NCBI GenBank assembly: GCA_037178675.1
Contig: JAYMGJ010000664.1
Coordinates: 1 to 64,000, forward strand
Source of the DNA: Scleroderma bovista
Taxonomy: Eukaryota > Basidiomycota > Agaricomycetes > Boletales > Sclerodermataceae
DNA length: 64,000 nt
Direction of reading: 5' to 3'
A program made the translations under genes and the position numbers. Position 1 is the stretch's first letter, and each line of letters starts with the position of its first letter. Below, in pieces: positions 1-64,000 of the stretch. The notes under the pieces are model-generated. The model had not been told where the DNA came from. It made no database searches and worked only from the letters and a program-made list of their open reading frames with translations.

Positions 1-790
1 CCTGATTCTTCGGCGGGAATGTAGAAGGACCTGTGGCAGCGTTAGGAGTGAACATCTTTTTATAGTCATTGCGGTGATCCGCGGTACTGTGATGTCCAGA
101 ACACTTCTTGCATCTTGGGCGAGAAGGTCCTGCCTGCGCATTTTGTTCCTTCTTGACAGTCAGCATTATTGACTTGCCGGACTTCCTGGACCATTCTTCC
201 ATTATTTTCGGAAGAACCACATCAAAGGTGAGGCATTGAACGCCTGCAGCTATTTGAGCGGCATTTGGGTTGACCAATAAGGTGGCCAGGAGTGTGGAAG
301 CAAAGCCTTGCCACTCATTTGGTAAGTCACCAAGAAGAAGCATAGCTTGAGCGGAGTTGGGGAGAGTTAGGCCGTTTGAGGCCAAGTAGCCAATCGTGGA
401 CTGCATTTGATGTACAGCCGGAGTGGGATCCTGATTCCCTGGAATTATCATCCACGTGAGACGTTTGAACTCAACAAAGACACCGGCAGTGCCAGGAGTC
501 CCATAAGCAGTATGGGGTTGGTTCTCATTCATCAGATTCTGTCTGATGAGCGCAGATGTGTAGTACGTGATCGTTCCGAGGGCTTTATCCCAATTGACTT
601 CATCAGCAGCTTGTTGCTCAGCAGTTGCACCAGCCTGTCCAGCAATGACAGCAGGTACCTGATGATGCACATAGCGCCAAACTCCCATGACTTGCAAGAG
701 CGACTTCATGGCGGACTTCCATTCCAAATAGTTGGATGCGCCAGTGAGAATGGGTGTGGTTTTCTTCATATCGCCAGTGTTTCCAGACAT
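1..790 (-). CDS. gag: Copia-type Gag (UBN2-like), partial at left window edge
   Basis: An open frame of 263 codons runs from ATG at 790 to the window edge with no stop, so the protein continues outside. The N-terminus (PILTGASNYLEWKSAMKSLL) has the layout of UBN2/DUF4219 Gag proteins of fungal copia elements: a short lead, a W-containing helix, then a helical capsid-like region. Near residues 237-249 is CKKCSGHHSTADH, a zinc-knuckle-like motif with His in the last position. The role would be packaging of element RNA into virus-like particles. It is the Gag of element H. No frameshift or stop is visible, unlike the region upstream. Confidence 0.75.
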   Translation of the reverse strand, partial: MSGNTGDMKKTTPILTGASNYLEWKSAMKSLLQVMGVWRYVHHQVPAVIAGQAGATAEQQAADEVNWDKALGTITYYTSALIRQNLMNENQPHTAYGTPGTAGVFVEFKRLTWMIIPGNQDPTPAVHQMQSTIGYLASNGLTLPNSAQAMLLLGDLPNEWQGFASTLLATLLVNPNAAQIAAGVQCLTFDVVLPKIMEEWSRKSGKSIMLTVKKEQNAQAGPSRPRCKKCSGHHSTADHRNDYKKMFTPNAATGPSTFPPKNQ

Positions 791-806
791 AATGATTCTG
801 GTATAT

Positions 807-1127
807 TTAAAAATCAAAAAGATTTAGTAAAATCAGTTCCGGTACAGCAGTAACAGAAGCAGGTGGAAGAAAGGTAAGATCTTCAGAAGAATATGAAGAA
901 GATTTGGACTGTGTATCCTCTTCTGTTGAAGATGAGGAGTCCGAGGAGTCCGTAGGTATCGTAAATGTTGTATACGACCAATGCCTAGGTAAAATGTCAA
1001 AGAAAACATCCAAATCGTAATCAGGACAATACTGATAATTGGAGACAACCTTGTTGCCATCCAAAGACCAATATTCAAAAGTAAGCATAGACCGTGAAAA
1101 AAAAATTGTAAGGGGTAAAAAGAACAA
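807..1127 (-). pseudogene. Decayed ORF upstream of copia gag (element H), unknown protein
   Basis: A 106-codon open frame with protein-like composition: an aromatic-rich N-terminal part (YWSLDGNKVVSNYQYCPDYD) and a Ser/Glu-rich low-complexity C-terminal part. It lies between the longer decayed frame at 1250-2518 and the gag start at 790. It may be the last piece of the same ancestral protein after frameshifts. I recognise no family. Confidence 0.3.
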
Positions 1128-1249
1128 CCAGAGCCTTATTGTACAAAACGTAAGCGGAGATGGACTTAAGAAGTCCTTTATCAGATTTCCATAGTGGTCT
1201 TCCCTTCCCGGAGTAAGGGATAGGGTGCCAATAAGGACTTGGGAAGCAC

Positions 1250-2518
1250 CTAATCAAGGGCTCCTCCAGGAATCCCGGAATCTGATCGTTCCACATCATC
1301 ATCGAGAGCTTCATCACCTTCTCGTCCAGCCTCGTGCCTTTCAAGCAAGAGTACAATATCATCGCATTGATCCTGACTAGATGGCCAGTGGGGCTGAAGT
1401 CCATGGAACAAAAACGTTCCATTTTGGTAGTCCGCCATATCAAGATGGATGAGAGTGGTGTGAGCCACCCAGAGATCCCGACTTTCCTCAAAGAGGATAC
1501 TGGGTCACTCCATGCACACGGGTATTGAGAACTGTGCTCGGCGCGCTCTCTGCTTCCAGGTGTACCGGAAGTTGACTTCGAGCCAATCGAGCCAGTCCCG
1601 AAGAGATGGGATAGCTCCGGAAAATTGCTGCTCAGAGTAGAGAGGATGCCGCCAATGACTGGCTGGCTGGTAGATCTCTGGGCAGGGATTGATCCAGAAG
1701 GCTGGGATGGTCACGAGAGCAGGATCTTCATAGTGGAGCGACTGATAGTCTACTCCCATGAAGTTAGCTCGGGCGTGCAGCGTCGAATAAGCGTGAAGCT
1801 TAGCAGAGGGGAGATAATAAGACCCATGGAAGGCCCAATGGACCCGTGGGTTCTCTGGATATACAATGGCTAGCTCCTCGCCAACCATACCTCTGACTTG
1901 ACCCTGTTCTGGTTCAGGGTGCGGGTTCGCAATAAGAGGAAAAGGGGTGTCGTTGATTCATCTCCGGTAAGCCAGAACGACTCCCTGCATCACCTGACCG
2001 CCAAACTCCTTGGAAGGGTGGCTTTCTAGGTGTGCAGCACAACCTATACTGGGCCTAAGCTCAACATAGAATTCCTCCGATACTCCCTGCACATATTGAG
2101 TCCATATACCTCCGGTAGAGGGTGGACCGTTATCCTCCAGATCAGGTTGGATGTCAGCAGCGACTTCCCCTTCAGCAATCACATCTGCATGTCGTCGCCA
2201 TCACTCTTGAAGAGCTCTGCGGTGGTCAGCTGCATAGGTAGGAGGTGGAGTGGGGCCTCGTCATGGTTGTACCACTTGATGATTACCAATCCTTACAATC
2301 CTCCTTCCCAGTTCTGCTCTTCCTCTTTCCTGCATCCGTAGCTCACTTTTGCTCCTTGCCAGAGGTGTGGGAACGTAAATCGGTGAGCTGTCTCGAGATG
2401 AGTTCCACCTGGAGATCAGCCTGGGCCTGTTCTCGTGCGAATTCCTCGAGTCAGAGTCTGATGTCTGTTCGAAGATAATTGGCATCTGAAACGTTATCAA
2501 TGAATATCTCTTCATCAT
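1250..2518 (-). pseudogene. Decayed pre-gag ORF of element H, middle part, unknown protein
   Basis: One reading frame extends from about 2518 to 1250 with only a few internal stops (near 2260, 2207, 1958 and 1505), and each segment continues in the same frame. The stop at 1505 is a TGA between a segment ending FSIPVCME and one starting PSILFEESRDLW. The segments are aromatic-rich and protein-like (WAFHGSYYLPSAKLHAYSTL, SLRDWLDWLEVNFRYTWK), so this looks like a real gene with nonsense mutations. I do not recognise the family. It lies between the 5' LTR and gag of a copia element, where an extra ORF is not expected. Confidence 0.4.
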
Positions 2519-3670
2519 ATGGAAGAGATTCGATGATAACAGATTGCCAATGTGTCAAGTCCGGGTCTACTCCAGTAGGGGGTCCGGTCAAGTCCGGACG
2601 AAGGTGGACGAAGGAGGAGGGCAGAGGGCTGGACAAGGGATAGTCCAGCCAGAGTTGGTGACTGCTTGGATTCAATGACAAGGACGACATGCGTTGATCC
2701 CTTGCATAGGTTCCGGTCAAGGTGACAATGATGGAGACAGAGACAGAGACAGGGACTGGAGTAGTGACTAAGTTGATTTCAGACTGAGGTATACAAGGTA
2801 AACTAGAGGGTACTTATACTAAGTAGAAACTAGGGTTGAGTACATACGGTGACAAGTAAACAACCTAATAGCGGACAAGGGATGACCAGAGTTAGGACTA
2901 GGTCAGGTCTGGTGAAAATAAAGTCAGGTCCGGGTAAAATAAATCAGGTCCAGTGAAAATGCTACAAGGTCTAGGATATATTGAGTTCACGGGGAACTCA
3001 CATCAAGGCAGGGTAGATGGGCAAGTGTGGTAAAGACTGGATGTGGGCTAGACCAAGGGTCGTAGTTAGCGGAAGGTTATCTGCACGACCGTTGACCGGA
3101 GTAACTGAGAACGACTGGAGTTGAGCTGTAGGGCTGCGATGTGACCGGAGTAACCGGATATGATCCAGAGTTGGACATGGTCGTAACACAATGTCTGAAC
3201 AAGACGTGGAATTGGTAGGGCAACGCCCACCAAGGATCAGGAACAGCGATGTGAGAGTCAATATAACCGTAAAAATGGTCATGACTAATGAGGGCAAGTT
3301 GCTCCTCCCTACTAAGAGGTAGGGGTCTCCTAATATGTCCCATATTTCCATTAAGCGTATCACCGCTGTGGTTTTCCCTAGACTGATACATGCGGTAATT
3401 TCACACAGCCTCTCTCCAGTAAAAGTCCACCGATTGGTGAACACTGGGAGGTGCCGTTGTATCAATGGTAACAAGTTCGTCACCATCGTCAAGGGGATTA
3501 CTGGCATCAGGGAATAATCCCATATACTCAGCAACAGTAGGAGCAGGAGCAGGTGGCTGCGAGGTAACTAAGAGACAAACTGCATAGCACACAAAGAGTG
3601 CGGCAATGTAGTTGTATCTCCAGCGTTCAAACCAAAACACAAACGAAGAATATATCATAAGAGATATCAC
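2451..3670 (-). pseudogene. N-terminal part of the pre-gag ORF of element H, split by a solo LTR
   Basis: A frame begins at 3670 with a hydrophobic stretch (about residues 15-35, possibly membrane-spanning), then a Pro/Ala-rich and acidic linker. It has one stop at 3401 and continues from 3391 (MYQSRENHSGDTLNG). The solo LTR at 2553-3188 breaks it. Removing that LTR and one copy of its CAATG duplication restores the same frame into the segment WQSVIIESLPYDEEIF, which stops at 2451. Beyond that stop the frame still encodes a coiled-coil-like run (LEEFAREQAQADLQVELISR). The LTR therefore landed inside a formerly coding frame. Function unknown. Confidence 0.45.
2553..3188 (-). repeat. Solo LTR of the gypsy C/F family
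   Basis: 636 bp, ending in the same terminal sequences as the LTRs of elements C and F (TGTTACGACC... to ...CCCGGACTTGACA on the minus strand). Both flanks carry the 5-bp duplication CAATG (2548-2552 and 3189-3193). No internal element sequence is present, so this is a solo LTR left by LTR-LTR recombination. Confidence 0.93.
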
Positions 3671-3697
3671 AGCAAAAACAAATGGTAACTCGTGAAG

Positions 3698-3990
3698 TTT
3701 TGTTAGATGGCTCGTGCACAGGGAACTAGCTCAGAGGCAAACTCAGTGTCTGGTGTGGAACACTAGATATATAACTGACCTAGCTCAGAGGCAAACTAAG
3801 TAAGTTAGTACTAAGTAAATGAAAGTGTGACTAGATGTCTTACCTCAGTGTCTGGTGTGGAACACTGAGGTGAAAAGAGTCCTCGAGCGGATGAAAAATC
3901 CTCCGTGCTTATGTAAGGATACTTGTCGCACAAATAAGGAAACTAACAGTAAGCCTAGAGAATGGTAGTGACGAAGTAGGTCTTTCAACA
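3698..3990 (-). repeat. 3' LTR of element A
   Basis: 293 bp, nearly identical to 20240-20532. On the minus strand it begins TGTTGAAAGACC and ends CATCTAACAAAA. A TATA-like word (ATATATA near 3767-3773) lies inside. A purine-rich stretch just upstream on the minus strand (GAGTGGGTG) could be the polypurine tract. Confidence 0.9.
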
Positions 3991-4479
3991 CACCCACTCG
4001 ACAAGTAGTCCTTAGTAGAATAGTATAGTATAGGTTTGCATACCTATGACAATAAAAACGAATGGTATAATGCACCCACTCAATGTGCGATGCTTGAGTC
4101 CGTTGCGAATCTCACATGGGTGGCTGTGCCGTCCGTGCTTTAGTAAGCGCGCGCGTTGGGTGTAGTTGGGGGTGGCGGATCGTCCGTCTCGATTGCGTTG
4201 TGGTCACGCGGATTGTCGGATTCACCAAACGGATGGGCAGGAAGATCATTTATTTTATTGGATCCAGCCGTGGACCGGAAGTCGCGACAGCCAGGCGTGT
4301 TGTAGAGCGCGGTGAGTCCCTTTGTTGAGGTATCACGTGCGTTGACCATGTGACTCGGGTCACATGACTCCGTTGCGGCCTTTGGGCTGCGTGCAATGTT
4401 GCAGCTCTTGTCGTTGTCCGTTTCGACTGACCAAGGTAAGCTTTCCATCCCGTTTGCACTTAGCTGACCTTTTCCTTCC
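3991..4479. other. Interior of element A without a recognisable gene
   Basis: About 490 bp between the 3' LTR and the tandem repeats of element A. A minus-strand frame crosses it (4140-4724), but it runs into the repeats and resembles no protein I know. I see nothing coding here. Confidence 0.5.
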
Positions 4480-5170
4480 TTTACAGCCCTTTGACGTCCG
4501 TTTTGACAGGTTACCAGGTCATTCCCGCGCAGGTATCCGCCTTGCCTGCAATCTGGTGCCCTCAAGTCGTCTGTTTCGCCTGTGGGAAGCACGTTTCGAG
4601 TCAGCGGGTCGAGCGGGTGACTCGGGACCCTTTGGCAGGTATGTCCGTCTCCGTCCGTCCATTTCCCGTCCCTTCTAACCTCCAATTTGATCGTCTCGCC
4701 TCCAAACTCGAGTTTGGGGGTCAAGTCGCCTTGATGGCGTGATCCATCTTGATCGGATCAATCGGATGGCTTTGCTAACTCGTTTACAGCGTCCTCTTGC
4801 CGTTTCAGCACGGGAGCTTGGGTGGTAGGCCCATCAGAGCCCTCAGTGCTCGTTGGCACCCTCCAGCCGTCCATTTTGCCTGTAGGAGGCGTGTTTCCAG
4901 TCAGCGGCTCGAGTGGTCGATTTGGGGCCCTTTGGTAGGTATGTCCCTCGTCATCTGTCCGCTTTTCGTCCTTTCTAATGTCCGTTTTCATCATCTCGCC
5001 TCCAAATTTGAATTTGGGGGTCAAGCCACCTTGCTGGCGCGATCTCCTTCAATCGGACTGAACGGATGCATCGACTGTCCCGTTTACAGTGTCCTGTTGG
5101 CGTTTCCAGGCAGGTACTCGAGTGGTGAGCTCATCAGAGCCCTCCACGGCGCTCGTTGGCGCACTCAGTC
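4480..5170. repeat. Diverged 300-bp tandem repeats inside element A
   Basis: Two full units and part of a third can be aligned. The word CTCGCCTCCAAA occurs at about 4695 and again exactly 300 bp later, each time followed by GGGGGTCAAG and then by CGTTTACAG about 90 bp further on. A third CGTTTACAG-type boundary occurs near 5090. Short minus-strand frames in successive units start with the same peptide type (MTPKLEFGGE and MTPKFKFGGE). These frames are repeat by-products and not genes. Confidence 0.7.
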
Positions 5171-5223
5171 CTCTAGGTGAGTCCGAGCGAGTTTGGATGG
5201 GTTGTAGGCCTATCCCACATGCT

Positions 5224-5865
5224 TGTTACGACCATGCCCAACTCCGGGCCTTATCCGGTCACTCCAGTCGCATCACAGCTCTACAGCTCTACTCCGGTCG
5301 CTCGTCTCCTACTCCGGTCGCGCTCACGCAGATAACCTTCCGTTAAGCACGACCCTTGGTCTATGCTCCATTCGCTCGTTACCACACTTCACCGTTTACC
5401 CTGTCTTGACGTGAGTTCTCCGTGAACTCGATATATCCTATACCTTGTAGCATTTTCACCGGACATGATTTATTTTACCCGGACCTGACTTTATTTTCAT
5501 TGGACGTGACCTAGTACTTTCTCCGGTTGTCCCTTGTCCGCCTTTTAGGCTGTTTACTTGTCACCGTATATACTCGACCCTAGTTCTTACTTAGTATAAG
5601 TACTCTGTAGTTTATCCTGTACTCCTCAGTCTGAAATCAACTTAGTCACTACTCCAGTCTCTGCCTGTCTCCGTCTCCGTCTCCGTCTCTATCACCTTGA
5701 CCGGAACCTACGCAAGGGATCAACGCACGTCGTCCTTGTCGTTGAATCCAAGCGGTCACCAACTCCGGCCGGACTAATCCCTTGTCCAGCCCTCTGCCCT
5801 CTTCCTTCGTCCGCGCTCGTCCGGACTTGACCGGACCCCCTACCGGAGTAGACCCGGACTTGACA
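5224..5865 (+). repeat. 5' LTR of element C
   Basis: 642 bp beginning TGTTACGACCATGCCC and ending CCCGGACTTGACA. It contains the promoter and transcript-start region described separately. It is rich in the word TCCGG; four CCGG occur in 5221-5340. Confidence 0.95.
5594..5637 (+). promoter_or_regulatory. LTR core promoter and predicted transcript start of element C
   Basis: GTATAAGTACTC (from 5594) is a TATA-type box. It also occurs in F (46838) and, on the minus strand, in D (33452-33441). The sequence AGTCTGAAAT at 5628-5637 begins 34 nt downstream, where an RNA start is expected. It is perfectly complementary to the site just after the LTR (5868-5877). The start position is inferred from this complementarity. 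Confidence 0.65.
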
Positions 5866-5867
5866 GT

Positions 5868-5877
5868 ATTTCAGACT
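5868..5877 (+). other. Primer-binding site of element C, predicted self-priming type
   Basis: ATTTCAGACT begins two bases after the LTR end. It matches no tRNA 3' end (no TGG start). It is the exact reverse complement of AGTCTGAAAT in the LTR at the predicted RNA 5' end. This is the arrangement known from Tf1/sushi-type chromoviruses, where the first nucleotides of the transcript fold back to prime reverse transcription. Confidence 0.7.
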
Positions 5878-5934
5878 CACACTTGTGTGGGTTCACTGTT
5901 CCATACCCCGTACGCAAACTAGCTTCTATTTCTT

Positions 5935-7383
5935 ATGACTATGACTACGCGCTCTCGTGCTCGTACCGCTGCAGCACTTGCTGAAGAAGCAGGTGCAGTC
6001 GACGACCTCCACCTCTCTGCTGCTCATCAAGCCCTGTCTAACCGCAGGCAACCTCCGGCTTCAGTTAGCCAATTCCGGAGCTTCACAGCTCGAAACCCTA
6101 CAGCGCCTTTGACTCCGCATCGAGATGCTGCGTCTCAGAGCCTTCGTGGTTCTGCAGACTTAGGTCACCATGAATCTGTTTCTGGTGATCGATTCCCCTA
6201 CCGTCGCGACCCCATTCTGGAATGTCGCGAACCTGCCCGTCACCAGTGGTTTGGCCCTGAGGACGGACCCGGAGATGATCCGGACGACCCCGGAGATGGC
6301 GACAACGATGATGACGACGATGATGACTTTGTCGATGCCATGGATGAGCTAGACCCTGGTCTGGCTGTCTTCCAAAATTTAGCAGTCGCCGTCAACCGCC
6401 TCTCCTGCTCCTCCTGCCGGACCAATGACTCTTCCTCCTCACGTGCCAAAGTCCGTGAACCGGACACCTTCGACGGTACGGATCCAAAAAAGCTCAGGAC
6501 CTTCTTGGTCCAGTGTGAGCTCTGTTTCCAGGATCGAGCCAAGGCATTCCGCCTTGATAGGGCAAAGGTAACTTTCGCCCAATCATATCTAAAAGGGATG
6601 ACCCTAGAATGGTTCAAACCGGACCTACTGCACTCCGGCGATCCGGCTGACTGTCCACTCTGGATGGACAGTTGGGTCCACTTTGTCGCTGAGCTCCAGA
6701 GTACCTTTGGTCCTCATGACCCCATCGCTGATGCAGAGCATCAATTAGAGCACCTAAGGATGAAGGATGCTCACCGCGTCATGCGGTATATAGTTGACTT
6801 CAACTGGCTTGCCTCGCAGGTCCAGGACTACGGGGATGGCGTGCTCCGCCACCTATTCTACTCTGGTCTCCCGGACCGCCTAAAAGATGAGATAGCTCGA
6901 GTTGGGAAACCCCTGACTCTGCATGGGCTTAGGGCCCTTTGTCAAGAGATTGACGCGCGCTATTGGGAGCGCAAAGACGAGATCTCTCGTACGACGAAGA
7001 CCCAATCCACCTCATCCCCAACCAAGTCCTCCAACTCCGGAGGCAACTCATCCAACTCCGGTCAGGAGAAATCCAAGACCGGTAACTCCCCCAGCTCCGC
7101 CAACAACTCTGGCTCGTCCAAAACGACCAGCAACCAGCCCTCCTCCGGTTCCAGACCAGACCTGACCAACAAGCTTGGTAAGGACGGGAAGCTGACCACA
7201 GACGAGCGTAAACGGCGTCTGGACAACAACCTCTGCATGTTCTGCGGAGGGACCGGTCACTTTGCGGACAACTGTCCTAAGAAGACCAAAAAGGCCAAGG
7301 CTCGCACTGCGGCCATCGCTGCTGAGTCTGGTAAGACGGACTCTACTAACTCGGGTGCCAACTCCGAGTCAAAAAAAGAGTAA
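5935..7383 (+). CDS. gag: Gag of gypsy element C
   Basis: 482 residues. The order is: a basic N-terminus (TRSRARTAAALAEEAG); an acidic run of Asp residues near positions 120-135; a Ty3-type capsid (retrotransposon gag) region with the typical start FDGTDPKKLRTFLVQCELCF and the later word FYSGLPDRLKDEIARVGKP; a Ser/Asn-rich linker; and a CCHC zinc knuckle CMFCGGTGHFADNC near the C-terminus (about 7233-7274). It forms the particle that packages element RNA. The frame is intact. It ends two codons after a seven-A run that probably shifts ribosomes into pol. It is very similar to F Gag (479 residues). Confidence 0.95.
   Translation: MTMTTRSRARTAAALAEEAGAVDDLHLSAAHQALSNRRQPPASVSQFRSFTARNPTAPLTPHRDAASQSLRGSADLGHHESVSGDRFPYRRDPILECREPARHQWFGPEDGPGDDPDDPGDGDNDDDDDDDFVDAMDELDPGLAVFQNLAVAVNRLSCSSCRTNDSSSSRAKVREPDTFDGTDPKKLRTFLVQCELCFQDRAKAFRLDRAKVTFAQSYLKGMTLEWFKPDLLHSGDPADCPLWMDSWVHFVAELQSTFGPHDPIADAEHQLEHLRMKDAHRVMRYIVDFNWLASQVQDYGDGVLRHLFYSGLPDRLKDEIARVGKPLTLHGLRALCQEIDARYWERKDEISRTTKTQSTSSPTKSSNSGGNSSNSGQEKSKTGNSPSSANNSGSSKTTSNQPSSGSRPDLTNKLGKDGKLTTDERKRRLDNNLCMFCGGTGHFADNCPKKTKKAKARTAAIAAESGKTDSTNSGANSESKKE
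7371..7377 (+). promoter_or_regulatory. -1 ribosomal frameshift site between gag and pol of element C
   Basis: Read in the gag frame this is (TC)A AAA AAA G, a classic slippery heptamer, followed by GAG and the TAA stop. The -1 frame is open from here through ATG 7488 into protease. Its peptide upstream of that ATG (SCIDSGSAPKEARLNASAL) is conserved in F and D, so it is probably translated. No downstream stem or pseudoknot was assessed. Confidence 0.75.
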
Positions 7384-9453
7384 GCAGCTCCCGGACCTCC
7401 GCACAACCGGCGAGCTGCATTGACTCCGGAAGTGCACCCAAGGAGGCTCGCCTCAATGCGTCCGCTCTTTACGATCCTAATTCCCTTATGCCACATGTTA
7501 TCCTCTTATCATTTGACTTACCTAAAACCCGTGCACTTGTGGACTCCGGGTCCACGCATTGCTTTGTAGATGTACAATTCGTGCACAAAAACAATATCTC
7601 CACTTACTCCGTTCCTCCGATTACTCTCCAGCTCTTTGACGGTACATCAAACTTTGTAATCACTCAAGCTGTCAATATATCAGTGAAATTCCCCGCATCC
7701 GGTGATGTCACCCCTATGACCTTTTACCTCGCTCCATTAGACTCTGACTGCTCGATTGTCCTTGGACATAACTGGCTCACCCGCTACAATCTGTTGATTG
7801 ATTGGGTACTGAGCAGTTTAACATTCCGGACTCCTGCAGAAAGTTTGCTAGCGCCCCCATCGACTCCCTCTCTGGTTCAGTCCGGTAACCCTGTCTCCGG
7901 CCTCTCCGGCCAATCTGACCCCGGCCTCGCGCCATCTGTCGACACTCCGGTTTGCACCCCTCCGCACATCTCCCTGATTAACGCAGCCGCATTCGTGCGT
8001 GCATGCAAATTAGAGGGATCTACCAAATACCAACTTCAGCTGCGTCCCTCCGACTCAGCAAAGGCTCATTCTTCCTCCGCCTCTACTCCACCGGACCTGG
8101 ACATCATTCCTCCAGAGTATCGCGATTATGCGGACGTGTTCAGTAAGGCAAAAGCCTCTGAACCTCCCCCGCATCGTGAGTACGATCTGAAGATTGACCT
8201 TGAAGAAGGTACCTCTCCACCTTTGGGAACTCTCTACTCACTGTCTCCGGTCGAGCTCTCCGCTCTCCGGACTTTCATCAACGAGAATCTAAATACAGGC
8301 TTCATCCGTCCTACCGCTTCCTCCCACGCTGCTCCGGTCCTCTTCATAAAAAAGAAGGATGGCTCACTCCGCCTCTGCGTTGACTTCCGAGGTCTAAACA
8401 AAATCACTAAAAAGGATCGCTATCCACTCCCCCTAATCTCTGATCTTTTGGACTCACCTAGCCGTGCTAAAATCTATTCAAAGATCGATCTCTGGCACGC
8501 GTACCATCTAGTCCGGATTGCTCTGGGCGACGAGTGGAAGACCGCCTTCCGTACGCGCTATGGGTCTTATGAGTGGTTAGTAATGCCCTTTGGCCTCACT
8601 AACGCCCCTGCAGCCTTCCAGCGCTTTGTCAACACCATCTTCGCTGACATGTTAGACGTCTGCGTCGTCGTGTACCTCGACGACATCCTAATCTACTCTG
8701 AGGATATGGAGTCCCACCAGCAGCACGTCCGGGAAGTTCTCCGCCGACTCCGGTTGCATGGCCTCTTCGCCAAACCGGAGAAATGTGAGTTCCACTCGGA
8801 CTCGGTAGAGTACCTTGGCTATCGCCTCTCTCCGGACGGTTTGACTATGTCTCCGGACAAGATCCAAACCATCTCCGGCTGGCCTGAACCTCGAAAGGTA
8901 AAGGACATCCAGTCCTTCTTGGGCTTTGCCAATTTCTACTGCCGGTTCATATTCAACTACTCCGACATCGTGGTCCCTCTTACCCGGCTCACCCGGAAAG
9001 ACGCTCCTTCAACGCGCTGAAGCATGCCTTCACCACTGTGCCTATCCTCACCCACTTCATTCCGGATACCCCTATCATCGTGGAAACCGACGCCTCCGAC
9101 TATGCCGTCGCTGGCATCTTGTCCATTACCTGCGCCGACGGAGAGATCCGTCCGGTCGCGTACTACTCCCAGACCTTGACTGCTCAGGAGTTGAACTACG
9201 ACACTCACGATAAGGAATTGCTTGCTATCTTCGAAGCATTCCGGAACTGGCGCCATTACCTCAAAGGCTCCGCCTCCCCTATAGACGTCGTCACGGACCA
9301 CAAAAACCTCGAGTACTTCTCCACCTCAAAAGTCCTCTCCCGCCGGCAAGCCTGGTGGTCTGAATTTTTATCTCAATTTAATCTTGTCATTCGTTTCCGT
9401 CCCGGGAAACTCGGTGCCAAGCCGGACGCCCTCACTAGACGATGGGATGTCTA

Positions 9454-9527
9454 CCCCAAAGAGGGGGATAGTGGCTATGCCCGGGTCAACCCCCAAAGAG
9501 GGGGATAGTGGCTATGCCCGGGTCAAC
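9454..9527 (+). repeat. 37-bp tandem duplication in pol of element C, starting at a purine tract
   Basis: The unit begins CCCCAAAGAGGGGGATAG and recurs after 37 bp (9454 and 9491). F has one copy (near 50710). The duplication is not a multiple of three and shifts the frame. The repeated start resembles the 3' polypurine tract of the element. Confidence 0.9.
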
Positions 9528-9754
9528 CCCCAAAACCTTAGGCCGGTGTTCACTCAAGAACAACTCTCTAATTCTCTTCGCGCTACTTATCTAGAGTTTC
9601 CGGTCCTCTGTGCAGTCGCAATCATGGATGTGGAAACACTCCACAGCGACATCCTCTCTGCACTACCCTCTGATCCCATTGCCCAGGTCCACCTCGCAGA
9701 TCCACCGGACTCTCGCTGGTCCACTGACGAGGCTGGTTTCCTTCGACTAGACGG

Positions 9755-10040
9755 TGAAAAGATAACAATGTGTTTGGGTGGCTGCTCCCTCAGATGAGGT
9801 GCATTCGACCCAGGGACTTCTGGAGGTCTGGCAAGGCTCCCAGGGACTAAGGAGACTAGGAAACTAGAGAGTGCAAGGGTGGTTCAGTCACTCCAAGACT
9901 GTGCTCAAAGATATACACTGAAGAGAAGGATTTCTTTTTTTTTTTGCTTAGTAAGCTAAGTACAAGCCTACATAGCTAAGGTAAAGAGTCCAGTATCAGT
10001 ACTACCAATCTACACACCTAGAGACAGGACTGTCTCTACA
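9755..10040 (-). repeat. Small solo LTR (family K/L/M) inside pol of element C
   Basis: 286 bp flanked by the 4-bp duplication ACGG (9751-9754 and 10041-10044). On the minus strand it starts TGTAGAGACAGTCCTGTCTC and ends TTTTCA. Related copies are at 23888-24156 and 62832-63106. The uninterrupted pol sequence is seen in element F. Confidence 0.88.
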
Positions 10041-11047
10041 ACGGTCGTATATACGTACCGGACTTGGATGACCTCCGTCTCCAGGTGCTCCGGTATCGAC
10101 ATGATCACCCACTCGCTGGTCACTTTGGGCAAAACCGGACTCTAGAACTAATCCGGCGTGAGTACACTTGGCCTGGTCTCAGGACCTTCGTCAAAGACTA
10201 TGTCCGGTCCTGTACTTCTTGCGCAAGAGCTAAGACACCGCGCCATAGACCCTATGGGCTGCTGAAACAGCTTCCCGTACCGGAGAAGCCCTGAAATTCC
10301 ATCTTGATGGACTTCATAGAGCAACTCCCTTCATCCACCGGCTTTACAGCCATCCTGGTCGTAGTAGACAGGCTTTCTAAACAAGCCATTTTCATTCCTA
10401 CTCACGACACCATCACTAGCCCGGAGCTCGCAAAACTCTTCTTGCTCCACGTATTCTCCAAGCACGGTGTTCCCGCCCACGTCACCTCAGATCGAGGAAC
10501 TGAATTCGTCTCACACTTCTTCCGGTCACTTGGGAAGGCTCTCGACATGCGCCTCCATTTCACCTCCGGTTACCACCTGGAGGGCGATGGCCAGACAGAG
10601 CGGTCTAACCAGACACTGGAACAGTACCTCCGGATCTACTGCAACTACCAGCAGGACAACTGGGCGGACCTACTACCACTGGCGGAGTTCGCTTACAACA
10701 ACGCACCTAGTGCTACCACCGGAGTCTCACCATTCTTCGCCAACAAAGGTTATCATCCCAACATCTCCGTCTACCCAGAATGCGATATGACCTCTGCATG
10801 GGCTCGTGATTACGCAGTCGACCTTGAGTCGCTGCATCAATACCTTCGAGAAGAAATGGCCAACGCGCAACTTCGCTACCAAGGTCCGGCTGATGCCAAA
10901 CGTACTCCGGCACCGGACTTCAAGGTTGGCGACCAAGTATACGTTAAAGCCAAATACTTCCGGTCGACTCGACCATCCAAAAAGCTATCAGAAAAGAATC
11001 TGGGGCCCTACACTCTCATAGCACAAGTAGGCTCTCTCTCTTTTACG

Positions 11048-11987
11048 CTACACCTTCCAGATTCCATGCGTAAAAAATCGGCACTCCTTGAGGAAGGTCT
11101 CGAGGCCGGCCGTCAGCCGCTCATTACCTCTGGCCACCGAGCGGGTGGCATCCCCGACCTGGCGCATCTGACCAGTCATCTCCTCCACCGCCCCGGTCAA
11201 CCGGTCCAGTCGTTCCAGGAACGGCCCAGGGTCAAACCCAGACCGTTTCCCAGATGGCCCCGGTACTTCGACGATGTCGTCGTCGTCGTCGGCAACCTTC
11301 GCCGCCGTCTTCTTCTTCTTGCGCTTCTCGCCTCCTCGTGGTGACGTCGCCACCTCCTTCTCCTTCTCCTTCGCTTTGCCCTTCCCCTTATCCCCTACCA
11401 GACCCAGACCACCCACCTCCGGCCACTCACACCGCTCCTTGAGCCCTGTGCATTTCATGCACGCGCGCTGCTTGGGTTTTTCCGGGTCTCGTTCGCACTT
11501 GGCCTTGTGCTTCGCACAGCGAATGCACCTGCCAAAAAATTAATAAAGTAACAAGGGAATAAAATTTAAAAAAAAATACTTACTGGACATTGTCGCTCTG
11601 GTCTCCACTCGGACCTGCCTCCGGCTCTTCCCTCGCTCTCTTCTTCGACGCCTCCTGCGCCATCGCTCTCTGCCTCGCCGCTACCTCTGCAGCCCTTTGC
11701 TGCACCTCTGCTCGTTCCTTCTCCGCCTGCTCGCGCACCTGGCGCTCCACCTCCTCTTTCGCCTTGCGTTCCGCCTCCTCTCATGCTCGTCGCTCCGCCT
11801 CTTCCCGGCGTTGCTTCTCCTCTCTCTTGACCTGCTTGCGTCGACGCCTCTCCTTTGTTTTGGCATCGAGGATGGACGCCTCGTCTTCGCTACCGGACTG
11901 GAGCTCTGGTGTTGGCGCCTTGGTCCAGTCCTTGGACTCAACCGCAGAGGGAACAGTGGGGGTGGTGGACTTAGCAGTGTTCGACAT
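11048..11987 (-). pseudogene. Antisense gene of element C: coiled-coil / six-cysteine cluster protein, truncated
   Basis: This is the counterpart of the intact gene at 52484-53534 in element F. Exon 1 starts at ATG 11987 (MSNTAKSTTPTVPS) and encodes a charged Glu/Arg-rich coiled coil; it has one TGA in frame (at about 11781), where F has a CGC arginine codon. The intron is 11529-11583 (GTAAGT to CAG). Exon 2 restores the cluster C-IR-C-AKHKAK-C-x11-C-MK-C-TGLKER-C, then a Lys-rich stretch and a coiled-coil region. The C-terminus is lost in the deletion that joined pol to this gene. All six cysteines survive. Confidence 0.8.
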
Positions 11988-12037
11988 GTTTTGATTAATG
12001 GCAGGAAACTGGGGGTAAAAGCAAGAACCGGTTTGAT

Positions 12038-12045
12038 CTTTATAG
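12038..12045 (-). promoter_or_regulatory. TATA box of the antisense gene in element C
   Basis: CTATAAAG on the minus strand, inside the palindrome GATCTTTATAGATC, about 50 nt upstream of ATG 11987. The same box and spacing occur in F (53585-53592). It is separate from the LTR promoter. Confidence 0.6.
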
Positions 12046-12139
12046 ATCCAAATTTCGTACTCAGACAATCACTCCGGACTCCACATTGTTCTAGGCGACC
12101 ACACGACAGCCTCATTGGGGCCTCATGGGTTCGGCCCCT

Positions 12140-12150
12140 AAAAGGGGGAT
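12140..12150 (+). other. 3' polypurine tract of element C
   Basis: AAAAGGGGGAT lies two bases before the 3' LTR, the position of the plus-strand primer. Confidence 0.8.
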
Positions 12151-12152
12151 AC

Positions 12153-12794
12153 TGTTACGACCATGCCCAACTCTGGGCCTTATCCGGTCACTCCGGTCGC
12201 ATCGCAGCTCTACAGCTCTACTCCGGTCGCTCGTCTCCTACTCCGGTCGCGCTCACGCAGATAACCTTCCGTTAAGCACGACCCTTGGTCTATGCTCCAT
12301 TCGCTCGTTACCACACTTCACCGTTTACCCTGTCTTGACGTGAGTTCTCCGTGAACTCGATATATCCTATACCTTGTAGCATTTTCACCGGACATGATTT
12401 ATTTTACCCGGACCTGACTTTATTTTCATTGGACCTGACCTAGTACTTTCTCCGGTTGTCCCTTGTCCACCTTTTAGGCTGTTTACTTGTCACCGTATAT
12501 ACTCGACCCTAGTTCTTACTTAGTATAAGTACTCTGTAGTTTATCCTGTACTCCTCAGTCTGAAATCAACTTAGTCACTACTCCAGTCTCTGCCTGTCTC
12601 CGTCTCCGTCTCCGTCTCTATCACCTTGACCGGAACCTACGCAAGGGATCAACGCACGTCGTCCTTGTCGTTGAATCCAAGCGGTCACCAACTCCGGCCG
12701 GACTAATCCCTTGTCCAGCCCTCTGCCCTCTTCCTTCGTCCGCGCTCGTCCGGACTTGACCGGACCCCCTACCGGAGTAGACCCGGACTTGACA
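12153..12794 (+). repeat. 3' LTR of element C
   Basis: 642 bp, about five differences from 5224-5865; four of them are CpG versus TpG/CpA. ATGCT follows as the target duplication. Confidence 0.95.
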
Positions 12795-12882
12795 ATGCTA
12801 ATCCCTCCGTTTCTTCAGCGTTCGGGTTTGTTTCATCGATGGTGACATGGCTGAGGCCGTTTGTGCTCGCTATTGCGAGCCT

Positions 12883-14232
12883 TCAGCTCTCGCCATCGAA
12901 TCCATTCAATTTTGGCTTGTTTAATTGCGGTTGGACCATTTGGCTGGGGCTGTTTGAGCTTGCCATTGCAGGCCTTCGGCTGGGCGTTCTGGAGTCATCT
13001 CCAGGGCGGTTGACATTTGATATGTCCCCTGGTGCTCCGCACTCGAGCTTTCTGACTGGTAGTCCATTTTTAGCGAATGTTTCATGTGGCGTCCTGTCAC
13101 TGGCGATTGAGGGTATCATTGCCCAATCCAGGCTGTCTCCCGTTCGTATCGCGGGGATGGTTTTGCCATTACCAGGAGTAGTGAGGTGGGGAGGCTGCAG
13201 TGGGCGATGCGAGTCGAATAGATCGCGTTCACGGCACATAGTGTGTGCGGACGCAGTGGAGTCGATGACACGGTCCCTTTGAACAGGGATGCCGGTCTGT
13301 CATGCCAAGAATAGACGGAGCGGTGGTAAGTGGGTTGATCCCGTTTTCGCGACGCGAGCCGCTAACTCCTTTTCATCAGCTTGCTCCTTCGACATATCAT
13401 CTTTCTCCGAGCATTTGGCAGCTTTCTTCGCCCAACACTCATCCTCGGTATGACCGCTCTTCGAGCAGTAAGTGCACAACTTTTTTCCTTTTTCCTCTTT
13501 ACTAACTTTTCCCTTTCCTTTCTGTTTAGATCATCCCGTCGTCTTTGCGGCGAGAGCCAAATGAGTCGAGGCTATCTTCCTCGACTTTTCCTCAATTAGG
13601 ACTTGGCTGATGACAGCATCTGTCGTGAGTTTGTCATCGGCGGCCATTAAAATGGTCCGAAGAGTAGAATAGGTAGGTGGGAGCGAGATTACCATGGCGA
13701 TCGCGACGAGAGAGTCTTCGAGCAGTTGGCCGAGTGTTTTCAGCATGTTGGCCTTCTGCCGCATGGAATTCAACTGTGTTTCCATAGATTCATCGTCCGA
13801 GAGCGTATTTCGGAAGAGCTCGCTTATAAGGTAGGCAATAGATTGTTTTCCTTTCCCCTCGTAGCGCTCACTCAGCTTTTTCCAGGCATCTGCGGACGTT
13901 GTCGTGTACAGTACCCCACTAAGGGGTTCGTCCTTTAAAGTAAGAGTTATCTGCGCGAGGGCTTCTCGGTCTCTCGAGAGCCAATCTTTGTGTTCGACTG
14001 GATGAGTTACTTCGTCCGGTTGGGCTTCGTCTCCAGTGACGACTTTCCATAGACCTCTAACACCTAAGACCATGCGGACACGAAATTTCCACATCTGGTA
14101 ATTCGTTCCGTCGTCTTCAAGTGATGGTACATCGTGTAGACGACTTGTACCGGCGGACTTGACTGATGCCGTCGAGGCTACAGTTGAAGCTTTCATTTTT
14201 CTGGCCGTCGAAGCAGAGGGTGGAGCGGACAT
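12883..14232 (-). pseudogene. Gag-protease remnant of copia-type element A
   Basis: The likely start is ATG 14232 (MSAPPSASTARKMKAS), because sequence upstream of 14269 belongs to inserted element B. The protein has UBN2-type Gag features (SLEDDGTNYQMWKFRVRMVL; LSERYEGKGKQSIAYLISEL). One in-frame TGA is at about 13531. The same frame then encodes a CCHC knuckle (CTYCSKSGHTEDEC), has a second TGA near 13302, and continues into a copia protease-like segment (VIDSTASAHTMCRE, where active enzymes have D-S/T-G). The glycine of the active site is replaced by threonine. The frame ends at 12883 without integrase or reverse transcriptase. Confidence 0.8.
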
Positions 14233-14268
14233 CTTGCGAGTAGGAGTAGTAGTCTTGATAGCACGAGT

Positions 14269-14556
14269 TGTTGAAGCAATACCTATGTATGTAGAGGAAC
14301 TGCTACTCCAACTCACCTGTTGGGTGGAGTGCACAACCTGAGATGGTAGTGGTAGCTGGTCAAGAGCTGTTATATTATATAAGCGGTGAACACTGTTTAT
14401 ATACAACAAATAGTGTGATGCGTGACTGTGATGCGTGACATGTGACATGTAACATCTACTCTAAAGAGGACTATTACTAAGTCTACACTAATATGGGTCG
14501 CAGTCTTGTGCGCACTTCGTCGATGGTTTACGCCGGGTGCACGTGCGACTTCAACA
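14269..14556 (-). repeat. 3' LTR of element B
   Basis: 288 bp, TGTTGAAGTC... to ...GCTTCAACA on the minus strand. It contains a TATA-like CTTATATAATATAAC near 14370-14384. Confidence 0.95.
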
Positions 14557-14567
14557 CTCCCCCTCAC
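14557..14567 (-). other. Polypurine tract of element B
   Basis: On the minus strand GTGAGGGGGAG directly precedes the 3' LTR, as expected for the plus-strand primer of reverse transcription. Confidence 0.8.
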
Positions 14568-14602
14568 TGTGCTGCATGTAGAGCACTTCAGCGAATAAGG
14601 CG

Positions 14603-16063
14603 CTAGATGCTGCCAGAGGGAAACTGTAAGCCTAGTTGAGCTCTGAACTTCGCGAATTTCTCGCGGGGTAAGTTCTTGGTGAGCAGATCAGCGGGATTCT
14701 CAGCACCATCAATAAAAAATAGTTCCACGTTACCTTTCGCGACTGACTTGCGGATTCCGTGGTAGCGGATGTCGATGTGCTTGGAGCGAGGCTCCGTTAC
14801 AGGGTTGGATGCCATGAATATGGACCCCTGATTATCACCACAAATCGGGATAGCTTTCAGCTTATAGCCGAGCTCACCGAGTAGACTCCGAATCCAGGTA
14901 ACTTGGCGAGCGCAATCGCTCAAAGCCATGTATTCGGCCTCAGTGGACAAGTACGCAATAGTCTTCTGCGCACGAGAAGTCCAACTGATCAAGCCATCTG
15001 CAAGTTTCAGGTAGAAACCTGTCTGCGAGAGGCGAGAGATAGGGTCTGATCCCCAATCTGAGTCCGTGCATGCAATCAGGCCAGCACTGGATCCACCATT
15101 GTACACTAGGGAGTAACTAGGTGTACCAATTAAGTAGCGACAAATATAAAGCGCTTTGGACAGGTGGTCCTGGGAAGGATTCGCGGCATGGCGCGAGAGA
15201 TGGGTGACTGCAAAGGCAATGTCGGGCCTAGTGCCTAACATAAAGTACAGAAGGGACCCAATGACCGTCTGGAAACGGGAGCGGAGTTCCGCATCAACAG
15301 GCTCTGTATTTTTGGCGGCATAGTAGCCAGCTGGCAGTGGGGTGCTTGCGGACTTTGCATTGAGCATGCCACAGTGTTCGATGACCTTTTGGAGGTATGC
15401 GCATTGATCCAGGTGGATAGCGCGACCTTTGCGAGTGATTCGCATGCGGAGGAACTCCTTAGGTTCTCCAAGGTCTCTGCACTCCCATTTGTGCATGAAC
15501 TGCGCTTTAATGGCATCAACAACAGCCTTGTTAGGGCCGCAGAATAAAGTGTCGTCAACGTAGATAATACCAATGATGATGTTGGTGCCTTTCTTCTTGT
15601 AGAAGAAGATGCCTGCTTCAGACTTAAGGCGCTCAAACCCGAGCTCTTTGAGAGACTCATCGAGTGTGCGCCACCAAGCTAGGCCGGCCTGTTTGAGGCC
15701 ATAGAGGGCACGCCAGAGGCGGAGCACTTTGCGCTCTTGCCCAGGAACTGCAAACCCTTCGGGTTGTTCCATATAGATCTCTTCGTCGAGCTTGCCATAC
15801 AAGTAGGCGCTCCGAATGTCGAGTCCAGTGATATACCAGTTTTCAAGTGCGGCGAGCGCAAGCATGAGGCGCACTGTTTCAAAGCGCACGACTGGTGAGA
15901 AGACCTGGTCGAAATCTAATCCCTCGACCTGGGAGAAGCCCTTTGCTACTAAGCGGGCTTTCTTGCAGCCATCCGACTTCACGTCAAAGACCCATTGATT
16001 CTTAATGACCTTCCGGTCTCGGGGACGGTCAACTAGCTCAAAGACCTTGCGCTTTCGCAGCAC
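14603..16063 (-). pseudogene. pol: Reverse transcriptase-RNase H part of copia element B Pol
   Basis: An open stretch of 486 codons. It starts in the conserved RT lead-in (KNQWVFDVKSDGCKKARLVA), followed by the RT core with GLDIRSAYLYGKLDEEIYM, the active-site YVDD (complement of 15551-15562), and a copia RNase H with TDSDWGSD, STEAEYMALSDCA and DNQGSIFMASNP. The C-terminal ADLLTKNLPREKFAKF is the usual end of copia polyproteins. It is intact over its length but separated from the integrase frame by frameshifts in 16064-16470, so the polyprotein as a whole is broken. Confidence 0.93.
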
Positions 16064-16470
16064 GTTGAGCTCTTCTTGGCAAGCAAGCGCCTGAGTTGCT
16101 GCTCAGCTTGGGGTAAGCGAGCAATGTCCTTATAGGACCAGTTGCGGACACTCTCGTATTGAGGGTCGCGGGTTTCGAGGGCTTTGCCCATCAGGTATCA
16201 GACTAGGTTTGCTCCCCCTTCCTCACAGATCTTTTGCACATCTTCCTCACTGGGCGTTGCAGAGGTGTCGGGGAAACCACCAGGAACATGGTCTGGTGTG
16301 TCCGGTTGTGGGGGTCTAGGGACCTCACCCACTGTTTCTCGCCATCAAGAGGCACTTTCGATATCCCGGAGTTGCTCGACGGGATGTCGCCGCTCACCAT
16401 ACATGTTACCGGGGCACAATGGCGCTCTACGTTCACGTTGGGGGCGGGCAGGAATATTCACTGCAGGGGG

Positions 16471-17460
16471 TCACGGCGCATTCTGGCGGCGTTCAGCTCG
16501 GCCAGGACGCTGCGGTGCCGGAGGTGGCGGATTTCTTGCCGGTGAAGGCGTTCTCGGTGCCGGTGGAGGCACTGGAGATGGCGTACAGGGAGGATTTATT
16601 TGATTAGGCTCTTCCTCAGGAGCCTCAGGTTCCTCGCGCTTTGGATCGTCATCCTGTGCTTGGGGATGTGGGTAGCCATGGTCGTGTTCCACATCATCAT
16701 CACTGTCGGTATCATCAGGGGGATTCCCTGGTTGATCAGTGGCTGGCTTCGGATTTGCCCTTCCGAAAGGGTTCTCGAGAGGTTCGCGCCTGTTTTTGGG
16801 GCAGCGAGGGAAGTGATGCTCGTCAAAGACGGCGTGAGCAGCGGTAAACACTGTGTTGGTGGAGCGCATAAACAAGAAGTTGCGCTCATTGCCAGGGGCA
16901 ACACTGACATAAGTCATTAGCTCCGACTTGGGAGCCATCTTATTTGCTCTAGCCGTTGCTGGGAGGTATACAAATGCTCCACAGCCAAACACACGTAGGT
17001 GGTCGATGTTAGGCATCTCCCCCTTAAGCATTTCGTGGGGGGTGCGCCATCGCAGGCGAGCTACCGGAGTACGGTTGTAAAGGTGAGTTGCGTGAGCGAA
17101 CGCAAATTCCCACCAGGAGTCAGGAATGCAGGCTTGATGCCGCATAGACTCAGCTTTATCCATGAGAGTGTGCCCTAAACACTCAGCATGGCCATTCTGC
17201 ATGGGGGTTCTTGGAGCACTTTGATATATTTTTATTCCTTTTTCAAGGAGTGCTCGATCAAATAGATCGGATTTATACTCTCCGCCGGCATCAGACATCC
17301 ATCCAACGACGTGCGTATCATGTTGGACGCGCACCATTTCAAGGAAATCTTTGGCAGCCACAATCGCTGCAGCTTTGGAGCGAAGAGGCATAGTCCAGGC
17401 ATGAGAAGTATAGTTGTTGTAGAAGGTGATAACTTCTGGTACGACGTAACCGGGAAGGAT
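16471..17460 (-). pseudogene. pol: Integrase core of copia element B Pol
   Basis: The frame is entered after a 1-nt shift near 17450 and ends at 16471. It carries the second and third catalytic regions of a copia integrase (WMSDAGGEYKSDLFDRAL; APRTPMQNGHAECLGHTLMD) and the following GAG/pre-RT words (YNRTPVARLRWRTPHEML; LRVFGCGAFVYLPA). The C-terminal part is Pro/acidic-rich. The glutamate in the third region follows the usual NGxAE spacing. The linker to RT (16064-16470) contains stops and a frame change. Confidence 0.9.
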
Positions 17461-19520
17461 TTGAGGTCAGAGTGCACCAGCTCGAAAGGCTTGGAAGCAC
17501 GTCTTTCATTCTCTGGGAAAGCTTGATTGGGCATTTTGCCAAGAGCACATCCAGGGCAAACACAATCCTCAGTTGGAAAGTGGATCTCCAGGAAGCACTG
17601 CATATGTTTTTGCGCACGTCGGAGTACTTCCTTTGAGGGGTGCCCAAATCTCTGGTGCATATTGTCGTAATCGACTTTGCTCACAGAGGCAATATAGTTA
17701 GATCTAATTATTGGGATAGATCTAATCCCGAAAATGATGTTGTGATCGTCTTCTGGGTCTGGCCCAAACCATAGGCGTTCAGCTTTATGAGTGAGGCTAA
17801 TGCCCCGCTTATCGCCAGTGACTTTGTAGTTTCGCTGGAGCATTTCGCCCATAGAAATAAGGCGTGCAGTAGCGCCTGGCATATGGAGCACTTGGGTGAG
17901 TGTAATAACTTTCTCATCCCCAGAGTTGTGGTCTAGGCACCGGAGTAATACCGTGCCAATGCCAGCAATTAGTGCTACACCATTTGCGGTTTTGGCGTAG
18001 TGCGCTCGCTTTAGCGTGTTATAGGAGGTGAAATTGCCTATGTCACCAGTGAAGTGGCGTGATGCGCCTGAGTCTAGGAGCCAGAAGGCACCAGATAGTT
18101 CGCTGTCATCAACCATTTTTCCCTTACAGCCAGCACAGCGTGCATCATTCAGACACGAACAGATATATGCTTTACTCGAGATACGACATGACATATTATA
18201 GTTACTACTCGCTATATACAGTGACGGCGTATAGTGCACATGTAAAGGGAGCGTGTCAGTGTCGATCAGCACGCGTGCAGAAGGTACTTGCCTGAAAAGG
18301 CTGGCCTCTGCGCCCATCGCCATCGACGTCGCGTTGTAGCAGTCGAGGACCATCGCGTCAATTTCGTCGAACTCATCGTCGGCGAAGGGCTCGTGAGCGA
18401 ACGGTTCATCATCCCCAAGGGAGATGGCATCCTCCTCATACATCGTGATGTGCTCCTCGAGACGAGGGTGCTTCAACGAGGAGGGACCGGCCTCGGGCTG
18501 GTCCAGGTTCGCACTCGCCAACGACACGACTTGGTCGAGGGTGCGGATGGTCTGGCAGGAGGGCTCTACCCCCAGACGGTGTGCCAAATCGAAGGCCTTG
18601 ATGGTATTTTCAAAAGCGGGGGGGCCGTAGTGGGCAGCACCGGGGGTGTGAGCCAGGGCACGAGGATCGACGGTGGGCTCTGGTCCATCGTAGTGGATGT
18701 AAGTGGCGAAGGCTGCCTGTTGGGCGTTCTCGTGGCGAGCGCGAGCCTTCTTGCCGCCACGGCGTGTGCGGCCTCCCTGTTCTTGGGCAGGAGCGTTTCC
18801 GCTCGCACCGCCGTTGGACCCGCCTTGCTGCTGCTGCTGCCTCTGGGGCTGCTGCTGCTGCTGGGCGAACTTGGGGTCAGCTGGCTTGTGCTTCACAGCG
18901 CTAAGCTTGTTGGCCTGGGGGCCCTTCCCACCGGCACGTGAAGAGGCGCCTTTCTGCTCGAATGAGAGCGTGGCGGCCTTGACTATCCCATCAGGCTTCA
19001 GATTTTTAATCTCGTCCGGCGACGTCTGGCTGAGAATTTGAGCTACGACCTCCATAGTAGGAGGGAGCTTGCACAGAATGATCATCGCCTGCACGGGGGC
19101 AGGGAACTCGAAGCCAGCGTCCTTGAGATAAGCGAAGTGGCTAAGCACTTTGGTGATAGCCGGAGCGGGATGGGAGCCAGCGGGAATGGTCGTCACCAGG
19201 AGCTTGCTAAGCTCGGCGTAGGCAGAGCCGATACTGGGGGCACCGAAGTTCTTCTTCAGGTTGTCCCAGACTTCCTTAACGCTATCGAGATTGGAGATGG
19301 CGACCTGGATGGAGGGGGCGAGGCGCAAGGTGATGTTACCGAGCGCTCTCTCAGTGTTGTCGTCCCACTCCTTACGGTCATCGTGGCCATCAGCGGGTTG
19401 CGTCGTCGAGTAAACGTACCATTGGCCTTGTGCCCGGAGGTAGGCCTGCATAGAGGTGTGCCACTGCTGCCAGTTGGAGCCAGTGAACACGGGAACCATC
19501 TTGTCGAGAGCGCTGGACAT
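17450..19520 (-). pseudogene. gag: Gag-protease and integrase zinc finger of copia element B
   Basis: The start is placed at ATG 19520 (MSSALDKMVPVFTGSNWQQW), which matches the usual beginning of fungal copia Gag; an earlier ATG at 19568 adds 16 residues. The UBN2-type region is followed by a Gln-rich low-complexity stretch (near 18830-18870) and a basic stretch. The protease has FWLLDSGASRHFTGD. The integrase zinc finger has HQRFGHPSKEV and CVCPGCALGK. The frame is lost near 17450, just after the first integrase words (ELVHSDLKSFP), where a 1-nt indel moves the reading frame. Confidence 0.92.
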
Positions 19521-19888
19521 GGTGATGTTCTGTTGGGAGTCAACGGAGTCAGCAAGTGGATGCGACAATGGACAATCAAGAAAAGAAGAAACACCTGAGT
19601 GCTAGTGAAAGCACTTCTGTCAACAGCTAACTCATGACTAGGGTATGCCAGTGCAAGTTGTCGACGATGTTTGCCATGGTTGGCGCAAGTCATCGACGAA
19701 CTTCGCCTGTGGCAGTACAGGTGCTCAACTAGGAGCTCACTGTCTGGCGCAAGTCGTCGACCGACTTCGCCTTGTGGCTGTGCAGGGGCTCAGCTAGGAG
19801 CTCACTGTGGTCCACAGCGTCAAGCTAGTTAAAGCGACGCTCAGGGAGCTGGAGCGCTGCCTGGTGCATTGCTGCACACAGTGTGCTC

Positions 19889-19903
19889 ACAGGGCTCATA
19901 ACC
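19889..19903 (-). other. Primer-binding site of element B: initiator tRNA-Met anticodon arm
   Basis: The plus strand reads ACAGGGCTCATAACC directly beside the 5' LTR. GGGCTCATAACC is the anticodon stem-loop of initiator tRNA-Met (anticodon CAT, three G-C pairs). Drosophila copia is known to use a 5' half of this tRNA as primer. Confidence 0.8.
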
Positions 19904-20191
19904 TGTTGAAGCAATACCTATGTATGTAGAGGAACTGCTACTCCAACTCACCTGTTGGGTGGAGTGCACAACCTGAGATGGTAGTGGTAGCTGGTCAAGA
20001 GCTGTTATATTATATAAGCGGTGAACACTGTTTATATACAACAAATAGTGTGACGCATGACTGTGACACGTGACGTGTGACATGTAACATCTACTCTAAA
20101 GAGGACTATTACTAAGTCTACACTAATATGGGTCGCAGTCTTGTGCGCACTTCATCGACGGTTTACGCCGGGTGCACGTGCGACTTCAACA
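19904..20191 (-). repeat. 5' LTR of element B
   Basis: 288 bp partner of 14269-14556. CGAGT follows as the target duplication. Confidence 0.95.
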
Positions 20192-20222
20192 CGAGTATTG
20201 TTGCTTGTCTAGTTTTGTAGGC

Positions 20223-20239
20223 CAACAGGGCTCATAACC
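20223..20239 (-). other. Primer-binding site of element A
   Basis: The same ACAGGGCTCATAACC word lies beside the 5' LTR of A. It proves that the LTR at 20240-20532 is the 5' LTR of a minus-strand element. Confidence 0.8.
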
Positions 20240-20532
20240 TTTTGTTAGATGGCTCGTGCACAGGGAACTAGCTCAGAGGCAAACTCAGTGTCTGGTGTGG
20301 AACACTAGATATATAACTGACCTAGCTCAGAGGCAAACTAAGTAAGTTAGTACTAAGTAAATGAAAGTGTGACTAGATGTCTTACCTCAGTGTCTGGTGT
20401 GGAACACTGAGGTGAAAAGAGTCCTCGAGCGGATGAAAAATCCTCCGTGCTTACGTAAGGATACTCGTCGCACAAATAAGGAAACTAACAGTAAGCCTAG
20501 AGAATGGTAGTGATGAAGTAGGTCTTTCAACA
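20240..20532 (-). repeat. 5' LTR of element A
   Basis: 293 bp partner of 3698-3990. TGAAG follows at 20533-20537. Confidence 0.92.
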
Positions 20533-20620
20533 TGAAGAACTTCAGCTACAAGCTGTCTAAGGTTCATAGCAGGAGGCAGTGACGAAGACAGAACTGCCGT
20601 ATGCTTCCTGGTATGGCCTT

Positions 20621-20637
20621 AAACAGGGCTCATAACC
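20621..20637 (-). other. Primer-binding site of element H
   Basis: A third occurrence of ACAGGGCTCATAACC, here beside a different LTR. It marks another copia-type element whose leader continues at 20533-20620 and, across element A, at 3692. Confidence 0.7.
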
Positions 20638-21095
20638 TATAGCAACAAAACTGGGGCAACAGCAATGGGGTAGTGCAAGTGTACCTTGATAGCTAGTAGC
20701 TGGTTCTTGAAGTTGAGTTGTTTATGAAGTAGCAAGTAATGAGAGAACAGTTGAACTGTATTGAACTAAGGAACTACAGGGAAACCTACAGGGTATATAT
20801 ACCTGTGGTACATGGTCTGTGCGTAGATAAGTATTATTCTCTCCTATTTCACCATATTCCCATATGTAGTAGGTGCAGTTTCCATAAACATAGTTATCTG
20901 GAAATGTGCCTGTAATGTGCATCAGCATGTGTTATACATGTGCCTTGCATGTGATAGTTCCGGCTATCCTGTGGAGCCAGTCATGTGATCTACCAGTAAT
21001 CCGGTTGACACTACTCCAAATCACATGTAACTGTGATCTCTGGAAATCTCCAAGATTAGATTAAGATAAGATATAATCATACTTTCTTGTCGACA
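20638..21095 (-). repeat. 5' LTR of element H
   Basis: About 458 bp on the minus strand from TGTCGACAAGAAAG to TTGCTATA at the primer site. It contains a TATATATA word (near 20794-20801). The outer end at 21095 is inferred from the TG start. The second LTR copy would be outside the window, so the boundaries cannot be confirmed by comparison. Confidence 0.55.
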
Positions 21096-22437
21096 AAGGC
21101 CCCTTGTCAAAACCGGTTCTCCTCAGTGATCTTACTAGGAGGTCCAGAGGTGCAGGGAACTAATGAGGAGGTAAGTCCAGACACTAGTAGGTGCTAGTTA
21201 GTGTGGAGAGTCAAGTCCGGGTCAAATGAACGAAGTCCGGGCACTAGAGGAGCACAGGGAGTAAGTCCGGGTTTTTGCGGAGTAAGTCCGGACCACGGGA
21301 AAGTGGTCCGGAGTTGAGCGCAGCTTGTCCGGAGCGAAGGACATCCCAGAGGTGGGATAAGTCCTGAGAGGTCTAGCATCGAGTCTGGGACAGAGGTGGC
21401 TTTGCCCTCGTGCAAGTAGGAGACTTGCTAGGATCGGACATAGGACCAAGGGGACGAGATAGGACGGAGGCCAGAGTTGGCCGGAGTTCAGGAGAACAAG
21501 ATGGGATTAAGAGAGCATGGTGGGTAGTACAGAGTGGGGAGTATCTTAGTTGAGATTTGATCTAAGGATCTACTAGGCCGGAGTACAGTAGTTTATATAG
21601 TAAAGAGACTAGAGGTGAGTATATACGGTGACAAGTAAACACCCTAGTCGGGACAAGGGATGGAGCAGAAGCAGACAGGAAAATAAAGCAGGGACAGGAA
21701 AATAAACCAGAGCGGAAGTAGACACGGGGAACTAGAGTTACAGGGACGACGGAGGAAAAGCAGGGACAAGGGAACTAGGTCGGAAGAGGACAGGTAAGGG
21801 TCAGAGGTGGACTTAACTAATGTTAAGTCCAGAGCGATGTCCAGGACCGGAGGAAGTGCATGACCGGAGGAAGTGCAAGAGCGGAGGGAGTGTACAAGCG
21901 GAGGGAGTGTGCGAGTGGAGGAAGGGTGGAGTAGCCAGAGGAAGGTCCAGAGTTGGACATGGAAATGTCCTAAGCCTTTGGTGGACCTGACAGAGGAAGC
22001 GGAGCAGAAGCAGGAGCAGAACTGAGCCGGAGTTGGATGTACCAGCCGGAGTTGGGCTATGTTGCAGACAAGGCTAAGGGAGTGGCCGGACTGAAACCGG
22101 AGTAGCGACTAGTGGTAGGTACAGGTCCGACACAGAGGAGTTAGACCGCGGATCTGTCTGTAGGAAGACAGGGGTTAGTCCTGAGGTGGAGATGGATGTA
22201 GTGACTGGAGTTGAGCTGGAGTGCAGCTATAGGGCTAGAGATGGCCAGACTAGATCCAGAGTTGCATCTATGCCTAAGGAGAGGTCAGGCGGGCCATGGT
22301 TAGACCGGAGTTGCGACTGGAAAAGTATGGATATGACACCCCTCCAGAATGGATCCATGCTAGGGTCTAACATGGGTCTGCCTGGGTAATGCCTGGGTCA
22401 TACCCGCGGGTTCATAAGAGGGCAGACCTTTGTCCAT
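21096..22437 (-). repeat. Old, diverged gypsy LTR-like region
   Basis: There is no gene here. The stretch shares short blocks with the C/F LTR on the minus strand: CCCGGACTTGAC near 21208-21220, and GTTTACTTGTCACCGTATATACTC near 21617-21640. It is densely packed with CCGGAGT and GGACTTAC words. A TATATAAAC lies near 21590-21598. The order of the blocks matches an LTR oriented on the minus strand. The ends are not clear. Confidence 0.5.
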
Positions 22438-23741
22438 TGTCAGAATCGTTTCCTCCGACGAACTCTGACGAGAGTGGAGATAAGTACGAAGGGTCGTTGA
22501 CGACAGGCAGAGGAGATGCGGAAGTGTTTGAGGACTTGGCTTCAGCGTATGTGCTGTGCCCTTGCGATACCTGCGTCCTCGTATTTCGGAGGACTAAGGA
22601 ATGGAGAGACGGAGGTCCGACAAAGGTCGGGTTTGCCAGAAGGCAGAGGGGACAGAGGAGAGAGAGAGAGAGAACATCTTTATTTATATCCCGTGTAAGC
22701 AACAACAGAGAAAATCTGAGTAAGACACGGCTGGTTGGAGTGAGATTATCTAATTTCCACCTGTGTCCATGAAGCCCTAGAAACACCTCACTCGCACTTG
22801 TAACCCCCCGCTACTGGGTTAACCCTAGTCACCAAACCAATTAGGTAACTGCCCATTAAAGGCTCCCTGACCACCATTAGAGGTTTGTCCCACCCGCCTG
22901 TTCTGACTGGCCAGAGAGGTGTGAATACTATTCTCGGACGGCTCACTTAGGTGGAGGTGCTGGTGGTGGCTGGTAAGTTAGTTTTTGGCTAGTATTTTAA
23001 TCCAGGTTCGCGCCTGGTCGGGGTGACCCCTCCTAACTCCCACGGCCAACTTTGAGGACTGGTCCCATCGCTAAACTTGGCATATAGCTCCCATTATCCC
23101 ATCCATTGCCCACACTAATCTCGTAGGGCCCTCCAGTTCACCCTTGGTTGTGACGTCATTGTGATTCCCATGACGGCAAGTAGCAGTAAAAATGGGCTTG
23201 GGGGGGAGTTGAACAAGCAACTCACTGCACGAAGGCAGCCAGGGGTAACCGCTAGACCACCCGACCCCCAGGGGACAGAGGAGAGTTCGCGGGAGGTATT
23301 CAAGCTGATATTTGAACTGAGGGACAATCCCCTCAGTGTGCGGAGTACTTATACTTTACATCGGGAATGTACAGTAACCGAGAAGCGGAGAGAAACATAG
23401 CGGAGACGTAGGTAAGAGTCTGTGGATGACAAATGGATGAGTAACATACATGGAACGGAGGTCAGTGATAAGTGTAATGGATCAAAAGGTTAACGGATCA
23501 CAGCTATGAGTAATCATTATCTAATCTAAAACGGGAACAAAGGGAACAGGAACAGAAACGGAACGGAGGCATACAATAACCGGAGGCGTAGACGCGGAAC
23601 TATATACTAAAAGGAGACGGAGCGTCAATTGTTGGAGTGGAGATGGATACATAGCGTCGGAGGTGTGCGATTACGATCGGACTTTAGTTTACAACAGACT
23701 AGAGGCCTTGCGGAGTCACAAGGCATCATGCGGTCGTGACA
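22438..23741 (-). repeat. 3' LTR of element D, interrupted by a SINE
   Basis: 681 bp of LTR (TGTCACGACC... to ...ATTCTGACA on the minus strand) plus a 623-bp insertion (608-bp SINE and one 15-bp duplication). Beyond the LTR the minus strand has CTAAAGGGGGGATAC, the polypurine tract. Confidence 0.93.
22663..23270 (-). mobile_element. tRNA-derived SINE
   Basis: 608 bp between exact 15-bp direct repeats GGGGACAGAGGAGAG (22648-22662 and 23271-23285). The minus-strand head is tRNA-like: A-box TGGTCTAGCGG (23249-23259) and a B-box-like GTTCAACTCC (23205-23214) at tRNA spacing. The tail ends in TC repeats after ATAAATAAAGATG. Long direct repeats and an internal pol III promoter are the marks of a SINE moved by a LINE. 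The uninterrupted LTR at 33159-33839 shows the empty site. Confidence 0.85.
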
Positions 23742-23860
23742 GTATCCCCCCTTTAGGGCCTGAACCCTTGAGGGCCTTTGTGCATATGGACTTCGCAGGT
23801 TTGGCATTGTTCTGCTGAGATAAGCTTCTGATCGGAGTTCGGAAATTTACCGTGGGTGCA

Positions 23861-23868
23861 TATAAGAG
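23861..23868 (+). promoter_or_regulatory. TATA box of the antisense gene in element D
   Basis: TATAAGAG on the plus strand. Discounting the solo LTR inserted at 23888-24156 and its duplication, it lies about 60 nt before ATG 24193. This is similar to the spacing in C and F. Confidence 0.5.
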
Positions 23869-23887
23869 TGCGACGCATGTTGTCTGC

Positions 23888-24156
23888 TGTAGGGGGGGGT
23901 TGGGTGTTGCTGCTGCCTCAGGTGAGGCACGCTTGACCCAGGGGCTTCTGGAGGTCTGGCAGAGCTCCCAGGGACTGGGGAGACTAGAGGAAGTAGGGAG
24001 AGTAGAGGTGTTCAGTCACTCCAGGACTGAGATCAAACATATACAGAGGAAAGAGGGAAGTTTGCTTAGTAAGCTAAGTACAAGCCTACATAGCTAAGGT
24101 AAGAGTCCAGTATCAGTACTACCAATTCTACACCTAGAGACAGGACTGTCTCTACA
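23888..24156 (-). repeat. Small solo LTR (family K/L/M) between promoter and start of the antisense gene
   Basis: 269 bp, TGTAGAGACAGTCCTGTCTC... to ...CCCCCCTACA on the minus strand. Flanks are CTGC and CCGC (one mismatch, a C/T difference). It is closely similar to 62832-63106. Confidence 0.82.
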
Positions 24157-24192
24157 CCGCATTGTTCAAACACCTTGTCCTTCTACCACAAC

Positions 24193-25979
24193 ATGGCTTT
24201 CCAACACACCACAACCATCCCCGTCGAGCAGCAGCAACGAGACTGGAAGGAAGCGGAAGACCACAAGCTGGTCACCAATTCGGAAGATGACGAAGCCAAC
24301 GCGACAGCGAAGTTTCTGGAGCATGAGCGGAGGGAGATAGCGAGGAAGGCAGTCGAAGCGGAACAGCATCGGAAGGTCGAGGAGGCGCGAGCGGAGGTGC
24401 AGAAGAGGAAGGAGGTGAGTAGCGAACGTACTGTTCATTGTGTGATGCTGACGAAAACATGCCATGACAGGCACGCAGAGCCGAAGAGGCTCGCAAAGCG
24501 GAGGAAGCGAGAGTGGAGGTGACTCGCAAGGCGGAGGAAGTAGAGTTTAAAAGTCCAGTCCATAGGACCGCAAAAAGACCAGAAACTGGACTGGACTGGA
24601 CTGGTCGCAACCGGACTGCAGTTGCCAGTTGCCTACTTTTGAGAATGATGAAAAAGACTGGTTGCAACCGGTTGCAACCGCATTATGTAAGCAATACATA
24701 TATGGTATAAAAACCCCTATATTACAGGCTAATTTTGGCCTGCAGTGGGTCTTAAGGGGTGTAAAACTGATCTTTTTGGATGAAATATGGCACAAATAAA
24801 TATATAATGACTTGTATATAATTACTACAGTCTATAAATAGTATTTAGATGCTATCTGACACACCTTTGATGTGAAAAACATCAATAAAATGCAAAAAAA
24901 CCGGTTTTTTAGTGGTTTGGACTGGTTTTTTTAGCAGTTTTGGACCGGTCTTTAAGCGGTCCATGAACCATTCCCAGGCTTCCAAAAGCGGTCCAGTCCG
25001 GTCCTCTTCCAAAAAAGGCAAAAAAACCGGACTGGACTGGACTTTTAAACTCTAGGAGGAAGAAGCGAAGGCGGAAGCAGCGCGCAAAGCGGAGGAGGAA
25101 CGGAAGGTGGAGGAGGAGAGAGCGCGCAAGAGACGCATCGAGGCGCTGCAGGAGGCGCATATAGAGCGACAGAGGCAGGAGTTCGAGGCGTGGAAGGCAC
25201 GGGAGCAACAACGGAGATCGCAGGCGCGAGCGGAGGCCATCGCGGCCACTCAAGGTAGCGGTGCTGCGACGGCGGTGCCAGCAGTGGTGGCAGACAGGAG
25301 GCGTGCCTCATGTGCGCGGTGTCAAGACCACCTCAATAACCCAACAGGGTGCATGGCCCAGGCGAAGTCGAAAGCGACGGTGTGCATGCCATGCCAGGGC
25401 GCACGCAAGTCCTGCTCTTGGAGCACAGCAGGGAAAGCGGCGGAGGCTTCCATGGTTGCAGGGAGCGGGACGGAGAACGGCGGAGTGGCGGCATCAAAAC
25501 GGGTGGCGAGGAGATGACAGTGGAGCGAGGCGAACACGTCGCCAAAGGGGGCAAGCAAGCGCAAGAAGGCGCGGAACACGACAGAGGAGGATGAGGTGGA
25601 CGAAGAGGAGGTATTCAGGGTGCCCCGAGCGATGGCGGAGGAACAGTGCGACACGCTGGGTATGCTTACCCAGACGCTAGCGCAGCTCGCCGAGCGGATG
25701 GGGGCGTTGGAGGCACGAGAGCGAGAGCGGATGGTGATCAAGAGGGAGCGGCTCGAGCTAGAGTGGGAGCGACTGGAGTTGGAGAGGAGGCGCGCAGCGA
25801 TGGAAGAAAGGTGAATGGCCGAAATGGACCGAATCATGGTCAAGTGGTGCCAGTTCATCCAGGGGTCGTCGACAGGGACGACACAAAAGGAGATCGCAGC
25901 GGCGGAGCAGGAGGAGGAGAATGGAGCAGATGGAGATGACGAAGAGGGGATGGCGGATGTGGAGGGAAAGGAGGATTAA
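24193..25979 (+). pseudogene. Antisense gene of element D: coiled-coil / six-cysteine cluster protein
   Basis: It lies on the strand opposite to gag-pol. Exon 1 is 24193-24414 (74 codons, MAFQHTTTIP...). The intron is 24415-24470 (GTGAGT to CAG). Exon 2 is split by a MITE (24541-25054); removing it with one 8-bp duplication restores the frame. The Glu/Arg/Ala-rich coiled coil is followed by C-AR-C-x9-C-x10-C-MP-C-QGARKS-C, a basic stretch (SKRKKARN), an acidic stretch (EEDEVDEEE) and a second coiled coil. Two in-frame TGA stops (near 25515 and 25812) separate segments that remain in one frame to the TAA at 25977-25979. The N-terminal pattern RDWKEA...SEDDEANATAK parallels RDWTKA...SEDESDVLDAK in F, which supports common descent. 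Role unknown; DNA binding is inferred. Confidence 0.75.
24541..25054. mobile_element. Non-autonomous hAT-type element (MITE)
   Basis: 514 bp with perfect 21-bp terminal inverted repeats beginning TAGAGTTTAAAAGTCCAGTC, flanked by the 8-bp duplication GGAGGAAG (24533-24540 and 25055-25062). An 8-bp duplication and a YARNG-type terminus are typical of hAT transposons. The inside has no coding frame but many ACTGG/CCGGT subterminal repeats. It interrupts exon 2 of the antisense gene. Confidence 0.9.
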
Positions 25980-26098
25980 TGGACTAACTACATATATTTT
26001 TTTGTTTGTTTGTTGTATTTTGTACTACAATTTTATTTGAATGGGTTGCCTTGTAGATTTCAAATGTAACAGAGTGAGTTCGGAGGTGGCGGAGTGAC

Positions 26099-29000
26099 TT
26101 AGGCGGACTTGTGCGGACCAGGCTTGCCTGGGTACTTGTGATGGAAATCCTCGACGAGCTCCGGCGCATGGTCGAGCTCAGTGGCAAGGAGCCACAACGT
26201 TTCTTCATCTGTACTGGTGTAGCCAGCCCAGCGGACTAGGTAGAGGAGTTGGCAGTGGCGTCTTCTGCGGTCGATCTTGGAGTCTAGGATTTCTTTGACT
26301 TCGTATTCGACTTCTCCGTCAACTTCGATCGGAGGTGGCGGAGATTGGATGCGATTGGGAATACTGCTTTGGTGGGAGGTCTCGAATTGAGACACGTGGA
26401 ATACTGGGTGCACGGACTTCATGGTGTCGGGGAGTCGGAGTGTGAAGGAGAGCGATCCAGGTTTGGCTATTATTTCGAAGGGTCCGAAATTCTTATCGGA
26501 GAGCTTCTTGGAGGGGCGCGTAGACCTGAAATACTTCGCCTTCACATAGACTTCATCACCTATTTTAAAATCCGGCGGAGGTGATCTTTTCGCATCTGCG
26601 GGGCCTTGGTAGCGCTGTTGTGCAAGGGCCATCTCAGAGCGGAGAAACTCATGGAGTTCCTTGAGGTCGGAGGTGTATTCTTGAGCGCGGAAGGAACTGA
26701 GGCCCAAGTCGGAGTTTACTGCAATGTCAGGGTGGTAGCCTTTATTAGCGAAGAAGGGCGAGACACCAGTGGTTGCGCTGGGAGTGTTATTAAACGCGAA
26801 CTCCGCAAGTGGGAGGAGTTCGGCCCAGTTGTCTTGTTGATAATTGCAGTAGATTCGGAGGTACTGCTCGAGTGTTTGGTTCGTCCGCTCGGTTTGACCA
26901 TCTCCTTCTGGGTGATAGCCAGAGGTGAAATGTAAGGTCATTCTGAGTGCTTTTCTGAGCAATCGGAAGAAGTGAGAAACGAACTCTGAACCTCTGTTGG
27001 AGGTGACATGGGTGGGTACTCCATGTTTGGAAAACACATGCGCGACGAAGAGCTTGGCAAGCTCAGGGGAAGTGATGGTGTCGTAGGTCAGAATGAATAT
27101 TCCTTGCTTCGAGAGGCGGTCCACGACGACTAAGATGGAGGTGAATCCATCGGAGGAGGGTAGTTGCTCAATGAAGTCCATGGATATGGAATGCCATGGG
27201 CGAGCGGGGATCGGAAGTTGTTTTAATAGGCCGTAGGGCCTATGCCTAGGGACCTTAGCACGTCCACAGGATGTGCAGGAACTTACATAGTCTTTTACGA
27301 AGGTGCAGACACCTGGCCAGGTATATTCCCGGTGGACTAGTTCCAAAGTGCAGTTCTGGCCAAAGTGGCCGGAGAGCGGGTGGTTGTGCTTGTAGCGGAG
27401 GACTCTGAGGCGGAGATCATTAGCATCCAGCACGTAGATCCTATCATCAAGGCGGAGTAGGCCAGCGGAGTCTGATGACCACCGAGAATCAGATGAGTCG
27501 GACTTGTGGCTGAGCGCGACGGGATCAGAGGGGCGAGCTGCGAGGATGTCTTTGTGGAGTTGCTCCACGTCGATGAGGATGGCAGCGCGGATTGCCCGAG
27601 TGAGGAGAATTGTTGCCCTAAGGGAGGACACAAGTTGTTCTTGGGTGAACATGGGTTGGAGGTTGTGTGGGTTGACCCAAGCGTAGTCCCTATCCCCCTC
27701 TTTTGGGTAGATGTCCCAGCGTCTAGTGAGGGCATCAGGCTTAGCTCTGAGGCATCCAGGGCGGAAGCGGATGGCGAGGTTGAACTGGGAGAGGTACTCC
27801 GACCAGCGGGCTTGATGGCGGGTCAAGACCTTGGAGCTGGAGAAATATTCCAAGTTCTTGTGGTCGGTGACCACATCAACCGGAGTGGCAGAGCCCTCAA
27901 GGTAGTGTCGCCAGTGCCTAAAAGCCTCGAAAATGGCCAAAAGCTCCTTGTTGTGGGTGTCATAATTCAGCTCCGGAGCAGACAGAGTGCGCAAGTAGTA
28001 CGCGACAGGGCGGAGGACCTCGTCGGAGCCAGTGATGGAAAGGATTCCAGCAATGGCGTAGTCCGAAGCATCGGTCTCCACAGTCAGCGGAGCGTCAGGG
28101 ACCCAGTGGGTAAGGATAGGAGCGGAGATGAAGGCCTTCTTCAGGAGGTTAAAGGCAGAGTGGCAGTCCTCACCAAAATTCCAAGGAATGTTTTTGCGGG
28201 TAAGCCACGTGAGAGGCACGACAATGTTGGAGTAGTTGAAGATGAAACAACGGTAGAAGTTCGCAAAACTGAGGAAGGACTGGATGTCCTTCACCTTGTG
28301 GGGTTCTGGCCAGTCGGAGATGGCTTTGACTTTGTCGGCGGACATGGAAAGGCCATCGGGGGAGAGGCAGAAGCCCAGGTATTCGGTGGAGGTGGTATGG
28401 AATTCGCACTTTTCCGGTTTAGCAAAGAGATTATGCTTGCAGAGGTGTCGGAGGACTTCGCGGACATGCTTTTGATGCGATTCAATGTCTTCGGAGTAGA
28501 TAAGGATGTCGTCTAGGTAGACAACGACACAGACATCAAGCATATCAGAGAGAATGCTGTTAACAAATTGCTGGAAAGCCGCGGGAGCATTGGTCAAGCC
28601 GAAAGGCATGACATTCCACTCGAAGGAACCATACCGCATGCGAAATGTGGTCTTCCATTCATCCCCTTCAGCGATACGGACCAAATGGCACGCATGGCGG
28701 AGATCAATTTTTGAATAGATCTTTGCCTTGCTGGGGGAATCCAGGAGGTCGGAGATGAGAGGGAGTGGGTAGCGGTCTTTCTTTGATATTTTGTTCAGTC
28801 CTCTGTAGTCGACGCAGAGGCGGAGTGATCCATCCTTTTTGCGTACGAACAGGACAGGAGCTCCATGAGCGGAGGTCAACTGTCGAATGAAGCCGTAGGA
28901 GAGGTGCTCGTCGATGAATGTGCGGAGCGCCCCTAATTCAGTCTGTGAAAGGGAGTACACAGTACCCAGTGGAGGACTTGCGCCTTCCTCCAAATCAATT

Positions 29001-29710
29001 CGGAGATCATACTCGCGATGTGGAGTGAGAGTGGTAGCTTTTGCCTTGCTGAAGACGTCAGCGAAATCATGGTAGACTCCTGGCACAGCGGAGAGATTGG
29101 GAGAATCGACAGGAGTGGCAGCGGAGGCTGAGCGGAGCTTTGTGTCTTCTGGGCGGATGTATAATGTGAAGTTGGTAGATCCTGTGAGTTTGCAAGCGCG
29201 CACGAATGCAGCAGCGCCTATCAGCGAAACATAGGGAGCGGTCAACTGAGGCGAGTCGGAGTCAGAGGGCGGAGATGAGTCCTCTGGTGGCGGAGCCATG
29301 GAGGCAGTCACCGAGGCAGACTCGACAGAAGGAGGTACCGGGGATGTGGGCATTCGCAGTGTGCCTTTACGGAATTTGATGTGGCCCAAAACCCAGTCAA
29401 TCAACGGATTGTAGTGGGTGAGCCAGCTATGTCCAAGGACCAGCATGCAGGAGGAATCCAGCGGAGTTACGTAGAATGTTTTGGAGTTGACTTCGCCTGT
29501 GGAGAACTGAATGTCGAGTTTGATGGCTTTAGTAATGAAGGTGTTCGTAGAACTGTCTAGGAGGCGGAGTTCAAGTGGAGCAATTGCGTAGGTTTCAAGA
29601 GCGTGTTTATTAACAAATTTGCTATCTATGAAACAGTGGCTAGAGCCAGAGTCAACGAGAGCGGAAACAGGAGGAATAGCAATGGGGGACGTAATCGTGA
29701 CGGAGGGCAT
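26099..29710 (-). CDS. pol: Pol polyprotein of gypsy element D, intact
   Basis: 1203 residues from the first ATG; translation probably enters earlier through a -1 shift at 29827-29821. It has: protease SALVDSGSSHCFID (about 17-29); reverse transcriptase with VVYLDDILIYSE (active site about 398-401); RNase H (ETDASDYAIAGILS); the integrase HHCC region (HFGQNCTLELVHREY...CTSCGRAK) and core (MDFIEQLP, TSNRGSEFVSHFF, GDGQTERTNQTLEQ); and a C-terminal chromodomain (EVKEILDSKIDRRRRHC...LVRWAGYTSTDEETLW), which in this group guides insertion toward heterochromatin. The second catalytic aspartate region reads TSN instead of TSD. If that Asn lies at the catalytic position, integrase would be inactive although the frame is open. 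Confidence 0.95.
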   Translation of the reverse strand: MPSVTITSPIAIPPVSALVDSGSSHCFIDSKFVNKHALETYAIAPLELRLLDSSTNTFITKAIKLDIQFSTGEVNSKTFYVTPLDSSCMLVLGHSWLTHYNPLIDWVLGHIKFRKGTLRMPTSPVPPSVESASVTASMAPPPEDSSPPSDSDSPQLTAPYVSLIGAAAFVRACKLTGSTNFTLYIRPEDTKLRSASAATPVDSPNLSAVPGVYHDFADVFSKAKATTLTPHREYDLRIDLEEGASPPLGTVYSLSQTELGALRTFIDEHLSYGFIRQLTSAHGAPVLFVRKKDGSLRLCVDYRGLNKISKKDRYPLPLISDLLDSPSKAKIYSKIDLRHACHLVRIAEGDEWKTTFRMRYGSFEWNVMPFGLTNAPAAFQQFVNSILSDMLDVCVVVYLDDILIYSEDIESHQKHVREVLRHLCKHNLFAKPEKCEFHTTSTEYLGFCLSPDGLSMSADKVKAISDWPEPHKVKDIQSFLSFANFYRCFIFNYSNIVVPLTWLTRKNIPWNFGEDCHSAFNLLKKAFISAPILTHWVPDAPLTVETDASDYAIAGILSITGSDEVLRPVAYYLRTLSAPELNYDTHNKELLAIFEAFRHWRHYLEGSATPVDVVTDHKNLEYFSSSKVLTRHQARWSEYLSQFNLAIRFRPGCLRAKPDALTRRWDIYPKEGDRDYAWVNPHNLQPMFTQEQLVSSLRATILLTRAIRAAILIDVEQLHKDILAARPSDPVALSHKSDSSDSRWSSDSAGLLRLDDRIYVLDANDLRLRVLRYKHNHPLSGHFGQNCTLELVHREYTWPGVCTFVKDYVSSCTSCGRAKVPRHRPYGLLKQLPIPARPWHSISMDFIEQLPSSDGFTSILVVVDRLSKQGIFILTYDTITSPELAKLFVAHVFSKHGVPTHVTSNRGSEFVSHFFRLLRKALRMTLHFTSGYHPEGDGQTERTNQTLEQYLRIYCNYQQDNWAELLPLAEFAFNNTPSATTGVSPFFANKGYHPDIAVNSDLGLSSFRAQEYTSDLKELHEFLRSEMALAQQRYQGPADAKRSPPPDFKIGDEVYVKAKYFRSTRPSKKLSDKNFGPFEIIAKPGSLSFTLRLPDTMKSVHPVFHVSQFETSHQSSIPNRIQSPPPPIEVDGEVEYEVKEILDSKIDRRRRHCQLLYLVRWAGYTSTDEETLWLLATELDHAPELVEDFHHKYPGKPGPHKSA

Positions 29711-29817
29711 AAGGGAATTGGGATCGGAGAGAGCAGACGCATTGAGGCATAACTCCGTAGGTGCACAGTCGGAGTCAATGCAACCCCCAGCTTGTGCAGA
29801 GTTCTGGGAGCTGCTGT

Positions 29818-30767
29818 CTAATTTTTTGACTCCGCAGCAGCGGGAGTCACAGCCTTGGCAGAGCGGGCCTTGGCTTTAGAGCTCTTGGAGGTGGACTTTG
29901 GACAGTCCCTGGCCATATGGCCTGGCTGTCCGCAGAACATGCAGAGCTTATCTTTGATGCGCCACTGGCGCTCTTCCTCGGTCAACTTGCCATCCTTTCC
30001 AAGATGGGCGGGGGTTTCGGAGGAGGCAGGCTTGGCACCGGAGGAGCTCTTCGACTTCTCGGAGCTCTTGTTCTTGTTGTCCTTCTCCTTGGTTTTACCC
30101 TTGGAGTCGGACGAGGTGAAGGAGTTGCCTTTGGAGGCGGAGTTGGACAACGAGGAGGTGGAGGTCTTGGTTTGGCGCGCAACTTCAGATTTGCGCTCCC
30201 AGTACCTGGTGTCGATGGTCTGCGCGAGAGTGCGGTAACCATCAAGGGTGCGGGGTTTGCCAACGCGAGAGATTTCGTCCTTGATGCGGTCGGGGAGACC
30301 GCTGTAGAAAATGTGGCGGAGGGTGCCGTCGCCATAGCCGCAGACTTGGCCAGCAAGGCAGTTGAACTCAACCAAGTACTTGTTGATTTTCTGTCCTTCT
30401 TTCATGGACAGGTTGTCCAACTGATGTTCGGCGTCTCCAATGGGGTCGTGCGGGCCGAAGTTGGACTTCAGTTCAGAGATGAACTGGGCATAGTTGTCCA
30501 TCCATAGTGGACGGGCGCGGGGATTGGCAGTAGGTCCGGTTCGAACCATTCGAGGGCCATGAGTAGGTGCGCGAAGGTGTTCGAACAACTGAAAGTTCAT
30601 TCGCATTGAACAAGGGCCATGATCGGTTCCGTCGAACGTTAGGTTCGCGGACTTTAGTAGGAGTCGCGGTTGCAGATGCGTAGTGACTTTGGTCAGCGTG
30701 ACCCTTGTGCAAACAGGAGCAATGGGTCCAGGGTGAGTGAGGCGGAAGGGGTAAGTGTGAGATGTCT
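29818..30767 (-). pseudogene. gag: Gag of element D, C-terminal part
   Basis: It has Ty3-type capsid words (LTFDGTD; LWMDNYAQFISELKSNFGPH; FYSGLPDRIKDEISRVGKP), a Lys/Ser-rich linker and a zinc knuckle CMFCGQPGHMARDC. The part between FDGTD and LWMD is scrambled relative to C and F, with deletions and frame changes. Upstream the gene is broken at 30768 by the 2.1-kb LTR. Residues read through that junction (MLVLCLGYYS...) belong to the LTR and not to Gag. Confidence 0.85.
29821..29827 (-). promoter_or_regulatory. -1 frameshift site between gag and pol of element D
   Basis: The minus strand reads (TC)A AAA AAT followed by the TAG stop. The -1 frame is open into pol. It encodes a peptide (GCIDSDCAPTELCLNASAL) that aligns with the trans-frame peptide of C and F, which supports its translation. 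Confidence 0.7.
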
Positions 30768-32869
30768 TGTGGTCAAAGTGTGGATTTGGGTTGGAGTAAT
30801 AACCCAAACACAACACCAACAAAGGACTACGAAAATGTGCGAGTGGTGGTTTACCTCCGCGGTGTCCAGAGAGGATATGCTGAGGAGGGGGGAAGGGGAT
30901 CTACACCAACAGGGTGATGCAGACAGTGATGCAGGATACTCCTGGGGTACAGGAGTAATAGAAGACGAAGGGGATAGGGGTCTGGACTCTTCCTAAAGCC
31001 TAGGAAGTGTCAAAGCGGGGATTGGGTTGACTGAGACTGAAACAGCGATACTACACCTAGAGATTGGTGCAGCAAAGGGGCAGGGATGCCTCTGATGTCC
31101 AGAGGCGAGGAAGATTGACTGGTATGAAGCCTAGACTCCGCTTGAGCCTAGTATAAAGAATAGATCTTGAATAACTTGGATAAACTTGACAATATTGAGC
31201 CTTTAGACCTTCACTGAAGCCTACAAGGACTCAAAGACTGAAGGGATACTGATTGAGAGAGAGTCTGAGAGAGGGATAATTTCGTGCAATTGGGTCTTTT
31301 TTCACTGGGCTGAGCCCAGGGGTTTAAATACATGGGGGGGCACAGCATTAAAGTACAAAAAGAGAAGGGAGTAAGCAGAATTTGTCAAGGATTGGTAAGG
31401 GATTGGTAAGAGCTTTGTAAGGGGTTTGTAAGCGATCAGTAAGCAAGGGATAAGCAGGAATGAGTAAGCATAGGAAGCATGAATAAGCTGCTGAGTAAAG
31501 GAATGAGTAAGCTGCATGACAAGATTGATTGGTAAGGGAGTGAGTCATCAGCTGAGTAATATACCAAAAATGCGAAAGGGATAGAGTAATACTGATGACA
31601 AGAGAGCATCAGTAAGCAAGGGATGAGTCACTGCACAGCAGAAGGAGTCATTGATGCACAGCCTAAGAAGTTTGATGGGGGGGCTGTGTACCATCAGGAA
31701 TTTGATGGGACAACAATGGGGAAGATCTGGGATTAATAGGGGGATTGATCCGAGACAAAACAGCCACAAGAAGGGTACCAGGGGTCCAGAGGTCTTTTGG
31801 GGGGTCAGCATACACTAAGGTATAGTGCATGTGTTCTAGCGCCGCTGAAGCGCAACCATGGGCTCCCTTGACGAGCTCTCTTCTGGGAAAGAACAAGAGA
31901 GGGTTCTTCTTCCTAATAGCACTATAAAGTGGGGGGAATAACTGTCATGGTGCTGGGGGACGTCGTCTGAAAGTAGGGAAGCGGATAGAGTATTGAATTC
32001 AACGCATCCAGGGAAGCAAGACGAACGACAGAGGAAGATGGACATGGCAAGTATCTGGGAGGAAGGGACCATAGGCTGAGGGCTCAGGGGACACAGAGAC
32101 GACCAGAGAAGACTTCTCAAGCTTGACAATAGACCTAAGATGACCAAAGTACGTCCTTGACGCAGGACTGACGAGGAGAACGCGCTGACCGAGAACGAGA
32201 GGGACTGAGGGAGCAGGCTGGGAAGATATGTGCCAGGCAGTGCACGGGAACTCTGGGAGAGGCTGTCCTAAGAGCAGGACATAGTGGAGATCTGCAGCAA
32301 TAGCGGAGAAATGATCCAGAGAAAATACGGACTCCATAGTGAGCGATGAAGCGAACGTCTGGATTGCGGGGGGAATATCTCCGTGGGAAATGAACAGATT
32401 TGCGTCGGAACTTGACAGGCAGATAGACCACGCTCTAGGCTTTCTGATGGTATAGTCACGTGCCTGATAGCTTCAGAAACGACGGAGCTATTCAAAATAT
32501 CGGAATGCCGGCACTGGGCGCCTAAAAATGACATTTGGGCGCTAAAAATCATTTCTTCTCTTTCTCCTTCGTTTCTCCATCAATTCTTCGGCTTCTTTGA
32601 TCGTTCTGGTATGGGAGTTGGACTGCAGACGTGTGCATTCCTTTCTCATACCACAATTGACGTTATTCCTTCAGTTTCTTCTGCTTCTTGGCGGTTCTCG
32701 TGCGATAGATGACTGTCTGCATTGGCATTCATCTCTCGCATCAGGATAGTCGTCTTGTGCGATAGATGGCTATGATGAGGGTCCGTCGTGCTTATCCTTC
32801 GCATAAGGATCATTTGATATAGGCGTTATCTTCCATGTTCACTGTACCAAACCTGTTTGGTGCGTGACA
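30768..32869 (-). repeat. 2.1-kb LTR copy I-1 inserted in gag of element D
   Basis: About 2102 bp, almost identical and inverted relative to 33908-36010. It starts TGTCACGCACCAAACAGG on the minus strand. A TATA-type TATTTAAA and an R/U5-like pyrimidine-rich end fit an LTR. No target duplication could be matched, and part of gag is missing beside it, so a flanking deletion is likely. It contains the same unrecognised frames as copy I-2 (for example 31999-32337). Confidence 0.75.
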
Positions 32870-33113
32870 GCGGGTTGGGGGACGGCGGGTTACTACCTCC
32901 ACTGTCACCGCCATCGTTGCCAGGGTAGCCATTGCTGTAGATGTCCAAGGCATTGTCGAAACGACGTGTGGAGTAAACTCCAGAGTCGTTGGGGCAGCGG
33001 GCAGCAGGGGTCGGAGTAGTTGGGTCGGGGGCGGGGCCCCCAGGCAGAGCCTCTTGGCGCTCTTCGAGCGCACGAGACTGAGCATGGGTAGTGATTATCG
33101 ATCGACTAGTCAT
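32870..33113 (-). pseudogene. gag: Gag of element D, N-terminal part
   Basis: ATG 33113 starts MTSRSIITTHAQSRALEERQ, similar in style and position to the C/F Gag start (MTTRSRARTAAALAEEAG). A Pro/Gly-rich stretch follows, then the frame is cut at 32869 by the LTR copy. Its continuation is at 30767-29818, with sequence missing in between. Confidence 0.75.
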
Positions 33114-33145
33114 GGTTGGGAGTAATTAGCAGGTGTGCAAGAGTG

Positions 33146-33156
33146 AGTTCGAATAT
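33146..33156 (-). other. Predicted self-priming site of element D
   Basis: On the minus strand ATATTCGAACT lies two bases after the 5' LTR. It is complementary, with one mismatch, to AGTTCAAATAT in the LTR (33416-33406), 36 nt downstream of the TATA box. The layout is the same as in C and F. Confidence 0.6.
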
Positions 33157-33158
33157 AC

Positions 33159-33839
33159 TGTCAGAATTGTTTCCTCCGACGAACTCCGACGAGAGCGGAG
33201 ATAAGTATGAAGGGTCGTCGACAACAGGCAGAGGAGATGCGGAAGTGTTTGAGGACTTGGCTTCAGTGTATGTGCTGCGCCCTTGCGATACCTGCGTCCT
33301 CGTATTTCGGAGGACTAAGGAATGGAGAGACGGAGGTCCGACGAAGGTCGGGTTTGCCAGAAGGCAGAGGGGACAGAGGAGAGTTCGCGGGAGGTATTCA
33401 AGCTGATATTTGAACTGAGGGACAATCCCCTCAGCGTGCGGAGTACTTATACTTTACATCGGGAATGTACAGTAACCGAGAAGCGGAGAGAAACATAGCG
33501 GAGACGTAGGTAAGAGTCTGTGGATGACAAATGGATTAGTAACATACACGGAACGGAGGTCAGTGATAAGCATAACAGATCAAAAGGTTAACGGATCACA
33601 GCTATGAGTAATCATTATCTAATCTAAAATGGGAACAAAGGGAACAGGAACAGAAACGGAACGGAGGCATACAATAACCGGAGGCGTAGACGCGGTACTA
33701 TATACTAAAAGGAGACGGAGTGTCAATTGTCAGAGTGGAGATGGATACGTAGCGTCGGAGGTGTGCGATTACGATCGGACTTTAGTTTACAACAGACTAG
33801 AGGCCTTGCGGAGTCACAAGGCGTCATGCGGTCATGACA
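33159..33839 (-). repeat. 5' LTR of element D
   Basis: 681 bp, uninterrupted. It includes a GTATAAGTACTC box on the minus strand (33452-33441). The words GCGGAG and CGGAGG recur many times. TCCAT follows at 33840-33844. Confidence 0.95.
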
Positions 33840-33907
33840 TCCATACCAGACCCAGGTGAATGTGCACGGGTATGGGTTGACCTGTGGGTGGTTCCACAGA
33901 TACCCGA

Positions 33908-36010
33908 TGTCACGCACCAAACAGGTTTGGTACAGTGAACATGGAAGATAACGCCTATATCAAATGATCCTTATGCGAAGGATAAGCACGACGGACCCTC
34001 ATCGTAGCCATCTATCGCACAAGACGACTATCCTGATGCGAGAGATGAATGCCAATGCAGACAGTCATCTATCGCACGAGAACCGCCAAGAAGCAGAAGA
34101 AACTGAAGGAATAACGTCAATTGTGGTATGAGAAAGGAATGCACACGTCTGCAGTCCAACTCCCATACCAGAACGATCAAAGAAGCCGAAGAATTGATGG
34201 AGAAACGAAGGAGAAAGAGAAGAAATGATTTTTAGCGCCCAAATGTCATTTTTAGGCGCCCAGTGCCGGCATTCCGATATTTTGAATAGCTCCGTCGTTT
34301 CTGAAGCTATCAGGCACGTGACTATACCATCAGAAAGCCTAGAGCGTGGTCTATCTGCCTGTCAAGTTCCGACGCAAATCTGTTCATTTCCCACGGAGAT
34401 ATTCCCCCCGCAATCCAGACGTTCGCTTCATCGCTCACTATGGAGTCCGTATTTTCTCTGGATCATTTCTCCGCTATTGCTGCAGATCTCCACTATGTCC
34501 TGCTCTTAGGACAGCCTCTCCCAGAGTTCCCGTGCACTGCCTGGCACATATCTTCCCAGCCTGCTCCCTCAGTCCCTCTCGTTCTCGGTCAGCGCGTTCT
34601 CCTCGTCAGTCCTGCGTCAAGGACGTACTTTGGTCATCTTAGGTCTATTGTCAAGCTTGAGAAGTCTTCTCTGGTCGTCTCTGTGTCCCCTGAGCCCTCA
34701 GCCTATGGTCCCTTCCTCCCAGATACTTGCCATGTCCATCTTCCTCTGTCGTTCGTCTTGCTTCCCTGGATGCGTTGAATTCAATACTCTATCCGCTTCC
34801 CTACTTTCAGACGACGTCCCCCAGCACCATGACAGTTATTCCCCCCACTTTATAGTGCTATTAGGAAGAAGAACCCTCTCTTGTTCTTTCCCAGAAGAGA
34901 GCTCGTCAAGGGAGCCCATGGTTGCGCTTCAGCGGCGCTAGAACACATGCACTATACCTTAGTGTATGCTGACCCCCCAAAAGACCTCTGGACCCCTGGT
35001 ACCCTTCTTGTGGCTGTTTTGTCTCGGATCAATCCCCCTATTAATCCCAGATCTTCCCCATTGTTGTCCCATCAAATTCCTGATGGTACACAGCCCCCCC
35101 ATCAAACTTCTTAGGCTGTGCATCAATGACTCCTTCTGCTGTGCAGTGACTCATCCCTTGCTTACTGATGCTCTCTTGTCATCAGTATTACTCTATCCCT
35201 TTCGCATTTTTGGTATATTACTCAGCTGATGACTCACTCCCTTACCAATCAATCTTGTCATGCAGCTTACTCATTCCTTTACTCAGCAGCTTATTCATGC
35301 TTCCTATGCTTACTCATTCCTGCTTATCCCTTGCTTACTGATCGCTTACAAACCCCTTACAAAGCTCTTACCAATCCCTTACCAATCCTTGACAAATTCT
35401 GCTTACTCCCTTCTCTTTTTGTACTTTAATGCTGTGCCCCCCCATGTATTTAAACCCCTGGGCTCAGCCCAGTGAAAAAAGACCCAATTGCACGAAATTA
35501 TCCCTCTCTCAGACTCTCTCTCAATCAGTATCCCTTCAGTCTTTGAGTCCTTGTAGGCTTCAGTGAAGGTCTAAAGGCTCAATATTGTCAAGTTTATCCA
35601 AGTTATTCAAGATCTATTCTTTATACTAGGCTCAAGCGGAGTCTAGGCTTCATACCAGTCAATCTTCCTCGCCTCTGGACATCAGAGGCATCCCTGCCCC
35701 TTTGCTGCACCAATCTCTAGGTGTAGTATCGCTGTTTCAGTCTCAGTCAACCCAATCCCCGCTTTGACACTTCCTAGGCCTTAGGAAGAGTCCAGACCCC
35801 TATCCCCTTCGTCTTCTATTACTCCTGTACCCCAGGAGTATCCTGCATCACTGTCTGCATCACCCTGTTGGTGTAGATCCCCTTTCCCCCTCCTCAGCAT
35901 ATCCTCTCTGGACACCGCGGAGGTAAACCACCACTCGCACATTTTCGTAGTCCTTTGTTGGTGTTGTGTTTGGGTTATTACTCCAACCCAAATCCACACT
36001 TTGACTCACA
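33908..36010 (+). repeat. 2.1-kb LTR copy I-2
   Basis: About 2103 bp from TGTCACGCACC to about CTCACA. A TATA-type TATTTAAA lies at 35447-35454, followed by a CT-rich leader-like end. The 5-bp flanks (CCCGA and CCGGG) do not match convincingly. Together with I-1 it forms a long inverted repeat with a 1.04-kb centre. It is probably a solo LTR of a long-LTR element not otherwise present here. Confidence 0.7.
34440..34778 (+). CDS. Small ORF inside LTR copy I-2, unknown protein
   Basis: 112 codons, MESVFSLDHFSAIAADLHYV..., with a middle part (VPLVLGQRVLLVSPASRTYF) that has a plausible beta-strand pattern. Two other overlapping frames in this region start at 34225 and 34346, so which one is real cannot be decided. 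The same frame is intact in the inverted copy (32337-31999). It could equally be non-coding U3 sequence. Confidence 0.25.
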   Translation: MESVFSLDHFSAIAADLHYVLLLGQPLPEFPCTAWHISSQPAPSVPLVLGQRVLLVSPASRTYFGHLRSIVKLEKSSLVVSVSPEPSAYGPFLPDTCHVHLPLSFVLLPWMR

Positions 36011-36097
36011 CCGGGTCAACCCACAGGTTGTATGGGTAGCGATCAGCATTGAGCATTGAGTATTTTCATCTAGCTAAATACAATGTGGTGTAATATA

Positions 36098-36310
36098 CTA
36101 GTCATCCCCAATCTCAATTGGCTTGACCTGACAGGCCTTCCCTTTTGACATCTTGTTCATGATGATTGCTGTGGCAGAGCTCATGTTAGGTGGCAGTGGT
36201 GTATCATACCAAGATCCCATGGCAACTTGTGCTTTGAAGCTCTGTGAGCTCATCTGGTGTTGGAGGTGGTTCACCTGGAGACAACTGCCTGAAAAGGCAC
36301 ACTCTGTGTC
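36098..36310 (-). pseudogene. C-terminal fragment of an unknown protein
   Basis: One frame ends MGSWYDTPLPPNMSSATAII... KPIEIGDD with a TAG stop at 36098-36100. An adjacent frame just upstream reads LSPGEPPPTPDELTELQS. Together they look like the end of a protein broken by a small indel or by an unrecognised intron. The family is not recognised. Confidence 0.3.
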
Positions 36311-36953
36311 GACAGCATCAGCAAATCCCCAAAATCCCCCAGAGGATGACAGCTTGTCATATATTTTATTATGTAGTTACAGTTCCCTCCAATAGTCCAG
36401 GAAGCCCAGAGAGCTCCAGGTCCACAGCAATTTGATCCACACTGCCAATCACAGAACAGTCAGAACTGAACAGTGCTGACCATGTTACAAGAGTATAACC
36501 CAGTTTGCACAGTCATGTGCAAGAACCAGCGGAAATTTAGCCTTTGCCACATAGTACCTTAAGGTGTAGTTTTCTGTAGTACTAGGCACTTCGATACTAG
36601 TTGCAGGTCAATCATTTATACAAATTTCAACACAACAGTATACTCGGGGACTGCCGACTGGCGTCGGCTGATACCTTGCTTGACCAAGTGCCACAATGCA
36701 GGTGAGACTGAAAAACAATGACAACCACAATGTTCCATTAAACATGTAAGTAATCTAGGATATCAGACCACAGGCTATGAAACCAAAACACAAATAGATT
36801 GAAAGGAAGATGCATAATAATGATGGAAGGATCTGACAGGCTCCGAAAGTGCAAGACATAAACATCAACTTTGAAAAAATAGCCAACTAAATGACGCAAT
36901 TAGGAAACGAATGGTTAGGATGAAAGAGAGTTGTGTAGCAGAGTCAAGTAAAT
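36311..36953. other. Region without a recognisable gene
   Basis: AT-rich sequence with several short frames on both strands, none with convincing composition or motifs. I see no element ends and no repeats shared with the rest of the window. Confidence 0.5.
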
Positions 36954-38106
36954 TTAGGAGCAACGGGCTTTCTTGTTTGGTGAAGAACTTGGATCAACAA
37001 ATAAATCTGCCACCTTACGCTTCCTTGGTGTTGTTACGATAGAACGTGGAGGTACCAAAACACGTATCATGACAATGTCTGCAGCATAGACATCATTACC
37101 AGGATTCCCCCTTCTTTCGCCAATTGCCCAGTGACTGAGTGCGAAGTAAAGCTCAACTAAAGCACCTTCCAAATGGTGGCGATACTTCTGCGGGTTGATT
37201 AGTTTTCCGTCTATGCCATATGCTGGGACGGGAAGAACTCAATGAGTGTCCTTGATGGCATCAAGACCACTAGCCGCTGCATCATGGAATGTAGGCCAGT
37301 TTTCAATGGAAAAAACAGAGCTTTCTAAGATTGGTTTGGCATCATCAGTAACAAAGCATTAGATTGCTATCCAGGAATGTACCAGTATCATTCTCCTTGT
37401 TCTCTCCACTGTTGTCGATGTCTTCAGCCACGCCAGCATCCGTGGGTTCATCATCGCTACCAAGGGGCTAGTATCCGAAATAAACCGTTGAACATCAGAC
37501 TTTATAGCTCGAAGACATATTAGCTTGGAGACTCACCTCAAAGAGCTTATGGCGCACTTTAAAGTGAACTCCTGCCTCGTTACCTGGAAGAAAAAGACCT
37601 TTCTTTCTAGGGTATCCAGGAGTGGCAATGTTGTCCTGTAAACAGCACAGGTTTTCAATGACAGTAGGAAAATCATCCTTGAATGGCATCACATCGGGCT
37701 GCTCATTTGCGCATGATGCTTTGACCTCAGCGAGGTCCTTCCAGATTTGTGATGGACCACGATAGCCCGCATCAGCAGTAAGCCAGAAGTCACGGTGAGA
37801 AATCTTGACAACTGCACAAAGGGGTGCTGGATCAATTTCTTCGCAGGGTGGAGAAGGGTACTTGGATGTGTCAACGTGAGGGCCATCTTGTGTCTTGTCA
37901 CCGCTCGCTTTAATAATAAGCCTATTTGCACGACCGTCCCGTGCCCAAGTGACATTATCACGGAACGCACTGTCGCCAAGATAGAAGCCAGTGTTGACCA
38001 TATTTTTCCTAGCCACAATGAGTCGAGAGGGTAATGTGGGCAGGGAAGGCTGAAGTACATTTCCGTCACCTTTGGCAGTGGTTTTTCTAGCAGTCCCACT
38101 AGCCAT
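36954..38106 (-). pseudogene. Gene of unknown function next to the Helitron, decayed at its 3' end
   Basis: Start ATG 38106 (MASGTARKTTAKGDGNVLQP). Exon 1 is 190 codons. The intron is 37468-37536 (GTGAGT to TAG, 69 bp), keeping phase into PLGSDDEPTDAGVAEDIDNS. The frame then stops near 37360. A shifted frame continues with DDAKPILESSVFSIENWPTF and, after one TGA, ends HWAIGERRGNPGNDVYAADI... PRKRKVADLFVDPSSS at 36954. The C-terminus has two basic clusters that could be nuclear localisation signals. I do not recognise a domain. It lies head-to-head with the Helitron gene, with 433 bp between the starts, and could belong to the Helitron or be captured host sequence. Confidence 0.5.
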
Positions 38107-38307
38107 GATGAAAGACAAAGAATGACAACAGCGGGAGTGGCACGAGAAGACAAGAGACAAGATGAGAGTAAAAGCGATCAGAGAGAGTGACCAGAGACAA
38201 CAAAGAGAGTGACCAGAGACAAAAGGGAAAGACCAGAGAGAGAGACAGCACTGGAAGAGGGGAGAGAACGAAAGAGCGGTGAGGAAAAGTGGGCGACACT
38301 GTGCCGT

Positions 38308-38316
38308 CTTTTATAG
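38308..38316 (-). promoter_or_regulatory. TATA box upstream of the unknown gene at 36954-38106
   Basis: CTATAAAAG on the minus strand, about 200 nt upstream of ATG 38106, followed by a long CT-rich stretch, a common fungal promoter layout. Confidence 0.5.
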
Positions 38317-38539
38317 CTTGTGAGGCACAGGGTTTGGTAAGCATGGAATATCTTTGCACCCTCATTCCACATACCTGGAGATGGTCTAGACTATCGGTCA
38401 ATAACATTTGAGGGATGGAGTTTGGTAAGCCAATGTCCCTGCCCACAATATATGGTCACATTCACCTGTATACGGTTTAGACTCTTGGTCCTCATGGTGG
38501 GAATGGAATTATTTTCTCTCTGTTCACGCTGATTCCTCT

Positions 38540-40442
38540 GTGCAACCTATGGCCCCAGAATTTGAGGAGGAGCCAAGTGAACGTGAACTTCTCATTCAGC
38601 TAAGTATCCGCGAGATAACTGCTCGGCTTAAGGGTGTGCTCAAAATCAGTCATGAGCAGCGGCATAACAAGGAACGCCTCCTTGACCATGTGGTGGATCA
38701 TGCACCATCAGAGCACCTTGAGTTTCTGTGCAATGCTGGTTGAGAGAAGATGAAAGCTGTGGAAAAAGAAGGGAGGCAGGGGCAGATAGCTGCAATGAGA
38801 AAGCGTAAACATACGGAAGAAGCACCCCAAAGACGTATGGCTCCACGAATTGATGAAGTCTGTGAGGAAGATGACTATGACCCCTCCCAGTTTCTTCAGT
38901 GTCCTTCTGATGAAGAGGTGAAGGAATGCTATAGACAGTTCTTCAATGCGACTTCCAATGCTGCGCTGCAATCAGGAACATGCAGCATCTGTGCATGCGA
39001 ATGCAGTACCCATGATGATGGACTTACAGAGGTTTATCTTGACTGCCTCTCGAATGCTGACCGTTTGGTCCCAAAAAGAGCACACCCCAGACACGACCTT
39101 TTTGATGGCAAGCTTCTTGAACCATCTGCAGTTAAGACTATCAATGGACGTCACTTAATTTCCATCTGCTCTTGGTGTTCAGATGACCTAAAGAAATCCA
39201 GCGACAAACCTCCACGCTACGCCCTTGCAAATCAGCTCTGGATAGGCAAAGTTCCTTGGCAACTGCAAGTTCTTACCTTTCCGGAGCAGCTTCTTGTTTC
39301 TCTTGTCTATCCACGCGTCTTTGTGTTCAAGCTCTTTCCAAAACGATCTGGAGGAGTACGAGATGTATCAGGTTTGCAGCGGGCAATGAGAGGGAATGTC
39401 AGTTCATATGAACTTGATATGCAAGGCATTGCGTCTATGGTTGAAGGCAAGCTCATGCCACGACCACCTGCTCTCCTGGCATCCCTGATATCTGTGACCT
39501 TCATTGCGCTTGGTCAGCTCCCAAAGTCATGGATTCACTCTATGTTCCAGGTGCACAGACAGGTGGTGCTTGATGCACTTCTGTGGTTGAAAGAGAACAA
39601 CCCGAGGTACTATGGAGACATTGAAATCAGTGCACCTCACATGGATAGTCTACCAGAGGATGACGTACCCCGAGAAATAATGTCCATTGTTCGACAAACA
39701 GACGACATCGGAATTATCGAGCAGGAGAGTGAGGGCTATGTTCCATTAGATGACGACGAAGGTCAATTGCCATCGTGCTAACACGGATTACAAAGAAAAC
39801 TGATGTACCATTTAGTAACCATTCCAGACGTGAGAGGCGCTCACATGCCAGATCATGGTAATGCTACAAATGATATTGGTAAGTGAATGCCAATCACAGA
39901 GTCTAGTATTGTGAACTGATAACTTACCAGAAAATGACGAGCCCAGTGTTGTTCCACTTCAAGTGTCCGGTGCAATCGACACTGACATGTCAAAGCTGAC
40001 AGCCAGTGAACTCATGGCATGGGGTCTTGCTAACCTATGGAAGGAGGGGAAAGAAGGCGGATATGGAGTACGGCATGGCCACCAACCTGTAAATGACTTT
40101 GGGTGACCACGGGCTGGTGAACAAGCTGATGAAAATCACCCAAACTTCTTTGAATGGGCATTTCCTTGTTTGTTCTCCTATGGAGAAGGTGGCATTGAAC
40201 GTGATCACGAAGTCAACATTGAATTCAATGACCATGTAAAATGGCTTCTACGATACCATGACAAGTGATTCCGATGCCACGAGACCTTCCCTTTTGTCAG
40301 TTTTGGCATCATACAACACCGTCAGGTCCTTGGATCGGCACATCTTCAGATGTTGCGAAAGACATTTGAGAAGGATGCTCACATACTGGCAACAATCACG
40401 GCAGAGAAGTTACAAAAATCTCAAGATGAGGAAGAGAGAAAT
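38540..40442 (+). pseudogene. Helitron transposase G, N-terminal part
   Basis: The frame opens at 38540 and has a TGA at 38741, then runs from 38750 to 39781. It includes the Cys-rich word CSICACECSTHDD found at the N-terminus of basidiomycete Helitron proteins (DUF6570-like). An intron at 39879-39930 (GTAAGT to CAG) joins DIENDEPSVVPLQVSGAIDT to the Helitron_like_N region (ENHPNFFEWAFPCLFSYGEGG; HVKWLLRYHDK; GIIQHRQVLGSAHLQMLRKT). In-frame stops occur (TAA at 39779, and TGA codons near 40106 and 40266). Element E interrupts the gene at 40443. The parts at 59012-61575 and 63328-64000 continue it. Confidence 0.85.
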
Positions 40443-40623
40443 TGTAAGGGTGCCCTTAGGGGTCACCCATATTTGTTTACTTATGTAATACTTCCTTTCC
40501 TATTTAATGGCTTCTTGTTATGTAATATAAGACTTACTTCTTATTATCCTACATACTCAAAGAATACACATTGGTCGTGTTCTGTGTTGAGTGAGGATCA
40601 GAGAAGCTACCAACCACCTTAAA
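40443..40623 (+). repeat. 5' LTR of element E
   Basis: 181 bp, TGTAAGGGTGCCCTTAGG... to ...CCACCTTAAA, with only one CpG. Several TAAT/TATA-like words are present. I could not identify a primer site in the 28 nt between the LTR and the gag start. Confidence 0.92.
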
Positions 40624-40651
40624 CTTTTTTGAACATCCATCTACGTATTCA

Positions 40652-43600
40652 ATGAGTCGAACCATCACCCGAGCAACCATGCGCACGATGTGCAACACGG
40701 AACAACCGCCTGGGGACCCACCCCAAAGCAACGAAAATTTTATCCAGGGTGATCAACCCAGATCCGAGGATACCCAACGCCAAAGGACCACTGGAGGACC
40801 CACTAGGGACCTCGGACAAGGCGCGGATCAACGCGATCAGGACATTAATGTCCGACAGACACCCATAGAAGCACCACCGGTTATGGTAAGATCGCCCCGA
40901 GCGGGTGGTAACTATACTGGAGGGGATCGCATCCCCGGAAGCTTCGTTATAGGCACTGTGCCCATTGAGGATAGCCCTCTAACGAGTAGAAATACATCGA
41001 GAGTGATGAGCTTTGGGAATGATACCCCGATGGAAGAGGATACGTCCTCTACTATTGGGCAAGCCGCCCGTGAAGCCGTAAGAGCGTTGGAGATGCACAA
41101 TACTCCCGAAGCACCCGCGAGCCGAGAACAGGCTCTCCAGTATATGCAGGAATACCTGCACGACGTTGAGAACCAGTGGTGGGAATACGAGGATAATATC
41201 CTCTTCGACAATCATGGCGTAAGACCCAATGAGCATCATGCTCGACAATTCTGACGCCTGCATCAACTTCTTGAGGAGTTCAGAGGGGGATCTGAGTCCC
41301 CTGGAGACGAAGATCAAGAGAGTGTGATTGTCAAGAGGGAGACCTCAGGAAGTCGGGCGACGAGCCCAGTAATGAGTAATAGGGGCACGCGCAACTTAGC
41401 ACAAGAAATCGAAAATGCGTGGAGAGCGCGAGCATTAACCAACAACCAGGAAGGAAACTTGGGTACACCACCCATTAGGAACCAGAATCGAGCCTCCAAC
41501 GAGCGGAGGCGACCCACGTACCTCTCCGGATGTGAAGAGGATATCATGAGGCACCTTTACGGTGACCAAGCGTCGGAGATGATGTGCAGGACCAGGAACC
41601 AGTGCGCTCGACAGCTGGGAAATAAGGGGGGCAACCCCGATGGCGGTGATGATCCGCAAGGAGGTGATGGAGAAGATGACGGGGACGATGGAGCCCCAAA
41701 CAGGGACGATAACAACGAAAACCTAGGGAGGGATCCTCCCAATAGGAGAAATGCAACTAGAGGAGGAGGCGGACCGCCTCGTGGCCCACCAGGCCCCCCT
41801 GGAGGTCCTCCCTCCGATTCGAGCTATCGTCCAAGTGAACACGAGTCAGCCATGGCAGAAACGAACCAAAACCGAATCCGTGACAGCCAAAGGGCCGACG
41901 GTAATCGAGGGAGACAATCCCAATACCTCAGGGGTTACACCCCAGGCAACGACCAATACACTGGGTTCGCCATGCGGCGCTACAGCCAGTGTATTAGGGA
42001 GCAAGTGGGCGACGAGCCCGACGGGCCACTAGGCCCTGAGGTGAAGGCAATGAACCTGCCAAAACCAGGGAAGTATGGGGGCCAGGACGACATGGAGAAG
42101 TTCGACGATTGGCTAACCCAGCTCCTCAAATACTTCAGGACCTTCAAGATCACTGGGTACGGGCGCGACGGAGATCGCGTCCTGTATATGGGGCTGTACC
42201 TCGAAGATATGGCCGCCGAGTGGTATGACCAGGAGGTCGACGCGCCGGAAAGGCGCACTGGCTACTGGTCCTTCGAGGACCTGATCTGTGGACTGTTCAA
42301 GCGATTCATCCACAAGGCTACTGCCCAACAGGCCACCATCAATTACGACCGCACGCGCTACTCCCCCGAGAAGGGAGCGCTCGCGTTCTACAATGATTTG
42401 AAAAGGCAGGCGCACCGCATGGTTGAACCCCCTGACGAGTATTCATTCAGGAGGAAGTTCATTGGGGGCCTGCCCCTGTCTATTGTTAAGATGGTACTAG
42501 AAGCGCGAGGGATAACGGCGGAACATTCCTCCATGGACGAGATCCTCGACAAGGTGAAATGAATGGAAGGAGCGCAAAAGGCTCTGAGTCTGATGATGAG
42601 GAATAATCCTCAAAGTGGAGGGTCGATCTCCAAAGGATCCTCGAGCAATAATCGCTCAGATGCAAGCAAGAGCGGCAGCACCAACAATAGCGGTCACCAA
42701 CAGTATAAATTTGTGAGAAAGGGGAATCTGTTGTACAGGAGGCCCCTTGACAGAGATAGGAGCACCAGCGCTCAGGGGGGTAAGGATCAGGGGACCCGCT
42801 CTCAGAGGCAGGGTTCCCAGAATAGTGGAGCAAATGCAGGGGCAAACAACCCCAATACAGCGCAGAAGTCAGGCAACGCTGCATTCCGCAAGGGAATTAC
42901 TTGCTACAACTGCGGGAACGAGGGACATCTCGCATCCGAGTGCTGGCACCCAAGGAAAGATAAGGGGAAGGCCCCCCAGGCGCGACTGTACGCAGTGGAC
43001 GTGTGTGAGGACGAGGTTGACACCTCAAAGGACGAAGGAATTGGGGAAGATCACCCCGCCATCGATCTCAACGAGGAGAAAGCAGGTGATGACGCGCAGG
43101 AAGCGCAAGAACACAATGAGATAGAGGCAGAACACCTCGACGCGTATTCTACTATTGACGAAGAAGAGGACGATGATGAACTCGTCGGATTCCTTGGGGC
43201 GATGCACCCCATAGAGGAGTTTGATGAACCCGATGACGAACACGTCGTCCAGTGTTGTTCCATGCAAGTGGAATATAATGAGGGGATTGATTCCTCAGAT
43301 GCCAGTACTGGATTAACCCCGGGCCCATCAGAGGTCGGGGAAAGCCCTCAGCGAAGGCCAGTAGAGGCCAACAGCACTGTCGCGCAGGAAGTACATTCAC
43401 GTTGGACCTGGAGGGTGTGTTATGGCGTGATACACTGGGGGGATTGTGCGGTATGCACAGCGTACATCCGCCACCTCGACGAGGCAGTGTGGAATGGCAA
43501 CCCTTCAGTTGTAGTTGCGCTGAGGGAAATTGAGCAGCACGCTCGAGAAGAGTACAATAGGGGATGGAACGACTGTGACCAGGCACAGATGCAGTGCGAC

Positions 43601-44569
43601 TGGGCACGAACGTGCAACGCGCACAAGGGGCGCACGACGTCCCCTCAACCATTGGCTGACGTCGGTGAAGTGGTACCTGAGCGAACTAGGCCCATGAATG
43701 TAGAGGTACAGGCCCCCAAGCCTGTAGACGACATTGCAAGGGCGGTTAGTCCCCCGGCGATGATCGCTGATGGTGAAGAGCGTGACGACCTGCTCGAGAG
43801 CGAACTGCATCGCATGGTGGCAGGCATGAGAATTCGCGGCTTAGCGATGGAGTTCCCCGTGCCTGCTCCAGCGAGTTCTGTGGGGGACATGCGCCCCCAG
43901 GCATTGACAGAAACAAGCATATTACATTATGAGGATGACACAGTCGTCATAGTACGCGGAAATGGTCAAGAGACCGTGATCTCTTCAGGAGCATGGAATG
44001 GGGACAGGGCCCCGGCAAGGATTGACCAGCGCATGGCCGCGATGACCACTGAGCCCGTGGCTCGAGCGTTCCGATACACATTGAATGCAAATAATTCGCA
44101 AGGGACGATCTTGCGCCCGATGGTTCCCGCAGGCATCCGGGCCTGCGTTACTGTCGAGGCACTGATTCATGGGTGTCGTGCCCTCACTATGGTTGACACT
44201 GGGAGTACGGGGAATTTCCTGAGCCCCGCGTTCGCCACGGTCACCCGTGTGGCTACATTCCCCCTTCAGCAACAGCTCACTTTGCAGTTGGGATGCGTGG
44301 GTAGCTGCTCGAGGATTACCCATGGAGCGTGCGCTCAGCTATTGATCGGGGCATTTTCAGCCCAAATATACTTCGATATTGCGAATATCGATCGCTACGA
44401 TTGCATCCTAGGCATACCATTCCTGTGGCAGAACGCCGCTGTTGTCGACTTCGGTCAACAGAAACTGCGCATTGGGCGTGGAGAGATTCCCATGTTACAG
44501 GACCCTGAGGCCCCATCTGCGAGACCATCTCGCATGCGTGTATTGGGGAACCCTCCTCAACGCGATTGA
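40652..44569 (+). pseudogene. gag: Gag-protease of element E with two TGA stops
   Basis: A single frame of about 1305 codons is interrupted only by TGA at 41252-41254 and 42560-42562. It has a long Gly/Pro/acidic N-terminal region, a capsid region (KPGKYGGQDDMEKFDDWLTQ; WYDQEVDAPERRTGYWSFED), a CCHC knuckle CYNCGNEGHLASEC (42903-42944), a long acidic linker, and an aspartic protease with MVDTGSTGNFLSP (near 44190). The fused Gag-protease and separate Pol ORF are typical of its lineage. Both stops can be explained by CGA-to-TGA change, so this copy is recently inactivated and not ancient. Confidence 0.88.
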
Positions 44570-44668
44570 CTGCCTACACAGGCGGACCTGGCTGGTGCCC
44601 GGTCGTGCGTACGCAGGGGAGGGGGGGGGAGCGTTGGAAGAATCGACCCAGTAAACGAAGCAGAACCT

Positions 44669-46467
44669 ATGATTACAGTGAGGAGACTCGCAGGAATTAG
44701 GGCAGTTAAGCCCATGACTGAGGGGGATATACCTCGATTACGGAACCAGTGGTTCCAAGAATATAGTGACATATTAAGTGGGATGATCCCGAAGTTACCA
44801 CCCTTGCAGGAGGTGAACCACAGGATACCACTTTTAGACGAGGGCAAACAGTACTCGTACCATCTGCCCAGGTGTCCAGATGCGCTGAAACAACAGTTGT
44901 CGGAAAAGATACGAACGTATACCAACGCTGGATGGTGGGAAATGAAGAGCGTCCCGCAGGCTGCCCCAATGCTATGCATCCCGAAGAAAACTGGCAAGCT
45001 ACGAACGGTCATAGATTGCCAGAAGAGGAATGACAATACTGTCAAGGACGTCACTCCCTTCCCTGATCAGGATCAGATCCGGATGGACGTAGCGCGAGCG
45101 AAATACCGCTCAAAGATAGACCTATCCAACGCGTATGAACAGGTGAGGATAGAGCCTCAGGATGTGTGGAAGACCGCATTCTCCATGATTTACGGGACCT
45201 TCCTCAGTCAGGTCATGCAACAAGGGGACTGCAATGCCCCAGCGACGTTCCAATGTCTGATGACAGTTATATTCCGTGACCATCTGGGTCGTTTCGTCTA
45301 CGCTTATCTCGATGATTTATTTGTCTATAGTGAGACAATCGAGGAGCATGAACAGCACCTCAGAAAGATATTCGAGATACTGAGGAAGAACAGATTCTAC
45401 CTCGAGAAGGAGAAATGCGACTTATATGCGATAAGGCTTGATTGCCTCGGACATGTCATCGATGAAAAGGGTGTTCACGCTGACAGGGACAAGATGTCCA
45501 GGATCAGAGGCTGGAGGACCCCAAGGAATCTGAATGAGGTACAGAGATTTGTGGGCCTCGTAGAATACCTGGCACAGTTCATGCCCGACGTGTCTACGTA
45601 TGCCACGCCTCTCACAGGGATACAGAGGAATGGTCATCCATTCCAGTGGAGGGAACTCCACGATAAGTGTTTCCAAACTATCAAGGCGCTGGCGTGCAAA
45701 TACCCTATTCTGAGGCCCATCAACCCCTCAAAACCTGAGCCTATATGGCTCGTGTGCGATGCTTCACTTTATGGAGTAGGCGCTCTGTATGGGCAAGGGC
45801 CCGAATGGAAGACCTGTAGACCCGCGGGGTTCATGTCAAAGAAGTTGACGGATGCCCAGCAGAACTATCGGACTTTCGAGCGAGAGACACTCGCAATAAT
45901 CGAAGCATTAATGAAGTGGGAGGACAAGCTCCTCGGATTCAAATTCACGATCGTCACCGACCACGAGGCATTGGGATACCTCAAGATGCAGCGAAAGCTG
46001 TCCAGCAGACAGGTACAATGGCTGGATTATATGTCCAGATTTGACGCAACAATTGTCTACGTCAAGGGTACGGAGAACAAAGTAGCGGACTGTCTGTCCA
46101 GGTATTACGAGGATGGAGGTGGAGAATGCGCCTCCAACGAAGATATAGACTGGGCAAATGCTGACATTCACCTGGACCCAGAAGGGGACAATCTTCCCCA
46201 TGATCGGTGGCAGGAACTGCGCCTTAGTGCGATAAGGGAAGTGGGGGGTGAACCCATGACGAAGAACAGGAGGATGACTGAGCAGAAGGAAGCTCGTAGG
46301 ATGGAAGCAGAAGAGATGGCGACCAACGCTGAGATGAGTAAGGGAGATGATCTCTCCGAAAGTTCAGGAGACGATCCCAGCCTACTCGAATCTGCGGGTA
46401 GCTCACCCGACCTACCAAACCATGTACGAGCGCAGCCAGGGCTCGAAGGCGCTATAAGCGCGGGATA
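44669..46467 (+). CDS. pol: Pol of element E, first part (RT-RNase H)
   Basis: Starts at ATG 44669. The reverse transcriptase has MLCIPKKTGKLRTVIDCQKR, SKIDLSNAYEQVRI and AYLDDLFVYSE (active site 45304-45315). RNase H has VCDASLYGVGALYG, FERETLAIIEAL and TDHEALGYLK. A charged linker follows. At 46467 the frame is cut by element F. Removing F and one GGATA copy joins ...GAISAG to YKNDSVLSKVL in frame (54333 onward). The uncut frame is open, so only the insertion breaks this gene. Confidence 0.92.
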
Positions 46468-47100
46468 TGTTACGACCATGCCCAACTCCGGGTCTTATCT
46501 GGTCACTCCGGTCGCATCGCAACTCTACAGCTCAACTCCGGTCGCTCAACACTTACTCCGGTCACGCTCGCGCAGATATGCCTCCATTAAGTACGACCCT
46601 TGGACTATCCTCTATTCGCTCGTTACCACACCTCGCCGTTTACCCTGCCTTGACGTGAGTTCTCCGTGAACTCGATATATCCTATACCTTGTAGCATTTT
46701 CACCGGACCTGATTTATTTTACCCGGACCTGACTTTATTTTCATCGGACCTGACCTAGTACTTTCTCTGGTTGTCCCTTGTCTGTCTTTCAGGCTGGTTA
46801 CTTGTCACCGTATATACTCGACCCTAGTTCTTACTTAGTATAAGTACTCTGTAGTGTATCCTGTACTCCTCAGTCTGAAATCATCTAAGTCACTACTCCT
46901 GATCCTCTGTCCGTCTCCGTCTCTATCTCCGTCTGACCGGAACCTATGCAAGGGATCAACGCTCGCCGTCCTTGTCGTTGAATCCAAATGGTCGCAACTC
47001 CGGCCCGGGCTAACCTCTGCCCAAACCTCTGACCTCCCCTCTCGTCCGCTTTCGTCCAGACTTGACCGGACCCCCTACCGGAGTAGACCCGGACTTGACA
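46468..47100 (+). repeat. 5' LTR of element F
   Basis: 633 bp. GTATAAGTACTC at 46838; predicted RNA start AGTCTGAAAT at 46872-46881. Confidence 0.95.
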
Positions 47101-47102
47101 GT

Positions 47103-47112
47103 ATTTCAGACT
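47103..47112 (+). other. Predicted self-priming site of element F
   Basis: ATTTCAGACT, two bases after the LTR, perfectly complementary to 46872-46881. Identical to the site in element C. Confidence 0.7.
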
Positions 47113-47169
47113 CACACTTGTGTGGGTTCACTGTTCCATACCCCGTACGCAAACTAGCTTCTATTTCTT

Positions 47170-48609
47170 ATGACTATGACTACGCGCTCTCGTGCTCGTA
47201 CCGCTGCAGCACTTGCTGAGGAAGCAGGTGCAGTAGACGACCTCCATCTCTCTGCTGCCCAACAAGCCCTGTCTAACCGCAGGCAACCTCCGGCTTCCGT
47301 AAGCCAATTCCGGAGCTTTACAGCTCGAAACCCTACAGCGCCTTTGACTCCGCGTCGAGATGCTGCGTCTCAGAGCCTTCGTGGTTCTGCAGACTTAGGT
47401 CACCATGAATCCGTTTCTGGTGATCGATTCCCCTACCGTCGCAACCCCACTCCGGAACGTTGCGAACCTGCCCGTCACCAGTGGTTTGGCCCCAAGGACG
47501 GACCCGGAGATGATCTGGACGACCCCGGAGATGGCGACAACGATGATGACGACGATGATGACTTTGTCGACGCCATGGATGAACTAGACCCTGGTCTGGC
47601 TGTCTTCCAAAATTTAGCAGTCGCCGTCAATCGCCTCTCCCGCTCCTCCCGCCGGACCAATGACGCCTCTTCCTCCCGTGCCAAAGTCCGTGAACCGGAC
47701 ACCTTCAACGGTACAGATCCCAAAAAGCTCAGGACCTTCTTGGTCCAGTGTGAGCTCTGTTTCCAGGATCGAGCCAAGGCATTCTGCCTTGATAGGGCAA
47801 AAGTAACTTTCACCCAATCATATCTAAAAGGGATGACCCTAGAATGGTTCGAACCGGACCTACTGCACTCCGGCGATCTGGCTGACCGTCCACTCTGGAT
47901 GGACAGTTGGGTCCACTTTGTCGCTGAGCTCCAGAACACCTTTGGACCTCACGACCCCATCGCTGATGCTGAACATCAGCTCGAGCATCTCCGGATGAAG
48001 GATGCACACCATGTTACGCGGTATATCGTGGACTTCAACCGCCTCGCCTCCCAGGTCCAGGTCTACGGAGATGGTGCACTCCGCCACCTATTCTACTCTG
48101 GTCTCCCGGATCGTCTCAAGGACGAAATTGCTCGAGTCGGGAAACCCCTGACTCTACATGGGTTGAGGGTTCTTTGTCAAGAGATCGACGCGCACTATTG
48201 GGAGCGCAAAGACGAGATCTCCCGTATGACGAAGAGCCAGCCTACCTCGTCCACCCCCAAGCCCTCCAACTCCGGAGGCAACTCCCCCAAGCCCGGTCAG
48301 GCCAAGACCGGCAACTCCCCCAGCTCCGGCAACTCTGGCTCGTCCAAGACAACCAGCAACCAGTCCTCCTCCGGTTCCAGACCAGACCTAACCAACAAGC
48401 TTGGTAAGGACAGGAAGCTAACTGCAGACGAGCGCAAAAGGCGTCTGGACAACAACCTCTGCATGTTCTGCGGAGGTACCGGTCATTTCACGGACAACTG
48501 TCCAAAAAAGACCAAAAAGGCCAAGGCTCGCGCTGCGGCCATTGCTGCAGAGTCCGGTAAGACGGACTCTACCAACTCGGGTGCCAACTCCGAGTCAAAA
48601 AAAGAGTAA
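47170..48609 (+). CDS. gag: Gag of gypsy element F
   Basis: 479 residues with the same domain order as C Gag: basic N-terminus, Asp-rich run, capsid region (FNGTDPKKLRTFLVQCELCF; FYSGLPDRLKDEIARVGKP), Ser/Asn/Pro linker and zinc knuckle CMFCGGTGHFTDNC. The frame is intact. It ends GAG TAA directly after the seven-A slippery run at 48597-48603. Product: particle-forming Gag, with the Gag-Pol fusion made by a -1 shift. Confidence 0.95.
   Translation: MTMTTRSRARTAAALAEEAGAVDDLHLSAAQQALSNRRQPPASVSQFRSFTARNPTAPLTPRRDAASQSLRGSADLGHHESVSGDRFPYRRNPTPERCEPARHQWFGPKDGPGDDLDDPGDGDNDDDDDDDFVDAMDELDPGLAVFQNLAVAVNRLSRSSRRTNDASSSRAKVREPDTFNGTDPKKLRTFLVQCELCFQDRAKAFCLDRAKVTFTQSYLKGMTLEWFEPDLLHSGDLADRPLWMDSWVHFVAELQNTFGPHDPIADAEHQLEHLRMKDAHHVTRYIVDFNRLASQVQVYGDGALRHLFYSGLPDRLKDEIARVGKPLTLHGLRVLCQEIDAHYWERKDEISRMTKSQPTSSTPKPSNSGGNSPKPGQAKTGNSPSSGNSGSSKTTSNQSSSGSRPDLTNKLGKDRKLTADERKRRLDNNLCMFCGGTGHFTDNCPKKTKKAKARAAAIAAESGKTDSTNSGANSESKKE
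48597..48603 (+). promoter_or_regulatory. -1 frameshift site between gag and pol of element F
   Basis: (TC)A AAA AAA G, then GAG TAA. The -1 frame is open to ATG 48714, with the conserved trans-frame peptide ASCVDSGSAPKEARLNASAL. Confidence 0.75.
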
Positions 48610-48713
48610 GCAGCTCCCGGCCCTCCGCACAACCGGCGAGCTGTGTTGACTCCGGAAGTGCACCCAAGGAGGCCCGCCTCAACGCGTCCGCTCTTTTCGA
48701 CCCAAACTCTCTT

Positions 48714-51700
48714 ATGCCTTATGTTTCTCTTTTATCTCATGATATACCTAAAATCCGCGCACTTGTGGACTCCGGGTCCACGCATTGCTTTGTAGATACC
48801 AAGTATGCTTTCGGACACTCTCTCCTCACTTACTCCGTTTCCCCGATTGTACTCCGGCTTTTCGACGGTACCTCGAATTTTGTAATTACTCAAGCCGTCG
48901 ACCTATCAGTGAAGTTCCCCGCATCCGGTGATGTCACCCCCATGACCTTTTACCTAACTCTGCTGGATTCTGAATGCAAAATTGTTCTCGGACATAACTG
49001 GCTCACCCGCTACAATCCGTTGATTGACTGGGTATTGAGCAGTTTAACATTCCGAACACTTGCAGAAAGTTTGCCAGCGCCCCCGTCGACTCCCTCTCCG
49101 GTTCAGTCCGGTAACCCTGTCTCCGGCCTCTCCGGCCAATCTGACCCCGGCCCCGTGCCATCTGTCGACACTCCAGTTTGCACCCCTCCGCACATCTCCC
49201 TGATTAATGCAGCCACATTCGTGCGTGCGTGCAAATTAGAGGGATCTACCAAATACCAACTTCAGCTGCGTCCCTCCGACTCAGCAAAGGCTCGTTCTTC
49301 CTCCGCCTCTACTCTGCTGGACCTGGACATCGTCCCTCCGGAGTATCGCGATTATGCGGATGTGTTCAGCAAGGCAAAGGCCTCTGAACTTCCCCCGCAT
49401 CGCGACTACGACTTGAAGATCGACCTTGAAGAAGGTACTTCCCCACCTCTGGGAACCCTCTACTCACTGTCTCTGGTTGAGCTCTCCACTCTCCGGACCT
49501 TCATCGACGAGAATCTTAATACAGGTTTCATCCGTCCTACCGCTTCCTCCCATGCTGCTCCGGTCCTCTTCGTAAAAAAAAAGGACGGTTCACTCCGCCT
49601 CTGCGTTGACTTCCGAGGCCTAAACAAAATCACCAAAAAGGATCGCTATCCACTCCCCCTAATCTCTGACCTACTAGACTCCCCAAGCCGTGCTAAGATC
49701 TACTCGAAGATTGACCTCCGGCATGCGTACCATCTAGTCTGGATTGCTCCGGGGGATGAGTGGAAGACCGCCTTCCGTATGCGCTATGGGTCTTACGAGT
49801 GGTTAGTAATGCCCTTTGGCCTCACTAATGCCCCTGCAGCCTTCCAGCGCTTTGTCAACACCATCTTTGCTGACATGCTGGATGTCTGCGTCGTCGTGTA
49901 CCTCGACGACATCCTCATCTACTCCGAGGATATGGAGTCCCACCAGCAGCACGTCCGAGAAGTGCTCCGCCGTCTCCGGTTGCATGGCCTCTTTGCCAAA
50001 CCGGAGAAATGTGAGTTCCACTCGGACTCGGTAGAGTATCTTGGCTACCGCCTATCTCCGGAAGGTTTGACTATGTCTCCGGACAAAATCCAAACCATCT
50101 CCGACTGGCCTGAACCACGAAAGGTAAAGGACATCCAGTCCTTCCTAGGCTTCGCCAATTCTACCGCTGGTTCATCTTTAACTACTCCGACATCGTGGTC
50201 CCCCTTACCCGACTCACCCGGAAGGATGCCCCTTGGAACTTCTCCGAGGACTGTCGACATTCGTTCAATGCACTTAAGCATGCCTTCACTACTGTGCCCA
50301 TTCTCACTCACTTCATTCCGGATACCCCTATCATCGTGGAAACCGATGCCTCCGACTATGCTGTCGCCGATATCTTGTCTATTACCTGCACCAACGGAGA
50401 AATTCGTCCGGTCGCCTACTACTCCCGGACTTTGACCGCTCCGGAGCTGAACTACGACACCCACGATAAGGAATTGCTTGCTATCTTCGAAGCATTCCGG
50501 AACTGGCACCACTACCTCGAAGGCTCCGCCTCTCCTATTGACGTCGTCACGGACCACAAGAATCTCGAGTATTTCTCAACCTCAAAAGTACTGTCCCGCC
50601 AGCAAGCCCGGTGGTCTGAATTTCTCTCTCAATTTAATCTTGTCATTCGTTTCCACCCCGGAAAACTCGGTGCCAAGCCGGACGCTCTCACTAGACGATG
50701 GGACGTCTACCCCAAAGAGGGGGATAGTGGCTACGCCCAGGTTAATCCCCAAAACCTTAGGCCGGTGTTCACTCAAGAACAACTCTCTAATTCCCTTCGC
50801 GCTACTTATCTAGAGTTTCCAGTCCTCCGTGCAGTCGCAATCATGGACGTGGAAACACTCCATAGCGACATCCTCTCCGCACTACCCTCTGATCCCATTG
50901 CCCAGGTCCACCTCGCAGATCCACCGGACTCTCGCTGGTCCACAGACGAGGCTGGATTCCTTCGACTAGACGGTCGCATATACATACCGGACTTGGATGA
51001 CCTCCGTCTCCGGGTACTCCAGTATCGACACGATCACCCACTCGCTGGTCACTTTGGGCAAAACCGGACTCTAGAGCTAATCCGGCGTGAGTATACCTGG
51101 CCTGGTCTCTGGACCTTTGTCAAGGATTACGTCCGGTCATGTACCTCTTGCGCACGAGCTAAGACACCGCGCCATAGACCCTACGGGTTGCTGAAACAGC
51201 TCCCTGTACCGGAGAAGCCTTGGAACTCCATCTCAATGGACTTCATAGAGCAACTCCCTTCATCTACTGGCTTTACCGCCATCCTGGTCGTGGTAGACAG
51301 GCTTTCTAAACAAGCCATTTTCATCCCTACTCATGACACCATCACTAGCCCGGAGCTCGCAAAGCTCTTTTTACTCCACATGTTCTCCAAGCACGGTGTT
51401 CCCGCCCACGTCACCTCAGATCGCGGTACCGAGTTCGTCTCACACTTCTTCCAGTCACTCGGAAAGGCCCTCGACATGCGCCTCCACTTCACCTCTGGTT
51501 ACCACCCGGAGGGCGATGGCCAGACAGAGCGGTCTAACCAGACGCTGGAACAGTACCTCCGGATCTACTGCAACTACCAGCAGGACAACTGGGCGGACTT
51601 ACTCCCATTGGCAGAGTTTGCATACAACAACGCACCTAGTGCTACCACCGGAGTCTCTCCGTTCTTCGCTAACAAGGGCTACCACCCTAACATCTCTGTC

Positions 51701-52318
51701 TACCCAGAACGCGACATGACCTCTGCCAGGGCTCGTGACTACGCAGTCGACCTTGAGTCGCTGCACCAATACCTTCAAGAAGAAATGGCCAATGCGCAAC
51801 TTCGCTACCAAGGTCCGGCTGATGCCAAACGTACTCCGGCACCGGACTTCAAAGTAGGCGATCAAGTATACGTGAAAGCCAAGTACTTCCGGTCTACTCG
51901 ACCATCCAAAAAGCTATCAGAAAAGAATCTTGGGCCCTACACTATCATAGCACAAGTAGGCTCTCTCTCTTTTACGCTACGTCTTCCAGATTCCATGCAC
52001 GCCGTCCATCCCGTCTTCCACGTCTCCCAACTCGAACCGGCCATACCCAACACTATACCGGACCGGATACAGCCTCCTCCGCCACCAGTCGAGGTAGATG
52101 GTGAACCGGAGTTTGAGATCTCTGAGATCCTCGACTCCAAGGTTGACCGTCGACGAAAATCGTGCAAACTGCTGTACTTGGTACGTTGGTCCGGTTACGA
52201 AGGAACTGACGAAGAAACCTCTTGGCTACTTGCCACTGAGCTAGGCAACGCTACGGAATTACTCGAAGACTACCATGTCCGGTACCCGGACAAACCCAGA
52301 CCACTCGCGTCTATGTAA
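48714..52318 (+). pseudogene. pol: Pol of element F, complete except for a 1-nt deletion
   Basis: It has: protease ALVDSGSTHCFVD; reverse transcriptase with VVYLDDILIYSE; RNase H ETDASDYAVADILS; integrase HHCC (HFGQNRTLELIRREY, CTSCARAK) and core (MDFIEQLP, TSDRGTEFVSHFF, DGQTERSNQTLEQ); the C-terminal VHPVFHVSQLEP; and a chromodomain (EISEILDSKVDRRRKSCKLL, LVRWSGYEGTDEETSW). Near 50158-50160 one T is missing (AATTCTAC, where C has AATTTCTAC), which shifts the frame between RT and RNase H. Everything downstream is open to TAA at 52316-52318. Apart from this base the gene looks functional. Confidence 0.95.
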
Positions 52319-52483
52319 TAATACTCTCGCTCTCTGTTTCTCTTATCCATTTCTCTTATCTGTTTCCCCTATCTGTTTCACTCTGTAATATCACTCACTC
52401 TCAAATCCAGCCACTTTTCTCTATAAACAAAAAAGTAAAACTAAATTACATTTTCTATTTACAAGGAGTCCGGACCGGACCAC

Positions 52484-53534
52484 CTACTCCAGCACACCGC
52501 TGCCAGGGTTCTCCTGCTCCTCACGGAGCCCCTGGACTTCTTGTTCGACCTCCTCCGGGTCGACCTCTGCCTCGCTGTCCTCCTCGTCCTCGTCCCAGGG
52601 CGCCGTAAAGAAACGACACTCCTTGAGAAAAGTCTCGAGGCCGGCCGTCAACCGCTCATTTCCCCTCGCCACCGAGCGAGTGGCATCCGCGACCCGGCGC
52701 ATCTGACCGGTCATCTCCTCCACCGCCCCGGTCAACCGGTCCAGTCGTTCCAAGAATGGCCCAGGGTCAAACCCGGACCGTTTCCCAGACGGCCCTGGCA
52801 CTTCGACGATGTCGTCGTCGTCGTTGACGACCTTCGCCAGCTTCTTCTTCTTCCGCTTTTCACCGCCTCGCGGTGACGTCGCCACCTCCTTCTCCTTCGC
52901 CTTACCCATGCCTTTGTCCACTACCGGACCGGGACCCCCCACCTCCGGCCACTTGCACTTCTCCTTGAGGCCGGCGCACTTCATGCACGTGCGCTGCTTG
53001 GGTTTTTCCGGGTCTCGTGCGCACTTGGCCTTGTGCTTCACACAGTGAATGCACCTACCAAAAAATTAACAAAGTAACAAGGGAATAAAATTTAAAAAAA
53101 AATACTTACCGGACATTGTCGCTCCGGTCTTCACTCGGACCCGCCTCCGGTTCCTCCCTTGCTTGCTTCTTCGACGCCTCCTGCGCCATCGCTCTCTGCC
53201 TCGCGGTGACCTCTGCAGCCCTCCGTTGCACCTCCACCCTGTCCTTCTCCACCTGCTCCCGTGCTTGGCGTTCCGCCTCCGCCTTCGCTCTCTCCGCCTC
53301 CTCTTGTGCTCTTGCCTCTGCCTCTTCGCGCGCTCGCCTCTCCGCCTCCTCCCTACGTTGCCTCTCCTCCCTCTTCACTTGCTTGCGACGATGGTGCTCC
53401 TTCGCTTTGGCATCGAGAACGTCGGATTCGTCCTCGCTACCGGACTGTAACTCCAGTGTCAAGGCCTTCGTCCAATCCCTGGACTCGGTGGCAACGGGGG
53501 CAACGGGGCTGGTGGACTTAGCAGTGGCCGACAT
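52484..53534 (-). CDS. Antisense accessory gene of element F: coiled-coil protein with Zn2Cys6-like cluster
   Basis: 331 residues after splicing. Exon 1 is 53534-53110, the intron 53109-53055 (GTAAGT to TAG, 55 bp), exon 2 53054-52484. Residues about 10-35 contain RDWTKALTLELQSGSEDE. Residues 45-125 are a Glu/Arg/Ala-rich coiled coil. Splicing creates C143-x2-C146-x6-C153-x11-C165-x2-C168-x6-C175, exactly the spacing of the fungal Zn2Cys6 binuclear cluster. Basic KRKKKK (about 208-213), an acidic DDDD, a second helical region and an acidic C-terminus follow. It is convergent with pol (166 bp between stops) and has its own TATA box. Homologues sit at the same place in C and D. DNA binding, possibly to the element itself, is inferred. 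No catalytic motif is visible. A role in nucleic-acid packaging is an alternative. Confidence 0.85.
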
Positions 53535-53584
53535 GTTAGGATCGCGGAAAGAAAACTGGGGGTAACAAGCAAAACCGGTCTGAT

Positions 53585-53592
53585 CTTTATAG
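53585..53592 (-). promoter_or_regulatory. TATA box of the antisense gene in element F
   Basis: CTATAAAG on the minus strand inside GATCTTTATAGATC, about 50 nt before ATG 53534. Conserved in C. Confidence 0.6.
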
Positions 53593-53686
53593 ATCCATAA
53601 TTCGTACTCAGACAACACTCCGGTACTCCGCATTGTTCTAAGCGACCACACGACAGCCTCATTGGGGCCTCATGGGTTCGGCCCCT

Positions 53687-53697
53687 AAAAGGGGGAT
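53687..53697 (+). other. 3' polypurine tract of element F
   Basis: AAAAGGGGGAT lies two bases before the 3' LTR, identical to the tract in C. Confidence 0.8.
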
Positions 53698-53699
53698 AC

Positions 53700-54332
53700 T
53701 GTTACGACCATGCCCAACTCCGGGTCTTATCCGGTCACTCCGGTTGCATCGCAACTCTACAGCTCAACTCCGGTCGCTCAACACTTACTCCGGTCACGCT
53801 CGCGCAGATATGCCTCCATTAAGTACGACCCTTGGACTATCCTCTATTCGCTCGTTACCACACCTCGCCGTTTACCCTGCCTTGACATGAGTTCTCCATG
53901 AACTCGATATATCCTATACCTTGTAGCATTTTCACCGGACCTGATTTATTTTACCCGGACCTGACTTTATTTTCATCGGACCTGACCTAGTACTTTCTCC
54001 GGTTGTCCCTTGTCCGTCTTTCAGGCTGTTTACTTGTCACCGTATATACTTGACCCTAGTTCTTACTTAGTATAAGTACTCTGTAGTTTATCCTGTACTC
54101 CTCAGTCTGAAATCATCTAAGTCACTACTCCTGATCCTCTGTCCGTCTCCGTCTCTATTTCCGTCTGACCGGAACCTATGCAAGGGATCAACGCTCGCCG
54201 TCCTTGTCGTTGAATCCAAACGGTCGCAACTCCGGCCCGGGCTAACCTCTGCCCAAACCTCTGACCTCCCCTCTCGTCCGCTTTCGTCCGGACTTGACCG
54301 GACCCCCTACCGGAGTAGACCCGGACTTGACA
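53700..54332 (+). repeat. 3' LTR of element F
   Basis: 633 bp, 12 differences from 46468-47100. GGATA follows. Confidence 0.95.
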
Positions 54333-55868
54333 GGATACAAGAACGACAGCGTGCTGTCCAAAGTGCTTGAAGAGCCCGAACATTTCGCAACGTTCAGGGT
54401 GAGGGGCGACCTCATATATACAGATAACAGAGGGGAAGAAGTCCTCTGCGTACCTCACACCGAATATGAAGGCGACACTATAATCGCCATGATCATCACG
54501 CAAGCGCATCGAATATTAGGGCATCTGGGGGCCCAGAAAACAGCGGACTATGTCCGCAGATGGTATTGGTGGCCGAAACTAGGCCAAGAGATTGACAAGT
54601 ACTGTCGGTCATGCGCCATATGTCAGGCCATGAAGGCCGACAACCAGAGGCCAAAAGGCCTCCTACACAGCATGCCCATACCAACTAGGCCCTGGGGGTC
54701 AATCGCAATGGACTTTGTAGGTCCGTTTCCCCCAAGCGAAGGGTTCGACTATATGTGGGTCGTGCTGTGTAGACTCACGTCAATGGTCCACCTGGTGCTG
54801 GTCAATACGACCGTTAGAGCTTCACAGCTCGCGTGTGTGTACGTGAAGGAAGTTGTGCGGTTGCACGGATTACCAGAGACAATTGTCTCAGATAGGGACG
54901 CGAAGTTCACGTCGGCATTCTGGAGGGAGACCCACAGAATGCTGGGAGCGAAGCTCCTGATGTCCACGGCATTTCATCCACAGACGGACGGAGCATCCGA
55001 GCGTGCGATACGCACAGTCACACAAATCCTACGTACGATGGTCCGACCAGACCAGAAGGACTGGGTAACAAAGATACCCCTGACTGAATTTGCGATTAAC
55101 TCGAGCATAAGTAGCTCTATGGGTTTTGCACCCTTCAAGCTCAATTATGGGCACATGCCCAGGATGATGGAACACGTGGGTGAGGGGAGACCCTCAGAGG
55201 CACCGGGGGTGAAGGCGTTCGTGCATCAAGCATTAGAGAACCTAGCGATGGCCCATGATGCCATCATCGAGAGCAGAGTTGCTCAGACGTATCACGCAAA
55301 CAAGCGGAAGGGTGTGCCACCCAGGTTTGAGGTTGGGGACCTCGTATACTTATCGACTCAGAATCTGAACATGCCCAAGGGGCGTGCAAGGAAATTGATC
55401 CCCAAATACATTGGACCGATTAAGGTCATGAGGCGGGACACCGCCAGCGATACCTACACTCTGGATTTACCTACTGAGCTTAAGGCTCATAGAATACACT
55501 CTACATTCCACGTCGGGGTGCTGAAGCGGCACGAGCCCAATGACGACGCGCTGTTCCCGAAACGAGATGCGCAAGCATTCTACGACGTGGGGAATGATGA
55601 GGAGATTGAATGGGTAGTCGACGAGGTATTAGCCCATAGGTGGGCCGACAACAAGGTAGAGTTCCTTGTTAAATGGAACTTGGGCGACACCACATGGGAG
55701 CCATACGCCCACTGTAGGGATCTTGAGGCCCTGGACAGATACCTCGAACTGCAAGGGGTGGCGTCAATACGACGGCTACCCCGTAAGGCTGATGAATTGC
55801 GCGTCAACGCGTGGAGTACGGATGCAATCAGGGGGAGTAACCCTCAGGGGACGAGATGGAACCGTTGA
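54333..55868 (+). CDS. pol: Pol of element E, second part (integrase-chromodomain)
   Basis: It continues the frame of 44669-46467. The integrase zinc region is HRILGHLGAQKTADYVRRWY followed by CRSCAIC. The core has MDFVGPF, VSDRDAKFTSAFW and HPQTDGASERAIRT with the D, D, E residues in place. The integrase C-terminal part has FEVGDLVYLSTQNL and HSTFHVGVLKRH. A chromodomain-like end is EWVVDEVLAHRWADNKVEFL followed by VKWNLGDTTWEPYAH. It ends TGA at 55866-55868. It has no ATG of its own at the start, because it is the back half of a gene cut by element F. Confidence 0.9.
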   Translation, partial: GYKNDSVLSKVLEEPEHFATFRVRGDLIYTDNRGEEVLCVPHTEYEGDTIIAMIITQAHRILGHLGAQKTADYVRRWYWWPKLGQEIDKYCRSCAICQAMKADNQRPKGLLHSMPIPTRPWGSIAMDFVGPFPPSEGFDYMWVVLCRLTSMVHLVLVNTTVRASQLACVYVKEVVRLHGLPETIVSDRDAKFTSAFWRETHRMLGAKLLMSTAFHPQTDGASERAIRTVTQILRTMVRPDQKDWVTKIPLTEFAINSSISSSMGFAPFKLNYGHMPRMMEHVGEGRPSEAPGVKAFVHQALENLAMAHDAIIESRVAQTYHANKRKGVPPRFEVGDLVYLSTQNLNMPKGRARKLIPKYIGPIKVMRRDTASDTYTLDLPTELKAHRIHSTFHVGVLKRHEPNDDALFPKRDAQAFYDVGNDEEIEWVVDEVLAHRWADNKVEFLVKWNLGDTTWEPYAHCRDLEALDRYLELQGVASIRRLPRKADELRVNAWSTDAIRGSNPQGTRWNR

Positions 55869-56106
55869 GGAAGAAACATTGACACTACTAACAACAAAAA
55901 ATGGAAATAAACCAAAACAAGACCAAAGAGTGACAAATACCAAGTTAAAAGCTAATCGGAGTAAATAGTTCCTTTCCACGTGGTAGTTGATCATTTTCCT
56001 TTTTTATTCATTCATCTCGGACTTTGAATTTCATAATTTACGTTCCACCTCGCGTTTTACGCTCTTTCTCTCTTACTTTCATCTTCTCATTTCATCACTG
56101 CTCATC

Positions 56107-58635
56107 ATGTCTTCACCATCCCGCCCCTCCTCTCCACCGTCGTCGCCTGAGCCTCAGCACAGGCACGATAAAAAGCGCTCTCGCGCACACCATGAGCGTG
56201 GATGCTCAATGTCCCCTTTGGCTCGCGACCGTCGTCGCAGGGAGAAGCGGCGGCGGTCGCCATCGCCTAGCCCTACTCCCTCGACTCGCGAGAGTCATAA
56301 ACATTGGCAGTCGCGCTCTCGCGAGCGTGGCCGCCCTTCTGACAGTCTCTGGGGTGCTCACCCTGATCTCCCCTTCGTATGCCACCACACGCGCACGTGT
56401 AATGTGTGCGACGCATACGGTGAGCATCTCGCGCTCGCATCGTTTCGTCGCAGTGAGGACTTCCTTGACGCGCGATTGGACTTGGCGGACGGCCTGGCCC
56501 GTATGCTGGGGCATTGCCCTGTTAGCTCGCTGGAGCGTTGGCTCTGAGATGCGGACGAGCAAAACGAGCGCCTTCGTGAGGAGAACGAGGTCTTGCAGGC
56601 ACGGCTCGCGTCCTTGGGGGCTTCCCAACAAGCCCCTCCTCAGCCTTTGGGCGTGGGGCCCTCCTCCACACGCGACGCATTCCCCACTGAAATGTCGAGG
56701 GGGGGGAGGACTCGGGGCACTGCGCCCCAAGATTCATCAACGTCTCAACGGGGTGACAGGCCCCATTACCCAACTCCCGTCACTCCTGTCCTGAGGGATC
56801 TCTCCCTCACCACGGTCGCTCCGGCTCCCCATGAGCCAACACGTATCGAGGACGGCGCTCATATGGACGTCGATCCTCAACAATCTGCCCTCGCCGAGAG
56901 GATCACCACCGTTGAGAGAACTCTCGACAACGCTGAGGGACGGTTGTTCCAAAGCTTCACCGGGTCGGAGCGACCCAGTCAAACGCTTGTCCTCGGACGA
57001 GCGGACGACGACAACGGGCAAGTACAAGCCCTATTCATCCATTATCAGCGTATGCTATACGCATTCATCGATGGAGTGGCCCAACATGTCCTCCGAAACC
57101 TTGATGCTCGGGTTCCCATACCCCTACCGTCTTCGACGGGACAACAAGGGCCCATAAAGCTCTCCAACAACATAATGGGGCCAGTCGCGTTGTACAATTC
57201 AGCGCAAGAGCTTCGCGACCTGTTCGAGCGAGCTCAACAAGAGGAGCCGGGGAACTCCCCAAATGTGCAGCACGCACAGGACTTGATGTCCTACCTCCAC
57301 CTATGGAATCGGTGGAGGATGACTAAAAATGAGCTTATGTCACTCGCCATCAAGGCCTGGTGGCCACCTGCTTGGGCGGTCGAGCGCAACAAGCAAAAGA
57401 AGGCTGCACTGAAGGAGAAGGGTAAGGCTTGGTTGACGAGCAACGCGGACACGTCCGCAGCACCCAGGGGATCCAACCCCCATAACAATCAGAATTCACC
57501 CGCTGCCCCTGCTGCTCTTGTGGCAGCTGACACTACGGTCCCCGCCCCAATCTCTCGTGCTCCCCTCGAGGAGCGTATCACATCCGTCCCAGCCGAAAAT
57601 GCACCAGCTCCAGGGAACAGAGACACGTCCCCATTCCGGGAACGAGAGATTCCGCGAGAGATGCTCGCAAGGCGTCGCGAGCTATCACCTGAGGCGGGGT
57701 CCTCAAATATCAGACAGGCAGCGGGCCCATCACAAGAGTCAGTGGGTAAACCCACACCAACTGGCTCCGGTAAAGCAAAGGGGAAGGCCAAGCCCCAAGG
57801 GAAGGATGACTTCCCAGCGGATGTCCCATCCTTGGACGCCAGTGTCAAGGATTGGATAAAATATATCCACCATTGGCACCAACACAATGATGGCGCCTTA
57901 CGGGCATTCCCTGGAGTCATCCGACGCGCTGGGCGCATCGATGACAGTGAGGACGAGGCGCCTGAGCCTCTAGCTCGCAACGTTCGAGGACTGCTCTTCG
58001 TAGAACGACTCATGCCTCGAACGGGATGGAATGTTGGGCGAGTCGGTTGGCGCCGATCAATGGCGCGTCTCCTGGGCATTGCGGGGCGATACCGCTCTAT
58101 CATCGAATGGGCTGGTCTGTCCCCAGCTGTGGGCCAGATGGCCGAATGGGTTGGGTCGCGCGAGTTGTCCGCATATACATTGACTCGTGTGGCAGCGTAT
58201 CTCGCCGCCAATGGTGTCACCTATCATGACGCCGATGATGCGTGGGCGTGGGGTCAGACCCACTTGCAGGAGTTGTGGGGCCGGTATCTTGGGGATGATA
58301 ACCCAGAACTGGACACTATTCATAACGAGGTTGAGGCTGATGCTCGCCACACCTCGGGAGACGCTATCTCCCACTCCCGCGAGCAGATCCTTGAACTCGC
58401 TGTATCTCAGGGCGTGGAGCCTCATCTCATTCCTCCTATGGCGTCCAGTGGCGAGTGCGAGACAAATAGCGACTGGCAGGACCAGATGGCGGATGCTCAC
58501 GCGCTGTACATAATCCCTCCAGCGTCGTCAACTGTGCAGCCACCATTGGCGATGGACGTCGACCAGCGTCCAGACTGTCCGTTTCTGGAGGACGGTGAAG
58601 TTGATGGACTGTTCGAGGGCCCTGCGCCAATGTGA
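56107..58635 (+). pseudogene. Third ORF of element E: 842-codon accessory protein of unknown function, one TGA
   Basis: ATG 56107 (MSSPSRPSSPPSSPEPQHRH). One frame runs to 58635 with a single TGA at 56545-56547. The N-terminal 100 residues are Arg/Ser-rich (KRRRSPSPSPTPSTRESHKH). A Cys/His word CHHTRTCNVCDAYGEH (about residues 95-110) could bind zinc. A leucine-zipper-like segment follows the stop (EQNERLREENEVLQARLASL). A Pro/Ser-rich middle then gives way to a globular-looking C-terminal half (LDASVKDWIKYIHHWHQHND; GNVGRVGWRR-type Trp/Arg-rich). I recognise no domain and no signal peptide or envelope-like membrane segment. It lies between pol and the 3' LTR on the sense strand, where other retroelements carry extra genes. 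Confidence 0.65.
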
Positions 58636-58815
58636 TGACTGAGGTCGCCGCCTGCCTGTAGTGGGCATCGGGAGTCCAACCTCCCTAAAAATACATTTAT
58701 CTCGTCGTACGATATCCGGGAGTTCAACCTCCCAATTTTGTTTGCACACACGGACTAATTTCATTTCATGTCTCGATTTCATTTGTGTACGATTAGAGCC
58801 CTACACTGGCTCTAC

Positions 58816-58825
58816 AGGGGGAGGG
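58816..58825 (+). other. Polypurine tract of element E
   Basis: AGGGGGAGGG directly precedes the 3' LTR. Confidence 0.8.
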
Positions 58826-59006
58826 TGTAAGGGTGCCCTTAGGGGTCACCCATATTTGTTTACTTATGTAATACTTCCTTTCCTATTTAATGGCTTCTTG
58901 TTATGTAATATAAGACTTACTTCTTATTATCCTACATACTCAAAGAATACACATTGGTCGTGTTCTGTGTTGAGTGAGGATCAGAGAAGCTACCAACCAC
59001 CTTAAA
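58826..59006 (+). repeat. 3' LTR of element E
   Basis: 181 bp, no difference from 40443-40623 that I can see. GAAAT follows. Confidence 0.93.
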
Positions 59007-59011
59007 GAAAT

Positions 59012-61575
59012 TCACCTATCACAGATCCTGCAGTTTGCCTACTTTGTCAGCACATCTACGCAACAGGAGGGCACGTTGTAGGTTCTGATCAATCTCAGCA
59101 TCAGCTTCGGAGTCAGATATGGGCCATGTCAATCATGTTAAACCCACCTAGCTTGTGGATCACAATCAATCCATGTGATTTGCACGACCCTATTGCACAA
59201 GTGTTTGCAGGTGAAAACATTGATTTGGACAACTTTGACGCGCGGCTGGGTCCATCAAAGGAGAAACGTGCCCAAAATGTTGCCACGGATCCATATGCTG
59301 CCGCCAAATTTTTCCACTTCCTTATCAAAACGATTTTGACGACACTGATTGGTGTCGATGCTGTTCAATGTGTCAAAAGCCACAAGGGTATCTTTGGTCG
59401 TGTCTCAGCCTTCTTTGGTTTAGTGGAATCGCAAGGCCGGGGAAATCTGCATCTTCACATGCTCATCTGGCTCAAAGACACTCCTCCGATGGAAAAGATC
59501 GAACATCTACTCAAAACTGAAGAATTCCGTCAGAAAGTCAAGGATTTCATCAGCGCAAATCTCCGAGCATACCTTCCTGGTTTCGAAAGTGCTGATTCCA
59601 TCAAAGAAATCCCCAATGAAGTTGAGGTTGCATATTCTCGACCTCCCAACCCAGATTCTCCAGACTACATTGCCGAAGTTTGACATTTTGAAAGGCGTGT
59701 GGCTTGTGCGAAGCAGTTACATTCGTGCGAGTACCGTCACTGTCTTGTTCCTAGCAAGCAGGGTGGATTTGTTTGTAAATGACGTGCGCCATTCGAGAAG
59801 GCAGATGACAACTATATCAAGGAAAATGGTGAATGGGGGATGAAGCGTTTGTATGAGTTTATGAATGGATGGGTCCCTGCAATCACAATCAACGCACGCT
59901 GTAACAACGACGGCAAACTTTTGACAAATTCCCGCGATACGACAAATATCTCCTTCTGTGACAACCTACCAGACGAAGAAGCAGGGCAGAAGTTATAACA
60001 TGTCTGCTGTGTTAGCAAAAGGATTTGCCTATCATACTCAACGGTCCACATACCTCGACAGTATCCGCGACCAACAAAGGCTTCTTCTATTCCGTCTCGT
60101 GAACACTATCAACTGAGAACAGGAACTTGCTGCGCCAATGGTTATGTCATATCTCATGGGGTGGGGCGACACATACCGTTCACACCACTATGTCCCAATC
60201 TACTGGTCTTCATTTGTCGGCACCCTCTTTAGAAAATATCCAGAACTCAGCCGGAGAAAGGATGGCGAAAGAGAAAAAAGCAGAGAGCGCCAGAGGTCAG
60301 TTACATTCGACAAGTAATAAATGAAATCAAACTAAGTGTTGTTTGTATATGCAGACTATCAGAAGAGGAGCCTCAGGTAACAGCACAGGGAAATGATGCA
60401 GAACAAGAGGCTTCTGGCAATGCAGAGGTGAGCAATGCCATCAAGATTTTGTGCACTGGATAACTTACCAGCTCTGATAGGAATCTGATGAACGTGACAC
60501 TGTAACTCTTGATATCGATGGTCATGGGAAGATGTTAGCGAAATGTCAAGTTACCGACTACTGCTGCCGTGGAGACTCGCTGGCCAAATCAAACGTCATT
60601 GATTTCTTCACAAACTCATATGAAATTGATATGGACAGCAAGTCAAGGAGAACAGCAAATGTTGTACTCCATCAGACAGAGCAGGCCGATGATTTGTCAG
60701 ATCTTACCCGTACACCCAGATGAGTTGGACGACCACGTCATGAGCGAGTGCCGTATCTTCCCACTCATCCAAAAGCAAAGCAGAAGCAGCGCATCATCTG
60801 AGCACAAGGGCATAACAATTTGCCCAATTTTATTGGTCATTACTTCCCTCGGCGTGATGATCCATACGAGCAGACATTTTATTGCGCCTCAATGCTCATG
60901 TTATTAAAGCCTTGGAGGAACATCGAGACAGATCTCAAGTTACCTACCCAGACTTGGGAGTCAGCATTTGAAATGTTCCTCTCTACTGCACCTCGCAAAA
61001 CCCGTCATATTGTCTCAGGCATCCAATATTTCCATGAATGTGAAAGTTCCACATGCCGAGACTCAGTCATCCAATCTGTGGAACAAACCAACACTGCTGA
61101 GCAAGACACAGAGTTTCATATAGACAAAGATTATGATGGTGGTGACAGTACTCAGCCAGAGATGAGCGAGGAGGGATTAGCTGTCTTGGTTGCCTCCAAA
61201 GTTACATGGAGAGAAGAGTTGCATGGTCGCTTGGCAGTGGAGGTTGCCAAGTCAGCAAAGATCTTTCTGGATGATGACAGTGACAGCGTACCTTTATGGC
61301 TTGCGGAAATCACAGCAGGAGAAGTTGGTGGGGACTCTGTAGCCTCTGATGCTCATTTTGTTCTACCGGCATCCGGCATCCAGCCTGTGGTGCTTGGCAT
61401 TCAAAATGCCAATGAGAACAACATCAGAAGCTTTCTATCATGGAAAGAACAAATGGCATGGGATGTTCGTGACCAAAATCCTGGTGTTAATGCTACTACC
61501 AACTTCAAAGTCACTTGTTCCCAGAACACCGTGACAGCTGATCATGGGACAGTGGGACAGCTTTCTGTCAACCGG
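59012..61575 (+). pseudogene. Helitron transposase G, replicase (HUH) part
   Basis: It continues Helitron_like_N (QIWAMSIMLNPPSLWITINP; DLHDPIAQVFAGE). The HUH motif is in GRGNLHLHMLIWL (His codons near 59450 and 59456), which nicks and joins DNA in rolling-circle transposition. Two TGA codons (near 59681 and 59778) fall where the flanking frame is otherwise open. Near 59960-59990 the tyrosine region is damaged: the frame shifts and the first tyrosine position appears as TGT, while TYQTKKQG with the second tyrosine remains in another frame. Typical downstream words follow (LDSIRDQQRLLLFRLVNTIN; MSYLMGWGDTYRSHHYVPIY). Two small introns probably occur near 60320-60355 and 60427-60472. LTR J cuts the gene at 61576. 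Confidence 0.88.
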
Positions 61576-61640
61576 TGTAGAGACGCATGCGTCTCTAGGT
61601 GCACATATACCGATCAGTATTCACCCGAACTCATTCGTGC

Positions 61641-62100
61641 TACTCAGCACAGCCACCCGCACCCAACCCGCACGAGAGCTCTCCAATGCGCAGCTTGGTA
61701 CACCCAATAGGGCCCTGCGAAGGTCCCACATGAGTAGCTATTCCCTATCTCTTCCTGCGAGTGTCACGATCACTTGGAATAGCTTCGGGTCTGTTTGGAC
61801 TAGTCCGCGCTACTCAGCACAGCCACCCACACCCAACCCACACGAGAGCTCTCCAATGTGCAGCTTGGTACACCCAATAGGGTCCTGCGAAGGTCCCACA
61901 TGAGTAGCTATTGCCTATCTCTTCCTGCGAGTGTCGCGATCACTCGGAATAGCTTCGGGTCTGTTTGGACTAGTCCACGCTACTCAGCACAGCCACCCGC
62001 ACCCTACCCGCACGAGAGCTCTCCAATGCGCAGCTTGGTACACCCGATAGGGCCCTGCGAAGGTCCTGCATGCATAGCTCATCCCTATCCCTTCCTGACT
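61641..62100 (+). repeat. 170-bp tandem repeat in LTR J
   Basis: The unit begins CTACTCAGCACAGCCACCC at 61641, 61810 and 61980 (169 and 170 bp apart). The third copy is partial. Short frames in it (for example 61544-61903) are repeat by-products. Confidence 0.92.
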
Positions 62101-62120
62101 GTCTCAGTCACTTGGAGTAG

Positions 62121-62442
62121 CATCGAGTCGCGCTACTACATTGCATCGGGTCGCGCTACATTGCATCGGGTCGCGCTACATTGCATCGGGTCGCGCTACA
62201 TTGCATCGAGTCTTGCTACATTGCATTGGGTCACACTACATTGCATTGGGTCACACTGCATTGTGTTGGGTCACTCTCCTGCGTAGGGTCTCACTGCATA
62301 GGGTCGCATTGCATCGGGTCGCATTGCATCAGGTCATGTTGCATCGGGTCGGGTCACTCTCCTGCATAGGGTCTCGCTGCATAGGGCCGCATCGCGCTGC
62401 ATAGGGTCGCATCGCACTGCATAGGGTCACACTACATAGGGT
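62121..62442 (+). repeat. 20-bp minisatellite in LTR J
   Basis: Units of TTGCATCGGGTCGCGCTACA are perfect at first and then degrade through TCACACTACA and CATAGGGTCG variants. Roughly 14-15 units. Confidence 0.92.
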
Positions 62443-62831
62443 TTGCTCTCCACTTCTCTTCCTGTCACTTTAGCTTCTGCCTTTGTGTCCCTCAGCCTTT
62501 CCCCTCGCTTTAGCATCCCTGACAGCTGTCATTATGTTAGTATTATGTTCCCTCTTAGCACTGTCATCCTCTCTCCTTCTCTTCGGGTCGCTTGTACCCT
62601 TCCCCCTGGATTAGGCTTCAGTATATAGCCCTAGTCCTCACAAAAATAAGAAGTTTCCTTTCTGCCCCCATCTGAGTGTCTAAGTGTGAGTTCTGTCGTT
62701 TCCGGTGTTTCTCTGTTGTTTCTCTCGTGTCCTACCACTCTCTCTTTGTTTTCTGACGACCCTAGATGACCCTATTCGGTGCTCTGACGATTTCTGGTGG
62801 ATTCCGCTATTCCCAGCTCTCCCTAGCGCGT

Positions 62832-63106
62832 TGTAGAGACAGTCCTGTCTCTAGGTGTAGAATTGGTAGTACTGATACTGGACTCTTACCTTAGCTATGT
62901 AGGCTTGTACTTAGCTTACTAAGCAAAAGAAAACTTCCCTCTTTCCTCTGTATATGTTTGATCTCAGTCCTGGAGTGACTGAACACCTCTACTCTCCCTA
63001 CTTCCTCTAGTCTCCCCAGTCCCTGGGAGCTCTGCCAGACCTCCAGAAGCCCCTGGGTCGAGCGTGCCTCACCTGAGGCAGCAGCAACACCCAACCCCCC
63101 CCTACA
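62832..63106 (+). repeat. Small solo LTR K inside LTR J
   Basis: 275 bp flanked by GCGT (62828-62831 and 63107-63110). It starts TGTAGAGACAGTCCTGTCTC and ends CCCCCCTACA. It is the opposite orientation of 23888-24156 and closely similar to it. Confidence 0.88.
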
Positions 63107-63327
63107 GCGTGTCTACACACACTAGGCAACCTCCCTACTCCCTAGTCGCGCACTCCCTGCGCATTTTCGCTGTGCTCCTCACCCCTACTCTGCTCTCTCT
63201 CGACTCCCGGAACCTCCGAGTGCGCTCCTGCGCTCTATTCTCCTTAGCTCCCCTAGTCAAGCCAGACCAGGTCTCCTTGGGCGGACACCCATTTTTGCGC
63301 CTTCAAGGGACTCACCCCCTACACCGG

Positions 63328-64000
63328 TCACCAGGCAGTGACAATGGAGCTCCTACCATTTGGCATATTGATGAGAGCAATGAGTTGTCAGAGGCTGCAC
63401 TCGCCCCAGTTGATCCATCCATGCTGTGGTATGACCAATTCCGTGCATATGATATTATTGTATGGCACCTTGACCAGACACTGGTGGGCCGTAATCCACC
63501 TCCACTTCGAATGTCGATCCATGGAGAAGGTGGCACTGGAAAGTCCAAGGTCATCCAAACCATCACCAAATACTTCACCTCAAAAGGTGCAAGGCCCACT
63601 TTACTGAAGGCAGCCTACACTGGGGTTGCTGCCTCCCTGATTGATGGCAAAACCACTCACTCCATCGCAATGATCTCTCGGTCTGATGATATTCCCACCG
63701 GTCAGACTAGAGGAAAGCTGCAAGCCTTTTGGAAGCATATCCGTTACCTGGTCATCGACGAAATGTCCATGATTGCAAAATCATTTCTTGCCAAGCTTTC
63801 TCATAACATTGGTGTCGGCAAGATGGTCGAAGGACAACCTATATCGAATCATTCGTTCGGCGGCATATCTGTCATCATGTGTGGTGATTTTCACCAATTT
63901 CCCCCTGTTGCAGTCAGCCCATGCGAGGCACTTTACTACAACTGCAAACCACATGATCCAGCATCCAGCCAACTTGGGAGGGCAATATATGAGGAGTTTA
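63328..64000 (+). CDS. Helitron transposase G, helicase part, partial at right window edge
   Basis: An open frame to the window edge. It is a PIF1/RecD-like helicase of the Helitron type: Walker A GEGGTGKS (63523-63546), motif TGVAASLIDGKTTHS, Walker B VIDEMSM (63751-63771), and motif III GGISVIMCGDFHQFPPV. It unwinds DNA during rolling-circle transposition. The remaining helicase motifs lie outside the window. This part has no stops, in contrast with the replicase part. Confidence 0.92.

Follow-up and report, generated by a model that had tools for sequence, protein, structure and literature searches.

VANDALs are DNA transposons of the Mutator type. In Arabidopsis, they encode the anti-silencing proteins VANC (PMC5735166, PMC10398659; accessible parts of both texts). 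The short word differs between related VANC proteins: VANC21 is paired with YAGTATTAY, VANC6 with AGTTGTCC and AGTTGTAC, and the system entails a loss of methylation (PMC5735166, accessible part). Fungal DNA transposons can carry TET/JBP dioxygenases, which are thought to aid escape from methylation-based silencing (PMC12730594, accessible part). These carriers are DNA transposons, whereas the element described below is an LTR retrotransposon.

Among LTR elements, the antisense gene brtn was reportedly described by Zhao in 2011 in Boty-like elements of Botrytis cinerea. Boty is the known fungal case (PMC7264820; cited in PMC8365987; both accessible in part). In both cases, a fungal Ty3 element carries its accessory gene in antisense between pol and the 3' LTR, but the host of Boty is an ascomycete, and the accessible text mentions neither a zinc cluster nor a word system for brtn. 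Antisense extra ORFs (aORFs) of plant Ty3 elements, which the initial annotation had mentioned, comprise Grande gene23, RIRE2 and Retand with TRP28 (PMC7264820, PMC11963269, accessible parts). According to a 2020 review, the function of Ty3 antisense accessory genes was still unknown (PMC7264820, accessible part). The plant aORFs share with our gene the position, the orientation, the presence in most copies and a suspected nuclear or DNA-binding role, and in Grande there is an own promoter. Their domains are different, and the accessible passages describe neither a spliced zinc cluster nor a matching element-wide word. HBZ of HTLV-1 is a bZIP protein with a promoter inside the LTR, and is not known to be accompanied by dispersed words. 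It is mentioned in PMC11963269 (accessible part) and resembles our gene in being an antisense-encoded nuclear regulator with a coil at the 3' end of a retroelement. In the open-licence literature, as far as its texts were accessible and with most subscription papers outside this scope, neither a zinc-cluster gene antisense to a retrotransposon nor an element-wide cognate word in an LTR element was found. Fungal Ty3 elements with antisense genes have been described before; the zinc cluster and the word system were not found in print.

The gene described here lies in a stretch of 64,000 nt from Scleroderma bovista, which was analysed as a whole and is called the window. It belongs to element F (Table 1). 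With gag, protease, RT, RNase H, integrase and chromodomain between two LTRs, and with GGATA duplicated at the target on both sides (46463-46467 and 54333-54337), this element has all hallmarks of a Ty3 chromovirus. In the window copy, pol is split over two overlapping frames, 48714-50435 and 50195-52318; five other copies examined have a single pol frame of 1244-1248 residues.

Table 1. Positions of element F, its antisense gene and a related element in the window
Feature	Position	Strand	Remarks
Element F, Ty3-type LTR retrotransposon with chromodomain integrase	46468..54332	+	7.9 kb; 117 CCGG
5' LTR of element F	46468..47100	+	633 nt; mismatches to the 3' LTR at 12 positions
gag frame of element F	47170..48609	+	Retrotrans_gag; zinc knuckle under the Pfam cut-off
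pol of element F (protease, RT, RNase H, integrase, chromodomain)	48714..52318	+	
Antisense gene of element F	52484-53534	-	two exons, 331 residues; between pol and 3' LTR
Exon 2	52484..53054	-	six-cysteine cluster, basic run, predicted long helix, acidic tail, stop
Six-cysteine cluster, residues 143-175	52955..53053	-	C-x2-C-x6-C-x11-C-x2-C-x6-C
Intron	53055..53109	-	GTAAGT...TAG, 55 nt
Exon 1	53110..53534	-	start codon, coil-like N-terminal part; residues 1-141 and two bases
TATA-box-like TCTATAAAG	53585..53593	-	5' of the antisense start codon
TACCGGAGTG word	53616..53625	-	5' of the TATA-like box
Polypurine tract of element F	53686..53699	+	adjoins the 3' LTR
3' LTR of element F	53700..54332	+	633 nt
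Second F-family element	5224..12794	+	107 CCGG; LTRs 99.2% identical
Antisense gene of the second element	11069-11987	-	broken

The initial annotation had proposed a spliced antisense gene with a six-cysteine cluster at this place. The same two-exon frame is obtained on re-translation at the positions in Table 1, the cysteines have the spacing claimed, and the codon completed by splicing directly precedes the first cysteine codon. According to the initial annotation, the cluster requires removal of the intron; the unspliced frame terminates after 142 residues. The coil-like N-terminus, the basic run and the acidic tail are seen on inspection by eye.

A search of the genome (51.8 Mb, 850 contigs; 40 of 218 candidate places scored, all 40 read) yielded at least 40 places with 82-100% identity to the antisense gene. 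All 40 have GT-AG splice sites, the donor being GTAAGT in 37 and the acceptor CAG in all except the window copy, which has TAG. Exon 1 always has a length of 2 mod 3 (305-449 nt; this means little for two copies cut off upstream), and the introns of 48-62 nt are spread over all three length classes mod 3 (17, 12 and 11). The LTR end and the polypurine tract are found just upstream of the antisense gene, exactly so in 37 of 40 copies. The TATA-like box is present in 38, 46-60 nt before the ATG, and the two copies without it are cut off there. CCGGAGT lies between polypurine tract and box in 32 of 40.

In 26 of the 40 copies the spliced frame is intact, in 14 it is broken, and all 26 intact copies have the six cysteines at the window copy's spacing. 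Across 325 pairs of the intact copies, which are not independent and were selected for intactness, dN/dS is 0.158 in frame versus 1.73 and 1.23 in the shifted frames. It is lowest in the cysteine region (0.107) and in the C-terminal helix region (0.102). Eight copies with both genes readable give 0.095 for pol and 0.197 for the antisense gene. The antisense gene is a real gene under purifying selection. It qualifies as an antisense aORF between pol and 3' LTR by its position, its orientation, and its presence and selection across copies. The initial annotation had named the lack of same-place homologues with conserved cysteines as evidence against the gene; such homologues exist, both as the 26 intact copies and as versions in the same slot of two sister subfamilies. 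A role of the antisense transcript as RNA only, in dsRNA control as proposed for plant antisense ORFs (PMC7264820, accessible part), with a frame that has no meaning of its own or stems from a host gene captured in part, is largely refuted as the sole role: The low dN/dS, the many intact frames and the conserved cysteines leave it next to no probability, as do the homologues that sister subfamilies carry and the gene models of Scleroderma citrinum that are related. Synonymous distances of pol and the antisense gene correlate with 0.49, and in 12 of 28 pairs they are more than 0.12 apart, so the antisense gene has been reshuffled between copies. The disagreement is strong in some pairs, as in L020-L023 (from the set L009-L023) with 0.577 in pol and 0.036 in the antisense gene, and points to recombination between copies.

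Zn2Cys6 domains (PF00172) have the spacing C-x2-C-x6-C-x5-12-C-x2-C-x6-8-C, and their factors typically bind CGG sites. The window copy and all 26 intact copies of this antisense protein (type A) obey this rule, and the element's words have a CGG core. In addition, a coil lies beside the cluster, as in Zn2Cys6 factors. The type-A protein differs from these factors by a cluster located mid-protein after an intron and by its residence in a retrotransposon; in the related types B and C described below, the first loop is longer (x8 and x9, respectively). Whereas the spacing supports the Zn2Cys6-type cluster of the initial annotation, the PF00172 profile does not: The window copy scores 11.4-12.0 bits with a gathering score of 21, and the genome's 47 PF00172 matches include no type-A place out of the 40. 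Two type-B copies, on C246 and C686, reach this cut-off together with their in-frame neighbours (23.2 and 22.8). The label Zn2Cys6-type is used because of the spacing, these two copies and the CGG-type words. The window protein can fairly be called Zn2Cys6-like, formal PF00172 membership not being reached. PF00172 is also the commonest family among the relatives of type A (7 of 42 at E<=1) and type B (11 of 36 at E<=0.1).

Related proteins number at least 101 for type A and at least 66 for type C, each among the 8000 scored candidates that share most words with the query; for type B they number 124, of which 120 were listed. Nearly all are from metagenome sources, and many type-A ones have about the length of exon 2, as expected from gene callers that do not splice. 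The relatives include gene models of Scleroderma citrinum (Boletales), eight for type B and five for type C. All six cysteines are present in seven of the eight; the first two are missing in P0212. AlphaFold, run without zinc, models the cluster with low confidence (pLDDT about 52-61 in one job, 42-48 in another), and short helices after both CxxC are seen in the type-B model only, again with low confidence. A long helix is confidently predicted at exon-2 residues 98-150 (pLDDT about 97 over the core) and could serve self-association. Searching solved structures by sequence with type-B material gave one match at chance level each.

Element F is rich in a word that contains CGG, which the initial annotation does not mention. 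CCGGA is its most enriched 5-mer, with 113 occurrences where the remainder of the window would predict 11.5. Full 1-kb bins contain 9-20 CCGG within the two F-family elements and 0-7 elsewhere, except for one bin outside both (21000-22000) with 12. Under synonymous-codon shuffling, the excess persists in coding DNA. In pol of six copies, 53-66 CCGGA face 20-26 expected, in gag of the window copy 19 face 8.5, and none of 200 shuffles reached the observed count in any of these cases. Four antisense coding sequences have a weaker excess (9-12 versus 5.0-7.3, reached by 0 to 5 of 200 shuffles), and four ORFs of neighbouring window elements have none. In pol ORFs of three copies, CCGGA ranks first among 5-mers and ACCGGA first among 6-mers under this shuffling. 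The sense strand of L010 contains 28 CCGGA versus 11.2 and 33 TCCGG versus 12.5 expected. As both orientations are enriched, the word belongs to double-stranded DNA. It is also kept: In a comparison of six copies, 84.8% of CCGG cells are conserved, the second-best value of the tetramers counted, and the other nine NCGN tetramers reach 57.8-75.3%.

The word is densest in the LTRs, with 19.0 and 23.7 CCGG per kb; their 12 (5') and 15 (3') CCGG compare with dinucleotide-shuffle means of 2.7 and 3.0. ACCGGAGT occurs four times per LTR (in the 3' LTR counted over both strands) and once 5' of the antisense TATA-like box, where most copies have CCGGAGT. Such a distribution would be expected of a conventional LTR regulator in the manner of HBZ. 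It would bind only the LTR and the antisense promoter and tune gag-pol transcription up or down, with incidental words in the coding regions; the antisense orientation, the splicing, the position next to the 3' LTR and the coil-like protein fit such a role as well. We regard it as unlikely, since gag and pol have 12.5 and 13.6 CCGG per kb versus 4.8 at window positions 1-40000 (second element included), and an excess that survives synonymous nulls would be needless for action on the LTR alone. With words throughout the coding DNA, an element-covering anti-silencing protein fits better than a plain LTR switch.

To place the word in a wider context, 18 further Ty3 3' ends were picked for their spread in score and frame length, that is non-randomly, from the 150 scored of 615 integrase candidates among other sources. 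A type-A antisense gene is present in four, type B in two and type C in two; nine yielded neither A nor B, and L064 stands apart. L049, L050 and L054, whose integrase is 95-96% identical to that of F, combine a type-A gene with the CCGG word. A search for the cysteine pattern located it in L050 and L054 but not in L049. In L063 (integrase 97%), the antisense protein is 48% identical to that of F over exon 2, and the word is CCGG as in F. The first half of its cluster is altered (CVRCTKFGVQC), the second half is similar and the word is unchanged, hinting that the second half sets the specificity. The truncated L064, with an integrase 94% F-like, has no antisense gene within the stretch; its integrase part contains 10 CCGG and 2 CCGA.

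Type B is found in L047 and L048 (integrase 85-86%). In the same slot, they encode a diverged two-exon antisense protein with 27-28% identity in the best stretch and a cluster C-x2-C-x8-C-x10-C-x2-C-x6-C. The run TSPRGGEKRK is common to types A and B, and both proteins are homologous (hhalign E 1.6e-9). The two type-B genes compared have a dN/dS of about 0.22 (0.027/0.123). In their integrase, CCGA is the top tetramer and CCGG is scarce, and CCGA is again on top in L055 and L056, the upstream pol of the same elements. In the integrase, which is homologous between the two types (374 of 441 residues the same), CCGG and CCGA number 20-25 and 2-4 in four elements of type A, and 2 and 33-37 in the two elements of type B. 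Sites of the two words lie within 2 nt of each other in 5 of 20 cases. Type C, in L065 and L066 (73-78% over the aligned pol region), is a third antisense protein with an uninterrupted frame of 319 residues within the stretch. Its top tetramer is CGGA, mostly preceded by G or T. ACCGGA accompanies type A, (A/C)CCGA type B and (G/T)CGGA type C, with a common CGG core. In three lineages, the word type goes with the protein type.

A strict null keeping protein, codon usage and junction dinucleotides was applied to 32 ORFs, a set without L064, without pol of L009 and L011, which exceeds 1000 residues, and without any copy whose pol is broken or short. CCGG or CGGA is the top word in 13 of 13 type-A ORFs (CCGG z 3.3-8.0), CCGA in four of four type-B ORFs from two elements (z 4.7-7.0) and CGGA in both type-C ORFs, which are from closely related elements (z 5.7 and 4.7). 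CCGG is under expectation in all ORFs of types B and C. None of these words is on top in the 13 controls (nine distant Ty3 ORFs and four ORFs of neighbouring window elements); presence of gene and word is confounded with ancestry in this comparison because the controls are distant, their integrase being at most 49% identical over aligned pieces. The highest control z for the three words is 2.9 (L052, CCGA). Each control has a different top word, with z of 2.7-4.8, so weak single values as in L054 (3.3) and L066 (4.7) mean little alone. The weight of the strict test is in the recurrence of one word throughout the elements of a type. The 2.8-kb control stretches were searched for antisense types A and B. 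In one of them, L059, where neither was found, CGTC is enriched in the Ty3 frame (739 residues, from base 400 of the turned stretch) with z 4.9 and 3.8 under two nulls.

Could the words be a mutational by-product of context-dependent CpG methylation and deamination, or reflect a codon-pair bias of the host? Each of them contains CpG, and 369 of 573 lost CCGG cells became CCAG or CTGG. However, opposite contexts, CCGG and CCGA, are preferred in one genome by elements with 85% identical integrase, so that neither host codon-pair bias nor a general CpG context effect is easily the cause, and the words lead in none of the control ORFs. Such an origin is very improbable. CpG observed/expected is 0.84-1.23 in the stretches of types A, B and C and 0.50-0.99 in the nine controls; a conclusion on hypomethylation was set aside, as the words themselves contain CpG. 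A regular spacing of CCGG was not upheld either: The gaps cluster near 9-11, 15-16 and 20-23 nt, but the periodogram exceeds the 95% level of a jittered null in only four of eight copies, three with periods near 11.1 nt and one near 4.9.

The word might also have another reader, be it a host factor, Gag or integrase, in which case the antisense protein would serve a different purpose. Gag does differ between types A and B, with 59-60% identity (residues 140-445, best local). PR-RT retains 70%, and integrase remains 85-86% identical despite the change of the word. The antisense protein is the most diverged, its cluster is of a CGG-reading type, and enrichment on both strands speaks against an RNA-binding reader. 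Together, this makes another reader rather doubtful. Because of its divergence between A and B, the cluster type and the long predicted helix, we infer that the antisense protein binds the word of its own element.

The explanation that accounts best for these data, and that we consider probable, is that the antisense-encoded protein binds its own element's word and keeps the element active, with co-divergence of protein and word. In this scenario, an accessory antisense gene of a Ty3 chromovirus family would encode a coil-rich protein that reads, through its Zn2Cys6-like cluster, a word with a CGG core (ACCGGA in element F). Over time, the element would have gathered this word on both strands along LTRs, gag, pol and the antisense promoter, so that the protein might recognise and cover the DNA of its own family. 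In sister subfamilies, the protein would have diverged and the word changed along with it. Activation or anti-silencing may be the outcome: The chromatin of the element would likely be kept open and transcribed, as by VANC in VANDAL transposons. We also lean towards a more specific view, in which each lineage possesses a private antisense-encoded DNA-recognition code that is written by synonymous choice through the coding sequence, switched together with the protein, and marks the lineage's own DNA for activity. The best explanation draws on three protein-word lineages only, of which type C consists of two near-identical elements, one having a z (4.7) that top words of the controls reach as well. 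Counted against it are the difference in gag between A and B, the weak CCGGA excess in the antisense coding sequence (e.g. 11 versus 7.3), the PF00172 score, the low confidence of the cluster models and the irregular CCGG spacing.

As in VANC, an element-encoded protein has related versions paired with different short words, and these words are enriched in the own element family and differ with the protein, here in three lineages. VANC words are confined to noncoding tandem repeats, whereas those of the F family also occur in gag and pol. Binding and demethylation were shown for VANC; the F family is known here from sequence, and the likeness concerns the way of working, with no claim of VANC membership. 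For this antisense gene, the sequence itself proposes a function and names the target words, and the three protein-word pairs provide built-in cross controls. If the proposal holds true, LTR retrotransposons, too, have evolved a sequence-specific recognition of their own DNA, which can shape synonymous sites along an entire element. The three types would then represent a series, provided by nature, of zinc-cluster domains whose specificity has shifted.

Element F is apparently nested within another retroelement. Repeats of 181 nt with 100% identity, 40443-40623 and 58826-59006, are located on either side of it. The LTRs of F differ at 12 of 633 places, although F would be expected to be the younger insertion compared to the identical enclosing repeats. 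LTR mosaicism or gene conversion in element F is possible.
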